From assembly GCF_026651875.1 (NCBI RefSeq), contig NZ_CP104067.1, forward strand, positions 1,426,001-1,490,000: a DNA stretch of 64,000 nt. Reading direction: 5' to 3'. Of the stretch, positions 1-64,000 are shown piece after piece; position 1 is the first letter of the stretch; each line of letters opens with the position of its first letter. Source of the stretch: Alicyclobacillus fastidiosus. GTDB lineage: Bacteria > Bacillota > Bacilli > Alicyclobacillales > Alicyclobacillaceae. A program made the position numbers and the translations under genes. The notes beneath the pieces are model-generated. The model was not told the DNA's origin and did no database searches. It saw only the letters and a program-made list of their open reading frames with translations.

Positions 1-150
1 ACTGGCAATCCAGTTACACAAATTGGATGGGTATTCGGAAACGAATTATTTGAATGTGATTGCCCTTCGCCGACGATGACACAAATATTGGATGCCTTAA
101 GGATGGCAGTTTCTATGCGTGAATACGATAGTGATAAGGTCACTCCATAA
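1..150 (+). CDS. C-terminal end of an unrecognised protein (cut by window edge)
   Basis: Reading frame 1 is open from the first base to a TAA at 148-150, giving the last 49 residues of a protein that starts outside the window. The tail contains an acidic CDCPSP stretch followed by a helix-like segment ending SDKVTP. I do not recognise a family. The frame is likely coding because it is open from the edge and has Firmicute-like codon use, but 49 codons is weak evidence by itself. Confidence 0.5.
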   Translation, partial: TGNPVTQIGWVFGNELFECDCPSPTMTQILDALRMAVSMREYDSDKVTP

Positions 151-330
151 GGCGTAGGCAAACCAGCTTGAACAATTGGCTGCGCAGGCGTGGGGCAGGA
201 TACGCAACAAATCGCTAAAAATTTCGAAATCTATCTCTTTTCATCGCGTTTCGACGGACTTCGCAACGAAGGTGCGAGACAATATGAATGTCCGTACACG
301 ATGCTGGCGAAGGGTGGCGATGGAGTGGAG

Positions 331-990
331 ATGGATCTCGAATCTACTTGCACATATACGCTTTCAGATATTGCGCGGAAACTAAATCGTCCACGCACGA
401 CGGTCAAAGAATGGTCGGATTTGTTCCGCGAATACCTGCCGACAGTTGGGACTGGGCGTACGAGGCGATACGAGGAATCCTCTGTCGATATATTTGCCGC
501 GATTGCCAAGATGAAAGAGGTAAGTACGCCGAACGAAATGATCCGCCGCACGCTGCAGCAGAGCGTGCAGGAAATAGCTGTGACCACGGAGGTCGAACCG
601 AAGCCGCTGATGATGCAGATTGCCGAAAGTTACACGCAAATGCTCGAACAACTCAAACGTATGGAGGATGAAAGACGGCGCCAACACGATGAGTTGATGA
701 ATTGTCTGCGCGCCTTGGCGATGGAACACGAGGAGCGCATCGACAAGGTGCAGCTTACACTAGCATCGGAGAGCGCTGAACTGAAAAAGCGAATCGGTCG
801 ATTGAGCGACGCACTGTACTTGGTGGTCGAGCAAAATGAGACGATGAACCGCATCGTGGTTGATCGTGAAGAAACGTGGTTGCAATCCATCCGCAGCATG
901 CAGGAAGTCAAACAAACGTTCGAAGAGGTCGCGGCGTCGATTGAGCAACAGAAACCCAAACGTGGTTGGTGGCCGTTTGGGAGAAAATGA
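331..990 (+). CDS. MerR/RacA-like helix-turn-helix protein with coiled coil and DUF3967-type tail
   Basis: This is a 219-aa soluble protein. Residues about 6-60 resemble the MerR-type winged helix found in RacA-like proteins (TLSDIARKLNRPRTTVKEW). A long charged, heptad-rich coiled coil follows at about 95-200, and the protein ends in a Trp-rich, basic WWPFGRK tail typical of DUF3967 proteins. I chose ATG 331 because GGAG lies 5 nt upstream and the HTH begins right after it; the in-frame GTG at 190 would add 47 non-conserved residues with no ribosome site. Relatives are DNA-binding proteins of plasmids and Bacillus chromosomes, some with roles in DNA anchoring. A specific role here cannot be assigned, and the gene appears to stand alone. 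Confidence 0.72.
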   Translation: MDLESTCTYTLSDIARKLNRPRTTVKEWSDLFREYLPTVGTGRTRRYEESSVDIFAAIAKMKEVSTPNEMIRRTLQQSVQEIAVTTEVEPKPLMMQIAESYTQMLEQLKRMEDERRRQHDELMNCLRALAMEHEERIDKVQLTLASESAELKKRIGRLSDALYLVVEQNETMNRIVVDREETWLQSIRSMQEVKQTFEEVAASIEQQKPKRGWWPFGRK

Positions 991-1310
991 GGACCTGCCT
1001 TCGTCCTTCACGGAGGCTCGTGACCCTCGAGCACGGTCGGTCCAGTTACAAAGACAGGTGCCGTCAGCGGCACCGAAGTACGGTCTTTGGTCATGGGCAT
1101 ATCCACGTAGATCCACCATCCATCGGGAAATGACGAAAACCCCAACCACATCCGAAACCATCGCACACCAGTGAATTTCACCTCTTTGTGTGGTCCTATG
1201 GAACAAAATGGGTTTAAACCCTACTTTTTCCGTTAGCTTTGACATTATTGCGTACCTCATCTAGAGTCATATGTCGTTATAGGAATCCATGATCTGTGAG
1301 GTATCAACAA
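991..1310. other. Intergenic stretch with one GC-rich hairpin
   Basis: About 320 bases without a convincing gene. A short hairpin (GGTGCCG at 1057-1063, CGGCACC at 1068-1074, 4-nt loop) lies about 65 bases after the preceding stop. It has no T-run behind it, so it is only a weak terminator candidate. I see nothing else of note. Confidence 0.4.
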
Positions 1311-2606
1311 ATGCGCGAGTCTAGAATTGGAGATGCGATTGCAGCACGGTGGGGTTGGTTGGTGCTGGTGTGTATCGGTGTGTCGTATCTACTGGTGTTC
1401 ACACAGCGTACCGGGCCCGGCGTTATCTCCGACCAGCTTCAGGCGGAATTCCATATTTCTGCGGCGGTTTTGGGTTCGATTACGAGCGTTCAATATCTCT
1501 TGTACATGCTGTTGCAAATTCCCATCGGACTATACGGAGACAAGTCAGGGCCGGAGCGGATGCTCGTGATGGGCGTGCTTTGCGATGGCGTTGGAACCCT
1601 TGTCTTTTCATCCGCCCACAGTTTTGATTGGCTGCTTGTAGGTCGGGCAATCATTGGATTAGGGGATTCCTTAATCTGGGTAAACATCGTACTTATCCTC
1701 GCCAAATGGTTTGCTAAGGGACGGTTTGCGGCGGTTTTGGCCGTCGTCAATACGGCAGGTAACCTCGGTGCCTTGGTGACCAGTATTCCACTTGCAGCAT
1801 GGATTGCTGCGGCAGGGTGGCACCTCCCGTTTACTGTGATCGGAATTCTTCTTGTGGTCGCGGGTGTCGTTGATTTTATTGTTCTTATCGGAAGTGGGCC
1901 AGCCCGTGCGGCGGCGATGGAGAAAGCGGGTAACGTGCGGGTTGAACGGATACCCGTGGGGAAAATGCTCGCGGATGTCATCCGGGATCGACTGGCGTGG
2001 GCAACATTTTGTTGTCACTTTGGTGCAATGGGGACGTATCTGTCCATGGTCAGTATGTGGATTATCCCATACTTTATGGATGTCTACCGCCTTCCGCGTG
2101 CAGAGGCCGCATGGTTCACTCTCACTGCATTCATCGGGGCGCTGGTGGCGAGTCCAGTGATGGGGTGGCTAAGTGACCGGCTGCACGACCGGCGACGACC
2201 GTACTTGACGACGCAAACACTCGGCACAATTGCTTGGCTGGCAGTCGTCCTCTGGCGAGGAGAGCCACCCCTTGTCGTGTCGGGGATCATCATGTTTATC
2301 GTTGGATTTGGCTGCGGGAGTAGTCTGCTGACGTTTGCCGTCATCCGCGACCGGGTTCCAAACGAGCGCGCTGGTGTTACCTCTGGATTTGCAAACACAG
2401 GTGGGTTTCTCAGTGCAGTCTTGTTGCCCGTGTTGTTCGGAGCGATGATCGACGCGGCTGGGGGAGCAACAGGGGCCACTCCACAAGTAGCACGCCACGC
2501 ATACGGTATCGCATTCATCCTACCTACCGCGTTTTCGTTTGTCGGTGTGATGGGGAGCGTTCTGCTTCCGAAGCGATTGAGCAGCCCCGCTATCCGTCAT
2601 GGTTAA
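1311..2606 (+). CDS. MFS transporter
   Basis: A 431-aa protein with about twelve hydrophobic segments, typical of a Major Facilitator Superfamily secondary carrier in the cytoplasmic membrane. The loop between helices 2 and 3 carries GLYGDKSGPERML, a version of the MFS signature, and a second D/R-rich loop (WLSDRLHDRRR) separates the two halves. ATG 1311 has GAGGT 8 nt upstream; an in-frame GTG at 1296 is an alternative that adds five residues. It is not in an obvious operon: the next gene starts 300 bp away. The substrate cannot be read from the sequence, although a small anion or organic acid is common for this type. Confidence 0.8.
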   Translation: MRESRIGDAIAARWGWLVLVCIGVSYLLVFTQRTGPGVISDQLQAEFHISAAVLGSITSVQYLLYMLLQIPIGLYGDKSGPERMLVMGVLCDGVGTLVFSSAHSFDWLLVGRAIIGLGDSLIWVNIVLILAKWFAKGRFAAVLAVVNTAGNLGALVTSIPLAAWIAAAGWHLPFTVIGILLVVAGVVDFIVLIGSGPARAAAMEKAGNVRVERIPVGKMLADVIRDRLAWATFCCHFGAMGTYLSMVSMWIIPYFMDVYRLPRAEAAWFTLTAFIGALVASPVMGWLSDRLHDRRRPYLTTQTLGTIAWLAVVLWRGEPPLVVSGIIMFIVGFGCGSSLLTFAVIRDRVPNERAGVTSGFANTGGFLSAVLLPVLFGAMIDAAGGATGATPQVARHAYGIAFILPTAFSFVGVMGSVLLPKRLSSPAIRHG

Positions 2607-2909
2607 AATCAAACGCGGTTGTCTTTGTACCTCGAGTATGGGCGTCAGATAGTGATGTGAATTCGTTTTGATATGGATATTTGTGGGTGCACAGCGGGAG
2701 ACGCGGAGGCTATCGGGTATCGGTAACTACCGCGTCTCTCTTTGTTTGGCTAAGATGATCACGATCCCGGTACTTCGCTTCAACTGTGTGGCTACTGGCT
2801 TCGCGAGTAGTCGATACCAAGGCTGACGGATTAGAGGTGCAGGAGTGGACCCGACCTGCGCTGAATTCAATCTGGGAGGATGAGTTGGGTAGAGAGAGGA
2901 GCAGTCTCG

Positions 2910-5900
2910 ATGCATGTAAACGAACTCTGGAATCCCGGGGGCATCTTGTCTTATGAAGCGGGAAAGCCAGTCGAAATTGCGCACCGGGTATTCGTTGAAC
3001 AACCAGTTGAAAGGGAATGGGAAGTGGCGTTCGCGGGTGCGCTCATTGAACTATCCGTGCGCTTTGGGCTAGAGCTCCCGCGGCTCCCGCGAGAACTTCT
3101 CGAAAACGTGTACGTCGCGTCTGGAGATCTGGGTATCAGCTCAACGGCAGACTCCGGGTCGACGCCTGCGCATCACAACTCCCGCCAGGAGCTAGGGGTG
3201 GGCCGCCTGCAGTTGGTAATCGGGGCTTCACGGGCATGGTTGGCCTCCATCCTCGGATCTGGTGTCGATGCGGATGCGTTTTTTGCGCAATACGACGCGC
3301 TCGACGCCGACGAGGGACTTGTGTCTGTCGTCGGAGATCGGTTCGCGGTGGCCGCGGGAAAGACGCCTTTAGCCATGTTGGATGCGGTTCGCGCTGTAGC
3401 CTCAGACAACATGGGACGCGAATTCCCGAGTCGCTCTGCGTTCGTCGTGAAACCGCAGGATGCAGCGCGGTGGAGGTCAGAGGATAGCACACTCTTCGAG
3501 TCACCGTCGCGTCAAGTCAGGTTAGAGAACCTATTTTCCACCGACGGCGTATTTCGAGATGTTGGTGACATACTTCCAGAGCTTGATGCGACATTTCTGG
3601 TTGCTTCAGATGTTGCCCTATCGGAAGTGTTGATGTTGGCAGGACGCCTGGGGCTGGAAGCCGGTCGCGTCCGCTTTCCAGTAACCTGTCTGGAGGACAC
3701 TTATCGACCGTCCTCACGAGTGACTTTTCAGATTCGTGTGGACGAACAGGCGGCGGAAGGTTCCATCGAGATTCAACACAATTCGATTGTGATAGTCGGC
3801 CCGTCGGAGGATGACCTGCGCGATGTGATCCGCCACCTGGTGGATGAGTGGTTTGACAATCGAGACGACGTCACGTGCTCGAGTTGGCAGGGCAAATTAC
3901 GCGCACTACAGAGTGCCCACCCAGATATTCAGACGCGGGCCGAATGTGAACTTGAGCTCAGCCGACTGACATATGAGCAAGTTGCCATTCAATCGATCAC
4001 GGCGCCCTCCCATTTGGCAAAGGCAATCCAGCCATGGTGTACTGCTCGCGGAGTCGATGTTTGTACGCTGCCCGCGCCGCTTCTGTGGCAGGAGAGTTGG
4101 TCCGGCACGAGCGAGTTGGATACCATCGGGCAGCAACTTGTCGAGGCGATGGCACAACTCCACGTGAGCATCGATGGCGCTCCGGCACGCTTGACTGACG
4201 CTTCATCTGTCACGCCAAACGACACCCTTGTCATCGAAGTTTTCACGAGTGAATCCAACGAGAGTTTTCAAGCACACCAACCTGAATTCCTCGCTGCGGT
4301 CCGCGGACAGGGGGAAGCCGAACAGTTCGCGCCACGGGTTCAGGTGGTGTATCGCGATGTCATGAAAGCGGGATTTCACTGGATCATGGATGACGTCTTG
4401 CCCGAACTGCGCTTGTATTCCGATAAAATTGCGCACGTCGAACTGAAGGCGCAAAAGGTATCCCAGGAATCCGGATTGCTCGATATGCCCCAGCGGTTTT
4501 TGCAGGAGTTGTTTCCCAGTGACGCCGTCCTCGCCCGTGAATTAGACATTCCCGTGGAGCGTGTGACACTCGCTTTACTGGACGAAAGTGGGCCGATGTA
4601 TGAGGTGACGGCGTCGGATGACGACGGCAACCTCATCCGCGCGTGGACGTGGGAGAGTTTGACACAAACGCGCCGCTATGCGCCCGATGATGCCGACAGT
4701 CCCTCTGTAGTGGTTCCGGCCGCGGGATTCCGCGTGAGCCGAGTGGCGACAGATGGCCAGCGAGATGTGTTGAAAGTCTCTGTGATTCCTACTATATATT
4801 CTCTGTTTTGGGATTGGTTCCAGCGCGACATCATCTGTCACATTCCCCAGCGTGTGGTCGATGTAGAGAGCCCGACGCCGTTCGCGCGCCTCGAGGTCGA
4901 GGTATCGGTAGACAGCCCCGAGACGAGACTGGGCGTCTACGAGGAAGTCAGTTCTTTCCCGGAAGCGCTGCACGAGGAGATTTATTTTTACTCCCTGCAC
5001 GCATTTCAACGATATGCGAAGCAAGTAGGGCAGCCAGCGTGGATGACACCCGGTGCCGTGATTCCACTCGTTCACGTGGCGCCAGGTTCACCCCGAGCGA
5101 CCATCCGCCTCTACGGACACGGACCAGAGGAAGCCGTCACGGTCCATACCGAGACTGGCAAGCGATTTATCCGGGTAGATCCGGTGCGCTCAAAAACCGA
5201 GTGGGCCGCAGTGGAGGTCAGTGGAGTCGGGTTTTGCGACGGTCATTCGCGTGTGTACGTGTCCTCTTGCCCGTCGCGTGTACCCGCTCTGGATTTCACG
5301 CGTTGGTTGAGTGACAAACCGCTTGAAGACCGCACTGTGAACGGGTGTGGCAGTTCATCACTCAGGTCGTACTTTCCGTCTGCACCTGCAAGTGAGCTCC
5401 CGAACGTCCAATCGAACATCTGGCAAAACGAGGACGTGGCCCATTGGCTGATGAGTCACAATGCCCATCTCCCTGGTCGGGCGTGGGTGATTGACACCTC
5501 GTTTCAAGGGCATCCCATCGTAGCGGTCGAGCTGCGCGAACCAGCCCCAGAAGAATATTTGACCAGCCGTTCGAAGGACATTCTGTATAAACCGTCTATC
5601 TTTGTCGTCGCACGCCACCATGCCAACGAGGTGTCCAGCACCAATGCGACGCTCATCCTGATTGCGAAATTGATAGAGAATCCGCATCTGCTTCGGGATT
5701 GCAACGTCATCGTCATTCCGATTCAAAACGTCGACGGGGCACAATTGCATCGTCAACTCATTCAAGAACACCCATTTTGGAAGCATCACGCCGCCCGCTT
5801 CAACGCATGTGGCTTCGAGTTCGGGCATCACTATTTCCACGAGGACACACCCTTCGGGGAAAGCCGAACGTTTGCTCGCGTGTGGGAACAGTGGAAGCCA

Positions 5901-6485
5901 GATGTCGTGATCGATGACCACGGAATTCCCTCCCACGAATGGCTGCAACCGTTCGCGGGCTACAACAGTCCACCGTCCTTCCCTGTCTCGTATTGGATTC
6001 CTCACGCGCAGATCTACACGATTTGGTGTTCGTTGCCAGCGCAATACGACACGGCAGATGGACCACTGAGGGAAATTATCTCCCGGACACTGGCGAGCGA
6101 TGACGCCATTCGTGAGAGAAATCGCATTTTCTTGGAACGGTATATGAAGTGGGGGACTGCATTTCACGAGGAGAAATTCCCGGTCACAACCGTGGACGGT
6201 GTGATCACCTATCAGTGGATGGTGACTCCGGAGCCACAGAGCCGCGATTTGATTGCGCGGTTTCCCAACTGGGTCACTGCCGATATTGTTACGGAAGTGA
6301 ACGACGAGACGGTGCACGGTGAAGCGTTGACCGAGGTCGTTCACGCGCACAGCAAAGTACACGAGGGACTTTGGCAATGGGTCACGCAAGTGTCGACGGT
6401 TGTGAACCGCGACCACACGCCGGGAGGAGCGACAGGATGCGTCGCACTTTCACGGCGACGCCCACTCAAGATGCGGGGAGTGTAA
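2910..6485 (+). CDS. Very large protein with C-terminal M14 zinc carboxypeptidase domain
   Basis: The protein is 1191 aa with no signal peptide or membrane segment visible. The C-terminal third carries an M14 (zinc carboxypeptidase) fold signature: His904-x-x-Glu907 in ARHHANE as the first zinc pair, a following helix, an N-Asp-Gly segment (QNVDGA), and a candidate third zinc ligand His1004 in DDHGIP. Typical M14 domains are 300-400 aa, so roughly 800 N-terminal residues are unexplained. They contain several beta-rich stretches that could be carbohydrate-binding-like or non-catalytic domains, but I do not recognise them. ATG 2910 was chosen because AGGAG lies 8 nt upstream; the earlier ATG at 2880 touches its own GGGAGG. 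The substrate is unknown (peptide, cell-wall peptide or an amide). Confidence 0.75.
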   Translation: MHVNELWNPGGILSYEAGKPVEIAHRVFVEQPVEREWEVAFAGALIELSVRFGLELPRLPRELLENVYVASGDLGISSTADSGSTPAHHNSRQELGVGRLQLVIGASRAWLASILGSGVDADAFFAQYDALDADEGLVSVVGDRFAVAAGKTPLAMLDAVRAVASDNMGREFPSRSAFVVKPQDAARWRSEDSTLFESPSRQVRLENLFSTDGVFRDVGDILPELDATFLVASDVALSEVLMLAGRLGLEAGRVRFPVTCLEDTYRPSSRVTFQIRVDEQAAEGSIEIQHNSIVIVGPSEDDLRDVIRHLVDEWFDNRDDVTCSSWQGKLRALQSAHPDIQTRAECELELSRLTYEQVAIQSITAPSHLAKAIQPWCTARGVDVCTLPAPLLWQESWSGTSELDTIGQQLVEAMAQLHVSIDGAPARLTDASSVTPNDTLVIEVFTSESNESFQAHQPEFLAAVRGQGEAEQFAPRVQVVYRDVMKAGFHWIMDDVLPELRLYSDKIAHVELKAQKVSQESGLLDMPQRFLQELFPSDAVLARELDIPVERVTLALLDESGPMYEVTASDDDGNLIRAWTWESLTQTRRYAPDDADSPSVVVPAAGFRVSRVATDGQRDVLKVSVIPTIYSLFWDWFQRDIICHIPQRVVDVESPTPFARLEVEVSVDSPETRLGVYEEVSSFPEALHEEIYFYSLHAFQRYAKQVGQPAWMTPGAVIPLVHVAPGSPRATIRLYGHGPEEAVTVHTETGKRFIRVDPVRSKTEWAAVEVSGVGFCDGHSRVYVSSCPSRVPALDFTRWLSDKPLEDRTVNGCGSSSLRSYFPSAPASELPNVQSNIWQNEDVAHWLMSHNAHLPGRAWVIDTSFQGHPIVAVELREPAPEEYLTSRSKDILYKPSIFVVARHHANEVSSTNATLILIAKLIENPHLLRDCNVIVIPIQNVDGAQLHRQLIQEHPFWKHHAARFNACGFEFGHHYFHEDTPFGESRTFARVWEQWKPDVVIDDHGIPSHEWLQPFAGYNSPPSFPVSYWIPHAQIYTIWCSLPAQYDTADGPLREIISRTLASDDAIRERNRIFLERYMKWGTAFHEEKFPVTTVDGVITYQWMVTPEPQSRDLIARFPNWVTADIVTEVNDETVHGEALTEVVHAHSKVHEGLWQWVTQVSTVVNRDHTPGGATGCVALSRRRPLKMRGV

Positions 6486-6550
6486 CACATCGGCGTGCGC
6501 CTCCGCTGTATCTAGTGTGACGGAAAACAACACCGTCAATCAGTGGCAAA

Positions 6551-6593
6551 GTGCTGTGGGGCACGTGTCCATCTGGACTGTTCCTCACAGCAC
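6551..6593 (+). terminator. Hairpin after the M14 gene, possible terminator
   Basis: GTGCTGTG at 6551-6558 pairs with CACAGCAC at 6586-6593, with two more G-C pairs inside across a one-base bulge. It lies 66 bp after the M14 stop codon. No U-tract follows, so it may be a processing or stability hairpin and not an intrinsic terminator. Confidence 0.4.
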
Positions 6594-6725
6594 AGCAATT
6601 CGTCCCCCGGTCTACGAGGACGTGTGAGGATGCATCCTCACTGGTTCTGATGGCGGATGTATTCGAGGTGCACAGACCCTAGTGAGACAAGCGAATTGTA
6701 TTGAGACTTGACAAAATATTACGCA

Positions 6726-6754
6726 TTTACACATTGCAGTGCCTATGCTAAATT
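6726..6754 (+). promoter_or_regulatory. Sigma-A-type promoter with extended -10 (candidate)
   Basis: TTTACA at 6726-6731 and TAAATT at 6749-6754 are separated by 17 bp, and the -10 is preceded by TG at 6746-6747 (extended -10). It sits about 80 bp upstream of the cre-like box and points toward the sugar ABC operon. Confidence 0.4.
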
Positions 6755-6832
6755 ATAGATAATAAAGTCATTGGAATAATGAACCGGGATGTCTTTCGCG
6801 TAATCTATCAACATGAATGTGATTAGGACTCC

Positions 6833-6846
6833 GGTAAGCGCTATCA
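6833..6846. promoter_or_regulatory. cre-like catabolite repression box
   Basis: GGTAAGCGCTATCA matches 13 of 14 positions of the CcpA cre consensus TGWAANCGNTNWCA. It lies downstream of the candidate promoter at 6726, where CcpA would act as a roadblock or repressor of the sugar ABC operon. A LacI-family operator with the same palindromic core is the alternative. Confidence 0.55.
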
Positions 6847-7106
6847 ATTCGGCGTGATCATCGTGGGTTGGAACGATGCTTCCCACGAACCGAAACGGAC
6901 CATTCGGAGGTGGTGATAGATAGATTGCTACACCTTGTTACGCCTACCGGAGGGACCGACGAGTCACCGTTTGGAAACCGCTTACACAAACCGTCTTGGC
7001 ATCCGTGGTTCGGATTATCAAAAGGGTCGGCGAACGGTGATTTCATCGGTGTCAGGTTAGTCTACTTAATTCGTGGGGGTCATCAAAAAACGCAGAGGAT
7101 TATCTT

Positions 7107-7134
7107 TTGACATTGTTAGATTAATTCACAAAAT
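7107..7134 (+). promoter_or_regulatory. Second candidate promoter for the sugar ABC operon
   Basis: A perfect TTGACA at 7107-7112 is followed after 16 bp by CAAAAT at 7129-7134 (4 of 6 -10 matches). It lies about 350 bp upstream of the binding-protein start. Either this or the 6726 promoter could be the functional one. Confidence 0.3.
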
Positions 7135-7482
7135 CGCTTGATGTAAATCTGGGTGATGCTATCATCCAAGATAGTAATGGTTTCATGAGAATACATGTTG
7201 AGGAAGACGCGGTCTACGGTTAGAAAATATTGAATGTTTCGCAGTTCTGAAAGTTGGTGCCATGGCGTCTGTTCGGTTAGTTCGTTTTCCGAGCAAACAG
7301 GCAGGGTTGTCGGAATGTCTGTCTCATTAAACTGAAGAGTTGCAATTTTAATGTGTTCGCGTGCTTGAGCACCTGATCGGTGGCTGCGATACAGTTTGTA
7401 CCACTTCAGATTCATGCCGCCATCTAGGGCCTCGAGGCATCCGCAAAACATTGAATCTGTTGAATCGGGAGGGGTCGATTAT

Positions 7483-8856
7483 ATGAAGAACAAAAGTTTT
7501 GGTCTTCTAGCGGTTGGTGTAACAGGTTTAGTTTTTACGTTGTCCGGATGTGGTATTACCACGAACAGTGCGGTAGCAACCGCCGGCAAAGGCACCGATA
7601 CTGGACTGAAGTGGCGTAACTACCCGAACGTCGATCCGTCTTTGAAAGGTCAAACCATCACCATTCTGTGGACGGATACCGGCGGTACGGCACAGAAGGC
7701 AGACGAGGAAATTGAGAAGGAATTTACTCAACAAACCGGTATCAAAGTCAACAATATCGGCGTCGACTACAACAGCGTGTACAACAAAGTCATGACGGAC
7801 GTGATGTCCAATTCCTCCGACATCGACCTCGCTGAAATGGACACCATTTGGGCTGGTCAGTACTATGCTGGCAAGGTTGCTGTCGATTTGACAAATGTGA
7901 TTCCGAAGAGCGTTCAAGAGGAATATACACCATCGGCGCTGACATCGGTGACGTACGACGGGCACATCATGGCCGTCCCTTGGTTCTCCAGTACAAAACA
8001 CTTCTATTGGAACAAAAAATTATTCCAAGAGGCTGGGTTGAACCCGAACGATCCACCTACCACCTACGATCAGCTTTTGAAAGATTCTCAGATCATTCAA
8101 CAGAAATTGGGGAGCAAAGGGATTTATGCGTCCGGTTGGTCTTGGGAACAAGCCGAGAGCCTGACTTGCGACTACGTCAGTTTCTTGGGCGCCTACGGTG
8201 GTTCGTTCTTTAACTCTGCGGGGCAGCCAGAATTCAATAGCCCCGGTGGCATTCAAGCCTTGCAGATGATGCAGACGCTGTACAAGAGCGGAACGGTCGA
8301 TCCCGCCAGCCTGCAATGGAATGAAACCCAAGTACAAGATGCCTTTGCCGCCGGTAAAATCGCCATGATGAGCAACTGGGAAGGTATGTATCCCATGTTG
8401 AACGACCCAACTCAATCGCAGGTGGTCAATCAAACGGCAGCCACGATCCTTCCCGGTGAAGGAAATGTGAAATCTGCGGCCGTCACCGGTTCGGAAGGGG
8501 TCGCCTTGCTGCAAAGCAGTAAGCATAAAGCGGCCGCCCTTGAATTCTTGGAATTCTTGGCCTCGAAGCAATATCAGTTGACCGAGTTCCAGTTGAACGG
8601 TCAATATCCGACCGTCTCTTCGTTCTACAGTGATCCAGATTTCAAGAAAGCCGACACGACCCACACGATGGGGATCATGGAAGAGCAGTACAAATACGGG
8701 GTTAACCGCCCGAACGCCCCGGGCTATGTAAGTTGGTCGGACATCCTGAACGCACAACTTCACAGCGCGATTATGGGCCAAGAAACCCCGAAACAGGCTT
8801 TGGATACCGCACAGACGAAAATTGAGCAAGCGATTAAGCAGGCAGGCACCAATTAA
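7483..8856 (+). CDS. Sugar ABC transporter substrate-binding lipoprotein
   Basis: A 457-aa family 1 (MalE-type) extracytoplasmic sugar-binding protein. The N-terminus is a lipoprotein signal (MKNKSF, a hydrophobic stretch, then lipobox LSGC with Cys23), so it should be anchored outside the membrane. The mature part has the usual pattern ITILWTDTGG, DLAEMDTIWAGQY and VPWFSSTKHFYWNKKLF. ATG 7483 is preceded by a GGAGGGG ribosome site; a longer frame from 7396 would hide the signal peptide. It is the first gene of an operon with two permeases, a BadF kinase and two GH4 enzymes, so the ligand is most likely a di- or oligosaccharide. No ATP-binding subunit is encoded nearby, as is common for systems that share an MsmX-type ATPase. 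Confidence 0.92.
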   Translation: MKNKSFGLLAVGVTGLVFTLSGCGITTNSAVATAGKGTDTGLKWRNYPNVDPSLKGQTITILWTDTGGTAQKADEEIEKEFTQQTGIKVNNIGVDYNSVYNKVMTDVMSNSSDIDLAEMDTIWAGQYYAGKVAVDLTNVIPKSVQEEYTPSALTSVTYDGHIMAVPWFSSTKHFYWNKKLFQEAGLNPNDPPTTYDQLLKDSQIIQQKLGSKGIYASGWSWEQAESLTCDYVSFLGAYGGSFFNSAGQPEFNSPGGIQALQMMQTLYKSGTVDPASLQWNETQVQDAFAAGKIAMMSNWEGMYPMLNDPTQSQVVNQTAATILPGEGNVKSAAVTGSEGVALLQSSKHKAAALEFLEFLASKQYQLTEFQLNGQYPTVSSFYSDPDFKKADTTHTMGIMEEQYKYGVNRPNAPGYVSWSDILNAQLHSAIMGQETPKQALDTAQTKIEQAIKQAGTN

Positions 8857-8863
8857 AGAGAAA

Positions 8864-8894
8864 GCGGGCGGCGTACGTATGGTGGGCCGCCCGC
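8864..8894 (+). terminator. Strong hairpin between binding protein and permease genes
   Basis: GCGGGCGGC at 8864-8872 pairs perfectly with GCCGCCCGC at 8886-8894. There is no T-run, so it probably acts as an mRNA-stabilising or partial-attenuation element. Such hairpins are often found behind binding-protein genes and keep binding protein in excess over permeases. Confidence 0.6.
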
Positions 8895-8911
8895 CGTAGA
8901 GGAGGCAGACC

Positions 8912-9811
8912 ATGCGGAAGATGTCAAAGCTAAAACGAGGGGATCGCCTTTTTGCATACGCCCTGCTGATTCCAACGGTGATCTATTTAGCCTGTGTGTT
9001 CGTCTACCCAATTGTGCAATCGCTCTGCTGGAGTTTCTTGCATTACGATCTATTGGACGGCTCTCCTGTGCACTTTGTTGGTTTTGGCAACTACGCAGAG
9101 ATTTTAGCGAGTGGTCAATTTTGGTACTCTTTGTGGAATTCAATCTGGTTCACGCTATTTACTTGTTCGGTGGAATTGGTCCTCGGATTCTTTTGTGCCT
9201 TGTTATTGAATCAAACCTTTCCCGGGAGAACGTTCTTTCGGGCCTCCATTATCATTCCTTGGGCATTGTTGACGATGGTCAATGGTTTGCTTTGGGATTA
9301 CATGCTGCAACCTGGGACCAATGGCGGCGCTTTGCAAATTGTGTTGCACGCATTACATCTCTTGCCGCAAGCTAGCAACCCGGTTTGGCTGGCCACCATC
9401 ACGGGAACCGTATTTTGGGCTGGGGTCGCTGATATTTGGAAAATGACCCCGTTTATGACGTTGTTGTTATTGGCTGGTCTTCAATCACTCCCAGGAGAGT
9501 TATACGAGGCTGCCATGCTCGACGGTGCTGGTTTTTGGAAGAAAATCCGGTATGTAACCATTCCTCAAGTCATGCCGGCGGTCATTATTGCCGTCGTCCT
9601 TCGCGTGATGGGGGCCTTCCGCGTGTACGACATTTTGACGGAGTTCACAGGGAGTGATACGACGTCTGTCACGTACCTCACCTTCGATAACGCGTTTCGC
9701 TATTTCTACCTCGGCAAAGCGTCAGCGATGGCTTGGCTTAGCACGCTGTTCATTATTGGGCTGATTATTTACTACATTCGTATTTTGAAAAAGAATATGG
9801 ATGAGGCTTGA
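8912..9811 (+). CDS. Sugar ABC transporter permease, MalF type
   Basis: A 299-aa integral membrane protein with six predicted helices. The EAA loop that docks the ATPase is visible at about residues 196-220 (EAAMLDGAGFWKKIRYVTIP). A GAGGAGG ribosome site precedes ATG 8912. It forms the transmembrane pore with the product of the next gene, whose start lies 10 bp past this stop codon, so the two are probably made together. Confidence 0.92.
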   Translation: MRKMSKLKRGDRLFAYALLIPTVIYLACVFVYPIVQSLCWSFLHYDLLDGSPVHFVGFGNYAEILASGQFWYSLWNSIWFTLFTCSVELVLGFFCALLLNQTFPGRTFFRASIIIPWALLTMVNGLLWDYMLQPGTNGGALQIVLHALHLLPQASNPVWLATITGTVFWAGVADIWKMTPFMTLLLLAGLQSLPGELYEAAMLDGAGFWKKIRYVTIPQVMPAVIIAVVLRVMGAFRVYDILTEFTGSDTTSVTYLTFDNAFRYFYLGKASAMAWLSTLFIIGLIIYYIRILKKNMDEA

Positions 9812-9821
9812 GGTGAGAGCG

Positions 9822-10727
9822 ATGAAAAAAATACAAAAAACAAGCACCGATATCATTCCTACAGGTTATCTATGGACGGGATTGATTCTTCTCTTCCTGT
9901 TTTCAGTATTACCGTTTATCTACATGATCGGTTCATCGTTTTCATCGCAACTGGAGTTGAACGAAGGACACCTATTTCCTCACCATCCTACGCTCATCAA
10001 CTATGAGCAACTTTTTTCAAACTCAGGACCGTATGTCGCAGAATTGCGGGCGGCGATGGGGAATAGTTTAGAGGTTTCCATTCTGACGACGATTATTTCG
10101 CTCGTCTTCGGCTGTTTAGCGGCCTATGCGTTTGCTCGCATTCGGTTCCCATTTCGAATGACGGGTTTGTTCGCGATTCTATCGATGCAGGTGCTCCCGT
10201 CAGTCAGCATCGTCGTTCCACTCTACATGCTCTTTCGAAGCGGGTTTTCCATCCCAATTCCGTTTACGGATCTATCTTTTCAATTGACGGGACCGCTCCT
10301 CGACACGCCGTGGGCACTGATCATCGCCTACTGTTCAGGGACGATTCCATATGTCGTCTGGATGGTTACGGGGTATTTTTCAGTGGTTCCAAAAGAACTT
10401 GAGGAATCCGCGTATGTCGACGGATGTGGACGCCTTGGTACCATGTTTCGGATTATTCTGCCTCTCTCGATTCCCGGTTTGGCCGCGACATTTATTTTCA
10501 GCGTGCTGAATAACTTTGATGAGTTTATGTTTGCAAATGCGTTTACAACGACGTACAACTCGAAGACCATTCCCATTTTTATTGCCGAACTCGTAGGGAA
10601 ACACTCGCTTCCTTGGGGATTGATGACGGCGGCTGGCGTCGTTGCAACCATCCCATTCGTCGTGCTTTCCATGATTTGCTATCGGTGGATTGTAACCGGT
10701 GTAACCGCGGGTGCAGTGAAAGGTTGA
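9822..10727 (+). CDS. Sugar ABC transporter permease, MalG type
   Basis: A 301-aa membrane protein with six hydrophobic helices and the MalG-type EAA loop (EESAYVDGCGRLGTMFRIILP) near residues 196-216. I chose ATG 9822, which has GAGGTGAGAG just upstream; an earlier in-frame ATG at 9801 lies inside the previous gene. It pairs with the MalF-type subunit. The kinase gene follows after only 5 bp. Confidence 0.92.
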   Translation: MKKIQKTSTDIIPTGYLWTGLILLFLFSVLPFIYMIGSSFSSQLELNEGHLFPHHPTLINYEQLFSNSGPYVAELRAAMGNSLEVSILTTIISLVFGCLAAYAFARIRFPFRMTGLFAILSMQVLPSVSIVVPLYMLFRSGFSIPIPFTDLSFQLTGPLLDTPWALIIAYCSGTIPYVVWMVTGYFSVVPKELEESAYVDGCGRLGTMFRIILPLSIPGLAATFIFSVLNNFDEFMFANAFTTTYNSKTIPIFIAELVGKHSLPWGLMTAAGVVATIPFVVLSMICYRWIVTGVTAGAVKG

Positions 10728-10732
10728 TTTAG

Positions 10733-11716
10733 ATGAAATACGTTCTTGGATTAGATGGCGGCGGAAGTAAAACATTCGCTGTAGTCGTGAACGAACATGG
10801 AGATCTATTGGGGAAAGGGGTGGCGGGTCACGGGAATTATCAAAATTCCAACGTGCGGATAGGCGGAGCGCTCGCCAACTACAAAGCGGCGATTCTGCAG
10901 GCGCTTGGCGAGGCAAACTTGACGATTGAACAAATCGATTTTGCGCAATTCGGACTTGCTGGGGCGGATCGGGAAAAGGATTTTAGGATTTTACGCCCAG
11001 CGGTCGCTTCCCTTGGGTTTCGGAACTGGGACATCGTTTGCGACACGTATGAAGGACTTCGTACGGGGAGCCGAGACAATGTCGGCGTCGTGCTGGTATG
11101 CGGTTCGGGTACAAACGCCGCCGGGAGAAATCCGGCTGGAGAAACCAAACAGATTGGCGGGTTTGGCTACCTGTTTGGGGATACTGCCGGGGGCCATCAC
11201 TTAGCGCAAGAGGCATTTCGCGCGGCTTGCCGCGATTTTGAGCGGCGTGGTCCGAGTACCTCGCTGCGGCAAAAAATTGCGAGCTACTATGACAAGCGCG
11301 ATATGGACGAAGTACTCGATCACTATTATGACAATGAACTCTACCACACGCATTTGGACATGTGTAAATTGTTGCACGAAGCGGCAGATGAGGGCGACGA
11401 AGTCTCTGTCAGAATTCTCGAATGCATGGGACGCGAACTAGGTATCGCCGCCAACTCCGTGATTTATCATCTAGGCGGCTTTGACGACATGGATATTCCC
11501 ATCGTTTTAGTTGGGTCTGTCATTCAAAAAGGTAGAAGTAAATTCTTGTTGCAAGCATTGCACGAAGAGATTGCAAAAGAACATCAGACATTTCATTTGG
11601 TGATTCCGGAAATGGCGCCCGCATTTGGCGCTGCTTTAATTGGAATGGATCAGCTCGGTATCCATGTAAGTCAATCTATAGAGGAAAAATTTATTTCCTA
11701 TGGAGGCTACCAATGA
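10733..11716 (+). CDS. BadF/BadG/BcrA/BcrD-family sugar kinase (N-acetylglucosamine or glucosamine kinase-like)
   Basis: A 327-aa cytoplasmic protein of the ASKHA (actin-like ATPase) fold. The N-terminal phosphate-1 motif is LGLDGGGSKT (residues 5-14), the phosphate-2 region is VLVCGSGTNAAG (about 121-132), and an adenosine-type motif PAFGAALIG lies near the C-terminus. In this family, sugar-operon members phosphorylate N-acetylglucosamine, glucosamine or N-acetylmuramate, unlike the benzoyl-CoA reductase subunits that gave it its name. The gene sits between ABC permeases and a 6-phospho-glycosidase-type GH4 gene and overlaps the latter by 4 nt (ATGA). With the nagB stump at 15605, an amino-sugar role is the best guess. 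The exact substrate is unproven. Confidence 0.8.
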   Translation: MKYVLGLDGGGSKTFAVVVNEHGDLLGKGVAGHGNYQNSNVRIGGALANYKAAILQALGEANLTIEQIDFAQFGLAGADREKDFRILRPAVASLGFRNWDIVCDTYEGLRTGSRDNVGVVLVCGSGTNAAGRNPAGETKQIGGFGYLFGDTAGGHHLAQEAFRAACRDFERRGPSTSLRQKIASYYDKRDMDEVLDHYYDNELYHTHLDMCKLLHEAADEGDEVSVRILECMGRELGIAANSVIYHLGGFDDMDIPIVLVGSVIQKGRSKFLLQALHEEIAKEHQTFHLVIPEMAPAFGAALIGMDQLGIHVSQSIEEKFISYGGYQ

Positions 11717-13026
11717 TGAAAAGTGAACCATTGAAAATCGCGGTGATTGGCGGCGGTTCCTCGTATACCCCAGAGCTTGTCGAAGGGGTCATCAAGCGGT
11801 ACGAACAAATGCCTGTGAAAGACTTGTATCTGGTGGATATCGAAGAAGGGCGACACAAGCTGGAAATCACCAGTGCCCTCGCAAAGCGCATGGTCGAAAA
11901 GTCGGGGCTTCCAATCCGCATCCACGCGACGTTGGACCGTCGAGAGGCCATTGACGGTGCGGATTTTATCACGACGCAACTGCGTGTCGGACTGCTCGAT
12001 GCCCGTGCGAAGGACGAACGCATCCCACTTCAATACAATTGTATCGGTCAAGAAACCACTGGTGCCGGAGGTTTTGCGAAAGCGCTTCGCACCGTCCCGG
12101 TTTTGTTAGGCATCGCGAAAGACATTGAAGAACTGTCCCCAGACGCTTGGATGTTCAACTTTACAAACCCAGCAGGCATCAATACGGAAGCTGTTTTGAA
12201 TTACAGCAAGGTAAAATCGATCGGCCTTTGCAATTTGCCAATCGGAACTCAGATGCAAATCGCGAAGTTGGTCGACTGCAATCCGTACGACGTAAATTTA
12301 GAGTGGGTCGGGCTCAACCACTTGAACTGGTCGTCAAAAATCCTCGTGAACGGCGTGGACGTGTTGCCTGAAGTTTTGAGAAAAGCACCTTCTGCAAAAG
12401 GGCTCACGATGAAAAATATCCCGGATTTCGGCTGGGACGCTGAATTTTTAGAGTCCCAGGGCATGCTGCCGTGCAGTTACCTGCGCTATTTCTACATGAC
12501 GGACGATATGCTGGCTGAAGAGCTCGAAGCTGCGCGTACCGTCGGCACGAGAGCTCAGGTCGTCAAACAAGTGGAGGCGGAACTATTCGAGTTGTACAAA
12601 GACCCGGATTTGAGCGTCAAGCCAAAGCAGCTCGAACAGCGCGGCGGCGCTTATTATTCCGAGGCCGCGATGAATTTGATTCATTCTATTTACACAAACC
12701 GAAACGACCAACAGGTCGTCAATGTGCGCAACAACGGCCTGCTCGATTTCTTGCCAAACGACGCATCCATCGAAGCGAACTGTGTCATCAACGCGGAAGG
12801 GGCTACGCCGCTGCAAATCAAGACGCCGATCCCCGGGCACATTCGCGGTTTAATTCAGGTGGTGAAGGCCTACGAAACGGCGACTGTCGAAGCGGCCATG
12901 AGTGGCGATTACGGTTTGGCGCTGCAAGCTCTGACGCTTCATCCACTGGTCACTTCCGCGAAGGTTGCGAAGAGTATCTTGAACGACATTCTGACACAGC
13001 ACAAAGAATACCTGCCTCAATTCTAA
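11713..13026 (+). CDS. GH4 glycosidase, 6-phospho-beta-glucosidase type
   Basis: A 437-aa glycoside hydrolase family 4 enzyme. These use NAD+ and a divalent metal and cleave by oxidation at C3, elimination and re-addition. The NAD motif is VIGGGSSYTPELVEG (residues 11-25); metal ligands are Cys173 in the motif CNLP and His203 in GLNHLNW; the catalytic Tyr is in GGAYYSEAA. The CN-x-P form of the cysteine motif is characteristic of 6-phospho-beta-glucosidases. Its ATG overlaps the kinase stop (ATGATGA). A 6-phospho-specific enzyme normally works behind a PTS importer; here it follows an ABC importer and a kinase gene, suggesting phosphorylation occurs inside the cell. Confidence 0.87.
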   Translation: MMKSEPLKIAVIGGGSSYTPELVEGVIKRYEQMPVKDLYLVDIEEGRHKLEITSALAKRMVEKSGLPIRIHATLDRREAIDGADFITTQLRVGLLDARAKDERIPLQYNCIGQETTGAGGFAKALRTVPVLLGIAKDIEELSPDAWMFNFTNPAGINTEAVLNYSKVKSIGLCNLPIGTQMQIAKLVDCNPYDVNLEWVGLNHLNWSSKILVNGVDVLPEVLRKAPSAKGLTMKNIPDFGWDAEFLESQGMLPCSYLRYFYMTDDMLAEELEAARTVGTRAQVVKQVEAELFELYKDPDLSVKPKQLEQRGGAYYSEAAMNLIHSIYTNRNDQQVVNVRNNGLLDFLPNDASIEANCVINAEGATPLQIKTPIPGHIRGLIQVVKAYETATVEAAMSGDYGLALQALTLHPLVTSAKVAKSILNDILTQHKEYLPQF

Positions 13027-13030
13027 TTAG

Positions 13031-13052
13031 AAGCCCCCACGTGGGGCTTTTT
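13031..13052 (+). terminator. Intrinsic terminator after the first GH4 gene
   Basis: AAGCCCC (13031-13037) and GGGGCTT (13043-13049) form a 7-bp stem with a 5-nt loop, followed by T residues to 13052. It sits 5 nt past the GH4 stop and only 19 nt before the next start, so it probably attenuates and does not fully end transcription. Confidence 0.75.
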
Positions 13053-13070
13053 GAAAATGGAGTGATTGCT

Positions 13071-14254
13071 GTGCAACGGGTCGAAATTCGACAAGTGCGT
13101 CACCGACACGAATTAGAAGCGAGTTTTGATTTATGGGGGCTCGTGTTTTCCAACGAAAGCCGTGAGTTTTTTCAAGAACGATTAGATTTTGACACCCATT
13201 ACGCCGATGAAACGACTTGGATTGCAAAAGTGGACGGCGTGATTGCTTCCGCGATACAAATTTTTCCGTACCGTGCACGGCTCGAGAACCTGGAACTGCT
13301 CGTAGGCGGAATTGGAAGCGTTGCGACACACCCCGAATATCGAGGCAGAGGGCTTGCACAGGAGATTTACACGCTCAAATCCACTGGATGCAGGAAAGTG
13401 GGTACGATTTATCCTTGCTGTTCACTGGCATTCACGATTTTTACAAGCAGTGCGGCTGGCAGCAGGTGTTGGAGAAGCAGTATGAGGTCAACACCCAGCA
13501 GTTAAAACCGAGTGGCAATCACCTGACACAAGGTGGGCTCACTCCGGCAGGCCATGAGCTCGATGAAATTGTGCACGTTTATGATCTGTACAATCGCCAT
13601 CGGACAAATAGCATGGTTCGCTCACCGGTATACTGGCGGGACCAACTACGTTGGCGCCATGAGACGCTCAGTCGCAACTTCTATGTGGCCATCGAGGATG
13701 GAGAGATCACCGCCTATCTTCGCCTGCGTGTAAAAGATGCGATTTCCATCGACGAGGCAGTCTATAAACCTGGACATGAGGATACGATGGTTTCGTTGTT
13801 TGAAAAATTCAGCCTCGAACACCCAGGTCAAGACATCGAACTGCGCATCCCTGACGACCACGCATTGGCTCGTTTTTTTCACGAGCAGGGCGTGTCGCCA
13901 ACTTCATTCGACGGCGCGATGTGGCGTTTCTTCGACTTTGCGCGGCTGTTGAAAAAAATGGAGCCGATTCTTGCAAAGCGTTTCACAAATGGGCAGCTCG
14001 ACGATCAAGAAATGCTCCTTCGATGCGGTGATCAGGCCGTATCGCTGCTCGCCAGCGAGGGGGATGTCCGCGTGATCCCATACGACGGTTACCCGAGGTA
14101 TCATTCTTGTTTGACCTTCAGCGAAGCCGATTTTTTGACGCTCGTTACACAAGGGGCGCAGGCGCTTGAGGACGGCAAGTTAAAACGACATCCAGCGCTC
14201 GAATCCCTGTTTCCGAATCAACATTCCATCATGTGGGATTCTGATTTCTTTTAA
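13071..14254 (+). pseudogene. Eis-type GNAT acetyltransferase, disrupted by a one-base frameshift
   Basis: Two overlapping frames together encode a protein of about 394 aa. The first (from GTG 13071, GGAG 8 nt upstream) has the GNAT acetyl-CoA motif in VGGIGSVATHPEYRGRGLAQ; the second continues from about 13380 with HWMQESGYDLSLLFTGIHDFYKQCGW and ends at 14254. Length and layout fit the Eis/AAC family (tandem GNAT folds plus a SCP2-like C-terminal domain). Restoring one base at the A3 run 13377-13379 rejoins the frames as T-L-K-I-H-W-M. No other stop interrupts either part, so the lesion is recent or is a sequencing error. In this operon the enzyme may acetylate an amino sugar; Eis relatives also act on amines and aminoglycosides. 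Confidence 0.8.
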
Positions 14255-14288
14255 CCCAACTCGTCAGTGCGAATGAGGAGGATTTCGT

Positions 14289-15608
14289 GTGAAACCAGTG
14301 AAAATCGTCATCATTGGAGCAGGTAGCGTGTCGTTTGGCCCGGGGTCGCTGCGGGACGCCATTCAGATGAAAGAGCTCAAAGGAAGCGAGCTCGTCCTCG
14401 TCGATTTGAACGAAGAGTCGCTGTGCTTGGTCGAACAGTTGGCGAACAGGATGAATGAAGAAGCGGGAACCGGGATTCGTATTCGGTCTACGACCGACCG
14501 CCTTGAAGCGCTGCCCGAGGCTGACTTCGTCATTACATCGGTGGCGGTCAAGCGCGACGAGTTATGGAAAAAGGACTGGGAAATTCCTGAAAAGTATGGA
14601 ATTCGCCAGGTGCTTGGGGAAAACGGAGGGCCCGGTGGTTTGTCGCACGCGCTGCGGAATATCCCAATTATCTTAGATATCGCGAAAGATATGGAACGAT
14701 TGTGCCCAAACGCGTGGCTTATCAACTTCACCAATCCCGAAAGCAGAATTTGCATGGCCGTCCATCAGTACACGAACATCAAGACGGTCGGTCTTTGTCA
14801 CGGCGTGTTCATGGGCCGGGAACGCGTAGCTGAAATCATGGGCATCCCATCTGATGAAATCGACGTAAAAGCAGCGGGCGTCAATCATTTATTGTGGCTT
14901 ATGGATATTCGTCACAACAAATCGGGGGATGATTTGTACCCGTTGCTGCGCCAAAAGGAGGCGTCGCTGCCAAACGACGACCAAGGCGTATGGGGGCGCG
15001 ATCCGCTCAGTCGCGACATGTTTCGAAAATTTGGCTATTGGCCGTCGCCGACAGATGACCATATCGGGGAGTATCTCGCCTATGCGTGGGAAAAGACGGG
15101 TCTCCATGGCTATGATTTTGAAGCCGCAAACCGTGAACGAGAAGAGAATTGGGACAACATCAGAAAGTGGGTGTCGGGAGAAAAGGCGCTCGGCAATATG
15201 TTGACGGAACCTTCTGGCGAAATCGCGTTTACCATCATTCGAGCCACCGCAGAAAATCGAAACGAATACGTACTGGCGGTAAACATACCGAACCGTGGTT
15301 GTATTACAAACTTGCCAGACGACGCCATCGTGGAAGTTCCGGCGTTGGTAAGCGGATATGGGATACAAGGGCTGACGATGGGGGAACTGCCACAGGGCAT
15401 CGCCTCGCTGTGCCAGATGCAGGTGAACGTTCAAAAGCTGGTTGTCAAAGCAGCGGTTGAGGGTGACCGCCTGGCGGCCCTTCAAGCGTTACTCGTCGAT
15501 CCCGTCGTCGACAGTCTAGAATCGGCTGAAGCGATGTTGGATGAACTGCTCGCCGAGCATGCGGCTGTTTTACCCAATTTTCAGCGACGACTTGGGGTAC
15601 CGCAATGA
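14289..15608 (+). CDS. GH4 glycosidase, alpha-glucuronidase/galacturonidase/galactosidase-like
   Basis: A 439-aa family 4 glycoside hydrolase, NAD+- and metal-dependent. The NAD-binding start is IVIIGAGSVSFGPGSL (residues 6-21), the metal-binding motif is Cys170-His-Gly-Val, and a second metal ligand is His200 in GVNHLLW. A CH-x-x motif is seen in members acting on non-phosphorylated alpha-linked sugars; the CHG form is known mainly from alpha-glucuronidase or alpha-galacturonidase (LplD-type) proteins, so substrate remains open. GTG 14289 has GAGGAGG upstream. The stop overlaps an ATG that opens a truncated nagB frame (ATGA). Paired with a CN-x-P GH4 in the same operon, it suggests a heterogeneous glycoside or several substrates. 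Confidence 0.85.
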   Translation: MKPVKIVIIGAGSVSFGPGSLRDAIQMKELKGSELVLVDLNEESLCLVEQLANRMNEEAGTGIRIRSTTDRLEALPEADFVITSVAVKRDELWKKDWEIPEKYGIRQVLGENGGPGGLSHALRNIPIILDIAKDMERLCPNAWLINFTNPESRICMAVHQYTNIKTVGLCHGVFMGRERVAEIMGIPSDEIDVKAAGVNHLLWLMDIRHNKSGDDLYPLLRQKEASLPNDDQGVWGRDPLSRDMFRKFGYWPSPTDDHIGEYLAYAWEKTGLHGYDFEAANREREENWDNIRKWVSGEKALGNMLTEPSGEIAFTIIRATAENRNEYVLAVNIPNRGCITNLPDDAIVEVPALVSGYGIQGLTMGELPQGIASLCQMQVNVQKLVVKAAVEGDRLAALQALLVDPVVDSLESAEAMLDELLAEHAAVLPNFQRRLGVPQ

Positions 15609-15733
15609 ATGTGGTCATCACGCCTGTAGATGAGTTCCCGCTTTGCGCTGCAGAGTTCGTACAAACGGTCGTCAGTCAAAAGCAAAGTGCCAATCTACGC
15701 TCTTGCTCGACGATGAAGCAGCGTCGCAGTTGA
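15605..15733 (+). pseudogene. nagB: N-terminal stump of glucosamine-6-phosphate deaminase
   Basis: Starting at an ATG that overlaps the GH4 stop by 4 nt, the frame reads MNVVITPVDEF...AAEFVQTVVSQK and stops after 42 codons. The first about 33 residues resemble the start of NagB-type glucosamine-6-phosphate isomerase/deaminase proteins (strand, then the AAEFV helix before the missing GLATGSTP loop). The rest, including the catalytic core, is absent. The operon-style overlap implies an intact nagB once ended this operon. The assignment rests on a short match and should be treated as probable. Confidence 0.55.
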
Positions 15734-15959
15734 GTCAACGATGAGGCGGATATGGACTCACCGGAGTATTGAACGTTGTCGATGTTGTCGCTTGACTCGG
15801 CGGCGGGATGAAATCGCGTATGCAATAGGGGTTGTAGTAGATACAGTGCGATTATAGACGTTGAAAGACGAGTTGAGCGGGCTACCCCGAACGCCTTTGG
15901 GTGGGGTAGTCCGCTCCTGTAACGAAAGCGCATTGAGGGACAGCGGTGCGCTGCCTTTG
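15734..15959. other. Scar region with a long perfect hairpin
   Basis: No gene is recognisable. A strong inverted repeat is present: GAGCGGGCTACCCC at 15875-15888 and GGGGTAGTCCGCTC at 15903-15916, 14 bp with one G-T pair and a 14-nt loop. There is no T-run after it. It might be a bidirectional barrier, a mobile-element end or a short repeat relic. Confidence 0.5.
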
Positions 15960-16163
15960 TTACCAATCTTGAGCGTGTTTGCGTATATTCTCTAATTCCC
16001 TCAGTCGTCCACGCGTCTCAAGAAAATCTTTTAACGCCTCAAAGTTGAAGTCTCCGTTTTGCGGTTGAACCAGTTCTCGCAACTTGCCCAACTGAGCATT
16101 CAGGTATTCGACTCGACGTTCAAAGTACCATTCAGCCTGTTTTCTCCTCTTTCGTATGACCAT
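15960..16163 (-). CDS. Small basic coiled-coil protein, unknown
   Basis: A 67-aa frame beginning MVIRKRRKQAEWYFERRVEY and ending RKHAQDW. It is rich in charged helix-formers with leucine/isoleucine spacing that suggests one or two amphipathic helices. AAGGGGA and AAAGGG sit just upstream of the start on the minus strand. I do not recognise a family. It lies in the scar region beside the IS110 element and may be a leftover or an autonomous small gene. Confidence 0.45.
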   Translation of the reverse strand: MVIRKRRKQAEWYFERRVEYLNAQLGKLRELVQPQNGDFNFEALKDFLETRGRLRELENIRKHAQDW

Positions 16164-16199
16164 CGCCCTTTGGTCCCCTTAAGTTCAAATTACGGAACC

Positions 16200-16583
16200 C
16201 CAATTTCATATCTTCTCTCTACATGAACAGTCGGAAAATTGATGTAAATCTTGTACGTTTTGTCGATTTCGTATTCGGAGAACATGTGGGCCCGGGAACG
16301 CAAAGAGGTGAGGGTGCCGAAGCCGGCCGATTCTGTCATAAGACCCCCATGCCGCCTGGCGGCACCACAATCTATGAAAATGTAGATCCGTGATCTACTA
16401 TGTCGCTAGACAGCCACACGGAGCTCGTCGCCCCCTGGTACCACGAGTCCGTGCATAAGACGGAGTTGGCGACTTGGAGCACCACGATTTGTCGCTCCCG
16501 CTGTCGGGAAGCACGTACGGTAGAATTCCTATCGCATCGGTCGCCACGTGGCTGTACTTCTTTGGGTGAGGAGTGGCAGCATT
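16200..16583 (+). ncRNA. Candidate 5' non-coding end of the IS110 element (possible bridge RNA)
   Basis: IS110-type elements carry a structured non-coding end next to the recombinase gene, and in characterised members it encodes a bridge RNA that pairs with target and donor DNA. Here about 380 bases upstream of the recombinase lack a convincing gene and contain short hairpins (for example GCCGCCTGGCGGC near 16350). The element boundary and RNA ends were not determined, so this is a candidate from position alone. Confidence 0.3.
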
Positions 16584-17801
16584 ATGCAGGTTGTACACGA
16601 GCGATGCTGCGGACTGGATGTCCACAAGAAGAAGGTCGTTGGTTGTGTGATCACGCCGGAGATAAAGGAGATTCGGACGTTCGGAACGATGACGGATGAC
16701 CTTGAGTCCCTCATAAAGTGGATTCTCGGTCACGAATGTACGCATGTGGCGATGGAAAGTACGGGCGTCTTTTGGAAGCCGATCTTCAACCTTCTCGAAG
16801 ACAGGGATCTCGAGGCGTTGGTCGTCAATGCCCAGCACATCAAGCAGGTTCCGGGTCGAAAGACGGATGTTCGGGACGCTGAATGGATAGCGGACCTGCT
16901 GCGTCATGGCCTGCTCAAGGGGAGCTATATCCCTGACCGAAATCAGCGTGAACTTCGGGAACTGGTCCGGTACCGCAAGTCTCTCGTCCGGGAACGTGCC
17001 AATGAAGTCAACCGCCTCCAGAAAGTCCTTGAAGGAGCAAATATCAAATTGGCATCGGTGGCAAGTGATGTGGTTGGCGTATCGGGTCGAGCCATCCTCA
17101 CTGAACTCATTGGTGGCCAAATGGATGAATCACGGCTCAAGGAGATCGTGAAGGGACGCCTCCGTAACAAGACCGCAGAACTGAAACGTGCATTGCACGG
17201 TGTTGTTCGTCCGCACCAGCAGATGATGCTTGCTGTTCAGCTTCGGCACATCGATCACCTTGATGAGTTGATCGAGGAAGTGAGTGCTGAAATTGAGCAG
17301 CGGATGCGCCCTTTTGACGAAGATCTCCGGCGAATCCAGACGATACCTGGAATTGGCGAGCGGACGGCGGAACTGATACTGGCGGAGATCGGTACCGACA
17401 TGAGCAGGTTTCCAAGTGCGCAACACCTGGCGTCCTGGGCAGGAATGTGTCCAGGCAACAATGAAAGTGCGGGTAAACGACGAAGTGGCAAGACCCGCAA
17501 GGGAGATCCTTGGTTACGAGAAGCGTTAATCGAAGCCGCACGTGGCGCCGCCAGAACAAAGAATACCTATCTGTCCGCTAAGTATCACCGAATCGCTGCG
17601 CGTCGGGGATCCAAGAGAGCAGCCGTGGCAGTCGGTCACTACATGTTAATTATCATCTATCACATGCTGGTCAATCAGACAGAATACGAGGACCTTGGGC
17701 CAACGTACCACGAAGAGCGGAACCGAGAACGAGTTATCCGTCGTCACTTGCATTCTCTGGAGAAACTCGGTTTGACAGTCATAGTTCAACCGACTTCCTG
17801 A
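16584..17801 (+). CDS. IS110-family transposase (DEDD recombinase)
   Basis: A 405-aa recombinase. The N-terminal RuvC-like DEDD domain shows CCGLDVHKKK (first Asp), VAMESTG (Glu), and KTDVRDAEWIADLL (two Asp). The C-terminal Tnp domain shows QTIPGIGERTAELILAEIG followed by a Gly/Ser-rich segment NESAGKRRSGKTRKG that holds the likely catalytic serine. I chose ATG 16584 because the DEDD domain begins there; an in-frame GTG-type extension to 16548 is not conserved. The coding frame is intact and full length, so the enzyme may be active. Such elements lack classical terminal inverted repeats and target duplications. Confidence 0.93.
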   Translation: MQVVHERCCGLDVHKKKVVGCVITPEIKEIRTFGTMTDDLESLIKWILGHECTHVAMESTGVFWKPIFNLLEDRDLEALVVNAQHIKQVPGRKTDVRDAEWIADLLRHGLLKGSYIPDRNQRELRELVRYRKSLVRERANEVNRLQKVLEGANIKLASVASDVVGVSGRAILTELIGGQMDESRLKEIVKGRLRNKTAELKRALHGVVRPHQQMMLAVQLRHIDHLDELIEEVSAEIEQRMRPFDEDLRRIQTIPGIGERTAELILAEIGTDMSRFPSAQHLASWAGMCPGNNESAGKRRSGKTRKGDPWLREALIEAARGAARTKNTYLSAKYHRIAARRGSKRAAVAVGHYMLIIIYHMLVNQTEYEDLGPTYHEERNRERVIRRHLHSLEKLGLTVIVQPTS

Positions 17802-18084
17802 AATATCCAGATATGTCTAAGAGGGAGAACACGGGAGCTTTTTTATGCCATTTTCACGGTAGAGGGTGGGGAGAAAGGCAAATCAGATGCGAGCAAGTTT
17901 GTATGAGTATAAGTCGCATGATCATGTGATGATTCCAGGAGATATTATCGACGCGAGAACGCGCGCGGTGAGAAATATGACCGACTGCAGGCGGAGGATT
18001 CAGAGTATTTTACTCACCCGGGCGCAACTCGCTCACATCGGCGAAAACCGGGATCTCTATCACCGCGCAGCGCACCTACTTAAC

Positions 18085-18333
18085 TTAGTAGGACTGTGCA
18101 ATCTGCGCGTGTTCCGCCGCCTCCCAAACGGGTAACACAGTGAAGCCGTCCGCTTCTGCATCGGCCCAGAATTCGTCGTCGACCGGCAGGCCGATGAGCA
18201 CATCAATGCCATGATCCCTCAAAAACGCCGCCCGGTGTCTGGGGGCCGCATCGCGGTAGCCCAGAATGGCCACTGTTTTCCCCTGATAGCATCTGATAAT
18301 GAGTTTTTTTAAATCCTCGTCATTCACGACCAT
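18085..18333 (-). CDS. Small protein resembling the N-terminal half-domain of ketol-acid reductoisomerase (KARI)
   Basis: An 82-aa product. It contains GKTVAILGY, an aliphatic middle and [18 protein letters not shown], matching the order seen in the IlvC NADP-binding domain ([25 protein letters not shown]... ADGF.V..VAEA). The glycine-rich loop is altered to [11 protein letters not shown], so the dinucleotide-binding GSQGHA residues are lost, and the catalytic C-terminal domain is missing. AAGGAGAGGG lies immediately upstream of the minus-strand start, so it may be translated. It is either a decayed ilvC fragment or a stand-alone domain that has drifted. Confidence 0.55.
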   Translation of the reverse strand: [82 protein letters not shown]

Positions 18334-18498
18334 CCCTCTCCTTCGATGCTGCCAAAAATTTTGCTCCCTGTACACTCGGAATTCTATTCGAAGCCGATTC
18401 GGTGTTCAAATGAATAAGTTTAATGACTCGTATAGGAAATTTTAATAACTGTTTTCTGCTATTAGTCTTTTGTATAGGTGTTATTAAAACAAACAATT

Positions 18499-18512
18499 TG
18501 AAAACGCTTCAC
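18499..18512. promoter_or_regulatory. cre-like operator before the first Rieske gene
   Basis: TGAAAACGCTTCAC keeps the left half and central CG of a cre box but matches only about 11 of 14 positions of the consensus; the right half is one base short. Position 50-60 bp before the Rieske start fits a repressor site. Just upstream, GTATAGG occurs twice (about 18432 and 18472), each before an AT-rich tail. Confidence 0.35.
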
Positions 18513-18561
18513 TGATTGCAGAGAATGGACAGCAACAACAATGACATCAGGAGAGATGAAA

Positions 18562-19842
18562 ATGCTGTCCTATCAAGACAACAAAACATTAACGCGAACA
18601 GGAGCTGGAACGCCGATGGGCGAGGTCCTTCGTCGGTACTGGATTCCGGCACTCATGTCAGAGGAGCTTCCGCACCCAGATTGCCCACAAGTGCGGGTGA
18701 AACTGCTCGGCGAAGAGCTCATAGCCTTCCGGGACACGAGTGGGCGGGTGGGGTTGGTCGACGAATATTGTCCTCACCGAAGAGTCTCCCTTTTCTACGG
18801 GCGGAACGAGGAGTGTGGCATTCGATGCGCCTATCACGGCTGGAAATTCGACGTCGACGGCAAGTGTGTAGACCTGCCGTCGGAACCCGCCGAGAGCAAT
18901 TTCAAATCGAAAATTCGAATTAAATCCTATCCTACGGAAGAACGCGGCGGGGTTATCTGGGCGTACATGGGCCATCCGGATCTCAAGCCGGAACTACCCG
19001 AGCAGGAGTGGATGATGGTCGCCGACAGTCAACGGTATATCTCGAAAAAAATACAAGAATGCAACTACTTCCAGGCACTGGAGGGCGGCATCGACTCGAG
19101 TCACGTGTCGATTTTGCATTCCGGTTCGGTTGCCAATCTAGGGGTGTCGAGCAAGAGCAACAGCACGACCCTGTTGGCCAAGGATACGGCTCCGCGATTT
19201 GAAGTGATGGAAACCGAGTACGGGCTGTTGATTGGGGCCCGGCGAGACGCAGACGAGGACAATTACTATTGGCGCATCACCCAGTTTATCATGCCGTGGT
19301 ACACGATGATTCCGCCGTTTGGCGGCGCACCGCGCGGCGGCCACGCGTGGGTTCCCATGGACGACGAACATTGTTGGGTGTGGAGTTGGAGCTGGACGCC
19401 AGGGCGCGACTTGACGAAAGAGGAGATAGACCAGATGGCGGCGGGAGCTGGCATTCACGCCAAGGTGATTCCGGGCACATTCCGTACGGTCGCGAATCTC
19501 GAGAACGACTTTTTGATTGATCGCGACATGCAGAAGCGCGGCGAGTCATTTGCGGGTATCTTTGGCGTCGGCATGGAGGACCATGCGGTGCAGGTGAGCG
19601 CTGGGTCCGTCGCGGATCGGTCATTGGAGCGCCTTGGCACCAGCGATACGGCCATCATTAAAGCGCGCCGCCGCCTGCTCGACGCCGTGCGGGTCAACGA
19701 AAAGGGCGGTGCAGTGCCGGCGCTCGATGCAGAGAGCCATCGCGTTCGCGCGGCCTCGGTCCTTCTGCCGAAGGGCATGCCTTTTCACGAAGGCGCAAAA
19801 GATGCTCTGAGACTCGCGGAGAAGGACTTCGAAGCGGTGTGA
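18562..19842 (+). CDS. Rieske non-heme iron oxygenase, alpha subunit (phthalate 4,5-dioxygenase-like)
   Basis: A 426-aa cytoplasmic oxygenase. The N-terminal Rieske [2Fe-2S] domain has Cys70-x-His72 and Cys89-x2-His92 (CPHRR ... CAYHGWKF). The C-terminal catalytic domain shows the mononuclear iron environment in EGGIDSSHVSILHSG. Length and order match one-component-type alpha subunits such as phthalate 4,5-dioxygenase and VanA relatives. ATG 18562 has AGGAG 8 nt upstream, better placed than the ATGs at 18541 and 18556. The gene starts a module with a Zn-dehydrogenase, a LysR regulator, an isochorismatase-like hydrolase and an MFS carrier. No partner reductase is encoded in the window. Substrate unknown; an aromatic acid is likely. 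Confidence 0.88.
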   Translation: MLSYQDNKTLTRTGAGTPMGEVLRRYWIPALMSEELPHPDCPQVRVKLLGEELIAFRDTSGRVGLVDEYCPHRRVSLFYGRNEECGIRCAYHGWKFDVDGKCVDLPSEPAESNFKSKIRIKSYPTEERGGVIWAYMGHPDLKPELPEQEWMMVADSQRYISKKIQECNYFQALEGGIDSSHVSILHSGSVANLGVSSKSNSTTLLAKDTAPRFEVMETEYGLLIGARRDADEDNYYWRITQFIMPWYTMIPPFGGAPRGGHAWVPMDDEHCWVWSWSWTPGRDLTKEEIDQMAAGAGIHAKVIPGTFRTVANLENDFLIDRDMQKRGESFAGIFGVGMEDHAVQVSAGSVADRSLERLGTSDTAIIKARRRLLDAVRVNEKGGAVPALDAESHRVRAASVLLPKGMPFHEGAKDALRLAEKDFEAV

Positions 19843-19924
19843 CAGGAGTTGCATCCTCGTCGCTACTCGACGCGGTCGTCATTTGTACTTCGGCGCGATG
19901 CCAATTGATTGGGGGATGATCACT

Positions 19925-21016
19925 GTGAGTGAAACGTCGCTATCCGCTGTCGCTACAGGGGTATTACAAACCGAAATCCGGGAGTTTAAGCTGCCGCACA
20001 TCGCGCCCGACGAGGGGATTTTACGGGTCGAAATCGTCGGCGTCTGCGGAACGGACGTGTCGCATTATCAATTGTTGCGCAGTCCGATGATTCTCGGGCA
20101 CCACGTCATCGGTCACGTCGACCGAATCGGCGAGGTCGCGGCACAGAGATGGGGCCTGAAGGAGGGGGACAGGGTCGCGATGGAGGAGTACATTCCTTGC
20201 GGCCATTGTGAGCTGTGCCGGACGGGCAACTATCGGCTCTGCTCCCAGACCGAGCCAGGGACCGGCATTCGCTACGGCGCCACACCGATTACCGTGTCGC
20301 CAAGCCTCTTCGGCGGGTTCAGCCAGTATCTGTACCTGCATCCGAACGCGGTGGTCCACAAGCTGCCGACTCATGTCCCGGCCGTGGAGGCCGCGCTTAC
20401 CCTGCCGTTGTCGAACGGGTTTGAGTGGATGCGCACCATCGGTCAAATTGGGCCTGGCGATGTGGTGGTTATCCAGGGCCCTGGTCAGCAGGGACTAGCC
20501 TCTGCATTGGCGGCGAAAGCGGCGGGCGCAAAGGCGGTGATCGTCACGGGACGGCGTACCAGCGTCCGGCGCTTAGAGCTGGCCAGCCAGTTGGGCGCGG
20601 ATTACACCGTCAACGTGAGTGAAGAAGATCTAGTAGAAAGGGTTCGGGAGATCACAGGCGGAGAGATGGCCGATGTGGTACTAGATGTGACCAGCGGGGG
20701 GACTGAGCCGGTAGTGACGTCGCTGCAAGTCGTCAAAAAGCATGGCACGGTGTTGCTCGGGGCTTTGAAGCACCAACTCTTTCAGGATTTCGATCTCGAT
20801 ATTATCTATCAAAAGAGCCTCACGGTGAAGGGGGTGCGCGGCCACAGCTACGAGTCGGTGAAAATGGCCATCGACTTCGTATCATCCGGGGTGTTCCCGC
20901 TGCAGTTGATGAATTCACACGACTACAGGTTGGCCGACACCGATTTAGCGCTTCGCACCGCAGGTTCGATGGGTGAACCAAATCCACTGCTGGTCACCGT
21001 TTCGCCGTGGAAATGA
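19925..21016 (+). CDS. Zinc-dependent alcohol dehydrogenase (MDR family)
   Basis: A 363-aa medium-chain dehydrogenase. The catalytic zinc region reads VCGTDVSHYQ and GHHVIGHVDRIGE, the structural zinc loop reads CGHCELCRTGNYRLC, and the NAD(P) fold is at about residues 170-210 (VVVIQGPGQQGLASALAAKAAGA). Start GTG 19925 sits 8 nt after a GGGGG ribosome site; ATG 19916 touches it. It follows the Rieske gene by 80 bp and is probably co-transcribed, so it may oxidise an alcohol or dihydrodiol intermediate. Threonine- or sorbitol-dehydrogenase-like functions are alternatives. Confidence 0.85.
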   Translation: MSETSLSAVATGVLQTEIREFKLPHIAPDEGILRVEIVGVCGTDVSHYQLLRSPMILGHHVIGHVDRIGEVAAQRWGLKEGDRVAMEEYIPCGHCELCRTGNYRLCSQTEPGTGIRYGATPITVSPSLFGGFSQYLYLHPNAVVHKLPTHVPAVEAALTLPLSNGFEWMRTIGQIGPGDVVVIQGPGQQGLASALAAKAAGAKAVIVTGRRTSVRRLELASQLGADYTVNVSEEDLVERVREITGGEMADVVLDVTSGGTEPVVTSLQVVKKHGTVLLGALKHQLFQDFDLDIIYQKSLTVKGVRGHSYESVKMAIDFVSSGVFPLQLMNSHDYRLADTDLALRTAGSMGEPNPLLVTVSPWK

Positions 21017-21198
21017 GATACCGCAAATTGAGTGAATACTGGGTGTATCGGATTGGCAGGTAGCTGTAATTGTGATAAGAGTTTAGAAACTACCCTTTCC
21101 ATCTCTCCCGACAAGTGAAGTAGATTGACGTTCGGTGAGTTGGAAACCGCCGGTACTCCCATGAAACTCAATTTGATGGTAAGCGTGGTGACATAACT

Positions 21199-22092
21199 GT
21201 GGAATTGAAGAACATTGAAGCGTTTTTGATGGTGGTGCAAAAGGGAAGTTTTTCGGCCGCCGCAGATGCGTTATTTATCAGTCAGCCGACGATTAGCGTG
21301 CGGATTCAACAGATGGAACAGCAGTTGAAGACGCCGTTGTTCCAGAGGGAAAATGGAAAACGAATCGTGTTGACGGATACCGGAAAGAAAGTTTATCCGT
21401 ACTTTGAAGAGGCCTTTCATTTAATTCAGCAAGCGATGGATGTCCTGCAAGAGACGCCCGTGTCCTTGGAGCGAGTTCAGATATCCTGTCCAAACCATAT
21501 GGGCGTGGAAATCATGCCAGAGGTGTTCAAGGTCCTCTATCACCAGTTTCCGAACTGTGAGTTTTTGTTAAAGGTCAGTGTGAATGAACAGTTGATTGAA
21601 GATATTCAACACGGGGCGGTCGATTTAGGGTTTACCTACCTGCGCCCTTCTGAACCGCATGAAAACCTGTCGGTCATTCGAGTTGCAAACGAACAGAACA
21701 TCCTCGTCTGTGCGCCTGACCATCCGTTGGCGAGGATGAGTGAGGTGTCCTTTGCAGACTTGGAGCGAGAGAGAATCATCGTCTACAATCACGAATCGTT
21801 TACGACCAAAATCATTACGCACTATATAGAGAAACATCACCTCAACATGTATCAGCAGGTGGAGATTAGCAACGTGGGGTGGCTCAAGATGATGGTGCGA
21901 AAGGGGCTTGGGGTCGCGTTTCTGCAGAAAATCATCGTTCAAGAGGAGTTGGAAAACGGAAAGCTGGTCCAAGTCGACCTTGGCAGGTCCCTCCCTCCTA
22001 CACCGATCTACCTGTTGGTCCGGTCTAGCGTCAACGAACGCATCAAAGAGACCATCATCCGGACCGCAAAACGGGCCTTCTCCAAGTTATAG
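21199..22092 (+). CDS. LysR-family transcriptional regulator (module 1)
   Basis: A 297-aa regulator. Residues 1-60 form the LysR winged HTH (FLMVVQKGSFSAAADALFISQPTISVRIQQMEQQLKTPLFQRE), and the remaining part is the type 2 periplasmic-binding-like effector domain (residues about 90-290). The start is GTG at 21199. It lies in the middle of the first Rieske module on the same strand, 182 bp after the dehydrogenase, and probably controls this module in response to its aromatic substrate. Confidence 0.88.
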   Translation: MELKNIEAFLMVVQKGSFSAAADALFISQPTISVRIQQMEQQLKTPLFQRENGKRIVLTDTGKKVYPYFEEAFHLIQQAMDVLQETPVSLERVQISCPNHMGVEIMPEVFKVLYHQFPNCEFLLKVSVNEQLIEDIQHGAVDLGFTYLRPSEPHENLSVIRVANEQNILVCAPDHPLARMSEVSFADLERERIIVYNHESFTTKIITHYIEKHHLNMYQQVEISNVGWLKMMVRKGLGVAFLQKIIVQEELENGKLVQVDLGRSLPPTPIYLLVRSSVNERIKETIIRTAKRAFSKL

Positions 22093-22134
22093 GTGGTTGT
22101 AAGCGGATTCATGCGTACCGAAAGGGGAGCGAAC

Positions 22135-22782
22135 ATGCCAACCTTCGACTTCTGTGGGGAACGTGCGGCACTTATCGTGATCGACATGCAGAACGCGTTT
22201 TTACAGGAGGCTTATTCGTCCCATGTGCCAGATGCAAGACGAGCTGTTGAGGGGATCAATGCGCTTGCACGCACCTGCCGGGACAAACAGATTCCCATCA
22301 TCTGGACTACGCACGTGTTGAAGTCAGATCTGTCGAACAGGGGGCTCATTCCGCATACCGTCGCACAATCGTTGGTCGAGGACGGACCGGGAATCGAGCT
22401 ATATTCGGAAATGGACGTATCTCCTTTGGATAAGGTCATTCGAAAAACTAGATTCAGCGCATTTTGGAAAACGGACCTATACGACTTTTTGCAGGAGCAG
22501 GAGCGCGACCAGTTGATCATCGTCGGATGCGTCTTGAACGTGTGCTGTGAAACGACTGCTCGGGACGCGTTTCAACACGATATTCAGGTGTTCCTTCCAA
22601 AGGAATTGAACAAGACGAGAGATCACGAGGACGTCGGTTTTGGGCACTACCTGGCGGAGGAGATCACCGCGCCTATTTTAACGAGCCTGGGCAACAAATT
22701 CGTACATTTGATTGCGGTCGATGAACTGATGAAAGAGCTGTCGCTGCCGCGACCATCGCTTTTTCCGGAGAACATCACCTAG
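22135..22782 (+). CDS. Isochorismatase-like cysteine hydrolase
   Basis: A 215-aa member of the isochorismatase/nicotinamidase fold. The catalytic triad is visible: Asp in LIVIDMQNAF, Lys in TTHVLKSDLSN, and Cys in IVGCVLNVCCETTARDA. ATG 22135 has AGGGGAG upstream. Family members hydrolyse amides (nicotinamide, maleamate, N-carbamoyl compounds) or enol ethers. In an aromatic catabolic setting it might remove an amide from an aromatic amide or maleamate-type intermediate; this is inference. Confidence 0.82.
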   Translation: MPTFDFCGERAALIVIDMQNAFLQEAYSSHVPDARRAVEGINALARTCRDKQIPIIWTTHVLKSDLSNRGLIPHTVAQSLVEDGPGIELYSEMDVSPLDKVIRKTRFSAFWKTDLYDFLQEQERDQLIIVGCVLNVCCETTARDAFQHDIQVFLPKELNKTRDHEDVGFGHYLAEEITAPILTSLGNKFVHLIAVDELMKELSLPRPSLFPENIT

Positions 22783-22854
22783 GAACCGTTCGTACACCTT
22801 TGTGCGGTTCACATAGACGCTAGTCTGTCAGGGATTTGAGAGGAGTTGATAGGG

Positions 22855-24142
22855 ATGAGTACAGAGGTAAAGGTAGACGCGGTGCCGTTGGCCACGAAGG
22901 ACTCGAGAGTTCGTTGGATATATGTCGCCCCAACGTTACTCGTCATCTGGGTCGTTAGTCTTCTTGAAAAAATTGGTGTCGGAATTATCGCAACAAACAA
23001 ACATTTTTTTGGTGGATATGCATCTGACGGGTCGCTCGGGACTCGTCGGCGCCTTGGTTACGACGCTGCTGTTTTCATACGGAATTGGTTTCTTTGTCTG
23101 GGGTCCAATCGTGGATCGGATTGGGCCAAGGAAGTCTGGGATTATTGCACTCGTGGTGTGGGGGATAAGCACCGCTATAGCCGCCGTATCGCCCAACGCA
23201 TTTATCCTCATCCTATCAAGAGTTTTGCTCGGTTTGTCGGAGGCGGCGTTCTGGCCAGTATCCAACTCGCTCACGGCGAGGTGGTTTCCGTATAACGAGC
23301 GCGCTCGGGCCAAATCGATTTGGATCAACGGCACGGTGGTCGGACCCGCCATTGCAGGATATGTCCTGTTCAGTCTGTTGGGATGGCTGGACTGGCGCGG
23401 AGTGTTTTGGGCGATGACCGTCCTCGCGGTCGTCGTTTGCCTGCCGCTTTTCGCGATTTTTGTCAAAGATAATCCTGCAGAGGATAGCCGAGTATCGTCA
23501 CTTGAACGCAGTATCATCTATGCGGACCAAACAAATACCGTTTCTGAAAGCAATGCGATTAAAATACCCAAAAACGTCTTTAGTTCCACGAATTTCTGGC
23601 TCATCTCCCTGAGTAATACGGGGTGTTTGATCGCCTATTTCAGTCTCGCGACGTTTTTTCCGGCGTACTTAAAAACGGGAATTCACTTCTCGTCCGCGAC
23701 CACGAGCAACTATCTATTACTCGCATACGGCATTGCGTTAGTCGCGCTTGTGCTGGTAGGCATTCGGGTCGACAAGACCAACAAAAAGGCAGTCTGGGCC
23801 GTAGGCAGCTTCATCGCGTGCGCATTCCTGCTCGCGATAAGTCAGTTGATCAAGGGCTCCGCGTTGATTGCACTCGTGATTTGCCTCGCCATCGTATTCG
23901 TCAACATCACGACGTTCATCAACCACGGCTTGACGCACTCCATGTCGACACGCGAGAAGATAGGTCGGGACAACGGCTTTATGATGGGAGTATCGAGTAT
24001 CTTGTCGGCGTATGGTCCGACCGCGACCGGCTCGTTTATCACGCTCAACGCTGGGCACTTCAATTACGCCTTCTACTTCCTCGCCGCTGTGACCGCCATC
24101 GCAGGGATAATCAACATTGTGCTAATGAAACGCGGGTTCTAA
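22855..24142 (+). pseudogene. MFS transporter (aromatic acid type), frameshifted in a T7 run
   Basis: Two frames make one MFS carrier of about 428 aa. The first, from ATG 22855 (AGGAG 9 nt upstream), runs VRWIYVAPTLLVIW ... IIATNKHF; the second takes up LVDMHLTGRSGLVGALVTTL and runs to 24142 with the remaining helices. Removing one T from the seven at 23004-23010 gives ATNKHFLVDMHLTG, which parallels ATNKDFLQEMHLTH of the related carrier at 32365. No other stop is present. This is a recent lesion, a phase-variable homopolymer or a sequencing error. The carrier would import the substrate of the first Rieske module. Confidence 0.82.
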
Positions 24143-24163
24143 GCGCTGTATGGCAAGGGATCC

Positions 24164-24210
24164 AAAAAAACTTACTCGTGACAGGGATTTGCCACGAGTG
24201 AGTTTTTTTT
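24164..24210. terminator. Bidirectional intrinsic terminator between convergent genes
   Basis: A7 followed by CTTACTCGTG (24171-24180) pairs with CACGAGTGAG (24193-24202) and then T8. It can end transcription of the MFS gene on the plus strand and of the IclR gene on the minus strand, which face each other. Confidence 0.9.
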
Positions 24211-24353
24211 GTTTGCGAATGCCGCGCCCTTAGGACGAAATGTGGGTGGTACACCGTCGCTGGCCACACTCGTTTCCATGTGCGCGTAACGTTGTTGGAC
24301 GAACAAGATAGCGATGGCTGAGATGACACTCGGGATTGCGGACGCTTCCCGGG

Positions 24354-25109
24354 CTACGTCAACGTATCAGATAGTTTCTGGCACTCCTGCTTTAACACGG
24401 TGACCACTGGGGACTCCTCCGAGGGATCGAGATATCCGAGGATTCCTACCACGCTAATGGCGGCGACCACCCGCCCGTCGCGCCCGAATACAGGGCACCC
24501 GATAGCTAATATGCCAGGCAATAGACTTTCTTCTGTGATGGAGTACCCTTTGCTGCGAATTTCCTGAATTTCTCGATCAAACACCGCGCGGCTTACACCA
24601 AATTGCGCCAACTCGCGTTTCAACACATCTTCTGTGTCACGTTCCGGCAAGAACGCTAAAAAGATCTTCCCCGCTACAGACTTGATGGCACTCACCTGCG
24701 TGCCGACGCGGATGCCGATGTTGACGGCGCGGTTGCTCTCCTCCCAGTGCAGGAAGTACGGCCCTTTTTCCGTCCACACCGACAGCGCCACCGTCTCGTT
24801 GAGACTCTCTTTGAGCCGTATCAATGTCGGACGTGCGACATCCCGGATGGTCCAACGGCTGGACGCGAGTAGGCCGAGGGACATGAGCTCTGGACCGATG
24901 GAATAGCGCAATTCCGTATCTCGACTCAGAAATCCCGTTCGATACAAACTGGTTAGATAACGGTGTAACCGACTTTTTGACATGTCGCAGCGCTCTGCGA
25001 TCTCGCTAATCGATAGGGGCTTTTGCGCATGGCCGATAGTTTTTAAAATATCGATACCGATCTCGACCGACTGTATGCCAAGTCCTGTCATATCTTGCTT
25101 GTCGGACAT
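24354..25109 (-). CDS. IclR-family transcriptional regulator
   Basis: A 251-aa regulator. Residues about 10-70 form the winged HTH (PLSISEIAERCDMSKSRLHRYLTSLYRTGFL) and residues about 85-245 the GAF-like effector domain with IKSVAGKIFLAFLPERD and the Cys-containing loop LPGILAIGCPVFGRDGRVVAAISVVG. The ribosome site GGAGG lies 8 nt before the ATG on the minus strand. It is divergent from the gentisate operon at 25577 and is very likely its regulator, with an aromatic acid as effector. Confidence 0.9.
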   Translation of the reverse strand: MSDKQDMTGLGIQSVEIGIDILKTIGHAQKPLSISEIAERCDMSKSRLHRYLTSLYRTGFLSRDTELRYSIGPELMSLGLLASSRWTIRDVARPTLIRLKESLNETVALSVWTEKGPYFLHWEESNRAVNIGIRVGTQVSAIKSVAGKIFLAFLPERDTEDVLKRELAQFGVSRAVFDREIQEIRSKGYSITEESLLPGILAIGCPVFGRDGRVVAAISVVGILGYLDPSEESPVVTVLKQECQKLSDTLT

Positions 25110-25576
25110 TCGTGTTCCTCCGTTTATGACGCCGTGGTTTCACTCGTAGTTACTTTAGCAGACAACATTGACGGATGAAATGTCCGATACGCACGATCGA
25201 CGGCCTGCACAGATCGTAAGCGCTATCACACTCACCCCTAAATCACACTTTTTAACAATCTATAAATACAATTTACGAATATACAATGAAATATAAAAGA
25301 ACCGTAAAATCGTTGTCAATCGAAAAAAACTGCGTGAAATACGATTGTGGAGACAGGCCATCTATCTTTAACTGGGCCCTTCGCATTTATGAAAGTGTTT
25401 ACAAGAGCATTCCTTGTCGTTATATTATTTTATATAAGTGAATATAGTTTACTAATGGTGAACACAAAACGGAGGAATGTGGGTGTGGGGTATCCGCCTC
25501 GTGTCCATCATCGGCCGGACGTGCATACCTCGTCGTCTTTGTTCCAGCACAAACATTCGTTGAGAGGGAGATTGAG
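25110..25576. other. Divergent control region between IclR gene and gentisate operon
   Basis: About 470 AT-rich bases holding the start signals of both directions. A cre-like box lies at 25215-25228. AT-rich palindromic stretches at about 25255-25300 are candidates for IclR binding but no clear operator stands out. A short open frame at 25347-25580 has no ribosome site and is not considered a gene. Confidence 0.5.
25215..25228. promoter_or_regulatory. cre-like catabolite repression box of the gentisate region
   Basis: CGTAAGCGCTATCA matches 13 of 14 consensus positions and shares its last 12 bases with the box before the sugar ABC operon at 6833. This would place aromatic degradation under sugar-dependent CcpA repression. 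Confidence 0.55.
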
Positions 25577-26680
25577 ATGACAACGGACGAACGGTTACAG
25601 GAGTACTACGGTCGACTGCAAAGTCGTCATTTGGGCCCCTTGTGGGACTCGCTGCAGTCGATTATGACGAAGGAACCCAAGCCACGCGCCATTCCATACT
25701 TGTGGAAATGGAGGGACGTCCACGACTTCGTGATGGAGTCTGGGCAGCTCGTGACGCCTGAGCGGGGCGGTGAACGCCGGGTGGTGTTCTTCCGGAACCC
25801 GGGGCTCGAGGCGTTGGAGCCGTGGGGTTGGGGATCATTGACACACACGCTCTACGCCGGTGTACAACTGCTGTTACCAGGGGAAAAGGCACCGTCACAT
25901 CGCCACAATCAAAACGCCATTCGATTCATCCTCGAGGGGAGCGGGGCCTATACCGTCGTCGAAGGAGAGCGCGTCTACATGGAGGAGGGGGACTTTCTCA
26001 TCACGCCCGCCGGATTGTGGCACGACCACGTGCACGAGGGAGACCAGCCGATGCTGTGGCTCGACTGTCTCGATATCCCGCTCGTCTACGAACTCGGCGT
26101 GACGTTTTTCGAGGCGCACCCAGAGTTCAACCAACCCGTCACGCGCCCCGATAATTTTTCAGTAGATCGCTATTCGGTCGCCGGTCTCCGACCGCTTCAA
26201 GATCGGGAGAACCGCTACGCGCCACAGGCGGTATTCAAGTGGAGCCAGACGAAACTGGCCTTGGACGGACTTTCCAACCAAGATCCAGATCCGGTCGACG
26301 GATACGCAGTCGAGTATGTCAATCCAGCGACAGGCGAAGCCGCCGGTCACACCATCGGCGCCATGATGCAAAAGCTGCCGAGCAACTTTCACGGCCAGGC
26401 GCACCGGCATGTCCATGGAGCCATTTATCACGTAACCCGCGGTGAAGGGTACTCGGTAATTGGCGGTGTTCGATTCGACTGGCAGAAGGGCGACACGTTC
26501 GTCATCCCGAATTGGGCGTGGCACGAGCACGTCAATACGGGACCAAGTGATGCGTATCTGTTCTCGACCAACGACTTGCCGGTGATGGAAGCGCTGCACC
26601 TCGAACGAAGTGAGCGGTACACAGAGGGGCACCAGGCGATATCCGAGCGGTTTACGGGTGTAGAGAGTTCTGTTCTGTAA
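25577..26680 (+). CDS. Gentisate 1,2-dioxygenase-like bicupin enzyme
   Basis: A 367-aa protein with two cupin domains. The first has SHRHNQNAIRFILEG (candidate iron ligands His108 and His110) and a third ligand His149 in LWHDHVHEG; the second cupin (about 270-345) reads GQAHRHVHGAIYHVTRG. This is the layout of gentisate 1,2-dioxygenase, which opens the ring of gentisate with O2 and Fe(II) to give maleylpyruvate. Salicylate 1,2-dioxygenase and 1-hydroxy-2-naphthoate dioxygenase share the fold, but the following FAH-type hydrolase and DinB protein favour gentisate. It is the first gene of its operon, with a GAGGGAG ribosome site. Confidence 0.88.
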   Translation: MTTDERLQEYYGRLQSRHLGPLWDSLQSIMTKEPKPRAIPYLWKWRDVHDFVMESGQLVTPERGGERRVVFFRNPGLEALEPWGWGSLTHTLYAGVQLLLPGEKAPSHRHNQNAIRFILEGSGAYTVVEGERVYMEEGDFLITPAGLWHDHVHEGDQPMLWLDCLDIPLVYELGVTFFEAHPEFNQPVTRPDNFSVDRYSVAGLRPLQDRENRYAPQAVFKWSQTKLALDGLSNQDPDPVDGYAVEYVNPATGEAAGHTIGAMMQKLPSNFHGQAHRHVHGAIYHVTRGEGYSVIGGVRFDWQKGDTFVIPNWAWHEHVNTGPSDAYLFSTNDLPVMEALHLERSERYTEGHQAISERFTGVESSVL

Positions 26681-26722
26681 GGCCTGAGACGGCGGTGAAC
26701 GAGTTCCGATAGGAGGATACAC

Positions 26723-27655
26723 ATGCGAATTCTATCTTTTCTGACCAATCACAACGAGCGCCTTGGCGTTGAATTCGATGGGCGCATTATCGACTTAAAT
26801 CTAGCTTGCCAAGCGATGTTGCAGCGGCGAGGGGAGCCCGCGGCGGATCGACTGGCTGATGCACTGCTACCTGCAGACGCGTTGGGGTTCTTACGGGGGG
26901 GCGACCGGGTTTTGCAGCAGGCCCAGGATGTGCTTTCCTTCGTCGCCGAGCGCACGCCGGAAGAGCGCTCCGATTACGCGATGGACGTAAAGCAGGTGCA
27001 ACGCCTAGCGCCCATCCCTCATCCAGGCAAAATCGTCTGTGTCGGTCGCAACTATCACGATCACGTCTCCGAAATGAAGCGCGAGGTACCGACCATTCCG
27101 GTCATTTTCGCGAAGTTGCCGAACACCGTCTGTGCACCGGAGGAGGATGTGCCGTTTCCACGCGTGTCGGACCAGTTTGACTACGAGGCCGAATTGGCTG
27201 TCGTCATCGGGCGGCAGGGCAGGTATATAGAGGAGCATGAGGCACCCGATTACGTGGCGGGGTATACGGCTTTTAACGACATCACCGTTCGCGATTGGCA
27301 GCACAGAACTCCACAGTGGTTGCAAGGCAAGTCGTTTGATAAGACGTGCCCGATGGGGCCAGTCCTGGTGACAAAGGACGAGATTCCCAACCCGAACGAA
27401 TTGGATATCAAACTCTGGCTGAACGGCGAACTGCGGCAAAACGATAACACGAGTCGGTTGATCTTTTCGATTCCCTACCTCATCTCGTTTGTCTCTCAAA
27501 TCATGACATTGGAGCCTGGAGATATTATCGCGACCGGGACACCTGGGGGCGTAGGTGTCGCCATGGAACCAAAAGGGTTTATGAAGGTCGGTGACCGTGT
27601 AAAAGTGGAGATTGAAAAGATTGGTGCACTCGTCAACGGGATTGTCGAAGGTTAA
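26723..27655 (+). CDS. Fumarylacetoacetate hydrolase-family enzyme (probable fumarylpyruvate hydrolase)
   Basis: A 310-aa FAH-fold protein. The catalytic core reads KIVCVGRNYHDHVSEM (about residues 102-117), PFPRVSDQFDYEAELAVVIGR (Glu ligands) and AFNDITVRDWQHRTPQW (Asp ligand), with the C-terminal signature PGDIIATGTPGGVGVAM. In gentisate operons this enzyme cleaves fumarylpyruvate to fumarate and pyruvate. GGAGG lies upstream of ATG 26723. It comes 42 bp after the dioxygenase gene. Confidence 0.88.
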   Translation: MRILSFLTNHNERLGVEFDGRIIDLNLACQAMLQRRGEPAADRLADALLPADALGFLRGGDRVLQQAQDVLSFVAERTPEERSDYAMDVKQVQRLAPIPHPGKIVCVGRNYHDHVSEMKREVPTIPVIFAKLPNTVCAPEEDVPFPRVSDQFDYEAELAVVIGRQGRYIEEHEAPDYVAGYTAFNDITVRDWQHRTPQWLQGKSFDKTCPMGPVLVTKDEIPNPNELDIKLWLNGELRQNDNTSRLIFSIPYLISFVSQIMTLEPGDIIATGTPGGVGVAMEPKGFMKVGDRVKVEIEKIGALVNGIVEG

Positions 27656-27699
27656 GCGCACAGGCGACGCATACAGAGCTTGTGAAGGAGGTTCGTCAA

Positions 27700-28191
27700 A
27701 TGACGACAACGGCCGAGATCAAAAGAGCACTGCTTGAGCTGCACGACGAGTTAGAGCGGACGGTGGCGGGGATTACGCCCAGCGAGTTGCATTGGAAGGC
27801 GGATGACAGCACGTGGTCGGTGGCGCAGATTCTGGCGCACGTGGCCGAGTTTGAACAGTTTTTTAGCCAGGATGTACTGCGTCTGCGCGACAACCCCGGT
27901 ACGTCGTTCGGGCGGACGATGGAGCACGCCGACAGGGTTCAAGCGGTGCAACTGACCGGATCGGAAGCGCTGGAGGGCTTACTTCAGTCGATTGAGCACA
28001 GCAGACAGGTCACAATCGACATGCTGGATGGTCTAACGGATGCCGACCTTCTTGTGGAAGGGAATCATCCGAAGTTTGGGGTGCGCACGATTGAGTGGGA
28101 GATCGGGCATTTTCTTACAGAACACCTGGAGAAACACATCGGTCAGGTGAACAGAACGAAGCTCGCGTACAAGCAGAGCGTAGTCCACTAA
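27700..28191 (+). CDS. DinB-family thiol-dependent enzyme (candidate maleylpyruvate isomerase)
   Basis: A 163-aa four-helix DinB-type protein. The three metal-binding histidines expected in the family can be placed in LAHVAEFEQFF (about residue 45) and GHFLTEHLEKHIG (about 135-150). ATG 27700 has AAGGAGG at good spacing. The DinB superfamily includes mycothiol-dependent maleylpyruvate isomerase; Firmicutes use bacillithiol instead. Placed between fumarylpyruvate hydrolase and the hydroxylase of a gentisate operon, it is well positioned to perform the missing maleylpyruvate to fumarylpyruvate step. The exact reaction is an inference. Confidence 0.75.
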   Translation: MTTTAEIKRALLELHDELERTVAGITPSELHWKADDSTWSVAQILAHVAEFEQFFSQDVLRLRDNPGTSFGRTMEHADRVQAVQLTGSEALEGLLQSIEHSRQVTIDMLDGLTDADLLVEGNHPKFGVRTIEWEIGHFLTEHLEKHIGQVNRTKLAYKQSVVH

Positions 28192-28230
28192 TGTTTCGAT
28201 TTTTTATCTAAGATCAGCGAGGTGATGGAT

Positions 28231-29415
28231 GTGGCAAACCAGGTCTCATTTTTGGTGATTGGTGGCGGCATTGGAGGCTTGACAGCCGCGTTATCCATTG
28301 CGAAGTGCGGCAAGTCCGTACACGTCTTGGAACAGGCTCCGCAATTTGGCGAGATCGGCGCGGGGCTGCAGCTCGCGCCCAACGCCATGCGAGTGCTGTC
28401 CAAACTGGGTCTTGAGGACGTCATCCGGGAATGTGCGGTGTTCCCGAAACGCCTTGTGTTGATGGATGCCATGCGCGGGGGGGAACTCAGTTCCCTCGAT
28501 TTAGGCGAAAAGTTTCGTACCCGATACGGTCAGCCGTACGCGGTGATGCATCGTTCCGACTTACATGCCATCTTGCTTGAAGCCTGTCGCGACAGCGAGC
28601 AAGTGACGTTATTGACGGACAAGCGAGTGACGGATGTAGAAAATTTGGAAGATTGTGTGCGCGTGACCTGTGCAGACGGCAGCGTCTATGAGGCAATGGC
28701 CGCCGTCGGGGCAGATGGACTGTGGTCCACCACGCGACAACTGTTCAGCGACGACCAACCCATTTGCTCTCAGTACGTCGCATACCGCGGCACGATTCCG
28801 ACCGAGGAGATCTTGCAATACGCGCGCTTGGACGACGTGGTCATGTGGATTGGGCCAAACCTGCACTTTGTTCAGTATCCGGTCCGCCGCAAAGAATTGT
28901 TTAACCAGGTTGCGGTTTTCAAGAGTACGCGCTACCGAGTGGACTCCGACGACTGGGGAACGCCGGAAGAGCTCGACGCCGTCTTCGATCAATGTTTCCC
29001 AGCTGTGGCGAACGCAGCGAAGTACATGCAAAGGCACCGCAGGTGGCCAATGTACGACAGAGAACCGTTAGACAACTGGACTTCCGGGCGACTCACGCTG
29101 TTAGGGGATGCGGCGCACCCGATGCTACAGTACATCGCTCAGGGGGCATGTCAGGCGATTGAGGATGGTGCCTGTCTTGCGCTGCAGATCTCCAGGTGTG
29201 GAGAGGATATCGATGCCGCGCTTGCAGCCTATCAGGCTGAGCGCACGGTGCGCACCGCAAGGGTGCAGCGCACGGCACGCTTGTTTGGGGACATCATCCA
29301 TACCGAAGACGAGGCGACGAGGATTTTGCGAAACGCGTTCATGCAAAAGCGAACGGCGGACGACTTCGGCGCTGTGGATTGGCTCTATGCGCCGGGCGTA
29401 CCGGTTCATCAGTGA
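28231..29415 (+). CDS. FAD-dependent aromatic hydroxylase (3-hydroxybenzoate 6-hydroxylase/salicylate hydroxylase-like)
   Basis: A 394-aa group A flavoprotein monooxygenase. The FAD motif is LVIGGGIGGLTAALSIAKCG (residues 6-25), the DG region reads VGADGLWSTTR, and the second FAD motif reads LLGDAAHPMLQYIAQGACQAIEDG. These enzymes hydroxylate aromatic acids using NAD(P)H and O2. Operon context suggests conversion of 3-hydroxybenzoate to gentisate. Starts at 28222, 28225 and 28231 are possible; GTG 28231 is spaced best from GAGGTGAT. Confidence 0.87.
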   Translation: MANQVSFLVIGGGIGGLTAALSIAKCGKSVHVLEQAPQFGEIGAGLQLAPNAMRVLSKLGLEDVIRECAVFPKRLVLMDAMRGGELSSLDLGEKFRTRYGQPYAVMHRSDLHAILLEACRDSEQVTLLTDKRVTDVENLEDCVRVTCADGSVYEAMAAVGADGLWSTTRQLFSDDQPICSQYVAYRGTIPTEEILQYARLDDVVMWIGPNLHFVQYPVRRKELFNQVAVFKSTRYRVDSDDWGTPEELDAVFDQCFPAVANAAKYMQRHRRWPMYDREPLDNWTSGRLTLLGDAAHPMLQYIAQGACQAIEDGACLALQISRCGEDIDAALAAYQAERTVRTARVQRTARLFGDIIHTEDEATRILRNAFMQKRTADDFGAVDWLYAPGVPVHQ

Positions 29416-29485
29416 CGGCACACAGTCGCCACGGCGTTGCCATTCGAAGATTCCGTCGTGGATTGAGGGAAGGGAGAATTGTGAG

Positions 29486-29743
29486 ATGAAGCACGTGGCT
29501 CTCTTGACCGAGGGGACACAACCCGCTTGTGAAGGGATCGTCGAGGAACATCGGAAGTACCTGACAGAGTTGAGACTGAAAGGACTGCTGGCGTCGTCAG
29601 GTCCCTTTCAGAACGTGACGGGCGGATTGCTGATTTATAATGTCGCGGACTTTGACGCGGCGCTTGAGATCATCCGCCATGACCCGATCATCGAAAGTGG
29701 ATGCCGCCACTTCGAACTATACACATGGGCCAATCAGGACTAG
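29486..29743 (+). CDS. YciI-like small protein
   Basis: An 85-aa protein of the YCII-related (dimeric alpha-beta barrel) superfamily: EHRKYLTELRLKGLLASSGPFQNVTGGLLIYNV with a downstream DPIIESGC segment. Related proteins include muconolactone isomerase-type and uncharacterised enzymes; in aromatic operons they are sometimes proposed as isomerases or decyclisation helpers. AGGGAG lies 10 nt before ATG 29486. It is the penultimate gene of the gentisate operon. Confidence 0.75.
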   Translation: MKHVALLTEGTQPACEGIVEEHRKYLTELRLKGLLASSGPFQNVTGGLLIYNVADFDAALEIIRHDPIIESGCRHFELYTWANQD

Positions 29744-29944
29744 ACGAGAGATACACGCTTTTGCGAGGGCGGTTCTAGGGGCGTGACCGGTGGGGAAGCG
29801 ATAGATGTTCCGTTCCCCACCGGTCAAATGTGGCCCTTGAAGTGACCCACATGCGCATGAGACGAGCTGCGTGTAAGCGCATTCTAAAAGCTGTTGAAGG
29901 ACCTGATATTTCTGAATTATCCAATCCGAGGAGGAAGGGAAACG

Positions 29945-31186
29945 ATGAGCGAAGTAGTGCCGAACCGGTATCAAAATGCCCTGATGTGGATGCTGTTTTT
30001 GATGCTTGGTTTCGTCTTCTTTGACCGACTTACCATCACCTATTTAATGCCGATCATCGCGCCGAAGTTGCATGTGGATAACGCACAAGTGGGTCAAATC
30101 TCGATGTGGATGACCTTAGCCTGGGACGCCTCCGCACTCGTCTTTGGCATGTTGTCGGACAAGTCTGGCGTGCGGAAGCGCTGGCTGATTCCGTTTATCA
30201 TCTGCACCGCCGTCTTTTCTGGATTTTCGGCGGTCGCTGTCTCCTTTTCATCCTTATTGCTCATCCGTATCTTAAACGGATTGGGCGAAGGTCCCACGTT
30301 TCCCCTCAGCATGTCCATGCTGGCTGCAGCGTCTGACGAGAGGAGACTTGGGAGAAACATCGGGTTTGCCCAGAGTGGTACGGGATTAATTGGCATGGCG
30401 TTGGCCCCTTTAGTCGTGACGCAGGTGGCCGTTCACTTTAACTGGCACGTCGCGTTTGTGGTATCGGGTATCCCAACGCTCGTGATGGCACTCGTCATGT
30501 GGAAGTGGGCAAAGGAAGTTCGATTTGCCGCGTCGGCGACGAAGATGAACGTCGGGCGGTACATGGAAGCGCTGAAATATCGGAATGTGAGTGTCTCAGT
30601 GCTCGTCTCCATCTGTCTGATGATCGCACTTTGGGTAATGAACATCTTTGCACCTCTGTTTTTGACCAATGTCGATCACCTCACCGAATCCCAGATGGGC
30701 TACGTTATGGCTATCATGGGATTGGGGGCATTCTTTTGGGGATTTGTCGTTCCGTTCATATCTGACGTTTGGGGCCGAAAACCCACGGTTATCGTTTTTT
30801 CCTTCTTATCCATCTTTCCGCCACTCGTGATGCATTTCTACCATGGCAACTGGGTGATTCTCGCGGTTGTCAGCTTCTTTTTGAACGTCGTACAAGGCGT
30901 GTTTCCGCTCATGATGAACATTATCCCGATGGAAACGGTCCCCCGAGAACTGGCGGCGACGGCTGGGGCACTGAGTATGAGCGTCGGGGAAATTATCGGA
31001 GCGGCGCTGACACCGGCGATTGCTGGCGCCCTGGCCGATCACTACGGACTGCCTATCGTGATGTATATCGCAGCCGCGGGGCCGTTCGTAGCCACCTTCG
31101 TCGGTTTCGCCTTCAAGGAAAGTAGGGTTCGTCGGACGCGGGAAACGAATATCGAAGCGCAGGCCAGTGAAGCCGATTACGTCTAG
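29945..31186 (+). CDS. MFS transporter of the gentisate module
   Basis: A 413-aa carrier with about twelve transmembrane segments. The signature loop is FGMLSDKSGVRKRWL between helices 2 and 3, and an Asp in FVFFDRLTITYLMPII in helix 1 resembles the aromatic acid:H+ symporter and anion:cation symporter branches. ATG 29945 follows GAGGAGGAAGGG. As last gene of the operon it probably imports the aromatic acid (3-hydroxybenzoate or gentisate). Confidence 0.87.
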   Translation: MSEVVPNRYQNALMWMLFLMLGFVFFDRLTITYLMPIIAPKLHVDNAQVGQISMWMTLAWDASALVFGMLSDKSGVRKRWLIPFIICTAVFSGFSAVAVSFSSLLLIRILNGLGEGPTFPLSMSMLAAASDERRLGRNIGFAQSGTGLIGMALAPLVVTQVAVHFNWHVAFVVSGIPTLVMALVMWKWAKEVRFAASATKMNVGRYMEALKYRNVSVSVLVSICLMIALWVMNIFAPLFLTNVDHLTESQMGYVMAIMGLGAFFWGFVVPFISDVWGRKPTVIVFSFLSIFPPLVMHFYHGNWVILAVVSFFLNVVQGVFPLMMNIIPMETVPRELAATAGALSMSVGEIIGAALTPAIAGALADHYGLPIVMYIAAAGPFVATFVGFAFKESRVRRTRETNIEAQASEADYV

Positions 31187-31198
31187 CTCCCGGTCTGG

Positions 31199-31236
31199 GC
31201 GCAATGCCTGGAAGGCATTGCGCTCGGGACCTTTTT
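31199..31236 (+). terminator. Intrinsic terminator of the gentisate operon
   Basis: GCGCAATGCCT (31199-31209) pairs perfectly with AGGCATTGCGC (31213-31223) across a 3-nt loop. A run of five T follows at 31232-31236. It is 12 bp past the MFS stop codon. Confidence 0.88.
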
Positions 31237-31255
31237 CCGTTCCCCGTTTGTGAGT

Positions 31256-31299
31256 ATATATAGTATTCCTTATATGCCGTTCACAAAATTTAAAATTGT
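31256..31299. promoter_or_regulatory. 44-bp LysR-type box, copy 1 (before class II aldolase gene)
   Basis: Aligned without gaps to 34746-34789, 33 of 44 bases are identical. The shared core is TTATATG, four free bases, TCA, one free base, AAAATTTAAA, one free base, TTGT. The left arm ATATA and TTATAT make an inverted repeat typical of LysR regulator sites. The second copy is in the promoter shared by the LysR gene and the Gfo/Idh gene, so both transcription units are likely controlled by that LysR protein. Confidence 0.7.
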
Positions 31300-31477
31300 A
31301 TGACTACTATTTAGGATCGTAAGCTTAAGCCATACAGTGGAGCGCGGTTCCAACCATCCCTCATCGCAGGTGTCATCGCTGGTCTCCGAATCGCTGACAC
31401 GGCTGACTCGGGATGGAGGTACGTACGACTTGCGGCGTCTTTCCTGTGACACTTCATGCGGAGTTTGGAGGATATTC

Positions 31478-32215
31478 ATGTCAAGATTAGCGGAACAGGC
31501 GATTGAGGATCTCGTATTGGCCAATCACATTTTAAGTTGCGAAGGTATTTTGGAAGCATTCGGCCATGTGAGTGTGCGTCACCCAGACAATCCGGACCAC
31601 TTTCTCCTATCCCGGTCGCTTTCACCTCAGCACGTGCAAAAACAGGATATTATGGAGTTCGACTTTTCCGGAAATCCGATTGGTTCCTCGTCCTACCGAC
31701 CTTATTCCGAACGGATTCTGCATGCCAAGATCTATGAGGCGCGCCCAGATGTCCACGCGGTTTGCCACAACCACGCACTCGCACTGATTCCTTTTTCCAC
31801 AACAGGCCTCGACATCAAGTCGATTTGCCACGTCGGTTGCATGTTTTTTGAGGGAATCCCGCTGTATGACGATTACGACGTATCTGATGGAATGCTGATT
31901 GTCAACGAACGAGAGGGGGAGAGAATTGCCAGAACATTGGGCTCCAAGCGGGCCTTGCTCATGCGAGGGCACGGTGTCGTGGTCGTGGGTGAAAATTTGA
32001 AGCAAACGGTCATGAGCTCCATTTATCTGGCGACCAATGCAGAGATTCAATACCGCGCGATGCAGCTTGGTGATCCGAAATACCTGTCTTACGAGGAGGG
32101 GAGAGCGGCAACAGAGACCATGTTTGGTGAAGTGCCTTTAGAGCGGGCCTGGAACTACTGGAAAGAGAGGGCGATTCGGAGCGAAGCTGGGTATCGCCAA
32201 GAACGTGGGTTGTAA
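31478..32215 (+). CDS. Class II aldolase/adducin-family enzyme (candidate aromatic decarboxylase)
   Basis: A 245-aa protein of the class II aldolase fold. Zinc ligands are His residues in VCHNHALALIPF and LMRGHGVVVVG; the phosphate or carboxylate loop is GHVSVRHP. Members with the SRSLSPQHV segment include decarboxylases acting on dihydroxylated aromatic acids (PhtC-type 3,4-dihydroxyphthalate decarboxylase) as well as sugar aldolases. ATG 31478 has GGAGG upstream. Because the next genes are an aromatic MFS, a dihydrodiol-dehydrogenase-like protein and a Rieske oxygenase, decarboxylation of an aromatic diacid is the most consistent role; a fuculose-type aldolase is less likely. Confidence 0.8.
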   Translation: MSRLAEQAIEDLVLANHILSCEGILEAFGHVSVRHPDNPDHFLLSRSLSPQHVQKQDIMEFDFSGNPIGSSSYRPYSERILHAKIYEARPDVHAVCHNHALALIPFSTTGLDIKSICHVGCMFFEGIPLYDDYDVSDGMLIVNEREGERIARTLGSKRALLMRGHGVVVVGENLKQTVMSSIYLATNAEIQYRAMQLGDPKYLSYEEGRAATETMFGEVPLERAWNYWKERAIRSEAGYRQERGL

Positions 32216-32266
32216 CATGGGGGGCCGCCGCGGCACGCACGCAGAACTGTAGCCGCGCAAGTATTC

Positions 32267-32280
32267 AGAAAGCGCTTCCA
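32267..32280. promoter_or_regulatory. cre-like box before the second aromatic MFS gene
   Basis: AGAAAGCGCTTCCA matches 12 of 14 consensus positions, 85 bp before the MFS start. Confidence 0.45.
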
Positions 32281-32364
32281 TATATGTGCCCATCGTAGTC
32301 ATGACGCCAAGTAAATCAGAGAAAGTGATTGCACAGTGGATTTCATCGAGGGGGAGTCAATTTC

Positions 32365-33639
32365 ATGTCGAATCGTCCGTTGGTCGTGCCCTCAAGTCAA
32401 ACGGCGGCCGGAACCAGTTCGGTCCGTTGGAAGTTCGTAATGCCTACCTTGCTCGTGATCTGGATCCTCGGCATGGTCGACAAAGTCGGTGTCGCGGTGG
32501 TTGCGACGAACAAAGACTTTCTTCAGGAAATGCACCTCACCCACAGTCCGGCTTTGGTTGGACTGCTGATGACGGCTATGCTGTTCGCGTATGGGATTGG
32601 GTTTCCCATTTGGGGTGTGTTGGTCGATCGGATGGGTCCGAAACAATGTACCATTTGCGGCCTCCTGTTGTGGGCGATGAGCACCGCGCTCGGCGCATTG
32701 GCAGAGAATTTCACGATGTTGCTCATATCGCGGATCATATTAGGCTTGGCTGAGGCTTACCTATGGCCGACGTCGAACGCGTTGACCGCGCGGTGGTTCC
32801 CGCTGAGCGAGCGCGGCCGGGCCAAGGCGATTTGGATTAACGGCATCAATATCGGCCTCGCGATCTCCGGATTTGTCGTGAATGGGTTGATAGGTTCGTT
32901 CCAATGGCGAGGCGTGTTCTGGTTTTTGACCCTGTGTGCGTTGGTCATTTGTCTGCCGATGGCTATCCTCTTCTTAAAAAACAATCCGGCGGACGACAAG
33001 CGCGTCAGTCCGTCAGAGTTGGCTTATATCCAGCAAGAACAATTGACGGTCGAACGGCACGTGGAGAAAGCCAAAGGGATGAACTCCTCCAGCTTCTGGC
33101 TAGCCGTGCTTGTGAATATCGCTAACGTATTCGGCGTGTTTGGCTTGGCGACATGGTTCCCAAGTTACTTGACGACTGCTAAGCACTTCAGTCACGCCAC
33201 GACGAGCAATTACATCGCGTTGGCATTTGGGCTGTGCATCATCATGACGACGGTCGTTGGATCATTTACGGATAAGACGAAGCGTAAAGCTATCTGGGGC
33301 CTGTGGGGATTCGTTGTCTCGATGGTCCTGCTTGTGGCGATTTCCTTTGTCCCATCCGCTCTTTACGACGCCTTGTTCCTCGTCGTCGCGATCATCTGTA
33401 TCCAGGGGATCACCACGCTCGTCAATCATGGAATTATGCATAGTTTTACGGTTACGGAGCACATTGGTCGCGACAACGGAATCATGGTTGGCATCTCGAA
33501 CTTGCTGGCCGCGTTGGGGCCCACCATCATGGGAGCGTTGATCGGTCTTGCAGGGTTCAACATGGCGTTTGGATTCTTGGCAGTTTGCTTTCTAATCGGG
33601 GCGATTGGGCATACGGTGTTAGCGAAACAGGGCTACTGA
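32365..33639 (+). CDS. MFS transporter (aromatic acid type, module 2)
   Basis: A 424-aa carrier with twelve likely transmembrane segments, closely similar to the frameshifted carrier at 22855 (both share PTLLVIW, VVATNKDF / IIATNKHF, and a WGVLVDRMGP / WGPIVDRIGP loop). Its TTSNY and TNKKxxG-type motifs resemble phthalate/aromatic acid permeases. ATG 32365 has GGGGGAG 9 nt upstream. It is paired with the class II aldolase gene and with a Rieske module, so it likely imports the aromatic acid used there. Confidence 0.88.
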   Translation: MSNRPLVVPSSQTAAGTSSVRWKFVMPTLLVIWILGMVDKVGVAVVATNKDFLQEMHLTHSPALVGLLMTAMLFAYGIGFPIWGVLVDRMGPKQCTICGLLLWAMSTALGALAENFTMLLISRIILGLAEAYLWPTSNALTARWFPLSERGRAKAIWINGINIGLAISGFVVNGLIGSFQWRGVFWFLTLCALVICLPMAILFLKNNPADDKRVSPSELAYIQQEQLTVERHVEKAKGMNSSSFWLAVLVNIANVFGVFGLATWFPSYLTTAKHFSHATTSNYIALAFGLCIIMTTVVGSFTDKTKRKAIWGLWGFVVSMVLLVAISFVPSALYDALFLVVAIICIQGITTLVNHGIMHSFTVTEHIGRDNGIMVGISNLLAALGPTIMGALIGLAGFNMAFGFLAVCFLIGAIGHTVLAKQGY

Positions 33640-33716
33640 GGATTAAGAGGACAGTGATCCCTATCACGAACTTGAACTATCGCTCAAGCGTGGATTGCGA
33701 AAATGATAGCGCTTTC

Positions 33717-33762
33717 GATGAATGAGGGACTGAGTGACGACATCAGTCCCCTCGCGTTCATC
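33717..33762. terminator. Imperfect hairpin between convergent MFS and LysR genes
   Basis: GATGAATGAGGGACTGA pairs with TCAGTCCCCTC and GTTCATC across a 9-nt loop, with small bulges. It lies where two genes converge. There is no good T-run on either strand, so it is only a probable terminator. A cre-like sequence (TGATAGCGCTTTCG, 12 of 14) overlaps its left end at 33704-33717, in an unusual position for repression. Confidence 0.45.
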
Positions 33763-33805
33763 CACCATGGACCGGGCCGTTGCGGCCGAGCTGGTGTGAG
33801 AGGGG

Positions 33806-34732
33806 TCAGTCCGTGCGAGGAAAGGACGCGAGCAGGAAATCGACGAACCGCTGCACGGTGGGGCGCAGCTCGAGATTGTTTTGTGTGACGATGACGCAAT
33901 CCAACGGAGGATGGCGCAATTCAGGAAACGAAAACTCGAACAGTTGACCATTGGCCAATTCGTGTCGTACTGATGTGTACGGTAAAAACGCCATGCCGAG
34001 ACCTTCGAGTACGACAATTTTGATCGACTCCAAATCTTCCATTCGCAGGCGAATCGTGTAATCCTCGTCCGAGATCCCGAGATTTCGAAGGATTTGCTGA
34101 ATCAACTTCCAATGGGTGGAGTGCGTGACGGCACTGATCAGGGGAACAGATTGGAATAAGTGCTTGTTGATCTCCAACTGGTGAGCCCAGGGAGACTGAC
34201 TACTATAGACTAGACACCAGTGGTCATGACGAAGCATGGTGGCTCGCAATCCGGACGGGAGAGGAACCGTTTCGTCGGACGTCACGACGCCTACGTCGAG
34301 AATCTTGTTCAGTACCTGGTTATAAATCGTTTCGGTGTCCTTGTATACCACGGAGATATGGATCTGCTCTAATACCCCCATGTACTGGGCGATGATGTGG
34401 GGCAAAAAGTACCGTCCGAACGGACGATTGCTTCCGATAGCCAGGTTCCCTTGGTCGTTTTGCATCAGCTCTTCGACGGTCGTAACGAGTTTTTGCTCAA
34501 GCGCCAGGATGTCCTGGGCGAATTCGTACGTAATCCGCCCGGTATCCGTCAGATACAGATGATTTCCCTTGCGTTCAAACAACGTTGTGGACAAGAAATT
34601 CTGTAGCGATTTCACCTGCAGGCTCAGGGCCGGTTGCGTAATCATCAACTCTTTGGCGGTTTCCACATAACTGCCGTGATCGACAACGGCACGAAACAGT
34701 TCCAACTGATGCAGGCTCAGATGCTCACGCAT
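33806..34732 (-). CDS. LysR-family transcriptional regulator (module 2)
   Basis: A 308-aa LysR protein. The winged HTH covers residues 1-65 (LELFRAVVDHGSYVETAKELMITQPALSLQVKSLQ) and the rest forms the effector domain. GAGGTG lies before the ATG on the minus strand. It is divergent from the Gfo/Idh-Rieske unit, and a 44-bp box repeated in this divergent promoter and before the class II aldolase gene is its most likely target. Confidence 0.9.
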   Translation of the reverse strand: MREHLSLHQLELFRAVVDHGSYVETAKELMITQPALSLQVKSLQNFLSTTLFERKGNHLYLTDTGRITYEFAQDILALEQKLVTTVEELMQNDQGNLAIGSNRPFGRYFLPHIIAQYMGVLEQIHISVVYKDTETIYNQVLNKILDVGVVTSDETVPLPSGLRATMLRHDHWCLVYSSQSPWAHQLEINKHLFQSVPLISAVTHSTHWKLIQQILRNLGISDEDYTIRLRMEDLESIKIVVLEGLGMAFLPYTSVRHELANGQLFEFSFPELRHPPLDCVIVTQNNLELRPTVQRFVDFLLASFPRTD

Positions 34733-34745
34733 AGGAACACCTCGA

Positions 34746-34789
34746 ATATAAGTTTTTCTTTATATGTTAGTCAGAAAATTTAAATTTGT
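34746..34789. promoter_or_regulatory. 44-bp LysR-type box, copy 2 (divergent promoter)
   Basis: ATATAAG-N6-TTTATAT is a clear inverted repeat, followed by TCA and an AAAATTTAAA core shared with 31256-31299 (33 of 44 identical, no gaps). It starts 14 bp from the LysR gene and lies about 120 bp before the Gfo/Idh gene, fitting autoregulation and activation of the divergent unit. Confidence 0.72.
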
Positions 34790-34905
34790 GCAATACGCAG
34801 ACGGGGGCGTAAGCTCAAAGAGAGGCACGAGCGAAAGCATCTACGCCATTCTTGGTAAGCGCTTGTTTTTGGCGCTGTAATTTCACCCTGATGAGGAGGT
34901 GACTT

Positions 34906-36087
34906 ATGCCTGACCTGATACGCGTCGCCATCGCTGGGTTGGGAACGGCTACACGCCTCATGCTCCGCGCACTGCTGTCCAACCCGACTATCGAGGTGGT
35001 TGCGGCGGCCTCTGTTCGGGAGGAGGAGCGACTCGCGTTCGCCAACGATTTTTCCATTCCCGCGTACGCAGACATCGACGAGCTCTGCGGTCTCGATGAT
35101 GTGGACGCGATTTACATTGCGACACCTACACATCTGCACGTCCATCACGTGCTGATGGCACTGGAACACGGTAAGCACGTCCTGGTGGAGAAGCCCTTGG
35201 CGACAGACTTGCCTTGTGCCAAACGGATGGTCGAAGCTGCCGAGAAGTTCGGTCGGGTGGTGATTGTCGGACATTCCCACAGCTTCGATGCCCCGATTCA
35301 AGCGATGCGAGACATCGTACACAGCGGGGGGTTAGGTGGGCTGCGAATGATTCACAGCTGGTGCTACACCGATTGGCTCTACCGACCCAGGGTGCCAGAG
35401 GAGCTGTCCACTGACTTGGGGGGCGGGGTCACCTTTCGGCAGGGCGCTCACCAGTTTGACGTCATTCGCTTCCTTGGAGGTGGCGCGCTGCGCAGCGTAC
35501 GCGCGTCCACTGGACGGTGGGATGCGCGTCGACCGACGGAGGGCAGCCACACTGTGTATTTGGAATTCGAGGACGGGGTTTGTGCAACCGCAGTCTACAG
35601 CGGATATGACCGCTTTCACAGCACGGAACTGACCTTTGGCATCGGCGAGTGGGGGCAACTAGCTCCGGATTGCGACCACTGCTATGGGTCTCACAGAAAA
35701 CGCAGCCTGCAGTTGACTACGGCGGAGGAATCGGTCATGAAGCGCGAACAGGCGGGGTACAAAACGGGTGACACACTACAGGAGCAGGGCGAACATCAAC
35801 CGTTTTTTGGACTTACCCTCGTCAGTTGCGAACGAGGAGATATTCGTCAGAGTCCAGAAGGGCTGTTTGTCTACGCGGATGACCGCATCATCGAGGTGGA
35901 ACTCCCGTCCACAAAGACGCCTCACGACCGGGTGGTGGAGGAATTTGTGGGCGCCGTCAACGGGTCGATTGAGCCCGTCCACACGGCACGGTGGGGGATG
36001 GCAACCCTTGAAGTGTGCTTAGCAGTCCTCGAATCTGCGAAACGACGAGAAGAAATCTATTTACACTACCAAGTCGCGACGGAGTAA
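34906..36087 (+). CDS. Gfo/Idh/MocA oxidoreductase, phthalate dihydrodiol dehydrogenase-like
   Basis: A 393-aa protein. The NAD(P)-binding start reads VAIAGLGTATRLML (residues 7-20), followed by IATPTHLHVHHV and the Gfo/Idh signature HVLVEKPLA. The C-terminal part contains YTDWLYRPRVPEELSTDLGGG and VTFRQGAHQFDVIRF, a pattern I associate with Pht4-type 4,5-dihydro-4,5-dihydroxyphthalate dehydrogenases. Such an enzyme rearomatises the dihydrodiol made by a Rieske dioxygenase; the Rieske gene follows after 37 bp. ATG 34906 has GAGGAGG upstream. An inositol- or sugar-dehydrogenase role is the alternative. Confidence 0.85.
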   Translation: MPDLIRVAIAGLGTATRLMLRALLSNPTIEVVAAASVREEERLAFANDFSIPAYADIDELCGLDDVDAIYIATPTHLHVHHVLMALEHGKHVLVEKPLATDLPCAKRMVEAAEKFGRVVIVGHSHSFDAPIQAMRDIVHSGGLGGLRMIHSWCYTDWLYRPRVPEELSTDLGGGVTFRQGAHQFDVIRFLGGGALRSVRASTGRWDARRPTEGSHTVYLEFEDGVCATAVYSGYDRFHSTELTFGIGEWGQLAPDCDHCYGSHRKRSLQLTTAEESVMKREQAGYKTGDTLQEQGEHQPFFGLTLVSCERGDIRQSPEGLFVYADDRIIEVELPSTKTPHDRVVEEFVGAVNGSIEPVHTARWGMATLEVCLAVLESAKRREEIYLHYQVATE

Positions 36088-36124
36088 TGCGACAGGATAT
36101 ACGAGCGAATGGAGGAACAGTACG

Positions 36125-37375
36125 ATGCTCAATCAGGAACGAAACACGATGTTGACGAGTGTTGGACCAGGGACGCCAATGGGAAACTTGTTTCGCCGCT
36201 ACTGGCTCCCTATCGCCGCAGCATCTGAGTTGGAAGGCGAGTGGACGAAAAAGGTCCGATTGCTTGGTGAGGATCTTGTGCTCTATCGGGATCGAAGTGG
36301 GAAACTGGGGCTCATCGGAGAGCGGTGTGCGCACCGCGGCGTGTCGATGACGTGCGGCATTCCCGAGGAAAACGGCTTGCGATGTCCCTACCACGGATGG
36401 CTGTACGACGCGACGGGCCAGTGTTTGGAGCAGCCCAACGAGCCATCGACCAGCACGTTTAAGGACAAAGTTAAGCTTCCCGCGTACGAGGTGGAGGAAC
36501 TGGGGGGATTGATATTTGCCTACCTTGGCCCCAAACCAGCCCCCCTGTTGCCTCGCTATGATCTGTTCGTTCGCGACAATGTGATTCGTACCATCGGATA
36601 CGCCGTCATTCCGTGTAACTGGATGCAAATTATGGAGAACTCCCTCGATCCAACGCACTTGGAGTGGTTGCACGGGCGGTATTTTCAATACGTGTTCGAG
36701 CGCGAGGGACGGCCGCAGGACAGTTGGCCCATCAGTAAGCATCACCAAAAAATTGGCTTCGATTTGTTCGATCACGGCATCATCAAACGCCGCGTTTTGG
36801 AGGGGCAGACGGAAGATTGTGAGGATTGGGTGGTCGGACATCCAGTGGTATTTCCGAATATGTTGCGGGTGGGCGACCTAGGGGCCCATTCTTTTCAAAT
36901 TCGTGTGCCGATGGATGATACGCATACCTATCATATTTGGTACACGTGTTTCGTTCCGAACGAAGGAGTGCAGGTGCCAAACGATTATCCCATCTCTCTG
37001 TACGAGGCTCCGCTCAAGGATGCCAATGGAAAGTTCATTACCGACTACATTGACGGTCAGGACATGATGAGCTGGGTGACGCAAGGGGAAATCGCGGATA
37101 GAACGACAGAGAGACTTGGCACATCTGACAAAGGCATTATCATGTACCGGCAGTTGCTGATGCAGGAATTAGCCAGGGTGGAGAAAGGCGAGGACCCGAT
37201 GTGCGTGGTTCGCGATCCCGCCCAAAACGACGTGATTGTTCTTCCGCAGGAAGAGAACAAATACGGTGTTGGAGATCTCCTGTCGAGTATCGCGAAAGAT
37301 TGGAACACCAGATATGCCCCGAACATCGACGAGATTATTCTTCTGTGCAAGGGGAAAGTGGAGGAAAATGTCTAA
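36125..37375 (+). CDS. Rieske non-heme iron oxygenase, alpha subunit (module 2)
   Basis: A 416-aa oxygenase with the Rieske ligands Cys68-x-His70 and Cys87-x2-His90 (CAHRGVS ... CPYHGW) and a catalytic iron region ENSLDPTHLEWLHGRYF. It is a paralogue of the Rieske protein at 18562 but with a clearly different catalytic domain, implying another substrate. GGAGGA precedes ATG 36125. It is transcribed with a dihydrodiol dehydrogenase-like gene and a CxxC mini-protein. No flavin/ferredoxin reductase gene is present nearby. Confidence 0.88.
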   Translation: MLNQERNTMLTSVGPGTPMGNLFRRYWLPIAAASELEGEWTKKVRLLGEDLVLYRDRSGKLGLIGERCAHRGVSMTCGIPEENGLRCPYHGWLYDATGQCLEQPNEPSTSTFKDKVKLPAYEVEELGGLIFAYLGPKPAPLLPRYDLFVRDNVIRTIGYAVIPCNWMQIMENSLDPTHLEWLHGRYFQYVFEREGRPQDSWPISKHHQKIGFDLFDHGIIKRRVLEGQTEDCEDWVVGHPVVFPNMLRVGDLGAHSFQIRVPMDDTHTYHIWYTCFVPNEGVQVPNDYPISLYEAPLKDANGKFITDYIDGQDMMSWVTQGEIADRTTERLGTSDKGIIMYRQLLMQELARVEKGEDPMCVVRDPAQNDVIVLPQEENKYGVGDLLSSIAKDWNTRYAPNIDEIILLCKGKVEENV

Positions 37376-37390
37376 CTGGGGGAGCTGAGC

Positions 37391-37594
37391 TTGGGGAAAC
37401 ACACGCAGCATCTACTTGATTGGGTACAGTTTTGTCCGCATTGTGGCGGGTCCTTAGAAGATCCACGCAATTTGGTCAACGAGTTTTCATTGGCGGACAG
37501 TTCCATCTGCTTTTGGTGGTGCTATTCTTGTGGCGCGAAGGGGGAAATCGCAGAGATTCAACGGGTGACTGCGCCTGAGTTGGTCGAAGGCTGA
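37391..37594 (+). CDS. Small CxxC-CxxC protein (zinc ribbon or rubredoxin-like)
   Basis: A 67-aa protein read from TTG 37391, with GGGGGAG 6 nt upstream, only 15 bp after the Rieske stop. It contains FCPHCGG and, 25 residues later, CYSCGAKGE, so four cysteines arranged as in a zinc ribbon or a rubredoxin (rubredoxin spacing is usually about 29). Its tight linkage to a Rieske oxygenase that has no visible reductase raises the idea of an electron-transfer or assembly role, but zinc binding is equally possible. Confidence 0.65.
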   Translation: MGKHTQHLLDWVQFCPHCGGSLEDPRNLVNEFSLADSSICFWWCYSCGAKGEIAEIQRVTAPELVEG

Positions 37595-37632
37595 GATTTA
37601 ACTAGATTGCGCCATCGAAATGTAACATCGAG

Positions 37633-37665
37633 GAAGACACTGTCGAAGCGGACGGTGTCTTCTTT
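37633..37665 (+). terminator. Intrinsic terminator after the second Rieske module
   Basis: GAAGACACTGTC (37633-37644) pairs with GACGGTGTCTTC (37651-37662), 12 bp with one mismatch and a 6-nt loop, then TTT. It lies about 40 bp after the last gene. Confidence 0.75.
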
Positions 37666-37902
37666 GGCTTTGTCGTAATTTCCCGAGCAATGACGATGGG
37701 CAGATGTGGATGCGCGTACTGTACGTTGACCACCGGTTCACGAAGGGTCATTCAAGTAAAGTACCGTTAACGAAAAAGGCTATCGTCTCTAGCTCAGGTG
37801 CCAGAGCGGCATCGGGCAGGGAAATCCGATGTGATGCCTGGGGCCATTCCATTGTACAATAAGGAAAGTCTGAATACTCCTATCATTATGGAGGAACCCG
37901 GT

Positions 37903-39030
37903 ATGGAACATGGAGTGAAGCATCGTTGGCGGATGGTTGTCAAGGTGGGATCGAGTTCGATTACGGACCACCGAGGCAGATTATCGTTGGAAAAAATGAG
38001 ACGCGTCGTAGCCCAACTGGCTGCTCTTCAGAAGTCAGGAAGATGTCAAGTGATTCTAGTGTCGTCTGGCGCGATTGCGGCGGGCCTGGGCAAGCTTGGA
38101 TGGAACCGAGCGAGCATTACGCTTCCCGAGAAACAGGCGGCTGCTGCTGTAGGACAAACCCTTTTAATGGAAACCTATGAACGGTTGTTCGGTCAAGAGG
38201 ATATCGTCGTTGGTCAATTGTTGTTGACGCGGTTGGATATTGAGGACCGCAAACGGTTTGTCCATATTCGCAACACCATCCTCACGCTGTTGCACAACGG
38301 TATTGTGCCGATTGTCAACGAAAATGACACGGTTGCCGTCGATGAAATCCGCTTTGGTGACAACGACTCCCTGGCCAGTTTGACCGCACTTGTGTCGGAG
38401 GCGGAGCGGCTCGTGTTGCTGACCGATATCGATGGTTTGTACACGGGAGATCCGAAGGCGGATGCGAGTGCAACACGTCTATCTGAAATCTGGGAAATTA
38501 CGAGAGAGATCGAGTCGATTGCAGGCGGCGCAGGCAGTTCCGTCGGAACGGGCGGGATGAGGACGAAGATCTCCGCGGCCAAAGCGGCTGTGCAGTCAGG
38601 GATCGATGTCGTCATTGCCTCGAGTGAGGAATCGCGGGTGCTTTTGCGAATTGCTGACGGTGAAGCGGTGGGGACCTTGTTTCACGCGCGGCCAGAACCG
38701 CTGGCTCACAGAAAATCTTGGCTGATTCATGGGCCGCAACCCGGTGGTGTGCTCGTCATCGACGAGGGTGCGGTTCAGGCGCTGGTCGCCCAGGCAGGCA
38801 GTCTACTTCTACCGGGGGTCATGCAGGTTCAAGGGGACTTCCAGGAGGGGACCACGGTGGCCCTTGCCAACACCACGGGACATGTCGTCGGGAAGGGAAT
38901 CACAAATTTTTCAGCCCGGGATCTGGATACCCTCGTACATCGAAGACAATCGGGGGAGCGGCTTTACAACGTGACTGAGGTGGTACATCGCAACAACATG
39001 GTCGTATTGGAAGGTGGGGTGTTAGGATGA
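37903..39030 (+). CDS. proB: Glutamate 5-kinase
   Basis: A 375-aa enzyme that phosphorylates glutamate, the first step of proline synthesis. The amino-acid kinase domain reads VVKVGSSSI (residues 12-20), VILVSSGAIAAGLGKLGW, VNENDTVAVDEIRFGDNDSLASLTA, and GTGGMRTKISAAKAA; the C-terminal third (about 280-370) is a PUA domain. ATG 37903 has GGAGG 8 nt upstream; a longer frame from 37798 lacks a ribosome site. A -10 like TACAAT lies at 37855-37860. The stop overlaps the proA start by 4 nt (ATGA). Confidence 0.95.
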   Translation: MEHGVKHRWRMVVKVGSSSITDHRGRLSLEKMRRVVAQLAALQKSGRCQVILVSSGAIAAGLGKLGWNRASITLPEKQAAAAVGQTLLMETYERLFGQEDIVVGQLLLTRLDIEDRKRFVHIRNTILTLLHNGIVPIVNENDTVAVDEIRFGDNDSLASLTALVSEAERLVLLTDIDGLYTGDPKADASATRLSEIWEITREIESIAGGAGSSVGTGGMRTKISAAKAAVQSGIDVVIASSEESRVLLRIADGEAVGTLFHARPEPLAHRKSWLIHGPQPGGVLVIDEGAVQALVAQAGSLLLPGVMQVQGDFQEGTTVALANTTGHVVGKGITNFSARDLDTLVHRRQSGERLYNVTEVVHRNNMVVLEGGVLG

Positions 39031-40334
39031 CAGAGGCGCATCTAGTAGAGAGCGGCGCACAGGCCGAGTTGGGGGCATACATCGCGCACAAACTGCATCA
39101 GGCCAGGGGTGCGAGCCGAGTGCTTGCGGTGGCGTCTACTTCGGTGAAAAATGAGGCCTTACATCAGATGGCAGATGCGTTGTGGAACAATCGTGAGGAA
39201 ATCCTCGCGGCCAACGAGGAGGACGTGCGTGCAGCCGAGGCGGCAGGCCAACCGGCGTCGCGGATTGATCGACTGATGTTGAACGAGCATCGAATTCGGC
39301 AAATGATGGACGGCCTTTGCCAAGTCGCACAGTTGGAGGATCCGATCGGTGAGCGATTGGACACGATTCTCCACCCGAACGGCATGCGAATCGAAAAGGT
39401 TCGAGTCCCGATGGGGGTTATTGCCATGGTTTATGAGTCGAGGCCAAACGTGACGGTTGACGCGGTCGGATTGTGTATCAAGACGGGGAACGCGGCCGTG
39501 CTCCGGGGTGGCCGGGAGGCCTTGCGGTCAAATATTGCGCTCGTTCGCGCGCTTCACAAGGGACTCCAGACGAGTGGAGTGCCAAGCGAAGCGCTTCAGT
39601 TCGTCGAGCGCACCGAACGCGAGTCTGTCGATTTGCTGATCCGCGCCGTGGGACTCGTCGATTTGGTGATTCCACGCGGCGGCGCAGGATTGATTGAGCG
39701 CGTCGTGCGCCACGCACAAGTGCCTGTGATCGAAACGGGCGTCGGCAATTGTCACGTGTACGTCGATGCCTCGGCAGATGTCGCGAAGGCACGTGACATT
39801 ATCACGAACGCAAAAACGCAGCGCCCGTCCGTATGTAACGCGGCAGAGACTCTGCTCGTGCACAAAAGTGTGGCTAGCGCATGGTTACCCGAAATCGTTC
39901 CACACTTGGTCCGCCTCGGTGTGCAGGTGCGGGGGTGTGAGCAATCGCTCTCCATCCTACGCGACGAGGGATTTTCGGATGTCTCGGCGGCGACAAAAGA
40001 GGATTGGTCGACAGAGTATCTCGATCTCATCTTGGCGGTGAAAGTGGTCGATAGTCTCGACGCCGCGATTGAACATATTACAGAATACGGCACTCTTCAT
40101 TCAGAAGTCATCGTGACCGAAAGCGAAGAGGCTGCAGCTGAATTTCTGTCGCGCGTCGACGCGGCGGTGGTCTATCATAATGCCTCCTCTCGGTTCACAG
40201 ACGGTTTTGAATTCGGATTCGGTGCAGAGATCGGCATCTCCACGCAAAAACTGCACGCGCGTGGACCGATGGGTCTTCGCGAGATGACCAGCTATAAGTA
40301 CATCGTGCGCGGAGACGGCCAAGTCCGTGGCTAG
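39027..40334 (+). CDS. proA: Gamma-glutamyl phosphate reductase
   Basis: A 435-aa NADPH-dependent enzyme that reduces gamma-glutamyl phosphate to glutamate semialdehyde. It has the aldehyde dehydrogenase-like fold with VPMGVIAMVYESRPNVTVDA, GNAAVLRGGREA, and the catalytic Cys in TQRPSVCNAAETLLVH. Start overlaps proB by 4 nt, the classic proBA coupling. Housekeeping genes embedded between catabolic modules suggest the flanking modules were inserted around them. Confidence 0.95.
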   Translation: MTEAHLVESGAQAELGAYIAHKLHQARGASRVLAVASTSVKNEALHQMADALWNNREEILAANEEDVRAAEAAGQPASRIDRLMLNEHRIRQMMDGLCQVAQLEDPIGERLDTILHPNGMRIEKVRVPMGVIAMVYESRPNVTVDAVGLCIKTGNAAVLRGGREALRSNIALVRALHKGLQTSGVPSEALQFVERTERESVDLLIRAVGLVDLVIPRGGAGLIERVVRHAQVPVIETGVGNCHVYVDASADVAKARDIITNAKTQRPSVCNAAETLLVHKSVASAWLPEIVPHLVRLGVQVRGCEQSLSILRDEGFSDVSAATKEDWSTEYLDLILAVKVVDSLDAAIEHITEYGTLHSEVIVTESEEAAAEFLSRVDAAVVYHNASSRFTDGFEFGFGAEIGISTQKLHARGPMGLREMTSYKYIVRGDGQVRG

Positions 40335-40771
40335 TCGAGGGGCGCGGCGCGGCTGAGTGAATGGTGGTTGAGTAATGAGTTACCGAAGCTCAGCTACGCC
40401 GTGTGCCTCGCGTCTCACCATGCGGGCCGAGCGTCCCTGAACGTAGTTCGACCCGCCCCATCCTTCGCAATTCTCCCTTTCTATCCCCCACGTTCATCCA
40501 TTTCCGATATTGCGAATCATTTCTGGTCCTCGCAAGACGTGCAGTAACTGCAGGTTTAGGATAACGGATATCAACGAACGACGTTTCTCACAAAGGGGAT
40601 GGTCAAATTTCAACAGCCGTAGTAAACGTTATCTTTGAATCCGTCACATAGATGAATGTTCTGCAATGCCGCGTGAAAGGGCTTCCATATTTTATTCGGC
40701 ATCACAGATCAGGCGGCTTGGATGAACATGCATTGCGTGACCATTCCCCGCAGTGGGAGATACGTCGATGG
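40335..40771. other. Intergenic stretch after proA
   Basis: About 440 bases. Open frames here lack ribosome sites and resemble no family. Part of it may be a 5' extension of the following MFS gene (from ATG 40652), but the region between 40652 and 40772 has no conserved features. I see no clear terminator for proBA. Confidence 0.35.
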
Positions 40772-42022
40772 ATGGGGGTTTGGGGGTTGGATCGTCGCCG
40801 ATTGATTATCGTGACCATACTGTGTGGTCTGGGGTATATGGTGTATTCGGTGGATCGTATGGTGATGTCGTCATCTGTCGGCCTCATCGCGAAGCAATTC
40901 CACATGACAAAGGGCACCTCGGGGCTTATGATGAGCTCGTTCTTTTATGGATTTGTCGTACTTCTGTTCATCGGCGGGATTTTGTCTGATAAGTTCACCG
41001 GCAAGACGGTACTCATTTGGGGATTGTCTCTTTTTTCACTTGCGACGGGGGCGACGGGTCTCGCCACTGGGTTTGGAACGATGTTGGTGTATCGGATTAT
41101 CACCGGCCTTGGCGAAGGGCTGTTCTGGCCGGCCGCCTCGCAGGAAATCACATTGGTCTCCACCGCGAAACAGCGCACCACGGTGATGTCGATTTACTGG
41201 TCCGGATATCCGATCGGTGGATTTTTGGGGACCTGGTTGGGCGCCCTGATTGGCTCACATGACGGTTGGCGCCCTGTGTTCATCGTGGCGTTTGTCCTCG
41301 GGGCCATCGTCGCCGTGCTCTACGGTGTACTCGTGCGCAGCGATGGGGCGGGAAAGACCGCAAACAGCGCGAAAGTACAACTCACAGAGGGTGTTCCTAT
41401 CCGCGAGATCTTTCGTCAGCCGACGGTCGTGGCGCTCGGCGTCTTCTATCTGTTGCTGATGTCTGGTTGGTGGATTGTGCTCTTGTGGGCTCCAACGTTC
41501 ATGGAGGCACAGAAGCACATGAGCTTGACGACGGGCGGCACGATTGCCAGCCTCATGGGGTTGTCCGGGGCCCTGGGTGGCATTTTGATTGGCCGCTACT
41601 GTGACAAAGGGGCCATCGGGCGACGTAAAGTCGTGCTTGTGTGGATCTCGATTCTCACGGCCGTGATGATGGCGTTGATGGTCGTTGGATTGCCGACGTG
41701 GCTGTTGGTGATTGTGGTGCTCCTGCTCGGCTTCTTTGGTTACCCCATCACGCCGGTGGTGCTCTCCATCGCTTCGCAGGTGGTACCTGAGGGCGTTGCG
41801 GGTTCGGCGATTGGGTTCGTCATGAACGTCGGGATGCTGGCCGGCGCTATCACACCGGCCCTCGCAGGATTTTTGCAGGAGAACGTGGCCATGTCGACCG
41901 TCTGGATTTTAGCCGCTGTGCTGCAATTGATCAGTTGCTTGGCACTTTTGTTTACCGGGGTGTTGCGCAGCGCCAAGTCGTCGGATCACGTGGGACATTC
42001 CGCAGACACACCGGCGCGCTGA
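40772..42022 (+). CDS. MFS transporter of the glycerate-directed cassette
   Basis: A 416-aa carrier with twelve likely membrane segments and the hexuronate/sugar-acid-like pattern MVYSVDRMVMSSSVGLI in helix 1 and GGILSDKFTGK in the first loop; a GEGLFWPAASQE segment resembles anion:cation symporters for sugar acids. I chose ATG 40772 (GGGAG about 11 nt upstream); an in-frame ATG at 40652 adds 40 residues that are not conserved-looking. It precedes an AraC regulator and a sugar catabolic operon, so it likely imports the sugar or sugar acid. Confidence 0.8.
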   Translation: MGVWGLDRRRLIIVTILCGLGYMVYSVDRMVMSSSVGLIAKQFHMTKGTSGLMMSSFFYGFVVLLFIGGILSDKFTGKTVLIWGLSLFSLATGATGLATGFGTMLVYRIITGLGEGLFWPAASQEITLVSTAKQRTTVMSIYWSGYPIGGFLGTWLGALIGSHDGWRPVFIVAFVLGAIVAVLYGVLVRSDGAGKTANSAKVQLTEGVPIREIFRQPTVVALGVFYLLLMSGWWIVLLWAPTFMEAQKHMSLTTGGTIASLMGLSGALGGILIGRYCDKGAIGRRKVVLVWISILTAVMMALMVVGLPTWLLVIVVLLLGFFGYPITPVVLSIASQVVPEGVAGSAIGFVMNVGMLAGAITPALAGFLQENVAMSTVWILAAVLQLISCLALLFTGVLRSAKSSDHVGHSADTPAR

Positions 42023-42102
42023 TGGTCGCGAGAAGCCGACGCGGTGGCGTCGCTTCACGAGTTCGGGAACATCACAGGAGACAAGTGATTGCTGTGGCTC
42101 GA

Positions 42103-42143
42103 AGGATACACAGAGAGGACGCATCTCGGTGTATCCTGTTTTT
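42103..42143 (+). terminator. Intrinsic terminator after the MFS gene
   Basis: AGGATACAC (42103-42111) pairs with GTGTATCCT (42129-42137) with additional inner pairs, then GTTTTT to 42143. It lies about 80 bp beyond the MFS stop, before the AraC gene. Confidence 0.82.
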
Positions 42144-42214
42144 GTGCAAAGGAGGATCGTGTGTCGTGTCTAAGTGTTTACGGTGACAACCAAATCAAGA
42201 TGGGATGACAGCAA

Positions 42215-43024
42215 ATGGGACTCCGCGATGTGCCGTTGGCGAAAAGTGGAATACTACTGTATGAGAGTAAGCATTTGCAGGGCGAGGTCGTCACCCCGCA
42301 TCACCACACAATCTATCAAATTCTGTACATCCTGAGCGGCGATGGCATCATTACGCTTCATAACCAGCCGTATGAAGTCACGAATGACCAGATGGTGCTG
42401 ATTGCCCCGTACACGGAACACGCGGTCTACGCCCGCTCGCGCATGACTCTCCTGGTCTTAGCATTTGGTGACTTCCTCGAAGATCTCACTGGCACCAAGG
42501 AACTGTTCTCCACGGCGTTTCGAACGTCGAAATATCACATGCTGGACTCGATGTCCGCGAATGAACTGCGCGACTCGTTTCGGAAAATCCTTTACGAGCA
42601 GAGTTTACAAGGCAGCTTTTCCGATTTGGCGATTCGCGGGCACTTGCTGCACGTGCTGTTGACGCTCACGAGATCTTTTGAAGTCGAGCATTTTCGCGAC
42701 TCAAATGCACATCGAGCGAACGTGTTGCGCCACTATATCGAGGCGCACTACTACCGCCGGTTATCCGCGGAGGATCTCGCGGGCCGCCTGAAGATTACCT
42801 CGCGGCACATGAACGCCATCTTCAAGGAGCAGTTTCACATTACCCCGATTCAATATCTGAACGACGTGCGGGTGAAGCACGCAAAGGCACTGCTCCTTGG
42901 CACGGACAAGGAGATTATCTCGATTTGCTTCGAGGTTGGGTTTGAGACGATTTCGACGTTTTATCGGGCGTTCAAACGCAAGGTAGGAATGTCGCCGCAA
43001 CAGTTTCGAAAGGCGCCATCGTGA
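42215..43024 (+). CDS. AraC-family regulator with N-terminal cupin
   Basis: A 269-aa regulator. The N-terminal sugar-sensing cupin contains TPHHHTIYQILYILSGDG (residues about 27-44). The C-terminal double HTH (about 170-265) reads LSAEDLAGRLKITSRHMNAIFKEQFHITPIQYLNDVRVKHAKALL and ISICFEVGFETISTFYRAFKRKVGMSPQQFR. It lies between the MFS gene and the Gfo/Idh-DUF993 operon and most likely activates them in response to the imported sugar. Confidence 0.9.
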   Translation: MGLRDVPLAKSGILLYESKHLQGEVVTPHHHTIYQILYILSGDGIITLHNQPYEVTNDQMVLIAPYTEHAVYARSRMTLLVLAFGDFLEDLTGTKELFSTAFRTSKYHMLDSMSANELRDSFRKILYEQSLQGSFSDLAIRGHLLHVLLTLTRSFEVEHFRDSNAHRANVLRHYIEAHYYRRLSAEDLAGRLKITSRHMNAIFKEQFHITPIQYLNDVRVKHAKALLLGTDKEIISICFEVGFETISTFYRAFKRKVGMSPQQFRKAPS

Positions 43025-43200
43025 CGTCGCGCGTGCCCACGATGGGTTCACCGGTGCTGACTTCATCGCTGCCTTCAGTCTCACTTCCGGTTTTGCGAAT
43101 CATTTCTGTGCCTGATAAGACCTGCCTTTGTGACACGTGATACCGTATCTCTGTAATCGTCGTAACGCTGGGATGAGGAAGATTCGGAGGGGGTTAGGAG

Positions 43201-44349
43201 ATGCGAAAAATCGGGATCATCATGAACGGTGTCACAGGCAGAATGGGCACCTATCAGCACTTAGAGCGCTCAATTGCAGCGATTCGTCAACAGGGGGGCC
43301 TCGCCTTGCCGGATGGCGAGGTACTGATGCCGGATCCGATTTTGGTTGGGAGAAATGAGCACAAGTTGCGCGCATTGGCTGATAAATACGGCATTCTGCG
43401 GTGGAGCACGAACCTCGAGGAGTGTCTGGCCAATCCGGATTATGAAATCTACTTTGACGCGCAGACGACCTTGCGCCGGGCCGAAGGTGTGCGGGCGGCA
43501 ATCGAGGCGGGCAAGCACATCTATTGTGAGAAGCCGACCGGCGTCAACCTTGAGGAGGCGTTAAGTCTCGCCCGACTCGCGGATCAAAAGGGCGTCAAAC
43601 ACGGCGTGGTGCAAGACAAGTTGTTTCTACCAGGCCTCTTGAAGTTGCAGAAACTCGTCGAGACGGGGTTCTTTGGCCGCATTCTCTCGATTCGCGGAGA
43701 GTTTGGGTACTGGGTGTTTGAAGGAGAGCACGAGGCCGCCCAGAGACCGTCTTGGAACTACCGCAAGGAAGAGGGCGGCGGCATCATCGTCGACATGCTC
43801 TGCCACTGGCGCTATGTGCTCAGCAACATTTTCGGCGACGTGAAAGCGGTATCTTGCTACGGTGCCACGCATATTCCACAGCGCGTCGACGAGGATGGGG
43901 AAGTCTACGACGCGACGGCCGACGACGCCGCGTATACGACGTTTCAATTGGAGGGCGGCATCGTAGCGCACATCAATTCGTCGTGGTGCGTCCGGGTCGA
44001 CAGAGGCGAGTTGTTCGAACTGCAGGTGGATGGAACGGAAGGGAGTGCGGTGGCGGGGCTTCGCAACTGTAAAGTACAGCATCGGGCGCATACGCCAAAA
44101 GCGGTTTGGAACCCGGATGTACCAGACCAGAACGACTACACGGCCCAATGGGTGACCGTGCCTACCATCGACGAGCCAGACAACGCGTTCAAAGTGCAGT
44201 GGGAGATGTTTTTGAAGCACGTCGTCCTCGGCGCGCCGTTCAAGTTTGATCTCCTCGAAGGCGCCAAAGGCGTGCAACTGGCACAAATCGGCTTGCAGTC
44301 GTGGGAAGAACGCCGCTGGTTAGACGTCCCGACGCTGACGCTCGACTGA
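43201..44349 (+). CDS. Gfo/Idh/MocA-family oxidoreductase (sugar cassette)
   Basis: A 382-aa dehydrogenase-fold protein. It begins IGIIMNGVTGRMG (NAD(P)-binding, an unusual VTGRMG end) and has the signature HIYCEKPTG near residue 102. It differs from the phthalate-type protein at 34906. GGAGGGGG lies 7 nt before ATG 43201. Together with the DUF993 and TIM-barrel genes directly behind it, it most likely oxidises a sugar or cyclitol to a keto form. Confidence 0.85.
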   Translation: MRKIGIIMNGVTGRMGTYQHLERSIAAIRQQGGLALPDGEVLMPDPILVGRNEHKLRALADKYGILRWSTNLEECLANPDYEIYFDAQTTLRRAEGVRAAIEAGKHIYCEKPTGVNLEEALSLARLADQKGVKHGVVQDKLFLPGLLKLQKLVETGFFGRILSIRGEFGYWVFEGEHEAAQRPSWNYRKEEGGGIIVDMLCHWRYVLSNIFGDVKAVSCYGATHIPQRVDEDGEVYDATADDAAYTTFQLEGGIVAHINSSWCVRVDRGELFELQVDGTEGSAVAGLRNCKVQHRAHTPKAVWNPDVPDQNDYTAQWVTVPTIDEPDNAFKVQWEMFLKHVVLGAPFKFDLLEGAKGVQLAQIGLQSWEERRWLDVPTLTLD

Positions 44350-44368
44350 CATTCTAGGAGGGGTACAT

Positions 44369-45529
44369 GTGCAAACTCTACTGCTACCTAGGTCCTTTGG
44401 CGGCGTCGAGGCGTACCGCATGGTTGGTACGCCAATTGAGACGGCGCCGTGCCAGCCGGCCACGCGTCGAATCGCCTACGCGGCTGCACACGTGGTAGCC
44501 GATCCGCTGGCCGATATCGATCCTTCCTCGGCCACCGCAGTGGACTGGGATTCTACACTCGCGTTTCGCCATCACCTCTGGTCACTTGGCCTGTCCGTCG
44601 CGGAGGCGATGGATACGGCGCAACGCGGCATGGGCCTCGGCTGGGAGACGACGAAAGAACTGATATCGCGCTCCGTACGCGAGGCGAGGGCGTGCGGCGG
44701 AGCGATTGCCTGCGGGGCGGGGACGGATCAACTGGATGGGAGCGCTGCGCACACGCTAAAGGACGTGCAGCGAGCGTACGAGGAACAGTGTGAGTTCATC
44801 GAGGGGACGGGCGGCCGCGTCATCCTCATGGCCAGCCGGGCACTGGCTGCCGTCGCCAAGGCGCCAGAGGATTATGCGGCCGTGTACGATGCTATCCTCT
44901 CGCAGGTCTCTCAGCCTGTAATCCTGCACTGGCTCGGCGACATGTTCGACCCCGCGCTCACCGGCTACTGGGGCCATCTCGACGTAGCGGCCGCCATGCA
45001 AGTGTGCCTAGACGTCATTCACCGGCACGCCGCGAATATCGACGGCATCAAAATTTCGCTCCTCGACGCGGACTTAGAAGTGCAGATGCGCCGCATGCTA
45101 CCAGATGGCGTCAAGATGTACACGGGGGACGACTTCAATTACCCAACGCTCATCTTGGGGGAGGACGGTGCGTACAGCCACGCGCTGTTGGGCATTTTCG
45201 ACGCCATCGCGCCGGCGGCTGCACAGGCCCTGCGGGCATTGGACGCGGGGGATGAGGCTCGCTTCCGGGAGATCATGGATCCGACAGTTGGGCTCAGTCG
45301 GCACATTTTCCAGGCACCGACGCGGTTTTATAAGACTGGCGTCGTGTTTCTCGCCTACTTGAACGGTCACCAGGACCACTTCCGGATGGTGGGGGGGCTA
45401 GAGAGCATGCGCTCGCTCGTCCATCTGTCGGAACTGTTCGTCCTCGCAGACCGGGCTGGGCTCTTGGCAGATCCGGACGCCGCCTCGGAACGCATGCGCC
45501 GCGTCCTGGCGATTGGAGGCGTGGTGTAA
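44369..45529 (+). CDS. DUF993 family protein (dihydrodipicolinate synthase-like)
   Basis: A 386-aa protein, matching DUF993 in overall order. It is thought to be distantly related to the DapA/aldolase TIM barrel: GGRVILMASRALAAV, ILHWLGDMFDPALTGYWG, and the C-terminal IKISLLDADLEVQMRRMLPDGVKMYTGDDFNYP, with a Lys in IKIS a candidate Schiff-base residue. GTG 44369 follows AGGAGGGG. It starts 20 bp after the oxidoreductase and its stop overlaps the next ATG by one base, so the three are translated as a unit. No reaction is established; a retro-aldol cleavage would suit the cassette. Confidence 0.8.
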   Translation: MQTLLLPRSFGGVEAYRMVGTPIETAPCQPATRRIAYAAAHVVADPLADIDPSSATAVDWDSTLAFRHHLWSLGLSVAEAMDTAQRGMGLGWETTKELISRSVREARACGGAIACGAGTDQLDGSAAHTLKDVQRAYEEQCEFIEGTGGRVILMASRALAAVAKAPEDYAAVYDAILSQVSQPVILHWLGDMFDPALTGYWGHLDVAAAMQVCLDVIHRHAANIDGIKISLLDADLEVQMRRMLPDGVKMYTGDDFNYPTLILGEDGAYSHALLGIFDAIAPAAAQALRALDAGDEARFREIMDPTVGLSRHIFQAPTRFYKTGVVFLAYLNGHQDHFRMVGGLESMRSLVHLSELFVLADRAGLLADPDAASERMRRVLAIGGVV

Positions 45530-46338
45530 TGGATACTCGGTTTCTCAGCTTAAATCAGATCACGACGAATGGATGGACCGTCCAACAGGCGGTCGACGGT
45601 TGTGCACGAGCAGGTATCCAGTGGATCGGCCTCTGGCGACACAAAGTCGCAGAGACTGGGTTGCAGGCGAGCGCTCGCATCGTCCAGGACGCGGGGCTTC
45701 GGGTTTCCGGACTGTGCCGGGGTGGCATGTTTGCGGCGGGCACGAAGCTCGAGCGGGCGGCCCGCATCGACGACAACCGCCGCGCCATCGAAGAGGCGGC
45801 AGAGCTTGGGACGGATGTCCTCGTCCTCGTCTGTGGCCCGGCCGAGGATTGTACGCTCGACGATGCCCGGTCGATGGTCGAGGAGGGAATCGAACAGCTC
45901 GTTCCGTACGCGCTTGAACGCGGTGTGAAGCTCGGTATCGAACCGCTGCACCCGGTGTTTGCGGCAGACAGATCTGTCATCTCCACGCTCGGTCAGGCGA
46001 ACGACATCGTCCTGCGGCTGGGGTCAAGCCAGGTCGGCGTCGTCATCGACATCTATCACGTCTGGTGGGATCCGAAGCTGTATGAGGAAATTGCGAGATC
46101 CGCCGGGCACATTTTTGGCTTCCACGTCAACGATTGGCTGGCGCCAGTCGAGAACGCGATGATGTCGCGTGGCATGATGGGCGACGGCTGCGTGGAAAAC
46201 GCACGGATTCGGCGCGCAGTCGAAGCGGCTGGATATCATGGTCCGGTCGAGGTCGAGATATTCAACCAAAAAATCTGGGATACCGCATATGATGAAATTT
46301 TGGTACAAATGAAACAACGGTTTGAAACGGAAGTTTAG
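45529..46338 (+). CDS. Sugar phosphate isomerase/epimerase (AP endonuclease 2-type TIM barrel)
   Basis: A 269-aa xylose-isomerase-like TIM barrel. Metal-binding acidic and His residues can be seen in LGIEPLHPVFAADRSVI, VGVVIDIYHVWWDP and GFHVNDW, with a final Glu in GPVEVEIFN. Family members interconvert keto sugars or epimerise them (as in IolE/IolI- and hydroxypyruvate isomerase-like proteins). The TAATG overlap couples it to DUF993. Confidence 0.85.
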   Translation: MDTRFLSLNQITTNGWTVQQAVDGCARAGIQWIGLWRHKVAETGLQASARIVQDAGLRVSGLCRGGMFAAGTKLERAARIDDNRRAIEEAAELGTDVLVLVCGPAEDCTLDDARSMVEEGIEQLVPYALERGVKLGIEPLHPVFAADRSVISTLGQANDIVLRLGSSQVGVVIDIYHVWWDPKLYEEIARSAGHIFGFHVNDWLAPVENAMMSRGMMGDGCVENARIRRAVEAAGYHGPVEVEIFNQKIWDTAYDEILVQMKQRFETEV

Positions 46339-46468
46339 GGTGCTCGTGTTGGAACGGCGGGGGGGCTGTGACAGGCCATTGCCGTCTCGAGTTTGGTCTT
46401 GCGGCCGCTCGCACGCCGATGCACTCGGCCGTGAATTTCCTTGGCAGACGGAAGGGAGATGCGTGGGT

Positions 46469-47608
46469 GTGAGGGTCGTTATTGCGCCAGATTCGTTCAA
46501 AGGGTCATTGTCCGCACAGCATGTCGCAGCGTCGATTGCAGAGGGCGTCGTAGCCGCGTGCCCCGACGCGCAGGTCCATCTCGTGCCGATTGCAGACGGT
46601 GGTGAGGGGACCGTCGATTGCCTACTCGACGTCGTAGGAGGCGAAGTCGTCACGGTTCCCGTTCACGATCCGCTGGGGCGCCCCATCGACGCCGATTACG
46701 GCGTCCTCCCGGACGGCACCGTCGTCATCGAAGTGGCGTCGGCAGCTGGGCTCACCTTGGTAGCGCAACAGGATAGGGACGTTCTGCGCGGAAACACACA
46801 GGGTCTCGGCGAACTGTTGTGTCACGCGCTCGACGCTGGGCGCACCTCATTTGTGGTCGCCCTTGGCGGCAGTGCCACCAACGATGGCGGAGTGGGCATG
46901 TTATACGCCCTGGGTGCGCGGTTTTACGACGAGGGTGGACACGAGCTCGCCCCCACCCCGGACGCTTGCCGCAGTTTGTGGCGGATTGACCTGTCGCACT
47001 TGCACCCAAAGTTGGCGGATGCCTCGATTCGGGTGGCGTGCGACGTCGCCAATCCACTCTGTGGCGAGCGTGGTGCGACGGCGGTGTATGGGCCGCAGAA
47101 AGGCGTCACGCCTGACCTCATCCCGGTCTTGGACGCCTTCCTCGACCGCTTTGACTCAGTCGTTCACCGCGACTTACATATCTCTATCCGCGACATTCCA
47201 GGTGCAGGTGCCGCGGGCGGGCTGGGAGCTGCATTGGTCGGATTGCTCGGGGCCAAATTGCTCCCCGGCATCGACTTGATTCTTGACCTCATCTCCTTTC
47301 ATACCCGCCTATCAGACGCTGACCTCGTCATTACCGGCGAAGGAAGCACCGATGCGCAGACCGCCAACGGAAAGGCGGTCATGGGTATCGCAAAGCGCGC
47401 CAAGGCCGCCGGTGTGCCTGTATTTTGTCTGTCCGGCAACGTCTCCGCGGAGGCGACAGCCCTGTACGAGCACGGCGTTACGGCGCTGTTCTCCATCACG
47501 CAAGGCCCAATCAGCCTCGGCGATGCGATGAAGTCGACCGGAATCCTGCTGTCGAGAGCCGCGGATGCGGCCGTTCGCGCGTTTCTCGCAGGTCGAATGC
47601 GGGGGTGA
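46469..47608 (+). CDS. Glycerate 2-kinase (GlxK/GarK family)
   Basis: A 379-aa cytoplasmic kinase. The family start VRVVIAPDSFKGSLSAQHVA is followed by IADGGEGTVDCLLD, the core GGSATNDGGVGML, GAGAAGGLGAAL and the ITGEGSTDAQTANGKA loop. GarK-type enzymes make 2-phosphoglycerate from D-glycerate. Start GTG 46469 (AGGGAG 10 nt upstream) was preferred over GTG 46463. Its stop lies inside the first unit of a 13-bp tandem repeat. Confidence 0.9.
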   Translation: MRVVIAPDSFKGSLSAQHVAASIAEGVVAACPDAQVHLVPIADGGEGTVDCLLDVVGGEVVTVPVHDPLGRPIDADYGVLPDGTVVIEVASAAGLTLVAQQDRDVLRGNTQGLGELLCHALDAGRTSFVVALGGSATNDGGVGMLYALGARFYDEGGHELAPTPDACRSLWRIDLSHLHPKLADASIRVACDVANPLCGERGATAVYGPQKGVTPDLIPVLDAFLDRFDSVVHRDLHISIRDIPGAGAAGGLGAALVGLLGAKLLPGIDLILDLISFHTRLSDADLVITGEGSTDAQTANGKAVMGIAKRAKAAGVPVFCLSGNVSAEATALYEHGVTALFSITQGPISLGDAMKSTGILLSRAADAAVRAFLAGRMRG

Positions 47609-47641
47609 GCCGCGCGGGTGAGCCGCGCGGGTGAGCAGGGC
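47603..47641. repeat. 13-bp tandem repeat, three units
   Basis: GGGTGAGCCGCGC occurs at 47603-47615 and 47616-47628, then GGGTGAGCAGGGC at 47629-47641 (two changes), followed by a partial GGGTGG. The first unit includes the glycerate kinase stop codon. It marks the junction to a region of decayed genes. Confidence 0.85.
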
Positions 47642-47909
47642 GGGTGGCCCTGCCTGCCCCTCTCCCCGAGTCACCCTAACGTTGTTCGTCTCTATCGTGG
47701 TGTTGGTGTGTTTACTCGTCACCGGGCTGTTGATCGGGCAACGGAAAATGCGCACCACGCGGACAAATTTGACGGATAAGGCGATGAACACCGCCAAATT
47801 TGTGGCGAACTCCCCTTTGGTCATCGCGGCGTTGGAAGGGAAGCGCAGCAGGTCCGACGTTGAACCCCTCGCGATGAAAATCCAGGAAATCACCGCCAGC
47901 CTACAATGA
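47631..47909 (+). pseudogene. N-terminal fragment of a DcuS/CitA-type sensor histidine kinase
   Basis: A 92-codon frame ending at 47909. The part from about 47670 encodes one transmembrane helix (LTLFVSIVVLVCLLVTGLLI) and a short extracytoplasmic-like piece (KAMNTAKFVANSPLVIAALEG ... EPLAMKIQEITAS) that matches the start of carboxylate-sensing PAS/CACHE kinases of the DcuS/CitA class. The rest of the sensor and the kinase domain are gone. It suggests a lost C4/tricarboxylate sensing system in this cassette. Confidence 0.6.
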
Positions 47910-47947
47910 CTACCAAACGTGAAACCTATCGACACGGAGCCTGCAAA

Positions 47948-48127
47948 AACGGGGAGTTTTGGAGGTGTCACGCACTTTATCACGAATATGCAACCGTGAC
48001 AGCGCCGACCCTGATCGGTTTTCTCGTTTTTGCCGACGGATATCATGCCATGTTTGTCGCATCTGCCGTCGCGTCGGTCATCGGAATGCTCGCGATGCTG
48101 TTCGTCAAACCAGGAAAAAGAGTGTAG
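47948..48127 (+). pseudogene. C-terminal remnant of an MFS transporter, with internal frameshift
   Basis: Across two frames, the sequence reads GSFGGVTHFITNM then TVTAPTLIGFLVFADGYHAMFVASAVASVIGMLAMLFVKP, which is the layout of helices 11-12 of an MFS protein (FGG..nF..N.., then the last two helices). A frame change lies near 47990 and the upstream part of the gene is missing. Together with the kinase fragment it shows deletion decay between glycerate kinase and the next dehydrogenase. Confidence 0.6.
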
Positions 48128-48257
48128 TTCGCATGGTCGGTTGAACGTGACTCGATGAAGCGTGCAGTCGTTGGGATGCTTCCTATGCACGTCGTTCCGC
48201 CATCGGGTATCTGGAAGGGTAAATCGGAGAGCGAGAACCAGACTGGAGGGTCCAACC

Positions 48258-49319
48258 ATGGACAAGTTCGAAATCGCCGTCATCCCCGGTGACGGCATTG
48301 GAATGGAAGTCGTGCCTGCCGCGATGCGCGTACTCGACGCGGCGGCGGATATTCACGGTGGATTGTCGTTTGAGTGGACGACGTTTCCATGGAACTGCGA
48401 GTACTATCTCAAACACGGCACGATGATGCCGGACGATGGCATCGCCACGCTGCGCGGATTTCATCAAATCTTCCTGGGTGCAGTGGGCATGCCAAATCTC
48501 GTGCCGGATCACGTCTCGCTCTGGGGCCTGCTCATCAAAATCCGCCGCGAGATGCAACAGTCGGTCAACGTGCGACCTGCCAAACTCCTCAATGGTTTGA
48601 CATCGCCGCTGCGCAACCCGTCGGCGTTTGATTTGGTCGTCGTGCGCGAGAATTCGGAAGGCGAGTATTCCGATATCGGCGGGCGCATTCATCAAGGCTC
48701 TGACGAGATGGCCATTCAGAGTGCCGTGTTTACGCGCAAAGGAACGGAGCGCGTTATGCGATACGCGTTCCAACTCGCCGAAAAACGCCGCAAACACGTC
48801 ACGAGCGCGACGAAATCAAACGGAATCTCTCACAGCATGCCGTTTTGGGACGAAGTATTTAGAGATGTCCTCAAAGACTATCCCGAATGTGCGACAATCA
48901 GTCACCACATCGATGCACTGGCGGCATTTTTGGTGATGAAACCACACGCGTTCGACGTGATCGTCGCCTCGAATCTGTTTGGGGACATCCTGACGGATCT
49001 CGGTGGGGCCATCATGGGAAGTATCGGCGTGGCGCCGGCGGCGAACCTCAACGTCGAACGAACGTACCCATCGATGTTTGAACCGGTTCACGGGTCGGCG
49101 CCCGATATCGCAGGGAAGGGGCTCGCCAACCCACTCGGTCAAATCTGGACCGGTAAAATGATGCTCGATTTCATGGGCTATGAAGAGCTCGGAAATCTCG
49201 TCTTGGACGCGATGGAGGCGACCCTCGCCGCGGGTGTCAAAACGGGTGATATCGGCGGTGTATCGAGTACTTCCGAGGTCACAAACACGATCATCGACTA
49301 TTTGCGGAGGCGGACTTAA
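48258..49319 (+). CDS. Tartrate dehydrogenase/decarboxylase or D-malate dehydrogenase
   Basis: A 353-aa NAD-dependent beta-hydroxyacid oxidative decarboxylase of the isopropylmalate/isocitrate dehydrogenase family. It has IAVIPGDGIGMEVVPAA (5-21), substrate residues in LWGLLIKIRR and VVVRENSEGEYSDIGG, and the C-terminal EPVHGSAPDIAGKGLANP signature. The branch carrying VRENSEGEYS with Leu/Trp near the substrate loop matches tartrate dehydrogenase/DmlA. Such enzymes can turn meso-tartrate into D-glycerate plus CO2, linking it to the glycerate kinase upstream. GGAGGG precedes ATG 48258. Confidence 0.87.
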   Translation: MDKFEIAVIPGDGIGMEVVPAAMRVLDAAADIHGGLSFEWTTFPWNCEYYLKHGTMMPDDGIATLRGFHQIFLGAVGMPNLVPDHVSLWGLLIKIRREMQQSVNVRPAKLLNGLTSPLRNPSAFDLVVVRENSEGEYSDIGGRIHQGSDEMAIQSAVFTRKGTERVMRYAFQLAEKRRKHVTSATKSNGISHSMPFWDEVFRDVLKDYPECATISHHIDALAAFLVMKPHAFDVIVASNLFGDILTDLGGAIMGSIGVAPAANLNVERTYPSMFEPVHGSAPDIAGKGLANPLGQIWTGKMMLDFMGYEELGNLVLDAMEATLAAGVKTGDIGGVSSTSEVTNTIIDYLRRRT

Positions 49320-49344
49320 GTTTGCGCGGCCGTTTCATCGCACA

Positions 49345-49365
49345 GAGGGAGCGTCATGCTCCCTC
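49345..49365 (+). terminator. Hairpin after the dehydrogenase gene
   Basis: GAGGGAGC (49345-49352) and GCTCCCTC (49358-49365) form a perfect stem with a 5-nt loop, 26 bp past the stop. There is no T-run, so it is a weak terminator call. Confidence 0.5.
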
Positions 49366-49438
49366 GACCCTTGCGGGCCGCTTCGCGGCGGCACCCTGGA
49401 TTCCGGCCTCCACGGCGTGAATGGGAACTCGCAGTGAG

Positions 49439-49466
49439 TTCTAATGTTATGTCTGTAACATTAGAA
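49439..49466. promoter_or_regulatory. Perfect 11-bp inverted repeat, probable operator
   Basis: TTCTAATGTTA (49439-49449), six bases, TAACATTAGAA (49456-49466). It is AT-rich, perfect, and not followed by a T-run, so it looks more like a binding site for a dimeric repressor than a terminator. It lies about 250 bp before the araR gene. The regulator is unknown. Confidence 0.5.
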
Positions 49467-49623
49467 TGGGGGAAATGAGGCAAGGGTTCGTCGTCTATGA
49501 TGCACATCGGGGACACTTCGTGTCCGAGTTGAACGATGAAGACGGCCGGGCGCATCGGAAAACTGGCAGAGATGCACCAGGAACTCGTCGACGCGCCTGT
49601 TCCAAGGTTAAATTGCAAATACT

Positions 49624-49653
49624 TTGCTAATGTTTGGTTGTATGGTCTATAAT
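49624..49653 (+). promoter_or_regulatory. araR promoter
   Basis: TTGCTA (49624-49629) and a perfect TATAAT (49648-49653) are separated by 18 bp. The AraR operator starts one base after the -10. Confidence 0.75.
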
Positions 49654-49654
49654 C

Positions 49655-49670
49655 ATTCGTACGTACAATT
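49655..49670. promoter_or_regulatory. AraR operator of araR (autoregulation)
   Basis: ATTCGTACGTACAATT matches 14 of 16 bases of the Bacillus AraR box ATTTGTACGTACAAAT. It covers the likely transcription start of araR, as expected for autorepression. Confidence 0.82.
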
Positions 49671-49711
49671 GCTTATCGTATCAAAATCTATAGACCTTGG
49701 GGGTGATCGAC

Positions 49712-50917
49712 ATGGCCCAAAAGCAGACTCCGAAATACATGCAATTGAAAGAAGAAGTTGTCTCGTGGGTGAAAACGGGACGTTATCCCCCGGGCGCTCA
49801 ATTGCCTACGGAATTGGAATTGGCGGAGTTGTTCAACGTGAGCAGGCAGACCGTGCGGCAGGCGCTAGCAGACTTGGTGCGCGAACAGTTGTTGTCACGG
49901 GTCCAAGGTCGTGGAACCTTTGTCGCCGAGCGGAGTCTGGAACCGGTTACAACGCCGTCGGTTGTACAGGGGCCGAACAAGATCATCGGTGTGGTCACAA
50001 CCTATATCTCGGACTATATTTTTCCGGAAATTATCCGCGGTTTGGAATACCAACTCGGTGCCCTTGGGTATTCATTGCTCCTGCTGAACACACAGAACAA
50101 CTTTGACTTGGAACGCCGCGCCTTACAGAGGATCATCGATACCAATGTGACCGGACTCATTGTGGAACCGACGAAAAGTGCGATCGACAATCCGAACTTA
50201 GACATGTATTTAACCTTAATTGCACAAAAGACCCCGATGATTATGCTGCATGCCTCCTATATGGAACTCGACGTCGCCACCGTGCGCATCGATGATGTCG
50301 AGGCGGTGTCGCGCCTGACCCAAACCGTGATCGACTTTGGTCATCACGCCATCGGCGGGCTGTTCAAGGACGATGACATTCAAGGAAAATTGCGCATGCG
50401 GGGATATCTGCGGACGCTCGGCCAAAATAATGTGGATATCCACCCAGCCTTTATTAAGCGCTATAACACTGAGGACCTGACAGATGTCGTCCGCGCGTAT
50501 GTCGAGACGGTTGAATCCACGCCGGTGGAACAGCGTCCGACGGCTGTCGTTTGCTATAATGACGAGACGGCGATGAAGCTTATGGAAGCGCTGAAATCGA
50601 GCGGCATTGGGGTGCCGGAAGACATTTCCGTCGTCGGCTTCGACAACTCCCAGTACTCGCACCTATGCGATCCCAAGTTGACCACCGTCGATCATCCTAA
50701 GTTCAATATGGGCATCACCGTCGCCGACTTGATCATCGACGTCATCTCTGAAGTGCACAGCGGGCAGCCAAAGAGAATTCGGGACGTCATCATGGACTGT
50801 GAAGTGATTACACGGCCGTCGTTGAAGGATTTGCGCACGAATCGTCCCGCGCCTGAAGCATTCTCTAAAGAAGTCGAGGCTGACTCCGTGGCTTCGTCAC
50901 ACGTGGACCGAGGCTGA
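49712..50917 (+). CDS. araR: AraR, arabinose-responsive repressor (GntR DNA-binding plus LacI-type effector domain)
   Basis: A 401-aa regulator. Residues about 1-70 are a GntR-type winged HTH (PKYMQLKEEVVSWVKTGRYPPGAQLPTELELAELFNVSRQTVRQAL) and about 90-375 a LacI/GalR-type sugar-binding domain (IIGVVTTYISDYIFPEIIRGLE ... VVGFDNSQYSHLCDPKLTTVDHPKFNMG). This fusion is the hallmark of AraR. Start ATG 49712 follows GGGGGTGATC. The C-terminus is about 25 residues longer than usual. It is flanked by its own operator and by five AraR boxes in the window, and it controls the arabinan-degrading genes downstream. Confidence 0.95.
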   Translation: MAQKQTPKYMQLKEEVVSWVKTGRYPPGAQLPTELELAELFNVSRQTVRQALADLVREQLLSRVQGRGTFVAERSLEPVTTPSVVQGPNKIIGVVTTYISDYIFPEIIRGLEYQLGALGYSLLLLNTQNNFDLERRALQRIIDTNVTGLIVEPTKSAIDNPNLDMYLTLIAQKTPMIMLHASYMELDVATVRIDDVEAVSRLTQTVIDFGHHAIGGLFKDDDIQGKLRMRGYLRTLGQNNVDIHPAFIKRYNTEDLTDVVRAYVETVESTPVEQRPTAVVCYNDETAMKLMEALKSSGIGVPEDISVVGFDNSQYSHLCDPKLTTVDHPKFNMGITVADLIIDVISEVHSGQPKRIRDVIMDCEVITRPSLKDLRTNRPAPEAFSKEVEADSVASSHVDRG

Positions 50918-51053
50918 CCTTCAGCCGCGGGTTCACGCTAGCAGGTACCGCTCGAGCCACCACCCCCCGGCGGCCGAGTCAAACTAAGCTGTCGTGGCAT
51001 CTGTCAGGGAGCTGACTGTGTCACGTCAGGTTGCAGCTTTCCCCTTCATATCA

Positions 51054-51069
51054 TATGGTACGTACAAAT
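51054..51069. promoter_or_regulatory. AraR operator, upstream copy before abfA
   Basis: TATGGTACGTACAAAT matches 13 of 16 bases of the AraR box. It lies 234 bp upstream (centre to centre) of the second operator at 51288, a distance that would allow DNA looping. Confidence 0.65.
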
Positions 51070-51287
51070 ATGGTCCGTCGGTGGAATCCCGCCTTTGCGT
51101 CGCTGCGGACGCCTTGGATCATTTTGGCGACCCGGTGTCTTGGTTACGCGGTTGAACTGACGTCGCAACGGTGGGCAAGTGTACGGTGCTGCTATATCTA
51201 TCGACGGTACAACACAATCGAACGGCACAGGTTCGATCTTCTGATGATGCCCCATACAAACCAAATTCTCGTAAAAATTTTCTGTAA

Positions 51288-51303
51288 AATTGTATGTACG
51301 AAT
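51288..51303. promoter_or_regulatory. AraR operator next to the abfA promoter
   Basis: AATTGTATGTACGAAT matches 13 of 16 bases. It ends one base before a perfect TTGACA, so AraR bound here would block RNA polymerase. Confidence 0.7.
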
Positions 51304-51304
51304 A

Positions 51305-51333
51305 TTGACATCGTCCTATTGCAGTGACATTAT
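51305..51333 (+). promoter_or_regulatory. abfA promoter
   Basis: TTGACA (51305-51310), 17 bp, CATTAT (51328-51333). The preceding operator and the downstream abfA gene agree with an arabinose-inducible promoter. Confidence 0.65.
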
Positions 51334-51434
51334 TGGGGTGCGTTTAAATATTCAAACAATTCGTTCATACATCTCGGGTGCCTACCAATTCAATCGTGAG
51401 GAAGAACAGTTGAATCAGTTGGGGGTGGCGAACA

Positions 51435-53085
<1,651 letters not shown>

Positions 53086-53135
53086 GCAGAGCTGACCGAG
53101 GCCGATACAGTCGCGCCCCTGGTTGGTACAGCGAA

Positions 53136-53178
53136 ACAAGTCCGCATCAGGTGCCTGAAGGCCTTTATGCGGACTTGT
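53136..53178 (+). terminator. Long hairpin after abfA
   Basis: ACAAGTCCGCAT (53136-53147) and ATGCGGACTTGT (53167-53178) pair perfectly over 12 bp with a 19-nt loop. No T-run follows, so it is a likely transcript end or stability element. Confidence 0.6.
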
Positions 53179-53424
53179 CATGTCTGATACTGTTGTGGAC
53201 CTCGGGATATGTTCTTTCATTTCAACCTCGCATTTACTACATATGTCACTCTCCCCGCTGTGGATTGACAGAATGGTCATCACAAAATGTACGAACAAAA
53301 AATGCCTTGTCTCCAATCATATTTTAGGACGCAATAGAATAGGTATGTAATTTTAAAGCGTAATCTTGTGTATACCTGGCATAAACATCGATTTTTTGCC
53401 GTCAATCCTATCCCTTATCTGTAC
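53179..53424. other. AT-rich gap before the ara operon promoter
   Basis: About 250 bases without a gene. I see no clear element apart from AT-rich stretches leading into the AraR operator at 53425. Confidence 0.4.
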
Positions 53425-53440
53425 ATTTGTACGTACAAAA
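53425..53440. promoter_or_regulatory. AraR operator next to the araB promoter
   Basis: ATTTGTACGTACAAAA matches 15 of 16 bases of the AraR box. It ends three bases before the -35 of the araB operon promoter, the same arrangement as before abfA. Confidence 0.88.
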
Positions 53441-53443
53441 ATA

Positions 53444-53472
53444 TTGACTTTGAAATGTACGGAGGGTATTCT
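53444..53472 (+). promoter_or_regulatory. araBAD-type operon promoter
   Basis: TTGACT (53444-53449), 17 bp, TATTCT (53467-53472). It starts about 300 bp before araB. Confidence 0.65.
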
Positions 53473-53523
53473 TAATTCAAAATTCTTAAAATGTATTGCG
53501 ATGTAAGGGTGTGCGGACGAACT

Positions 53524-53539
53524 GCATGTCCGTACAAAT
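53524..53539. promoter_or_regulatory. AraR operator, downstream copy
   Basis: GCATGTCCGTACAAAT matches 12 of 16 bases. Its centre is 99 bp beyond the centre of the operator at 53425, so the promoter lies between two AraR sites and could be closed by looping. Confidence 0.6.
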
Positions 53540-53596
53540 ATTTAAGGAGAGACGGAGGTCAGGCCTGCGCTTTGGGACGTGGCGGTTCACTTTCCA

Positions 53597-53610
53597 TGTA
53601 AGCACTTTCT
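53597..53610. promoter_or_regulatory. cre-like box in the araB leader
   Basis: TGTAAGCACTTTCT matches 12 of 14 consensus positions. Downstream of the promoter, it would act as a CcpA roadblock, adding catabolite repression to AraR control. Confidence 0.5.
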
Positions 53611-53771
53611 AAAAACCGACTTATTGAATTGTTCTGAGTGTTGATATGAACAAAGCGATGAACGAACGCATGTGAACTTCGGCAAGATAAACATCATTAA
53701 AATGCTCAGTTGAGTGAACAGTGCTCACGTGGATTCGCGCTTGGCGAATCCCGGCTCGCAAGGGGTGGAGA

Positions 53772-55461
53772 ATGGTGGCCTATTCGATTGGCGTTGACTA
53801 TGGTACCGGCTCTGGAAGAGTCGTGTTGTTAAATTTAGATGAGGCCACAGAGGTGGCTGTTGCTGTCATTCCCTATGGACATGGCGTGATCGATACAATT
53901 TTTCCGACGACGGGTGAGAAATTACCTCCTGATTGGGCACTGCAACACCCGATGGACTATTTGGACGTGTTGCATCGTGGCATCCCCGCTGTATTGGCAG
54001 AGACGGGCGTTTCCCCCAGGGACGTGATTGGCATCGGCATCGACTTCACGTCGTGCACGGTGCTCCCCGTAACGCAGACGGGGGAACCTCTTTGCACGAT
54101 GGTGGAGTGGGCAGAGCACCCGCACGCGTGGCCAAAACTGTGGAAGCATCACGCGGCGCAGCCGATTGCAGACAGAATGAACGACCTTGCGCGCGAGCGC
54201 AATGAAGATTTTCTCACCCGGTACGGAGGGCGGATTTCTTCGGAATGGTATTTTCCCAAGTTGATTGAAGTGTTCGAAGATGATCCGGACGTGTACCAGG
54301 CCTGTGACGCGTTTGTCGAGGCGACAGACTGGATCGTCTTACCTGACCGGAAATCTTCGCCGAAATTCGTGTACGGCCGGCTACAAAGCACTCTGGTCAG
54401 AGGACGACGGATTGCCCTCCAAGGACTTCTTTCAAGCCGTAAACGCGGGCTTCGCTCATCCGTTGGAAAAGCTAGGGGACGTATTCTACCCGCTTGGAAC
54501 TAGGGCTGGGCGGTTAAAGGAGAGCGTGGCCGAACAGTTGGGATTGGGCACACACGTGGCGGTCGCGGTAGGCAACGTCGATGCGATGGTGGCCGTACCC
54601 AGTGTCGGTGTGAGCCATCCTGGGTCGTTGGTGATGGTGATGGGGACGTCGATTTGTCACCTGACGGTATCCCACGAGGAAGTCCGCCTGCCAGGGATTA
54701 CTGGAGTCGTCAAAGGCGGTGCACTTCCAGGGTTGTACGCCTATGAGGCCGGGCAAGCGGCCGTCGGTGACATGTTCGAATGGTTTGTGAAAGCTTGCGT
54801 ACCGCAAGGGTATGTGGACGAAGCGTCGCAGCGCGGCGTCTCCATTTATGAAGTGCTGGAAGAAGAGGCGGCGCGCCTGTCCCCAGGTCAAAATGGTCTC
54901 ATCGCCTTCGATTGGTGGAATGGGAACCGCAGTATTCTCGGGGACGCTGATGTGTCAGGCATGATCTTTGGCTTGACGCTCGCTACATCCACTGCCGACG
55001 TGTATCGGGCACTGCTCGAGGCGACGGCGTACGGCACGCGACGCATCATCGACAACTTTACGGAGCACGGGATTGCCATCGATGAATTGGTCGCTTGTGG
55101 TGGGCTCCCCCAAAAGAGCCCGTTACTGATGCAGATCTACGCGGACATTTGCGGTTTGCCAGTGGTCGTACGCGATTCGAGGGAGATCCCCGCGCGGGGC
55201 GCGGCGATGTTTGGGGCGGTTGCGGCCGGTGCAAAGGCGGGCGGATTCGACTCTATCGATTCTGCCAGCGCTGTCCTGGCGGCGCCGATTCAAAGGACAT
55301 ATCAGCCCAATGCCGACGCTCGTGAAGCATACGACCGACTCTATCAGATATATCGAGAACTTCATGAATATTTAGGAGAAAACAACGTAGATTTACTGCA
55401 CCGTCTGAAACAAGTCCGCGTGCGTTCGCTGAACAACGCGTTGCTCAATCAATTGGTATAG
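53772..55461 (+). pseudogene. araB: Ribulokinase, disrupted by a one-base insertion
   Basis: Two frames together make a ribulokinase of about 562 aa (FGGY family, converts L-ribulose to L-ribulose-5-phosphate). Part 1, from ATG 53772 (AGGGG 6 nt upstream), reads VAYSIGVDYGTGSGRVVLL ... EATDWIV; part 2 reads LTGNLRRNSCTAGYKALW ... to 55461 and includes VGNVDAMVAVP and the CGGLPQKSPLLMQIYAD motif near the end. One T too many at 54339-54340 separates the parts; removing it gives DWIVYLTGNLRRN. If real, arabinose could be isomerised but not phosphorylated unless a second kinase exists; if an error, the gene is intact. Confidence 0.85.
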
Positions 55462-55477
55462 CCTGAGAGGACGATGA

Positions 55478-56965
55478 ATGGTGGAGAGGAATAACGTGTT
55501 TTGGTTTGTCACAGGAAGTCAGCATCTGTACGGCCCTGAAACACTCAGTCAAGTGGAGAACCAGTCCCGCGTCATCGCGAACGAACTAGATCAGTGCGAG
55601 TCGATTCCCTTTCCCGTGATCTACAAGCCAGTCGTGACCACCTCCGAGTCGATTCACCGCGTCATGCTGGAGGCGAACGCAGACGAGTCCTGTGCCGGCG
55701 TCATCACCTGGATGCACACGTTTTCGCCCGCAAAAATGTGGATTGCAGGTCTCAATGCGCTCCAGAAACCGCTGTTGCATCTGCATACGCAGTTCAACCG
55801 GGACATCCCGTGGGACGCTATCGACATGGATTTTATGAATCTGAATCAATCGGCGCACGGCGACAGGGAGTACGGTTTTCTGGCCGCCCGCATGGGCGTG
55901 GCACGAAAAGTGGTCGTCGGCCATTGGGCAGACGAGGAGTTGCAGCGACGCGTCGGGGCTTGGACCAGGACAGCCGCCGGGTACGTGGAAGGTCGTCAAC
56001 TCAAAGTGGCCCGCTTTGGCGACAACATGCGTGAGGTTGCCGTTACCGACGGCGATAAGGTGGAGGCACAGGTCCGGTTTGGGTGGTCCGTGAATGGGTT
56101 CGGTGTAGGTGACTTAGCCGAACGTATCCACGACGTCACGAACGGCGACCTCGACGACCTCCTAGCGCTGTACACAGAGACGTACGAGATTTCCACAGAT
56201 GTTCGAAACGACCCGCAGAAATGGGGGGCCATTCGCGAGCAGGGGCGGATCGAATTGGGGATTCGGTCATTCCTCCAATCTGGTGGGTTCGGGGCGTTTA
56301 CGACGACGTTCGAGGACCTGCACGGCATTGAGCAACTCCCAGGCCTTGCCGTCCAGCGCCTGATGGCCGACGGCTATGGTTTTGGTGGGGAAGGCGATTG
56401 GAAGACGGCGGCGTTGACCAGGGTGATGAAGGTGATGGCCGGGATGGAAGGCACCTCGTTTATGGAGGATTATACCTACCACATGGAACCCGGAAACGAG
56501 CTGATCTTAGGCGCGCACATGTTAGAAGTGTGCCCCACAATCGCGCAGTCGCGCCCTCGTATCGAAGTGCATCCGCTCTCGATAGGCGGCAAAAAAGACC
56601 CTGCCCGCCTGGTGTTCGACGGGCGAAGTGGGCCCGCCGTCGTCGCATCGCTGGTCGATCTCGGCACGCGCTTCCGCTTGATCGTCAATGAGGTGGACGC
56701 CGTTACATCACAGAGATCTCTGCCCAAGTTGCCAGTCGCTCGAGTGCTCTGGAAACCACAACCTTCGCTTAGAGATTCGGCAGAAGCTTGGATATATGCG
56801 GGCGGAGCGCACCATACGGTGTTTTCGTACAACGTGACGGCGGAGCAGTTAGTGGACTGGGCCCAGATGACAGGCATCGAGTGTGTCCTCATCAACCGGG
56901 ATACATCGGTTCTCACACTGCGGAATTCACTGGCTGTGAACGAGTACGCCTGGCGCTTGCGTTGA
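55478..56965 (+). CDS. araA: L-arabinose isomerase
   Basis: A 495-aa metal-dependent enzyme interconverting L-arabinose and L-ribulose. It carries [12 protein letters not shown] near the start, [23 protein letters not shown], and [26 protein letters not shown], which contain the Mn-binding Glu/His residues. ATG 55478 follows GAGAGG and lies 16 bp after araB. Confidence 0.95.
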
Positions 56966-57008
56966 TCGGCGGGGGGCCTTTTCGCGACGGAATTCAGGGG
57001 GGATTCGA

Positions 57009-57698
57009 ATGCTCGTAGAATTGAAGGAACAGGTGTTGGAGGCCAACTTGCAATTGCCGCGGCACGGCTTGGTGAAGTTTACGTGGGGGAATGTGAGCGG
57101 AATCGATAGGGCCAGTGGGCTGTTTGTCATCAAACCGAGTGGCGTTCCATATGAGCAGTTGAAGGTGGACGATTTAGTGGTGGTCGATTTGGAGGGGAAT
57201 GTTGTCGAGGGGGATTTAAACCCTTCCTCCGACACGCCCACGCACCGAGTCCTCTACCAGGCGTTCCCCGAAATCGGGGGGATTGTCCATACGCACTCTC
57301 CATGGGCGACGATTTGGTCACAAGCTGGCCGGTCGATACCGGCCCTGGGAACCACGCACGCGGATTACTTCTATGGAAGTATTCCGTGTACGCGCGAAAT
57401 GACAGACGACGAAATCAACGGGGACTACGAAGTGGAGACGGGCAACGTCATCGTCGAAACCATGCAGCAGTCCGATCCATCCGCGATGCCAGGCGTTCTC
57501 GTCCACAGCCACGCACCGTTCTGTTGGGGCAAAGACGCCATTGACGCTGTGCACAACGCAGTGGTGCTAGAAGAGGTCGCCAAACTCGCGTACCGATCGG
57601 TATCGCTCAACGCGTCCATCGAGGCGATGCAGCCGGCTCTCCTCGACAAACACTACCTTCGTAAACATGGCGTCCACGCGTACTATGGTCAGCGCTAG
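57009..57698 (+). CDS. araD: L-ribulose-5-phosphate 4-epimerase
   Basis: A 229-aa class II aldolase-fold enzyme that converts L-ribulose-5-phosphate to D-xylulose-5-phosphate. Zinc ligands are His94 and His96 in [12 protein letters not shown] and a His in [11 protein letters not shown] (about residue 167). The substrate phosphate is bound by GNVSGID and [10 protein letters not shown]. It follows araA by 43 bp and completes the arabinose pathway. Confidence 0.95.
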
Positions 57699-57775
57699 GG
57701 GACCCCGACACCCGCAGCGCCAGGCAACTGGGCACTGTCGAGGAGTGCGATAAATACGATTGAGGATGTGATGGA

Positions 57776-59734
57776 ATGAACGGGCTTGCAACGACGACCA
57801 TCTCGCTTCACCAAGTTCGCCTAGACGACGGATTTTGGTCAAACTATGCCGATTTGGTCCGGAATACCGTGATCCCTTATCAGTGGGGTGCGCTCAACGA
57901 CGACATCCCGGACGCTGAGCGGAGCTATGCCATTCACAACTTCAAAGTGGCCGCCGGTGAACAGGACGGCGAGTTTGGCGGCATGGTCTTCCAGGATAGT
58001 GACCTTGCCAAGTGGTTGGAGGCTGTGTCCTACAGCCTCGCTACACATAGAGACCCACAGCTAGAGCGTATCGCCGACGAAACCATCTCACTCATTGTCC
58101 GAGCGCAGCAGCCGGATGGGTATCTCAACACGTACTACACCATCAAGGAGCCGTCGAAGCGCTGGACCAACATCTACGAATGTCACGAACTATACTGCGC
58201 GGGGCATATGATAGAAGCCGCTGTCGCCTATTACCAGGCCACAGGAAAGCGCCAATTGCTCGACGCGATGTGTCGGTTTGTGGACTACATTGATGAAGTC
58301 TTTGGTCAGAACCCCAATCAAATCAAAGGCTATCCAGGCCACCAGGAGATTGAATTAGCCCTGGTCAAGCTCTACCAGGTCACAGGTGAACCTAGATATC
58401 TGCGGTTAAGTCAGTACTTCATCGACGAACGAGGGAAAGCTCCGAGCTTTTTTCTCGAGGAATGGGAATCGCGTGGACGCCAATCCCATTGGCATGCGGG
58501 CACCACTGTGAAACCCGACTTGACGTACAATCAAAGCCACCAGCCAGTGCGTGAACAGGATACGGCGGTTGGCCACGCGGTCCGCGCGGTCTACATGTAC
58601 ACGGCGATGGCCGATCTGGCGCGCTTGACAGGAGACGAGGAACTATACCGCGCCTGTCTGCGATTGTGGGAGAATATCACAACCAAGCAAATGTACATTA
58701 CTGGCGGAATTGGATCGACACATCACGGAGAGGCGTTTTCGTATGCATACGATTTGCCGAACGATACGATTTACGCCGAGACGTGTGCCTCTATCGGGCT
58801 GATTTTCTTCGCCCAGCGCATGCTTCAAATAGAAGCGAAAAGCGAGTATGCCGATGTGATCGAGCGGGCCTTGTACAACCTCGTCGTCGGCAGCATGTCC
58901 CTTGATGGAACCTGCTATTTCTACGTAAATCCGCTTGAGGTCGTACCGGAGGCGAGCGCAAAGAGCCCGGAGAAATTTCACGTGAAGGCAGAGCGCCAAA
59001 AGTGGTTTGGTTGTTCGTGTTGCCCGCCAAACGTCGCGCGACTGATTGCCTCCCTCGGTCAATACATTTACGCCGTGAACGAGAACACCGTGTTTACCAA
59101 TCTGTTTATCGGCAGTCACCTGTCTGTCAAGGTGGGGGGCGACGACGTCGAGTTGCATCAGGAATCCAACCTGCCTTGGAGTGGAGAAGTCCGGCTGCAG
59201 GTCGCCTTACAGGCTCCGAAACGGTTCACGTTGGCACTGCGCGTGCCTGCTTGGTGCAACCGCGAGGCACTGTTAAAGGTCAACGGCGTGCCGGTTTCCG
59301 TCGAGGAGCGAGTGGACAACGGGTATGTAAAAATTTACAGAACTTGGTGTGACGAAGATGTGGTCGAGTGGATTCTACCGATGATTCCGGAACTCGTACA
59401 GGCGAATCCGAAAGTCCGTGCCAACGCCGGGAAAGTGGCCATTGTGCGGGGGCCGCTGGTGTATTGCCTGGAACAGGTGGATAACGGGGAGAACCTTGGT
59501 GCAGTTTCTTTAGCGCCTGACGTGAAGCTGGAGGAAAAGTTTAACGCGAATTTATTCGGTGGCATCGTTGAGGTGTACGCGGATGCGTATCGGGACGATG
59601 AACTGTCGTGGGGCAATGCGTTGTATCGTCCGCTCACACAGAATTCGCAGGCAGTTCCTGTTCGGGCCATTCCCTATTACCTGTGGGGGAATCGGGGGCT
59701 CGGAGAAATGCTAGTCTGGATCCGCTGCAGGTAG
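57776..59734 (+). CDS. GH127 beta-L-arabinofuranosidase-like enzyme
   Basis: A 652-aa family 127 (DUF1680) glycoside hydrolase, about the usual length for this family. The (alpha/alpha)6 barrel has YNQSHQPVREQDTAVGHAVRAVY and the Zn-thiolate catalytic site shows Glu in AETCASIGLIFFAQRM and CSCCPPNVARLIASLGQYIY, where one Cys is the nucleophile. These enzymes remove beta-linked arabinofuranose. No signal peptide, so it acts inside the cell. It follows araD and is probably part of the same AraR-controlled operon. Confidence 0.9.
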   Translation: MNGLATTTISLHQVRLDDGFWSNYADLVRNTVIPYQWGALNDDIPDAERSYAIHNFKVAAGEQDGEFGGMVFQDSDLAKWLEAVSYSLATHRDPQLERIADETISLIVRAQQPDGYLNTYYTIKEPSKRWTNIYECHELYCAGHMIEAAVAYYQATGKRQLLDAMCRFVDYIDEVFGQNPNQIKGYPGHQEIELALVKLYQVTGEPRYLRLSQYFIDERGKAPSFFLEEWESRGRQSHWHAGTTVKPDLTYNQSHQPVREQDTAVGHAVRAVYMYTAMADLARLTGDEELYRACLRLWENITTKQMYITGGIGSTHHGEAFSYAYDLPNDTIYAETCASIGLIFFAQRMLQIEAKSEYADVIERALYNLVVGSMSLDGTCYFYVNPLEVVPEASAKSPEKFHVKAERQKWFGCSCCPPNVARLIASLGQYIYAVNENTVFTNLFIGSHLSVKVGGDDVELHQESNLPWSGEVRLQVALQAPKRFTLALRVPAWCNREALLKVNGVPVSVEERVDNGYVKIYRTWCDEDVVEWILPMIPELVQANPKVRANAGKVAIVRGPLVYCLEQVDNGENLGAVSLAPDVKLEEKFNANLFGGIVEVYADAYRDDELSWGNALYRPLTQNSQAVPVRAIPYYLWGNRGLGEMLVWIRCR

Positions 59735-59745
59735 GGGGGACACTG

Positions 59746-60420
59746 GTGAATTCGAAGCGAAATCGTCCGCAGGCGATCATCTTCGATTTGGATGGTACGC
59801 TGTTCCAAACGGAGTCATTGTCTATCCCAGCGTATCACGCGACGTTTGCGCAATTGCGAAGCGAGGGGCTGTTTTCCGGTGAAACGCCCCCAGAGTCGCT
59901 GTTTCTGAACAGTTTGGGGCTACTTTTGGAGGAGATTTGGGTCAGAGTGATGCCTAATTCCTCCCAGGCGACTCGTCATCGGGCTAACGAATTGCTCCTA
60001 AGCTATCAACTTCAATTTCTAGCCGATGGATACGGCGCGATGTATCCGCATGTGACCGAGACGTTAGAACAGTTGCACAAGAGGGGATACCAACTGTTTG
60101 TCGCGAGCAACGGATTGGAGTCGTATGTGAGAAACGTGATCGAACACATGTCGTGCGCGCGCCTGTTCTCTGGATTGTACAGTGCAGGGGAGTTCCAGAC
60201 GGCGTCGAAGGTCGATTTAGTAGGACTCGTGCTCTGCCAGCATCGATTGGCATCGGCGTGGATGTGCGGCGACCGCTATTCGGATATCGAAGCGGGACAG
60301 ATGAACGACCTGCCGACTGTGGGGTGTGACTATGGTGGGTTCGCCGGCGCCGAGGAGTTGCAGGGCGCGGATTTCATCATCCACGCGTTTTCTGACTTGT
60401 TACATCTTCTTGAGTTTTAA
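59746..60420 (+). CDS. HAD-superfamily hydrolase (phosphatase-like)
   Basis: A 224-aa HAD enzyme. Motif I is IIFDLDGTLFQTES (Asp14 and Asp16), motif II VASNG, and motif IV CGDRYSDIEAG. ATG/GTG choice: GTG 59746 with AGGGGG just upstream gives a normal HAD start, while the longer frame from 59608 would run through the end of GH127. In an arabinose operon it may remove toxic sugar phosphates, similar in idea to AraL. Confidence 0.8.
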   Translation: MNSKRNRPQAIIFDLDGTLFQTESLSIPAYHATFAQLRSEGLFSGETPPESLFLNSLGLLLEEIWVRVMPNSSQATRHRANELLLSYQLQFLADGYGAMYPHVTETLEQLHKRGYQLFVASNGLESYVRNVIEHMSCARLFSGLYSAGEFQTASKVDLVGLVLCQHRLASAWMCGDRYSDIEAGQMNDLPTVGCDYGGFAGAEELQGADFIIHAFSDLLHLLEF

Positions 60421-60446
60421 GCAAGCCCTACGAGGAGGAGCGCTCA

Positions 60447-61784
60447 ATGGACATACCGTATGCGCTGCTGGGAAGCAAACAGTCGTGCACGTGTGGGAGA
60501 GACCATCAGGTTCCCATTGAAAAAATCGCGATCGACGAACGGATGTTGGATCACTTGTCCCCGTACCTCCTTGGGGAATCCTTGGAGCGGGTCTTGCTCG
60601 TCGCCGATGCTAATACATATCAGGTCTTTGGCGATCAAGTGTACCAGCACCTTCTGGGTGCAGGGGTGACATGCGGCGTCCACGTGTTCTCGTCGCATCA
60701 CGACTTGCTCCCAGATGAACAGGCGATAGCAGCGGTCCGCCAGAACATCGTGCAATCTGGTGCGAAGGGGGTGCTCGCCGTTGGAAGTGGCGTCATCAAT
60801 GATGTGGCACGATACGCTTCGTATCAGGAAGGAATTCCGTATGTCGTGATCCCCACCGCGCCATCGATGGATGGGTACGCGTCCAGCGTCGCCGCACTGC
60901 AGTTCAACGGCGTGAAGACGACGCTTCCAGCGCACACTCCGAAAGCCATCTTCGTTCAGCCCAAGATCCTTTCCGACGCACCATTTGAATTAATTCAATC
61001 CGGGTTTGGAGATTTGATCGGCAAGACCATCTCACTCCTCGATTGGAAGTTGAGTCACGTCCTGTTTGGTGAATACTTTTGTCCAAAGTCTTACGAGATG
61101 GTCTTGGCGCCTTTACAATATTGTATTGAGCACGCAGCAAAGTTGCGGGAGCGCGATCAAACGAGCACCAAGAATCTGTTCGTCGGCCTCATCAACTCTG
61201 GCATCGCGATGGCGATGATGGGGAATTCGCGCCCGTGCAGTGGAAGTGAGCATCACTGTTCACACTATTGGGATCTCCTTGCTTATCAAGGTGTACGTCC
61301 ACATGCATCGCACGGTCTGCAAGTTGGATACGCCGTACAGTGGATGATCCGCTTTTATCGGGCCCTGACTCAGTTAGCGTCCATCAAGACGCCACTGGCA
61401 CCCGCGTTGACACCCGAACGCGAGGCTCAGATCCGTCAGTTCTACGGCGATGGGGCGGGCGAGATCCTAACCGTGTTTCGAGATAAGGAAAGTTGGCATC
61501 GCGAGCACGACGGCGACTTTCAAACGAGGGACATCTCGCTTGTCTTAAAAGAGCTCGAGCCGGAATTGTCCATGTTGCCATCCGCGGCGAGGGCGCTTCG
61601 GGAAATGGACATTCCGGAGACGGTCGACGTTCTTGGCCTCACCGTTGATACCTTGCGCGAGACCTTTCTTCACGCCAACGAACTTCGATCTCGTTATACA
61701 ATTTTTGATTTTCTAGCGTCACAGGGCGAGTTGCACCGGGCAACCCAAAACATCCTTGAACCACTTGAAGTTGTGAAGAAATGA
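60447..61784 (+). CDS. araM: sn-glycerol-1-phosphate dehydrogenase
   Basis: A 445-aa metal- and NAD(P)H-dependent enzyme of the AraM/EgsA family. Motifs: GSGVINDVARYASYQEGIPYVVIPTAPSMDGYAS near residues 112-145, GDLIGKTISLLDW, and the metal-binding region PCSGSEHHCSHYWDL (about 264-278). AraM makes glycerol-1-phosphate, and its presence in arabinose operons of Bacilli is a known association. ATG 60447 follows GAGGAGG. Confidence 0.9.
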   Translation: MDIPYALLGSKQSCTCGRDHQVPIEKIAIDERMLDHLSPYLLGESLERVLLVADANTYQVFGDQVYQHLLGAGVTCGVHVFSSHHDLLPDEQAIAAVRQNIVQSGAKGVLAVGSGVINDVARYASYQEGIPYVVIPTAPSMDGYASSVAALQFNGVKTTLPAHTPKAIFVQPKILSDAPFELIQSGFGDLIGKTISLLDWKLSHVLFGEYFCPKSYEMVLAPLQYCIEHAAKLRERDQTSTKNLFVGLINSGIAMAMMGNSRPCSGSEHHCSHYWDLLAYQGVRPHASHGLQVGYAVQWMIRFYRALTQLASIKTPLAPALTPEREAQIRQFYGDGAGEILTVFRDKESWHREHDGDFQTRDISLVLKELEPELSMLPSAARALREMDIPETVDVLGLTVDTLRETFLHANELRSRYTIFDFLASQGELHRATQNILEPLEVVKK

Positions 61785-61793
61785 GGGAGCGTC

Positions 61794-62798
61794 GTGATAG
61801 CAAATCGCGTGCGTGAAATGACGTACCACGGCGAGAGGGCAGTTTGTTTACAATACGGTCCATTTCAGGCCATTGTCCTCCCGGACATCGGTGCAAATCT
61901 GATCTCGTTTCGAGATGTGGAACGAGGACTCTCTTTTTTGCGCGAGCCGACGGCCGACGAGATGCCACAGTTCAAGGCATTTCCAACACAACATGGCATC
62001 CCAGTCTTATTTCCTCCGAACCGCTTTGAAGATGGGTCATTTCCCATCGGGGAGTACACGTATCACTTGCCCATCAACGAACCAAACCGGAACAATCACC
62101 TACACGGGTTTCTTCACAGTGTCGCCTGGGATGTCACCGCCACCGGCGAAGGTGACCACGATTCATTCGTCGTCCTCACCTTGGTCGTCGACGAGGGCCA
62201 TCCCGTCTACAACGCGTTTCCGCATCGCTTTCGCATGGACATCGAGTACCGTCTGTCGAGCAGTGGATTGCGGCAAACGGTGAGCGTCGAAAATGAGGGG
62301 ACGTCACCGATGCCTTGTATGCTTGGCTTCCACACCGCTATCAATGTGCCTTTCTCAGCGCGCAGCACGGAGCGAGACTACGTGTTCACCGCGACGGTAG
62401 GAAACCGTTTCGAAATGAGCGAGCGCATGCTGCCGACCGGCAACTATCTCGACCTGACACCGGCGGAGCGGATGATGCAAACGTCCGGAATTAGTCCGTT
62501 CTTTGAGCCAATGGACAATCACTACACCGCACGACCCGAGCAGGGGCGAAATTGCGCGACGGTGACAGATAGGCGTGAAAACATCCGCTTGGTCTACGAT
62601 GTAGGAGTAAAATATCGCCATTGGATGATTTGGAATAACGAGGCGGGTGGTTCATTTTTTTGCCCGGAACCGCAAATCAATGTCGTAAATGCGCCAAACC
62701 TCCATCTCCCCTGCGAAGAGACAGGGCTCGTCGTCCTTGAAGAAGGGGAAACTTGGTCAGAGACGAGCACGTTGTTTGTCGAAGACGTCGTATATTGA
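61794..62798 (+). CDS. Aldose 1-epimerase-family protein (GalM/mutarotase fold)
   Basis: A 334-aa beta-sandwich protein. It has the galactose mutarotase fold pattern: VLPDIGANLISFRDVERG, PVLFPPNRFEDGSF, the catalytic His in NNHLHGFLHSVAWDV, and FCPEPQINVVNAPN with a candidate catalytic Glu. It starts at GTG 61794 with GAGGGAG upstream and is the last gene of the ara operon; it likely speeds anomerisation of arabinose released by the furanosidases. Confidence 0.85.
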   Translation: MIANRVREMTYHGERAVCLQYGPFQAIVLPDIGANLISFRDVERGLSFLREPTADEMPQFKAFPTQHGIPVLFPPNRFEDGSFPIGEYTYHLPINEPNRNNHLHGFLHSVAWDVTATGEGDHDSFVVLTLVVDEGHPVYNAFPHRFRMDIEYRLSSSGLRQTVSVENEGTSPMPCMLGFHTAINVPFSARSTERDYVFTATVGNRFEMSERMLPTGNYLDLTPAERMMQTSGISPFFEPMDNHYTARPEQGRNCATVTDRRENIRLVYDVGVKYRHWMIWNNEAGGSFFCPEPQINVVNAPNLHLPCEETGLVVLEEGETWSETSTLFVEDVVY

Positions 62799-62825
62799 TC
62801 AAATCTATCATTCCCCGGGTACGAC

Positions 62826-62871
62826 CAGGTACGTGAGTGGCGAACGTCGCTTCTTACGTACCTGTTTTTTT
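62826..62871 (+). terminator. Intrinsic terminator of the arabinose operon
   Basis: CAGGTACGTGAG (62826-62837) pairs with CTTACGTACCTG (62853-62864), followed by T7 at 62865-62871. It ends the transcript that begins at about 53480. Confidence 0.93.
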
Positions 62872-63022
62872 GCCTTCGCGCGACTCGATGTCGGACGAGC
62901 AGGGAGCGATTGTGCGGGTCGGTATATTCCAGTACTATGAAAAGTACGACTAGACTTACGGCACGTGCCAGAATGGGCTCGACCTCGCGATAACAGGGCT
63001 ACAGAGAAAAGGGTGGTAGCGT

Positions 63023-64000
63023 ATGTGGACATGGGTGCATCATGTGGGCAAGGCGATGATTGCGGCCGTCGTGCTCACATCTGGGATGGTGATGAATGCC
63101 GTCGCCATCGCAGGTGAAAAGGTTCCGGTCAGCAAGGGCACGTTGGTGTCACTCGGTGACTCTATCACATTTGGTTATAATTTAAATGACACTGAAAATA
63201 ATTCCTTGGTTTCCAAGTCTGCGTATCCGTATCTCATCGGTAAGGCGGACCATTTCAACGTATCCGATCTCGGCGTCCCCGGCTGGACCTCGGCCGATTT
63301 GTTGGCCGCTCTCGGTGCGCCCAACTTCAGTCGGGCCGTGCGCGGTGCATCAGTGGTCACGCTCGATATTGGCAGCAATGACCTGCTTCAGTGGGCCAGT
63401 GAGCAAGGACTGCTGACTTCCACTGACGAGTCGACTGCTCTGACCATCACGCCGGAACAACAGGCGGCGGCGGCGGAAGTACTTGCACAGTTTGGCTCCA
63501 ACTTTAAGAATATCATCGCTAAAATTCGTACCGAGACCTCTGCGCCGATTGTCGCGTACAACTTGTATGATCCCTTTCCCAGTTCCTCTGTGCTATCCAC
63601 GGTCGATGAGCAACTTGAAGCTTTTGAGAATCAAGAGATTGACTACGTCGCGGGACAGTACCACAACGTCGCGGTCGCTGACGCGCATGGCGCGTTCAGC
63701 GGAAATCAGCTCTCTTTCGTACGGATAGCAGAGGGTGACGTGCATCCAACGGTACGTGGGCAGAGTGCGCTTGCGCAAGTCGGCGAGCAGGCCTTGAAAG
63801 CTTTACTCAACAAGCAAGCTAAGCCGGGGGCGCAGAGTGGGGTAACTGACCTATTGGTGGGGGCGATTGCCCAAAGCGGAGGCACCACGTCGGGAAATGT
63901 GAATGGAAGTGATGTTACGTTGTCCGTTCCTGCGTCCGCGCTCAAGGAAGCGACCGAAGTGGACTTCACGAGTCAACAGTTTCCCAAGGGGGCCGCATCT
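63023..64000 (+). CDS. Secreted SGNH/GDSL-family esterase or lipase, 3' end outside the window
   Basis: The frame is open from ATG 63023 to the window edge (326 codons). Residues 1-32 are a signal peptide (MWTWVHHVGKAMIAAVVLTS, hydrophobic core, AIAGEK). The SGNH blocks are VSLGDSITFGY with the nucleophile Ser, GVPGWTSADL (Gly), DIGSNDLL (Asn) and DVHPTVRGQSAL (Asp-x-x-His). After about residue 255 a Ser/Thr-rich region begins (GVTDLLVGAIAQSGGTTSG) that may lead to a cell-wall or binding domain beyond the window. It lies right after the arabinan operon; deacetylation of plant polysaccharide is a plausible role. AAGGGTGG precedes the start. Confidence 0.87.
   Translation, partial: MWTWVHHVGKAMIAAVVLTSGMVMNAVAIAGEKVPVSKGTLVSLGDSITFGYNLNDTENNSLVSKSAYPYLIGKADHFNVSDLGVPGWTSADLLAALGAPNFSRAVRGASVVTLDIGSNDLLQWASEQGLLTSTDESTALTITPEQQAAAAEVLAQFGSNFKNIIAKIRTETSAPIVAYNLYDPFPSSSVLSTVDEQLEAFENQEIDYVAGQYHNVAVADAHGAFSGNQLSFVRIAEGDVHPTVRGQSALAQVGEQALKALLNKQAKPGAQSGVTDLLVGAIAQSGGTTSGNVNGSDVTLSVPASALKEATEVDFTSQQFPKGAAS

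Follow-up and report, generated by a model that had tools for sequence, protein, structure and literature searches.

A conserved Gfo/Idh, DUF993 and TIM-barrel gene unit in Alicyclobacillus fastidiosus and its possible route to glycerate

What does a DUF993 protein do, and could the genes around it supply glycerate? The question is raised by a locus in Alicyclobacillus fastidiosus, contained in the window analysed here, a stretch of 64,000 nt (NZ_CP104067.1, positions 1,426,001-1,490,000). An earlier note on this DNA proposed that a dehydrogenase and an isomerase prepare a sugar or cyclitol, that DUF993 cleaves it, and that the product enters metabolism as glycerate, with a tartrate dehydrogenase as a further source. 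It described DUF993 as having no established reaction; likewise, a search of the literature by family (PF06187), structures, locus tags and operon terms returned nothing on its function.

The locus and the conserved three-gene unit

The genes considered are as follows.

40652-42022, + strand: MFS carrier; the nearest NCBIfam model is a D-galactonate transporter, with a score below its cut-off
42215-43024, + strand: AraC-family regulator (Pfam scan), with relatives in Bacillota loci
43201-44349, + strand: Gfo/Idh/MocA-type dehydrogenase (Gfo)
44369-45529, + strand: DUF993 protein (PF06187), a predicted DHDPS-superfamily TIM barrel
45529-46338, + strand: xylose-isomerase-like (AP_endonuc_2) TIM barrel (TIM)
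46463-47608, + strand: glycerate kinase (GK) of the PF02595/TIGR00045 family, above the TIGR00045 cut-off
47671-47893, + strand: remnant of a sensor histidine kinase gene (its 5' part), 84% identical to 13138-13360 of the sister locus L097
47928-48131, + strand: remnant of an MFS carrier gene (its 3' end), 87% identical to 16791-16995 of L097
48258-49319, + strand: tartrate/D-malate-type dehydrogenase (TDH), above the TIGR02089 and NF006048 cut-offs

The gene positions given in the earlier note are borne out, as is its description of the first three enzyme genes as translationally tied: the gap between Gfo and DUF993 is 19 bp (previously given as 20), a TAATG overlap joins DUF993 and TIM, and a GGAG-type site precedes the start of each. 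The GK gene, whose GTG start at 46463 was placed by comparison with L097, follows TIM after 124 bp and so lacks translational coupling to it. The sister locus, from the same genus, is 86% identical; all seven genes are open in the comparison, with dN/dS values of 0.065-0.114. The MFS gene is syntenic there and gives 0.089, computed from 40730, the start used by L097.

The genes around DUF993 were located by tblastn in 173 loci. A Gfo gene stands no further than 6 kb from DUF993 in 155 of these, and a TIM gene in 165; both are on the same strand and within 4 kb in 89 of 108 groups, and the order is Gfo-DUF993-TIM in 88 of those 89. The distance matrices correlate with r of 0.72-0.77, as against 0.10 or less in 500 permutations, a comparison made without species-tree control. 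The linkage is far above chance, and the three genes form a real, old and dedicated conserved unit. The earlier note had proposed such a comparison of clusters, and had named a lack of linkage to the partners in other genomes as a refutation; the linkage holds elsewhere. Loci with the trio occur in Bacillota, Chloroflexota, Actinomycetes, Proteobacteria, Gemmatimonadota and Acidobacteriota, although for the last two the loci are few or come from metagenome-assembled records. DUF993 is present in 88 of 296 sampled genomes of the Streptomyces class and in 53 of 248 of the Harenicola family (Rhodobacterales). This is a three-enzyme unit for which no reaction was found, kept together over several phyla and frequent in certain of the groups sampled.

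Three alternative oxidative front ends accompany DUF993: Gfo/Idh; an SDR with an acyl-CoA-dehydrogenase-like protein; and an SDR with a GMC oxidoreductase. By type, 233 loci divide into 183 Gfo-type, 28 CoA-type, 13 GMC-type and 9 others. The existence of three front ends narrows the shared intermediate on which DUF993 must act.

Carriers and regulators vary more. Only L013, L097, L098 and an Erwinia locus (L084) have strong relatives of the window MFS protein next to the trio, and this protein is likely to be the uptake carrier of the module in this genus. The AraC protein, a module partner in Bacillota, is probably the activator of the operon. The earlier note's inclusion of both in the cluster is correct for the window but does not extend to a constant association, as many other loci have LacI or TetR regulators instead. 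A Pfam tally covering 185 of 285 selected neighbour ORFs gave scattered transporters and oxidoreductases and, among the families listed, no diagnostic substrate gene.

Fold and conserved residues of DUF993 and its partners

The DUF993 protein matches PF06187 with 627 bits (cut-off 24) over profile positions 2-382 of 382, and the PF00701 model is unmatched in the Pfam scan. In a single profile-profile comparison with a four-sequence DHDPS profile, the two families align with an E-value of 5.9e-6 and a probability of 85%. K228 falls on the Schiff-base lysine of DHDPS and H187 on the equivalent of its catalytic Tyr133. The structure model (pLDDT 88.4) shows a (beta/alpha)8 fold like that of DHDPS, with K228 placed inside strand 224-230, the sixth. 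A Foldseek search with the model ranks DHDPS (E 5e-10, TM 0.84 by target) next after 4dnh, the solved structure of SMc04132 from Sinorhizobium meliloti 1021, which belongs to the same family (63% identity) and was deposited without a function. Residues D82, T83, Q85, R86, H187, W188, K228, D254, D255 and K322 are present in 234 of 234 DUF993 sequences, covering all operon types. With K228 invariant and aligned with the DHDPS lysine, the protein has the equipment that a Schiff-base enzyme should have, in line with the role assigned to it earlier.

By sequence and fold, DUF993 belongs to the DHDPS class I aldolase superfamily as a divergent member, with K228 as the predicted Schiff-base lysine. 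It shares the TIM barrel and the strand-6 lysine with the DHDPS/N-acetylneuraminate lyase proteins (PF00701, including KDG aldolase); in contrast to these, the chain is longer, H187-W188 stands on strand 5 in place of the tyrosine, and D82-T83-A-Q85-R86 follows strand 2 in place of GTTGE. The GTTGE sequence, the carboxylate-binding motif of DHDPS, and the strand-5 tyrosine, both features of DHDPS proper and N-acetylneuraminate lyase, are absent from DUF993. Since DUF993 does not keep the carboxylate motif, pyruvate chemistry of the known kind cannot be assumed for it. The DHDPS fold includes dehydratases as well as aldolases.

In the Gfo protein, the residues that we take to bind the nucleotide are G10, G13-R14 and G16, followed by G50-R51, and those that we take to be catalytic are K111 (in EKP), D198 and H202. 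Its solved relative, 3oqb, is labelled merely 'Oxidoreductase'. The TIM protein is probably an isomerase or epimerase. E138, D174, H177, D202, E241 and E243 occur in 90 of 90 sequences; position 199, an expected metal ligand, has H in 53 sequences and Q in the other 37. Its solved relatives are 7vpf, 3qc0 and 3ju2, the last (SMc04130 of S. meliloti) matching with 1.6e-71. Structures have thus been solved for relatives of all three trio proteins, under general names. The adjoining tags SMc04130, SMc04132 and SMc04133 suggest that S. meliloti has the same cluster, in which SMc04133, an oxidoreductase, is presumably the Gfo protein; among the searched papers, SMc04132 and SMc04133 were named in one table passage only.

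Described levoglucosan, C-glycoside and inositol pathways pair Gfo/Idh oxidation with a xylose-isomerase-like TIM enzyme, as the window does, and DUF993 is not known to belong to any of them. The window proteins differ from those of the known pathways in their scores. Gfo gives 65.8 bits against the IolG (inositol 2-dehydrogenase) model, with a cut-off of 355, and 61.1 bits against levoglucosan dehydrogenase (650); TIM gives 42.1 bits against the IolO epimerase (300) and 22.1 bits against hydroxypyruvate isomerase (353.45). These identities, and QuiC, all lie far under cut-off and were rejected, so that no substrate was read from the nearest NCBIfam models.

Glycerate kinase linkage and the proposed pathway

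A GK gene is found at 6 kb or less from DUF993 in 23 of 233 loci (Gfo-type 11/183, CoA-type 5/28, GMC-type 6/13, other 1/9). These kinases come from two unrelated families, and on the DUF993 tree 17 changes account for 20 GK-bearing rows among 144. The Harenicola family has GK in 10 of 40 loci, about 0.15 being expected; a second actinomycete set has it within 6 kb in 0 of 20. Some Rhodobacterales strains (for example G1363, G1516 and G1411) have their sole MOFRL glycerate kinase next to DUF993. In the 210 loci with no GK within 6 kb, the cells may rely on a GK encoded elsewhere; alternatively, glycerate might not be what the pathway generally yields. By distance from DUF993, GK was counted 8 times at 0-3 kb (all on the same strand), 5 times at 3-6 kb and 4 times at 6-9 kb; its presence in the last bin indicates that GK is linked in part to the cluster at large. 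In three different organisms (L024, L096, L119) GK comes after DUF993 with no TIM gene within 6 kb, and in L024 an aldehyde dehydrogenase (ALDH) gene comes after GK, the order expected for conversion of glyceraldehyde to glycerate. Within 7 kb, 4 groups have both ALDH and GK, 3 ALDH only, 9 GK only and 92 neither (p 0.004), with three of the four ALDH queries taken from GK-bearing loci. D-2-hydroxyacid dehydrogenase was also tried as a marker of three-carbon metabolism and dropped, because its counts (3, 3 and 3 in the same bins) do not fall with distance.

Taken with the mapped lysine, the GK linkage gives a concrete prediction for DUF993, a retro-aldolase releasing a three-carbon aldehyde. 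We infer, with a probability of roughly 50%, that the trio is a catabolic module for retro-aldol cleavage of an unphosphorylated polyhydroxy compound, with a three-carbon product passing to glycerate. The AraC protein would turn the genes on in the window and the MFS carrier would import the substrate, an unphosphorylated sugar, cyclitol or sugar acid. Gfo, probably NADP-dependent, would convert a secondary alcohol to a ketone, and the TIM enzyme would act as an isomerase or epimerase on the keto compound or on a product. DUF993 would form a Schiff base through Lys228 and split a C-C bond to give a three-carbon aldehyde, glyceraldehyde being the likeliest, which would be oxidised to glycerate and phosphorylated by GK.

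The non-phosphorylative Entner-Doudoroff pathway offers a parallel. There, a sugar dehydrogenase and an acid dehydratase act first, a DHDPS-fold aldolase cleaves the unphosphorylated C6 compound 2-keto-3-deoxygluconate, and glyceraldehyde passes through glycerate to glycerate kinase. GK is linked to DUF993; in contrast, the usual partners of DUF993 are Gfo/Idh and an isomerase, the carboxylate motif is missing, and the profile comparison places DUF993 in another subfamily than the KDG-type aldolase. No dehydratase family was found among the window cluster proteins in the Pfam scan.

A more tentative extension, which we consider somewhat doubtful, is that a widespread and so far undescribed class of aldolases, with DUF993 as its core, acts on unphosphorylated keto-sugars or keto-cyclitols, with His replacing the DHDPS tyrosine, no pyruvate-type carboxylate site, and three interchangeable oxidative front ends draining to glycerate. 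If so, DUF993 would be a new central node in soil and marine carbohydrate catabolism.

The best-surviving alternative, though an unlikely one, is that DUF993 works as a KDG-dehydratase-like Schiff-base dehydratase or hydro-lyase, or as some other DHDPS-fold enzyme that does not cleave. It would then process a keto sugar acid and yield no three-carbon unit, and GK would serve accessory steps that concern other portions of mixed sugar clusters. Such a reading would accommodate the absence of GK from most loci and the enolase-superfamily-like genes that 42 of 173 loci have within 3 kb of DUF993 (41 from Alphaproteobacteria records or samples, the other, L048, titled Frankia); carboxylates are the substrates of the characterised members of that superfamily. 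It would also fit a second DHDPS-like gene near some DUF993 loci, and the CoA-transferase, enoyl-CoA hydratase and acyl-CoA dehydrogenase of type B loci. However, GK accompanies each of the three oxidative front ends repeatedly, follows DUF993 in the three loci without TIM, and is itself followed by ALDH in L024, all of which speak against it.

The tartrate dehydrogenase and its module

The window TDH scores above the cut-offs of the tartrate dehydrogenase models (578.4 bits, cut-off 470.4; 628.6 bits, cut-off 501), but its place in a DUF993 route, as held by the earlier note, was rejected. One of the 173 loci (L073) has TDH within 6 kb of DUF993; in L097 the match is at 6.2 kb, where TDH closes a complete sensor/regulator/MFS/TDH module and GK sits between the trio and that module. 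Relative to L097, about 3.4 kb is gone from the window between the sensor kinase and MFS remnants. TDH therefore seems to belong to this neighbouring module, partly deleted in the window, and not to that of DUF993. Of the proposed route to glycerate, the TDH part falls away; what stands, as an inference from linkage, is the glycerate end, given the recurrence of GK in many lineages and three operon types. The gene remnants between GK and TDH do not appear in the earlier note.

The window GK is ambiguous evidence for a glycerate route, since it could equally serve the TDH module. On that account, which is improbable and slightly more so than a dehydratase, GK in this genus would take up glycerate made by TDH, and the DUF993 trio would be an independent pathway with another end. 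The intermediate position of GK in L097 and its uncoupled spacing from TIM agree with this, as do the related loci L098 and L013, where the trio lacks GK and TDH is also missing nearby. Against it, of the 13 loci among the 173 that have GK no more than 6 kb away, L097 alone shows a TDH match anywhere in the stretch compared, and the window GK is intact (dN/dS 0.101) despite the loss of most of the TDH module.

Least probable, and by some way, is that the trio serves salvage or detoxification of damaged or unusual sugars (keto-sugars, anhydro-sugars) and not growth: the wide variation in transporters and regulators would suit it, but LacI regulators (62), TetR regulators (47) and tripartite carboxylate carriers (11) lie within 6 kb of DUF993 in the 173 loci, and the frequent presence of such genes points to inducible catabolism.

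The DUF993 gene cluster and its conservation

The gene set read from the sequence in the earlier note was confirmed in full, all on the forward strand of the window (C1:1426001-1490000 of the 6.0 Mb genome):

40652-42022, + strand, MFS carrier
42215-43024, + strand, AraC regulator
43201-44349, + strand, Gfo/Idh oxidoreductase (Gfo)
44369-45529, + strand, DUF993 protein (PF06187)
45529-46338, + strand, AP_endonuc_2 TIM barrel (TIM)
46463-47608, + strand, glycerate kinase (GK)
48258-49319, + strand, tartrate dehydrogenase (TDH)

The tight spacing described there is also present, with 19 bp between Gfo and DUF993 and a TAATG overlap between DUF993 and TIM; the end of TIM lies 124 bp from the start of GK. 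The region 40002-47613 matches the sister locus of the same genus, L097, at 86%, and dN/dS between the two is 0.065-0.114 across the seven cluster genes.

The proposed linkage of Gfo, DUF993 and TIM holds outside the window. Among 173 compared loci (80 from genome contigs, the best 80 of 589; 13 plasmid regions; 80 from whole genomes), Gfo is found no more than 6 kb from DUF993 in 155 and TIM in 165. Grouping at 80% DUF993 identity gave 108 groups; both partners are on the same strand within 4 kb in 89 of these, in the order Gfo-DUF993-TIM in 88 of the 89. The distance matrices of the three families correlate at 0.72-0.77, values that still include a contribution from shared species history, against a permuted maximum of 0.10. 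In a second set of loci, Gfo and TIM were present in 20/20 actinomycete loci, and in 8/40 and 27/40, respectively, of those from the Harenicola family. The trio is a real unit.

DUF993 itself is patchily distributed across the sampled taxa. Counting in each case the centre genome, already known to carry it, DUF993 was found in 3/15 genomes of the window's own genus, 4/398 of its phylum (two of the four being weak and partial), 25/289 of the Rhizobium class, 88/296 of the Streptomyces class, 53/248 of the Harenicola family (Rhodobacterales), 12/47 of the Thermosporothrix class and 1/274 of the Marinobacterium class, the centre genome itself.

Sorting 233 loci (143 groups) by the neighbours of DUF993 gave three operon types. 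Type A (Gfo within 3.5 kb) comprises 183 loci, 182 with TIM; type B (acyl-CoA dehydrogenase or CoA-transferase within 6 kb) 28, with SDR in 25 and TIM in 25; type C (GMC oxidoreductase within 3.5 kb) 13, with SDR in 12 and TIM in one; nine loci remain. DUF993 is the element common to these types, and the oxidising partner varies. Among nearby carriers, some are of sugar type and others of carboxylate type (tripartite, MFS). In L241, the type C locus inspected closely, DUF993 is flanked by a sugar-type ABC carrier, GMC, LacI and GK.

In L087, L094, L095, L096 and many of L209-L245, DUF993 stands amid CoA-transferase/enoyl-CoA hydratase/acyl-CoA dehydrogenase or GMC/SDR operons, which are apparently other pathways with the DUF993 step in common. 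A divergent enolase-superfamily-like protein of ~460-480 aa, with a weak Pfam match or none, adjoins DUF993 in L085 (6417-7850), L092 (5393-6781), L036 (7286-8674) and relatives. A second DHDPS-like protein of ~390 aa lies near DUF993 in L026 (6010-7191) and six more groups, and several of these loci carry a PhyH dioxygenase gene.

Nature of DUF993 and its partners

The DUF993 protein has no match among NCBIfam models, and its sole PDB relative by sequence is 4dnh, the uncharacterised protein SMc04132 of S. meliloti. In a single comparison, a profile of 109 DUF993 sequences aligned over the full length with a DHDPS profile built from four sequences of the window's own genome (E 5.9e-6, probability 85%). 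The alignment places Lys228 at the DHDPS Schiff-base lysine and His187 at the strand-5 tyrosine of DHDPS. In the AlphaFold model (pLDDT 88.4, pTM 0.88) Lys228 lies in strand 224-230, by our count the sixth of the barrel, and Foldseek ranked DHDPS enzymes directly after 4dnh. Residues D82, T83, Q85, R86, H187, W188, K228, D254, D255 and K322 are invariant in 234/234 aligned sequences, across all operon types. DUF993 is thus most likely a Schiff-base former, but with an altered acid/base and carboxylate environment.

No paper on DUF993 or PF06187 was found in a literature search outside most subscription journals, so a published reaction is possible. The locus tags SMc04130-SMc04133 led to one paper, a phaR study, where SMc04132 and SMc04133 appear in a table of changed genes. 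The PDB codes of relatives returned an unrelated match and nothing relevant.

In the TIM partner, E138, D174, H177, D202, E241 and E243 are kept in 90/90 sequences. Such residue sites bind metal in xylose-isomerase-like enzymes; position 199, a further likely ligand, has H in 53 sequences but Q in 37, which leaves metal binding uncertain for part of the family. K111, D198 and H202 of Gfo are likewise kept in 90/90, and the G50-R51 pair that follows its second strand suggests that the cofactor is NADP. A possible hint that the Gfo enzyme uses NADP comes from L090 (10006-13033), where TIM and GK are separated by genes for both transhydrogenase subunits, alpha and beta.

Glycerate kinase, tartrate dehydrogenase and the proposed route

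DUF993 has a GK gene within 6 kb in 23/233 loci (19/143 groups): 11/183 of type A, 5/28 of type B, 6/13 of type C and 1/9 of the others. These kinases come from two unrelated families: MOFRL/DUF4147 accounts for 17 loci and PF02595 for the other 6, all of them type A. A tree was built from 144 DUF993 sequences, 20 of which carry the GK label, and that label requires 17 changes on it; GK-bearing rows were favoured as representatives and the window was entered as GK-bearing. In the second sample, gathered after the GK idea arose, GK was near DUF993 in 0/20 actinomycete loci and in 10/40 of the Harenicola family, one being the L090 place already seen. The 38 genomes that hold these 40 loci total 155.7 Mb and gave 44 MOFRL match rows (~40 genes), from which 0.15 such loci are expected by chance against the 10 observed (Poisson P ~1e-15, the true figure being less extreme given relatedness). 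In three loci, L024, L096 and L119, GK follows DUF993 and no TIM gene lies within 6 kb; L024 also has an aldehyde dehydrogenase after GK, an arrangement that release of glyceraldehyde by DUF993 would predict.

In the most likely scheme, the substrate is oxidised to a ketone and isomerised, DUF993 cleaves it through a Schiff base in a retro-aldol reaction, and the resulting C3 aldehyde is turned into glycerate and then phosphoglycerate. Enzyme families with known chemistry underlie the first and last of these putative steps; we infer the cleavage from fold and gene context.

TDH, which the earlier note had counted into the route, drops out of it: it occurs within 6 kb of DUF993 in only 1/173 loci, and adjoins the module without being a component. 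Tartrate dehydrogenase can produce glycerate, and in L097 GK is placed between the trio and the TDH module; the window's GK may therefore serve either. Between GK and TDH, L097 has three ORFs whose sequences suggest a sensor histidine kinase, a response regulator and an MFS carrier. In the window this interval is a decay scar, at 47609-48257, with two remnants recognised by match to the L097 genes:

47671-47893, start of the sensor kinase gene
47928-48131, end of the MFS carrier gene

Relative to L097, ~3.4 kb is absent between them, and a genome search run without a positive control gave no match to it at other places.

Elsewhere in the window

The region 49697-59734 is a probable arabinose utilisation cluster, including:

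within 49697-59734, GntR-LacI-type regulator (domain scan)
51526, alpha-L-arabinofuranosidase-like ORF (by eye)
57009, class II aldolase/AraD-like
57776, GH127

Also counted in this cluster is a sugar kinase gene at 53721-55461, beside arabinose genes and probably araB, which seems to be broken into two ORFs that overlap in different frames, a split put down to a frameshift or assembly error. The second ORF carries an FGGY_C domain; the first, assigned by eye, matched nothing in Pfam at E 1e-10. An ABC permease gene and two GH4 glycosidase genes (11713-13026 and 14289-15608) occupy 8912-15608, followed by an IS110-type transposase at 16548-17801.
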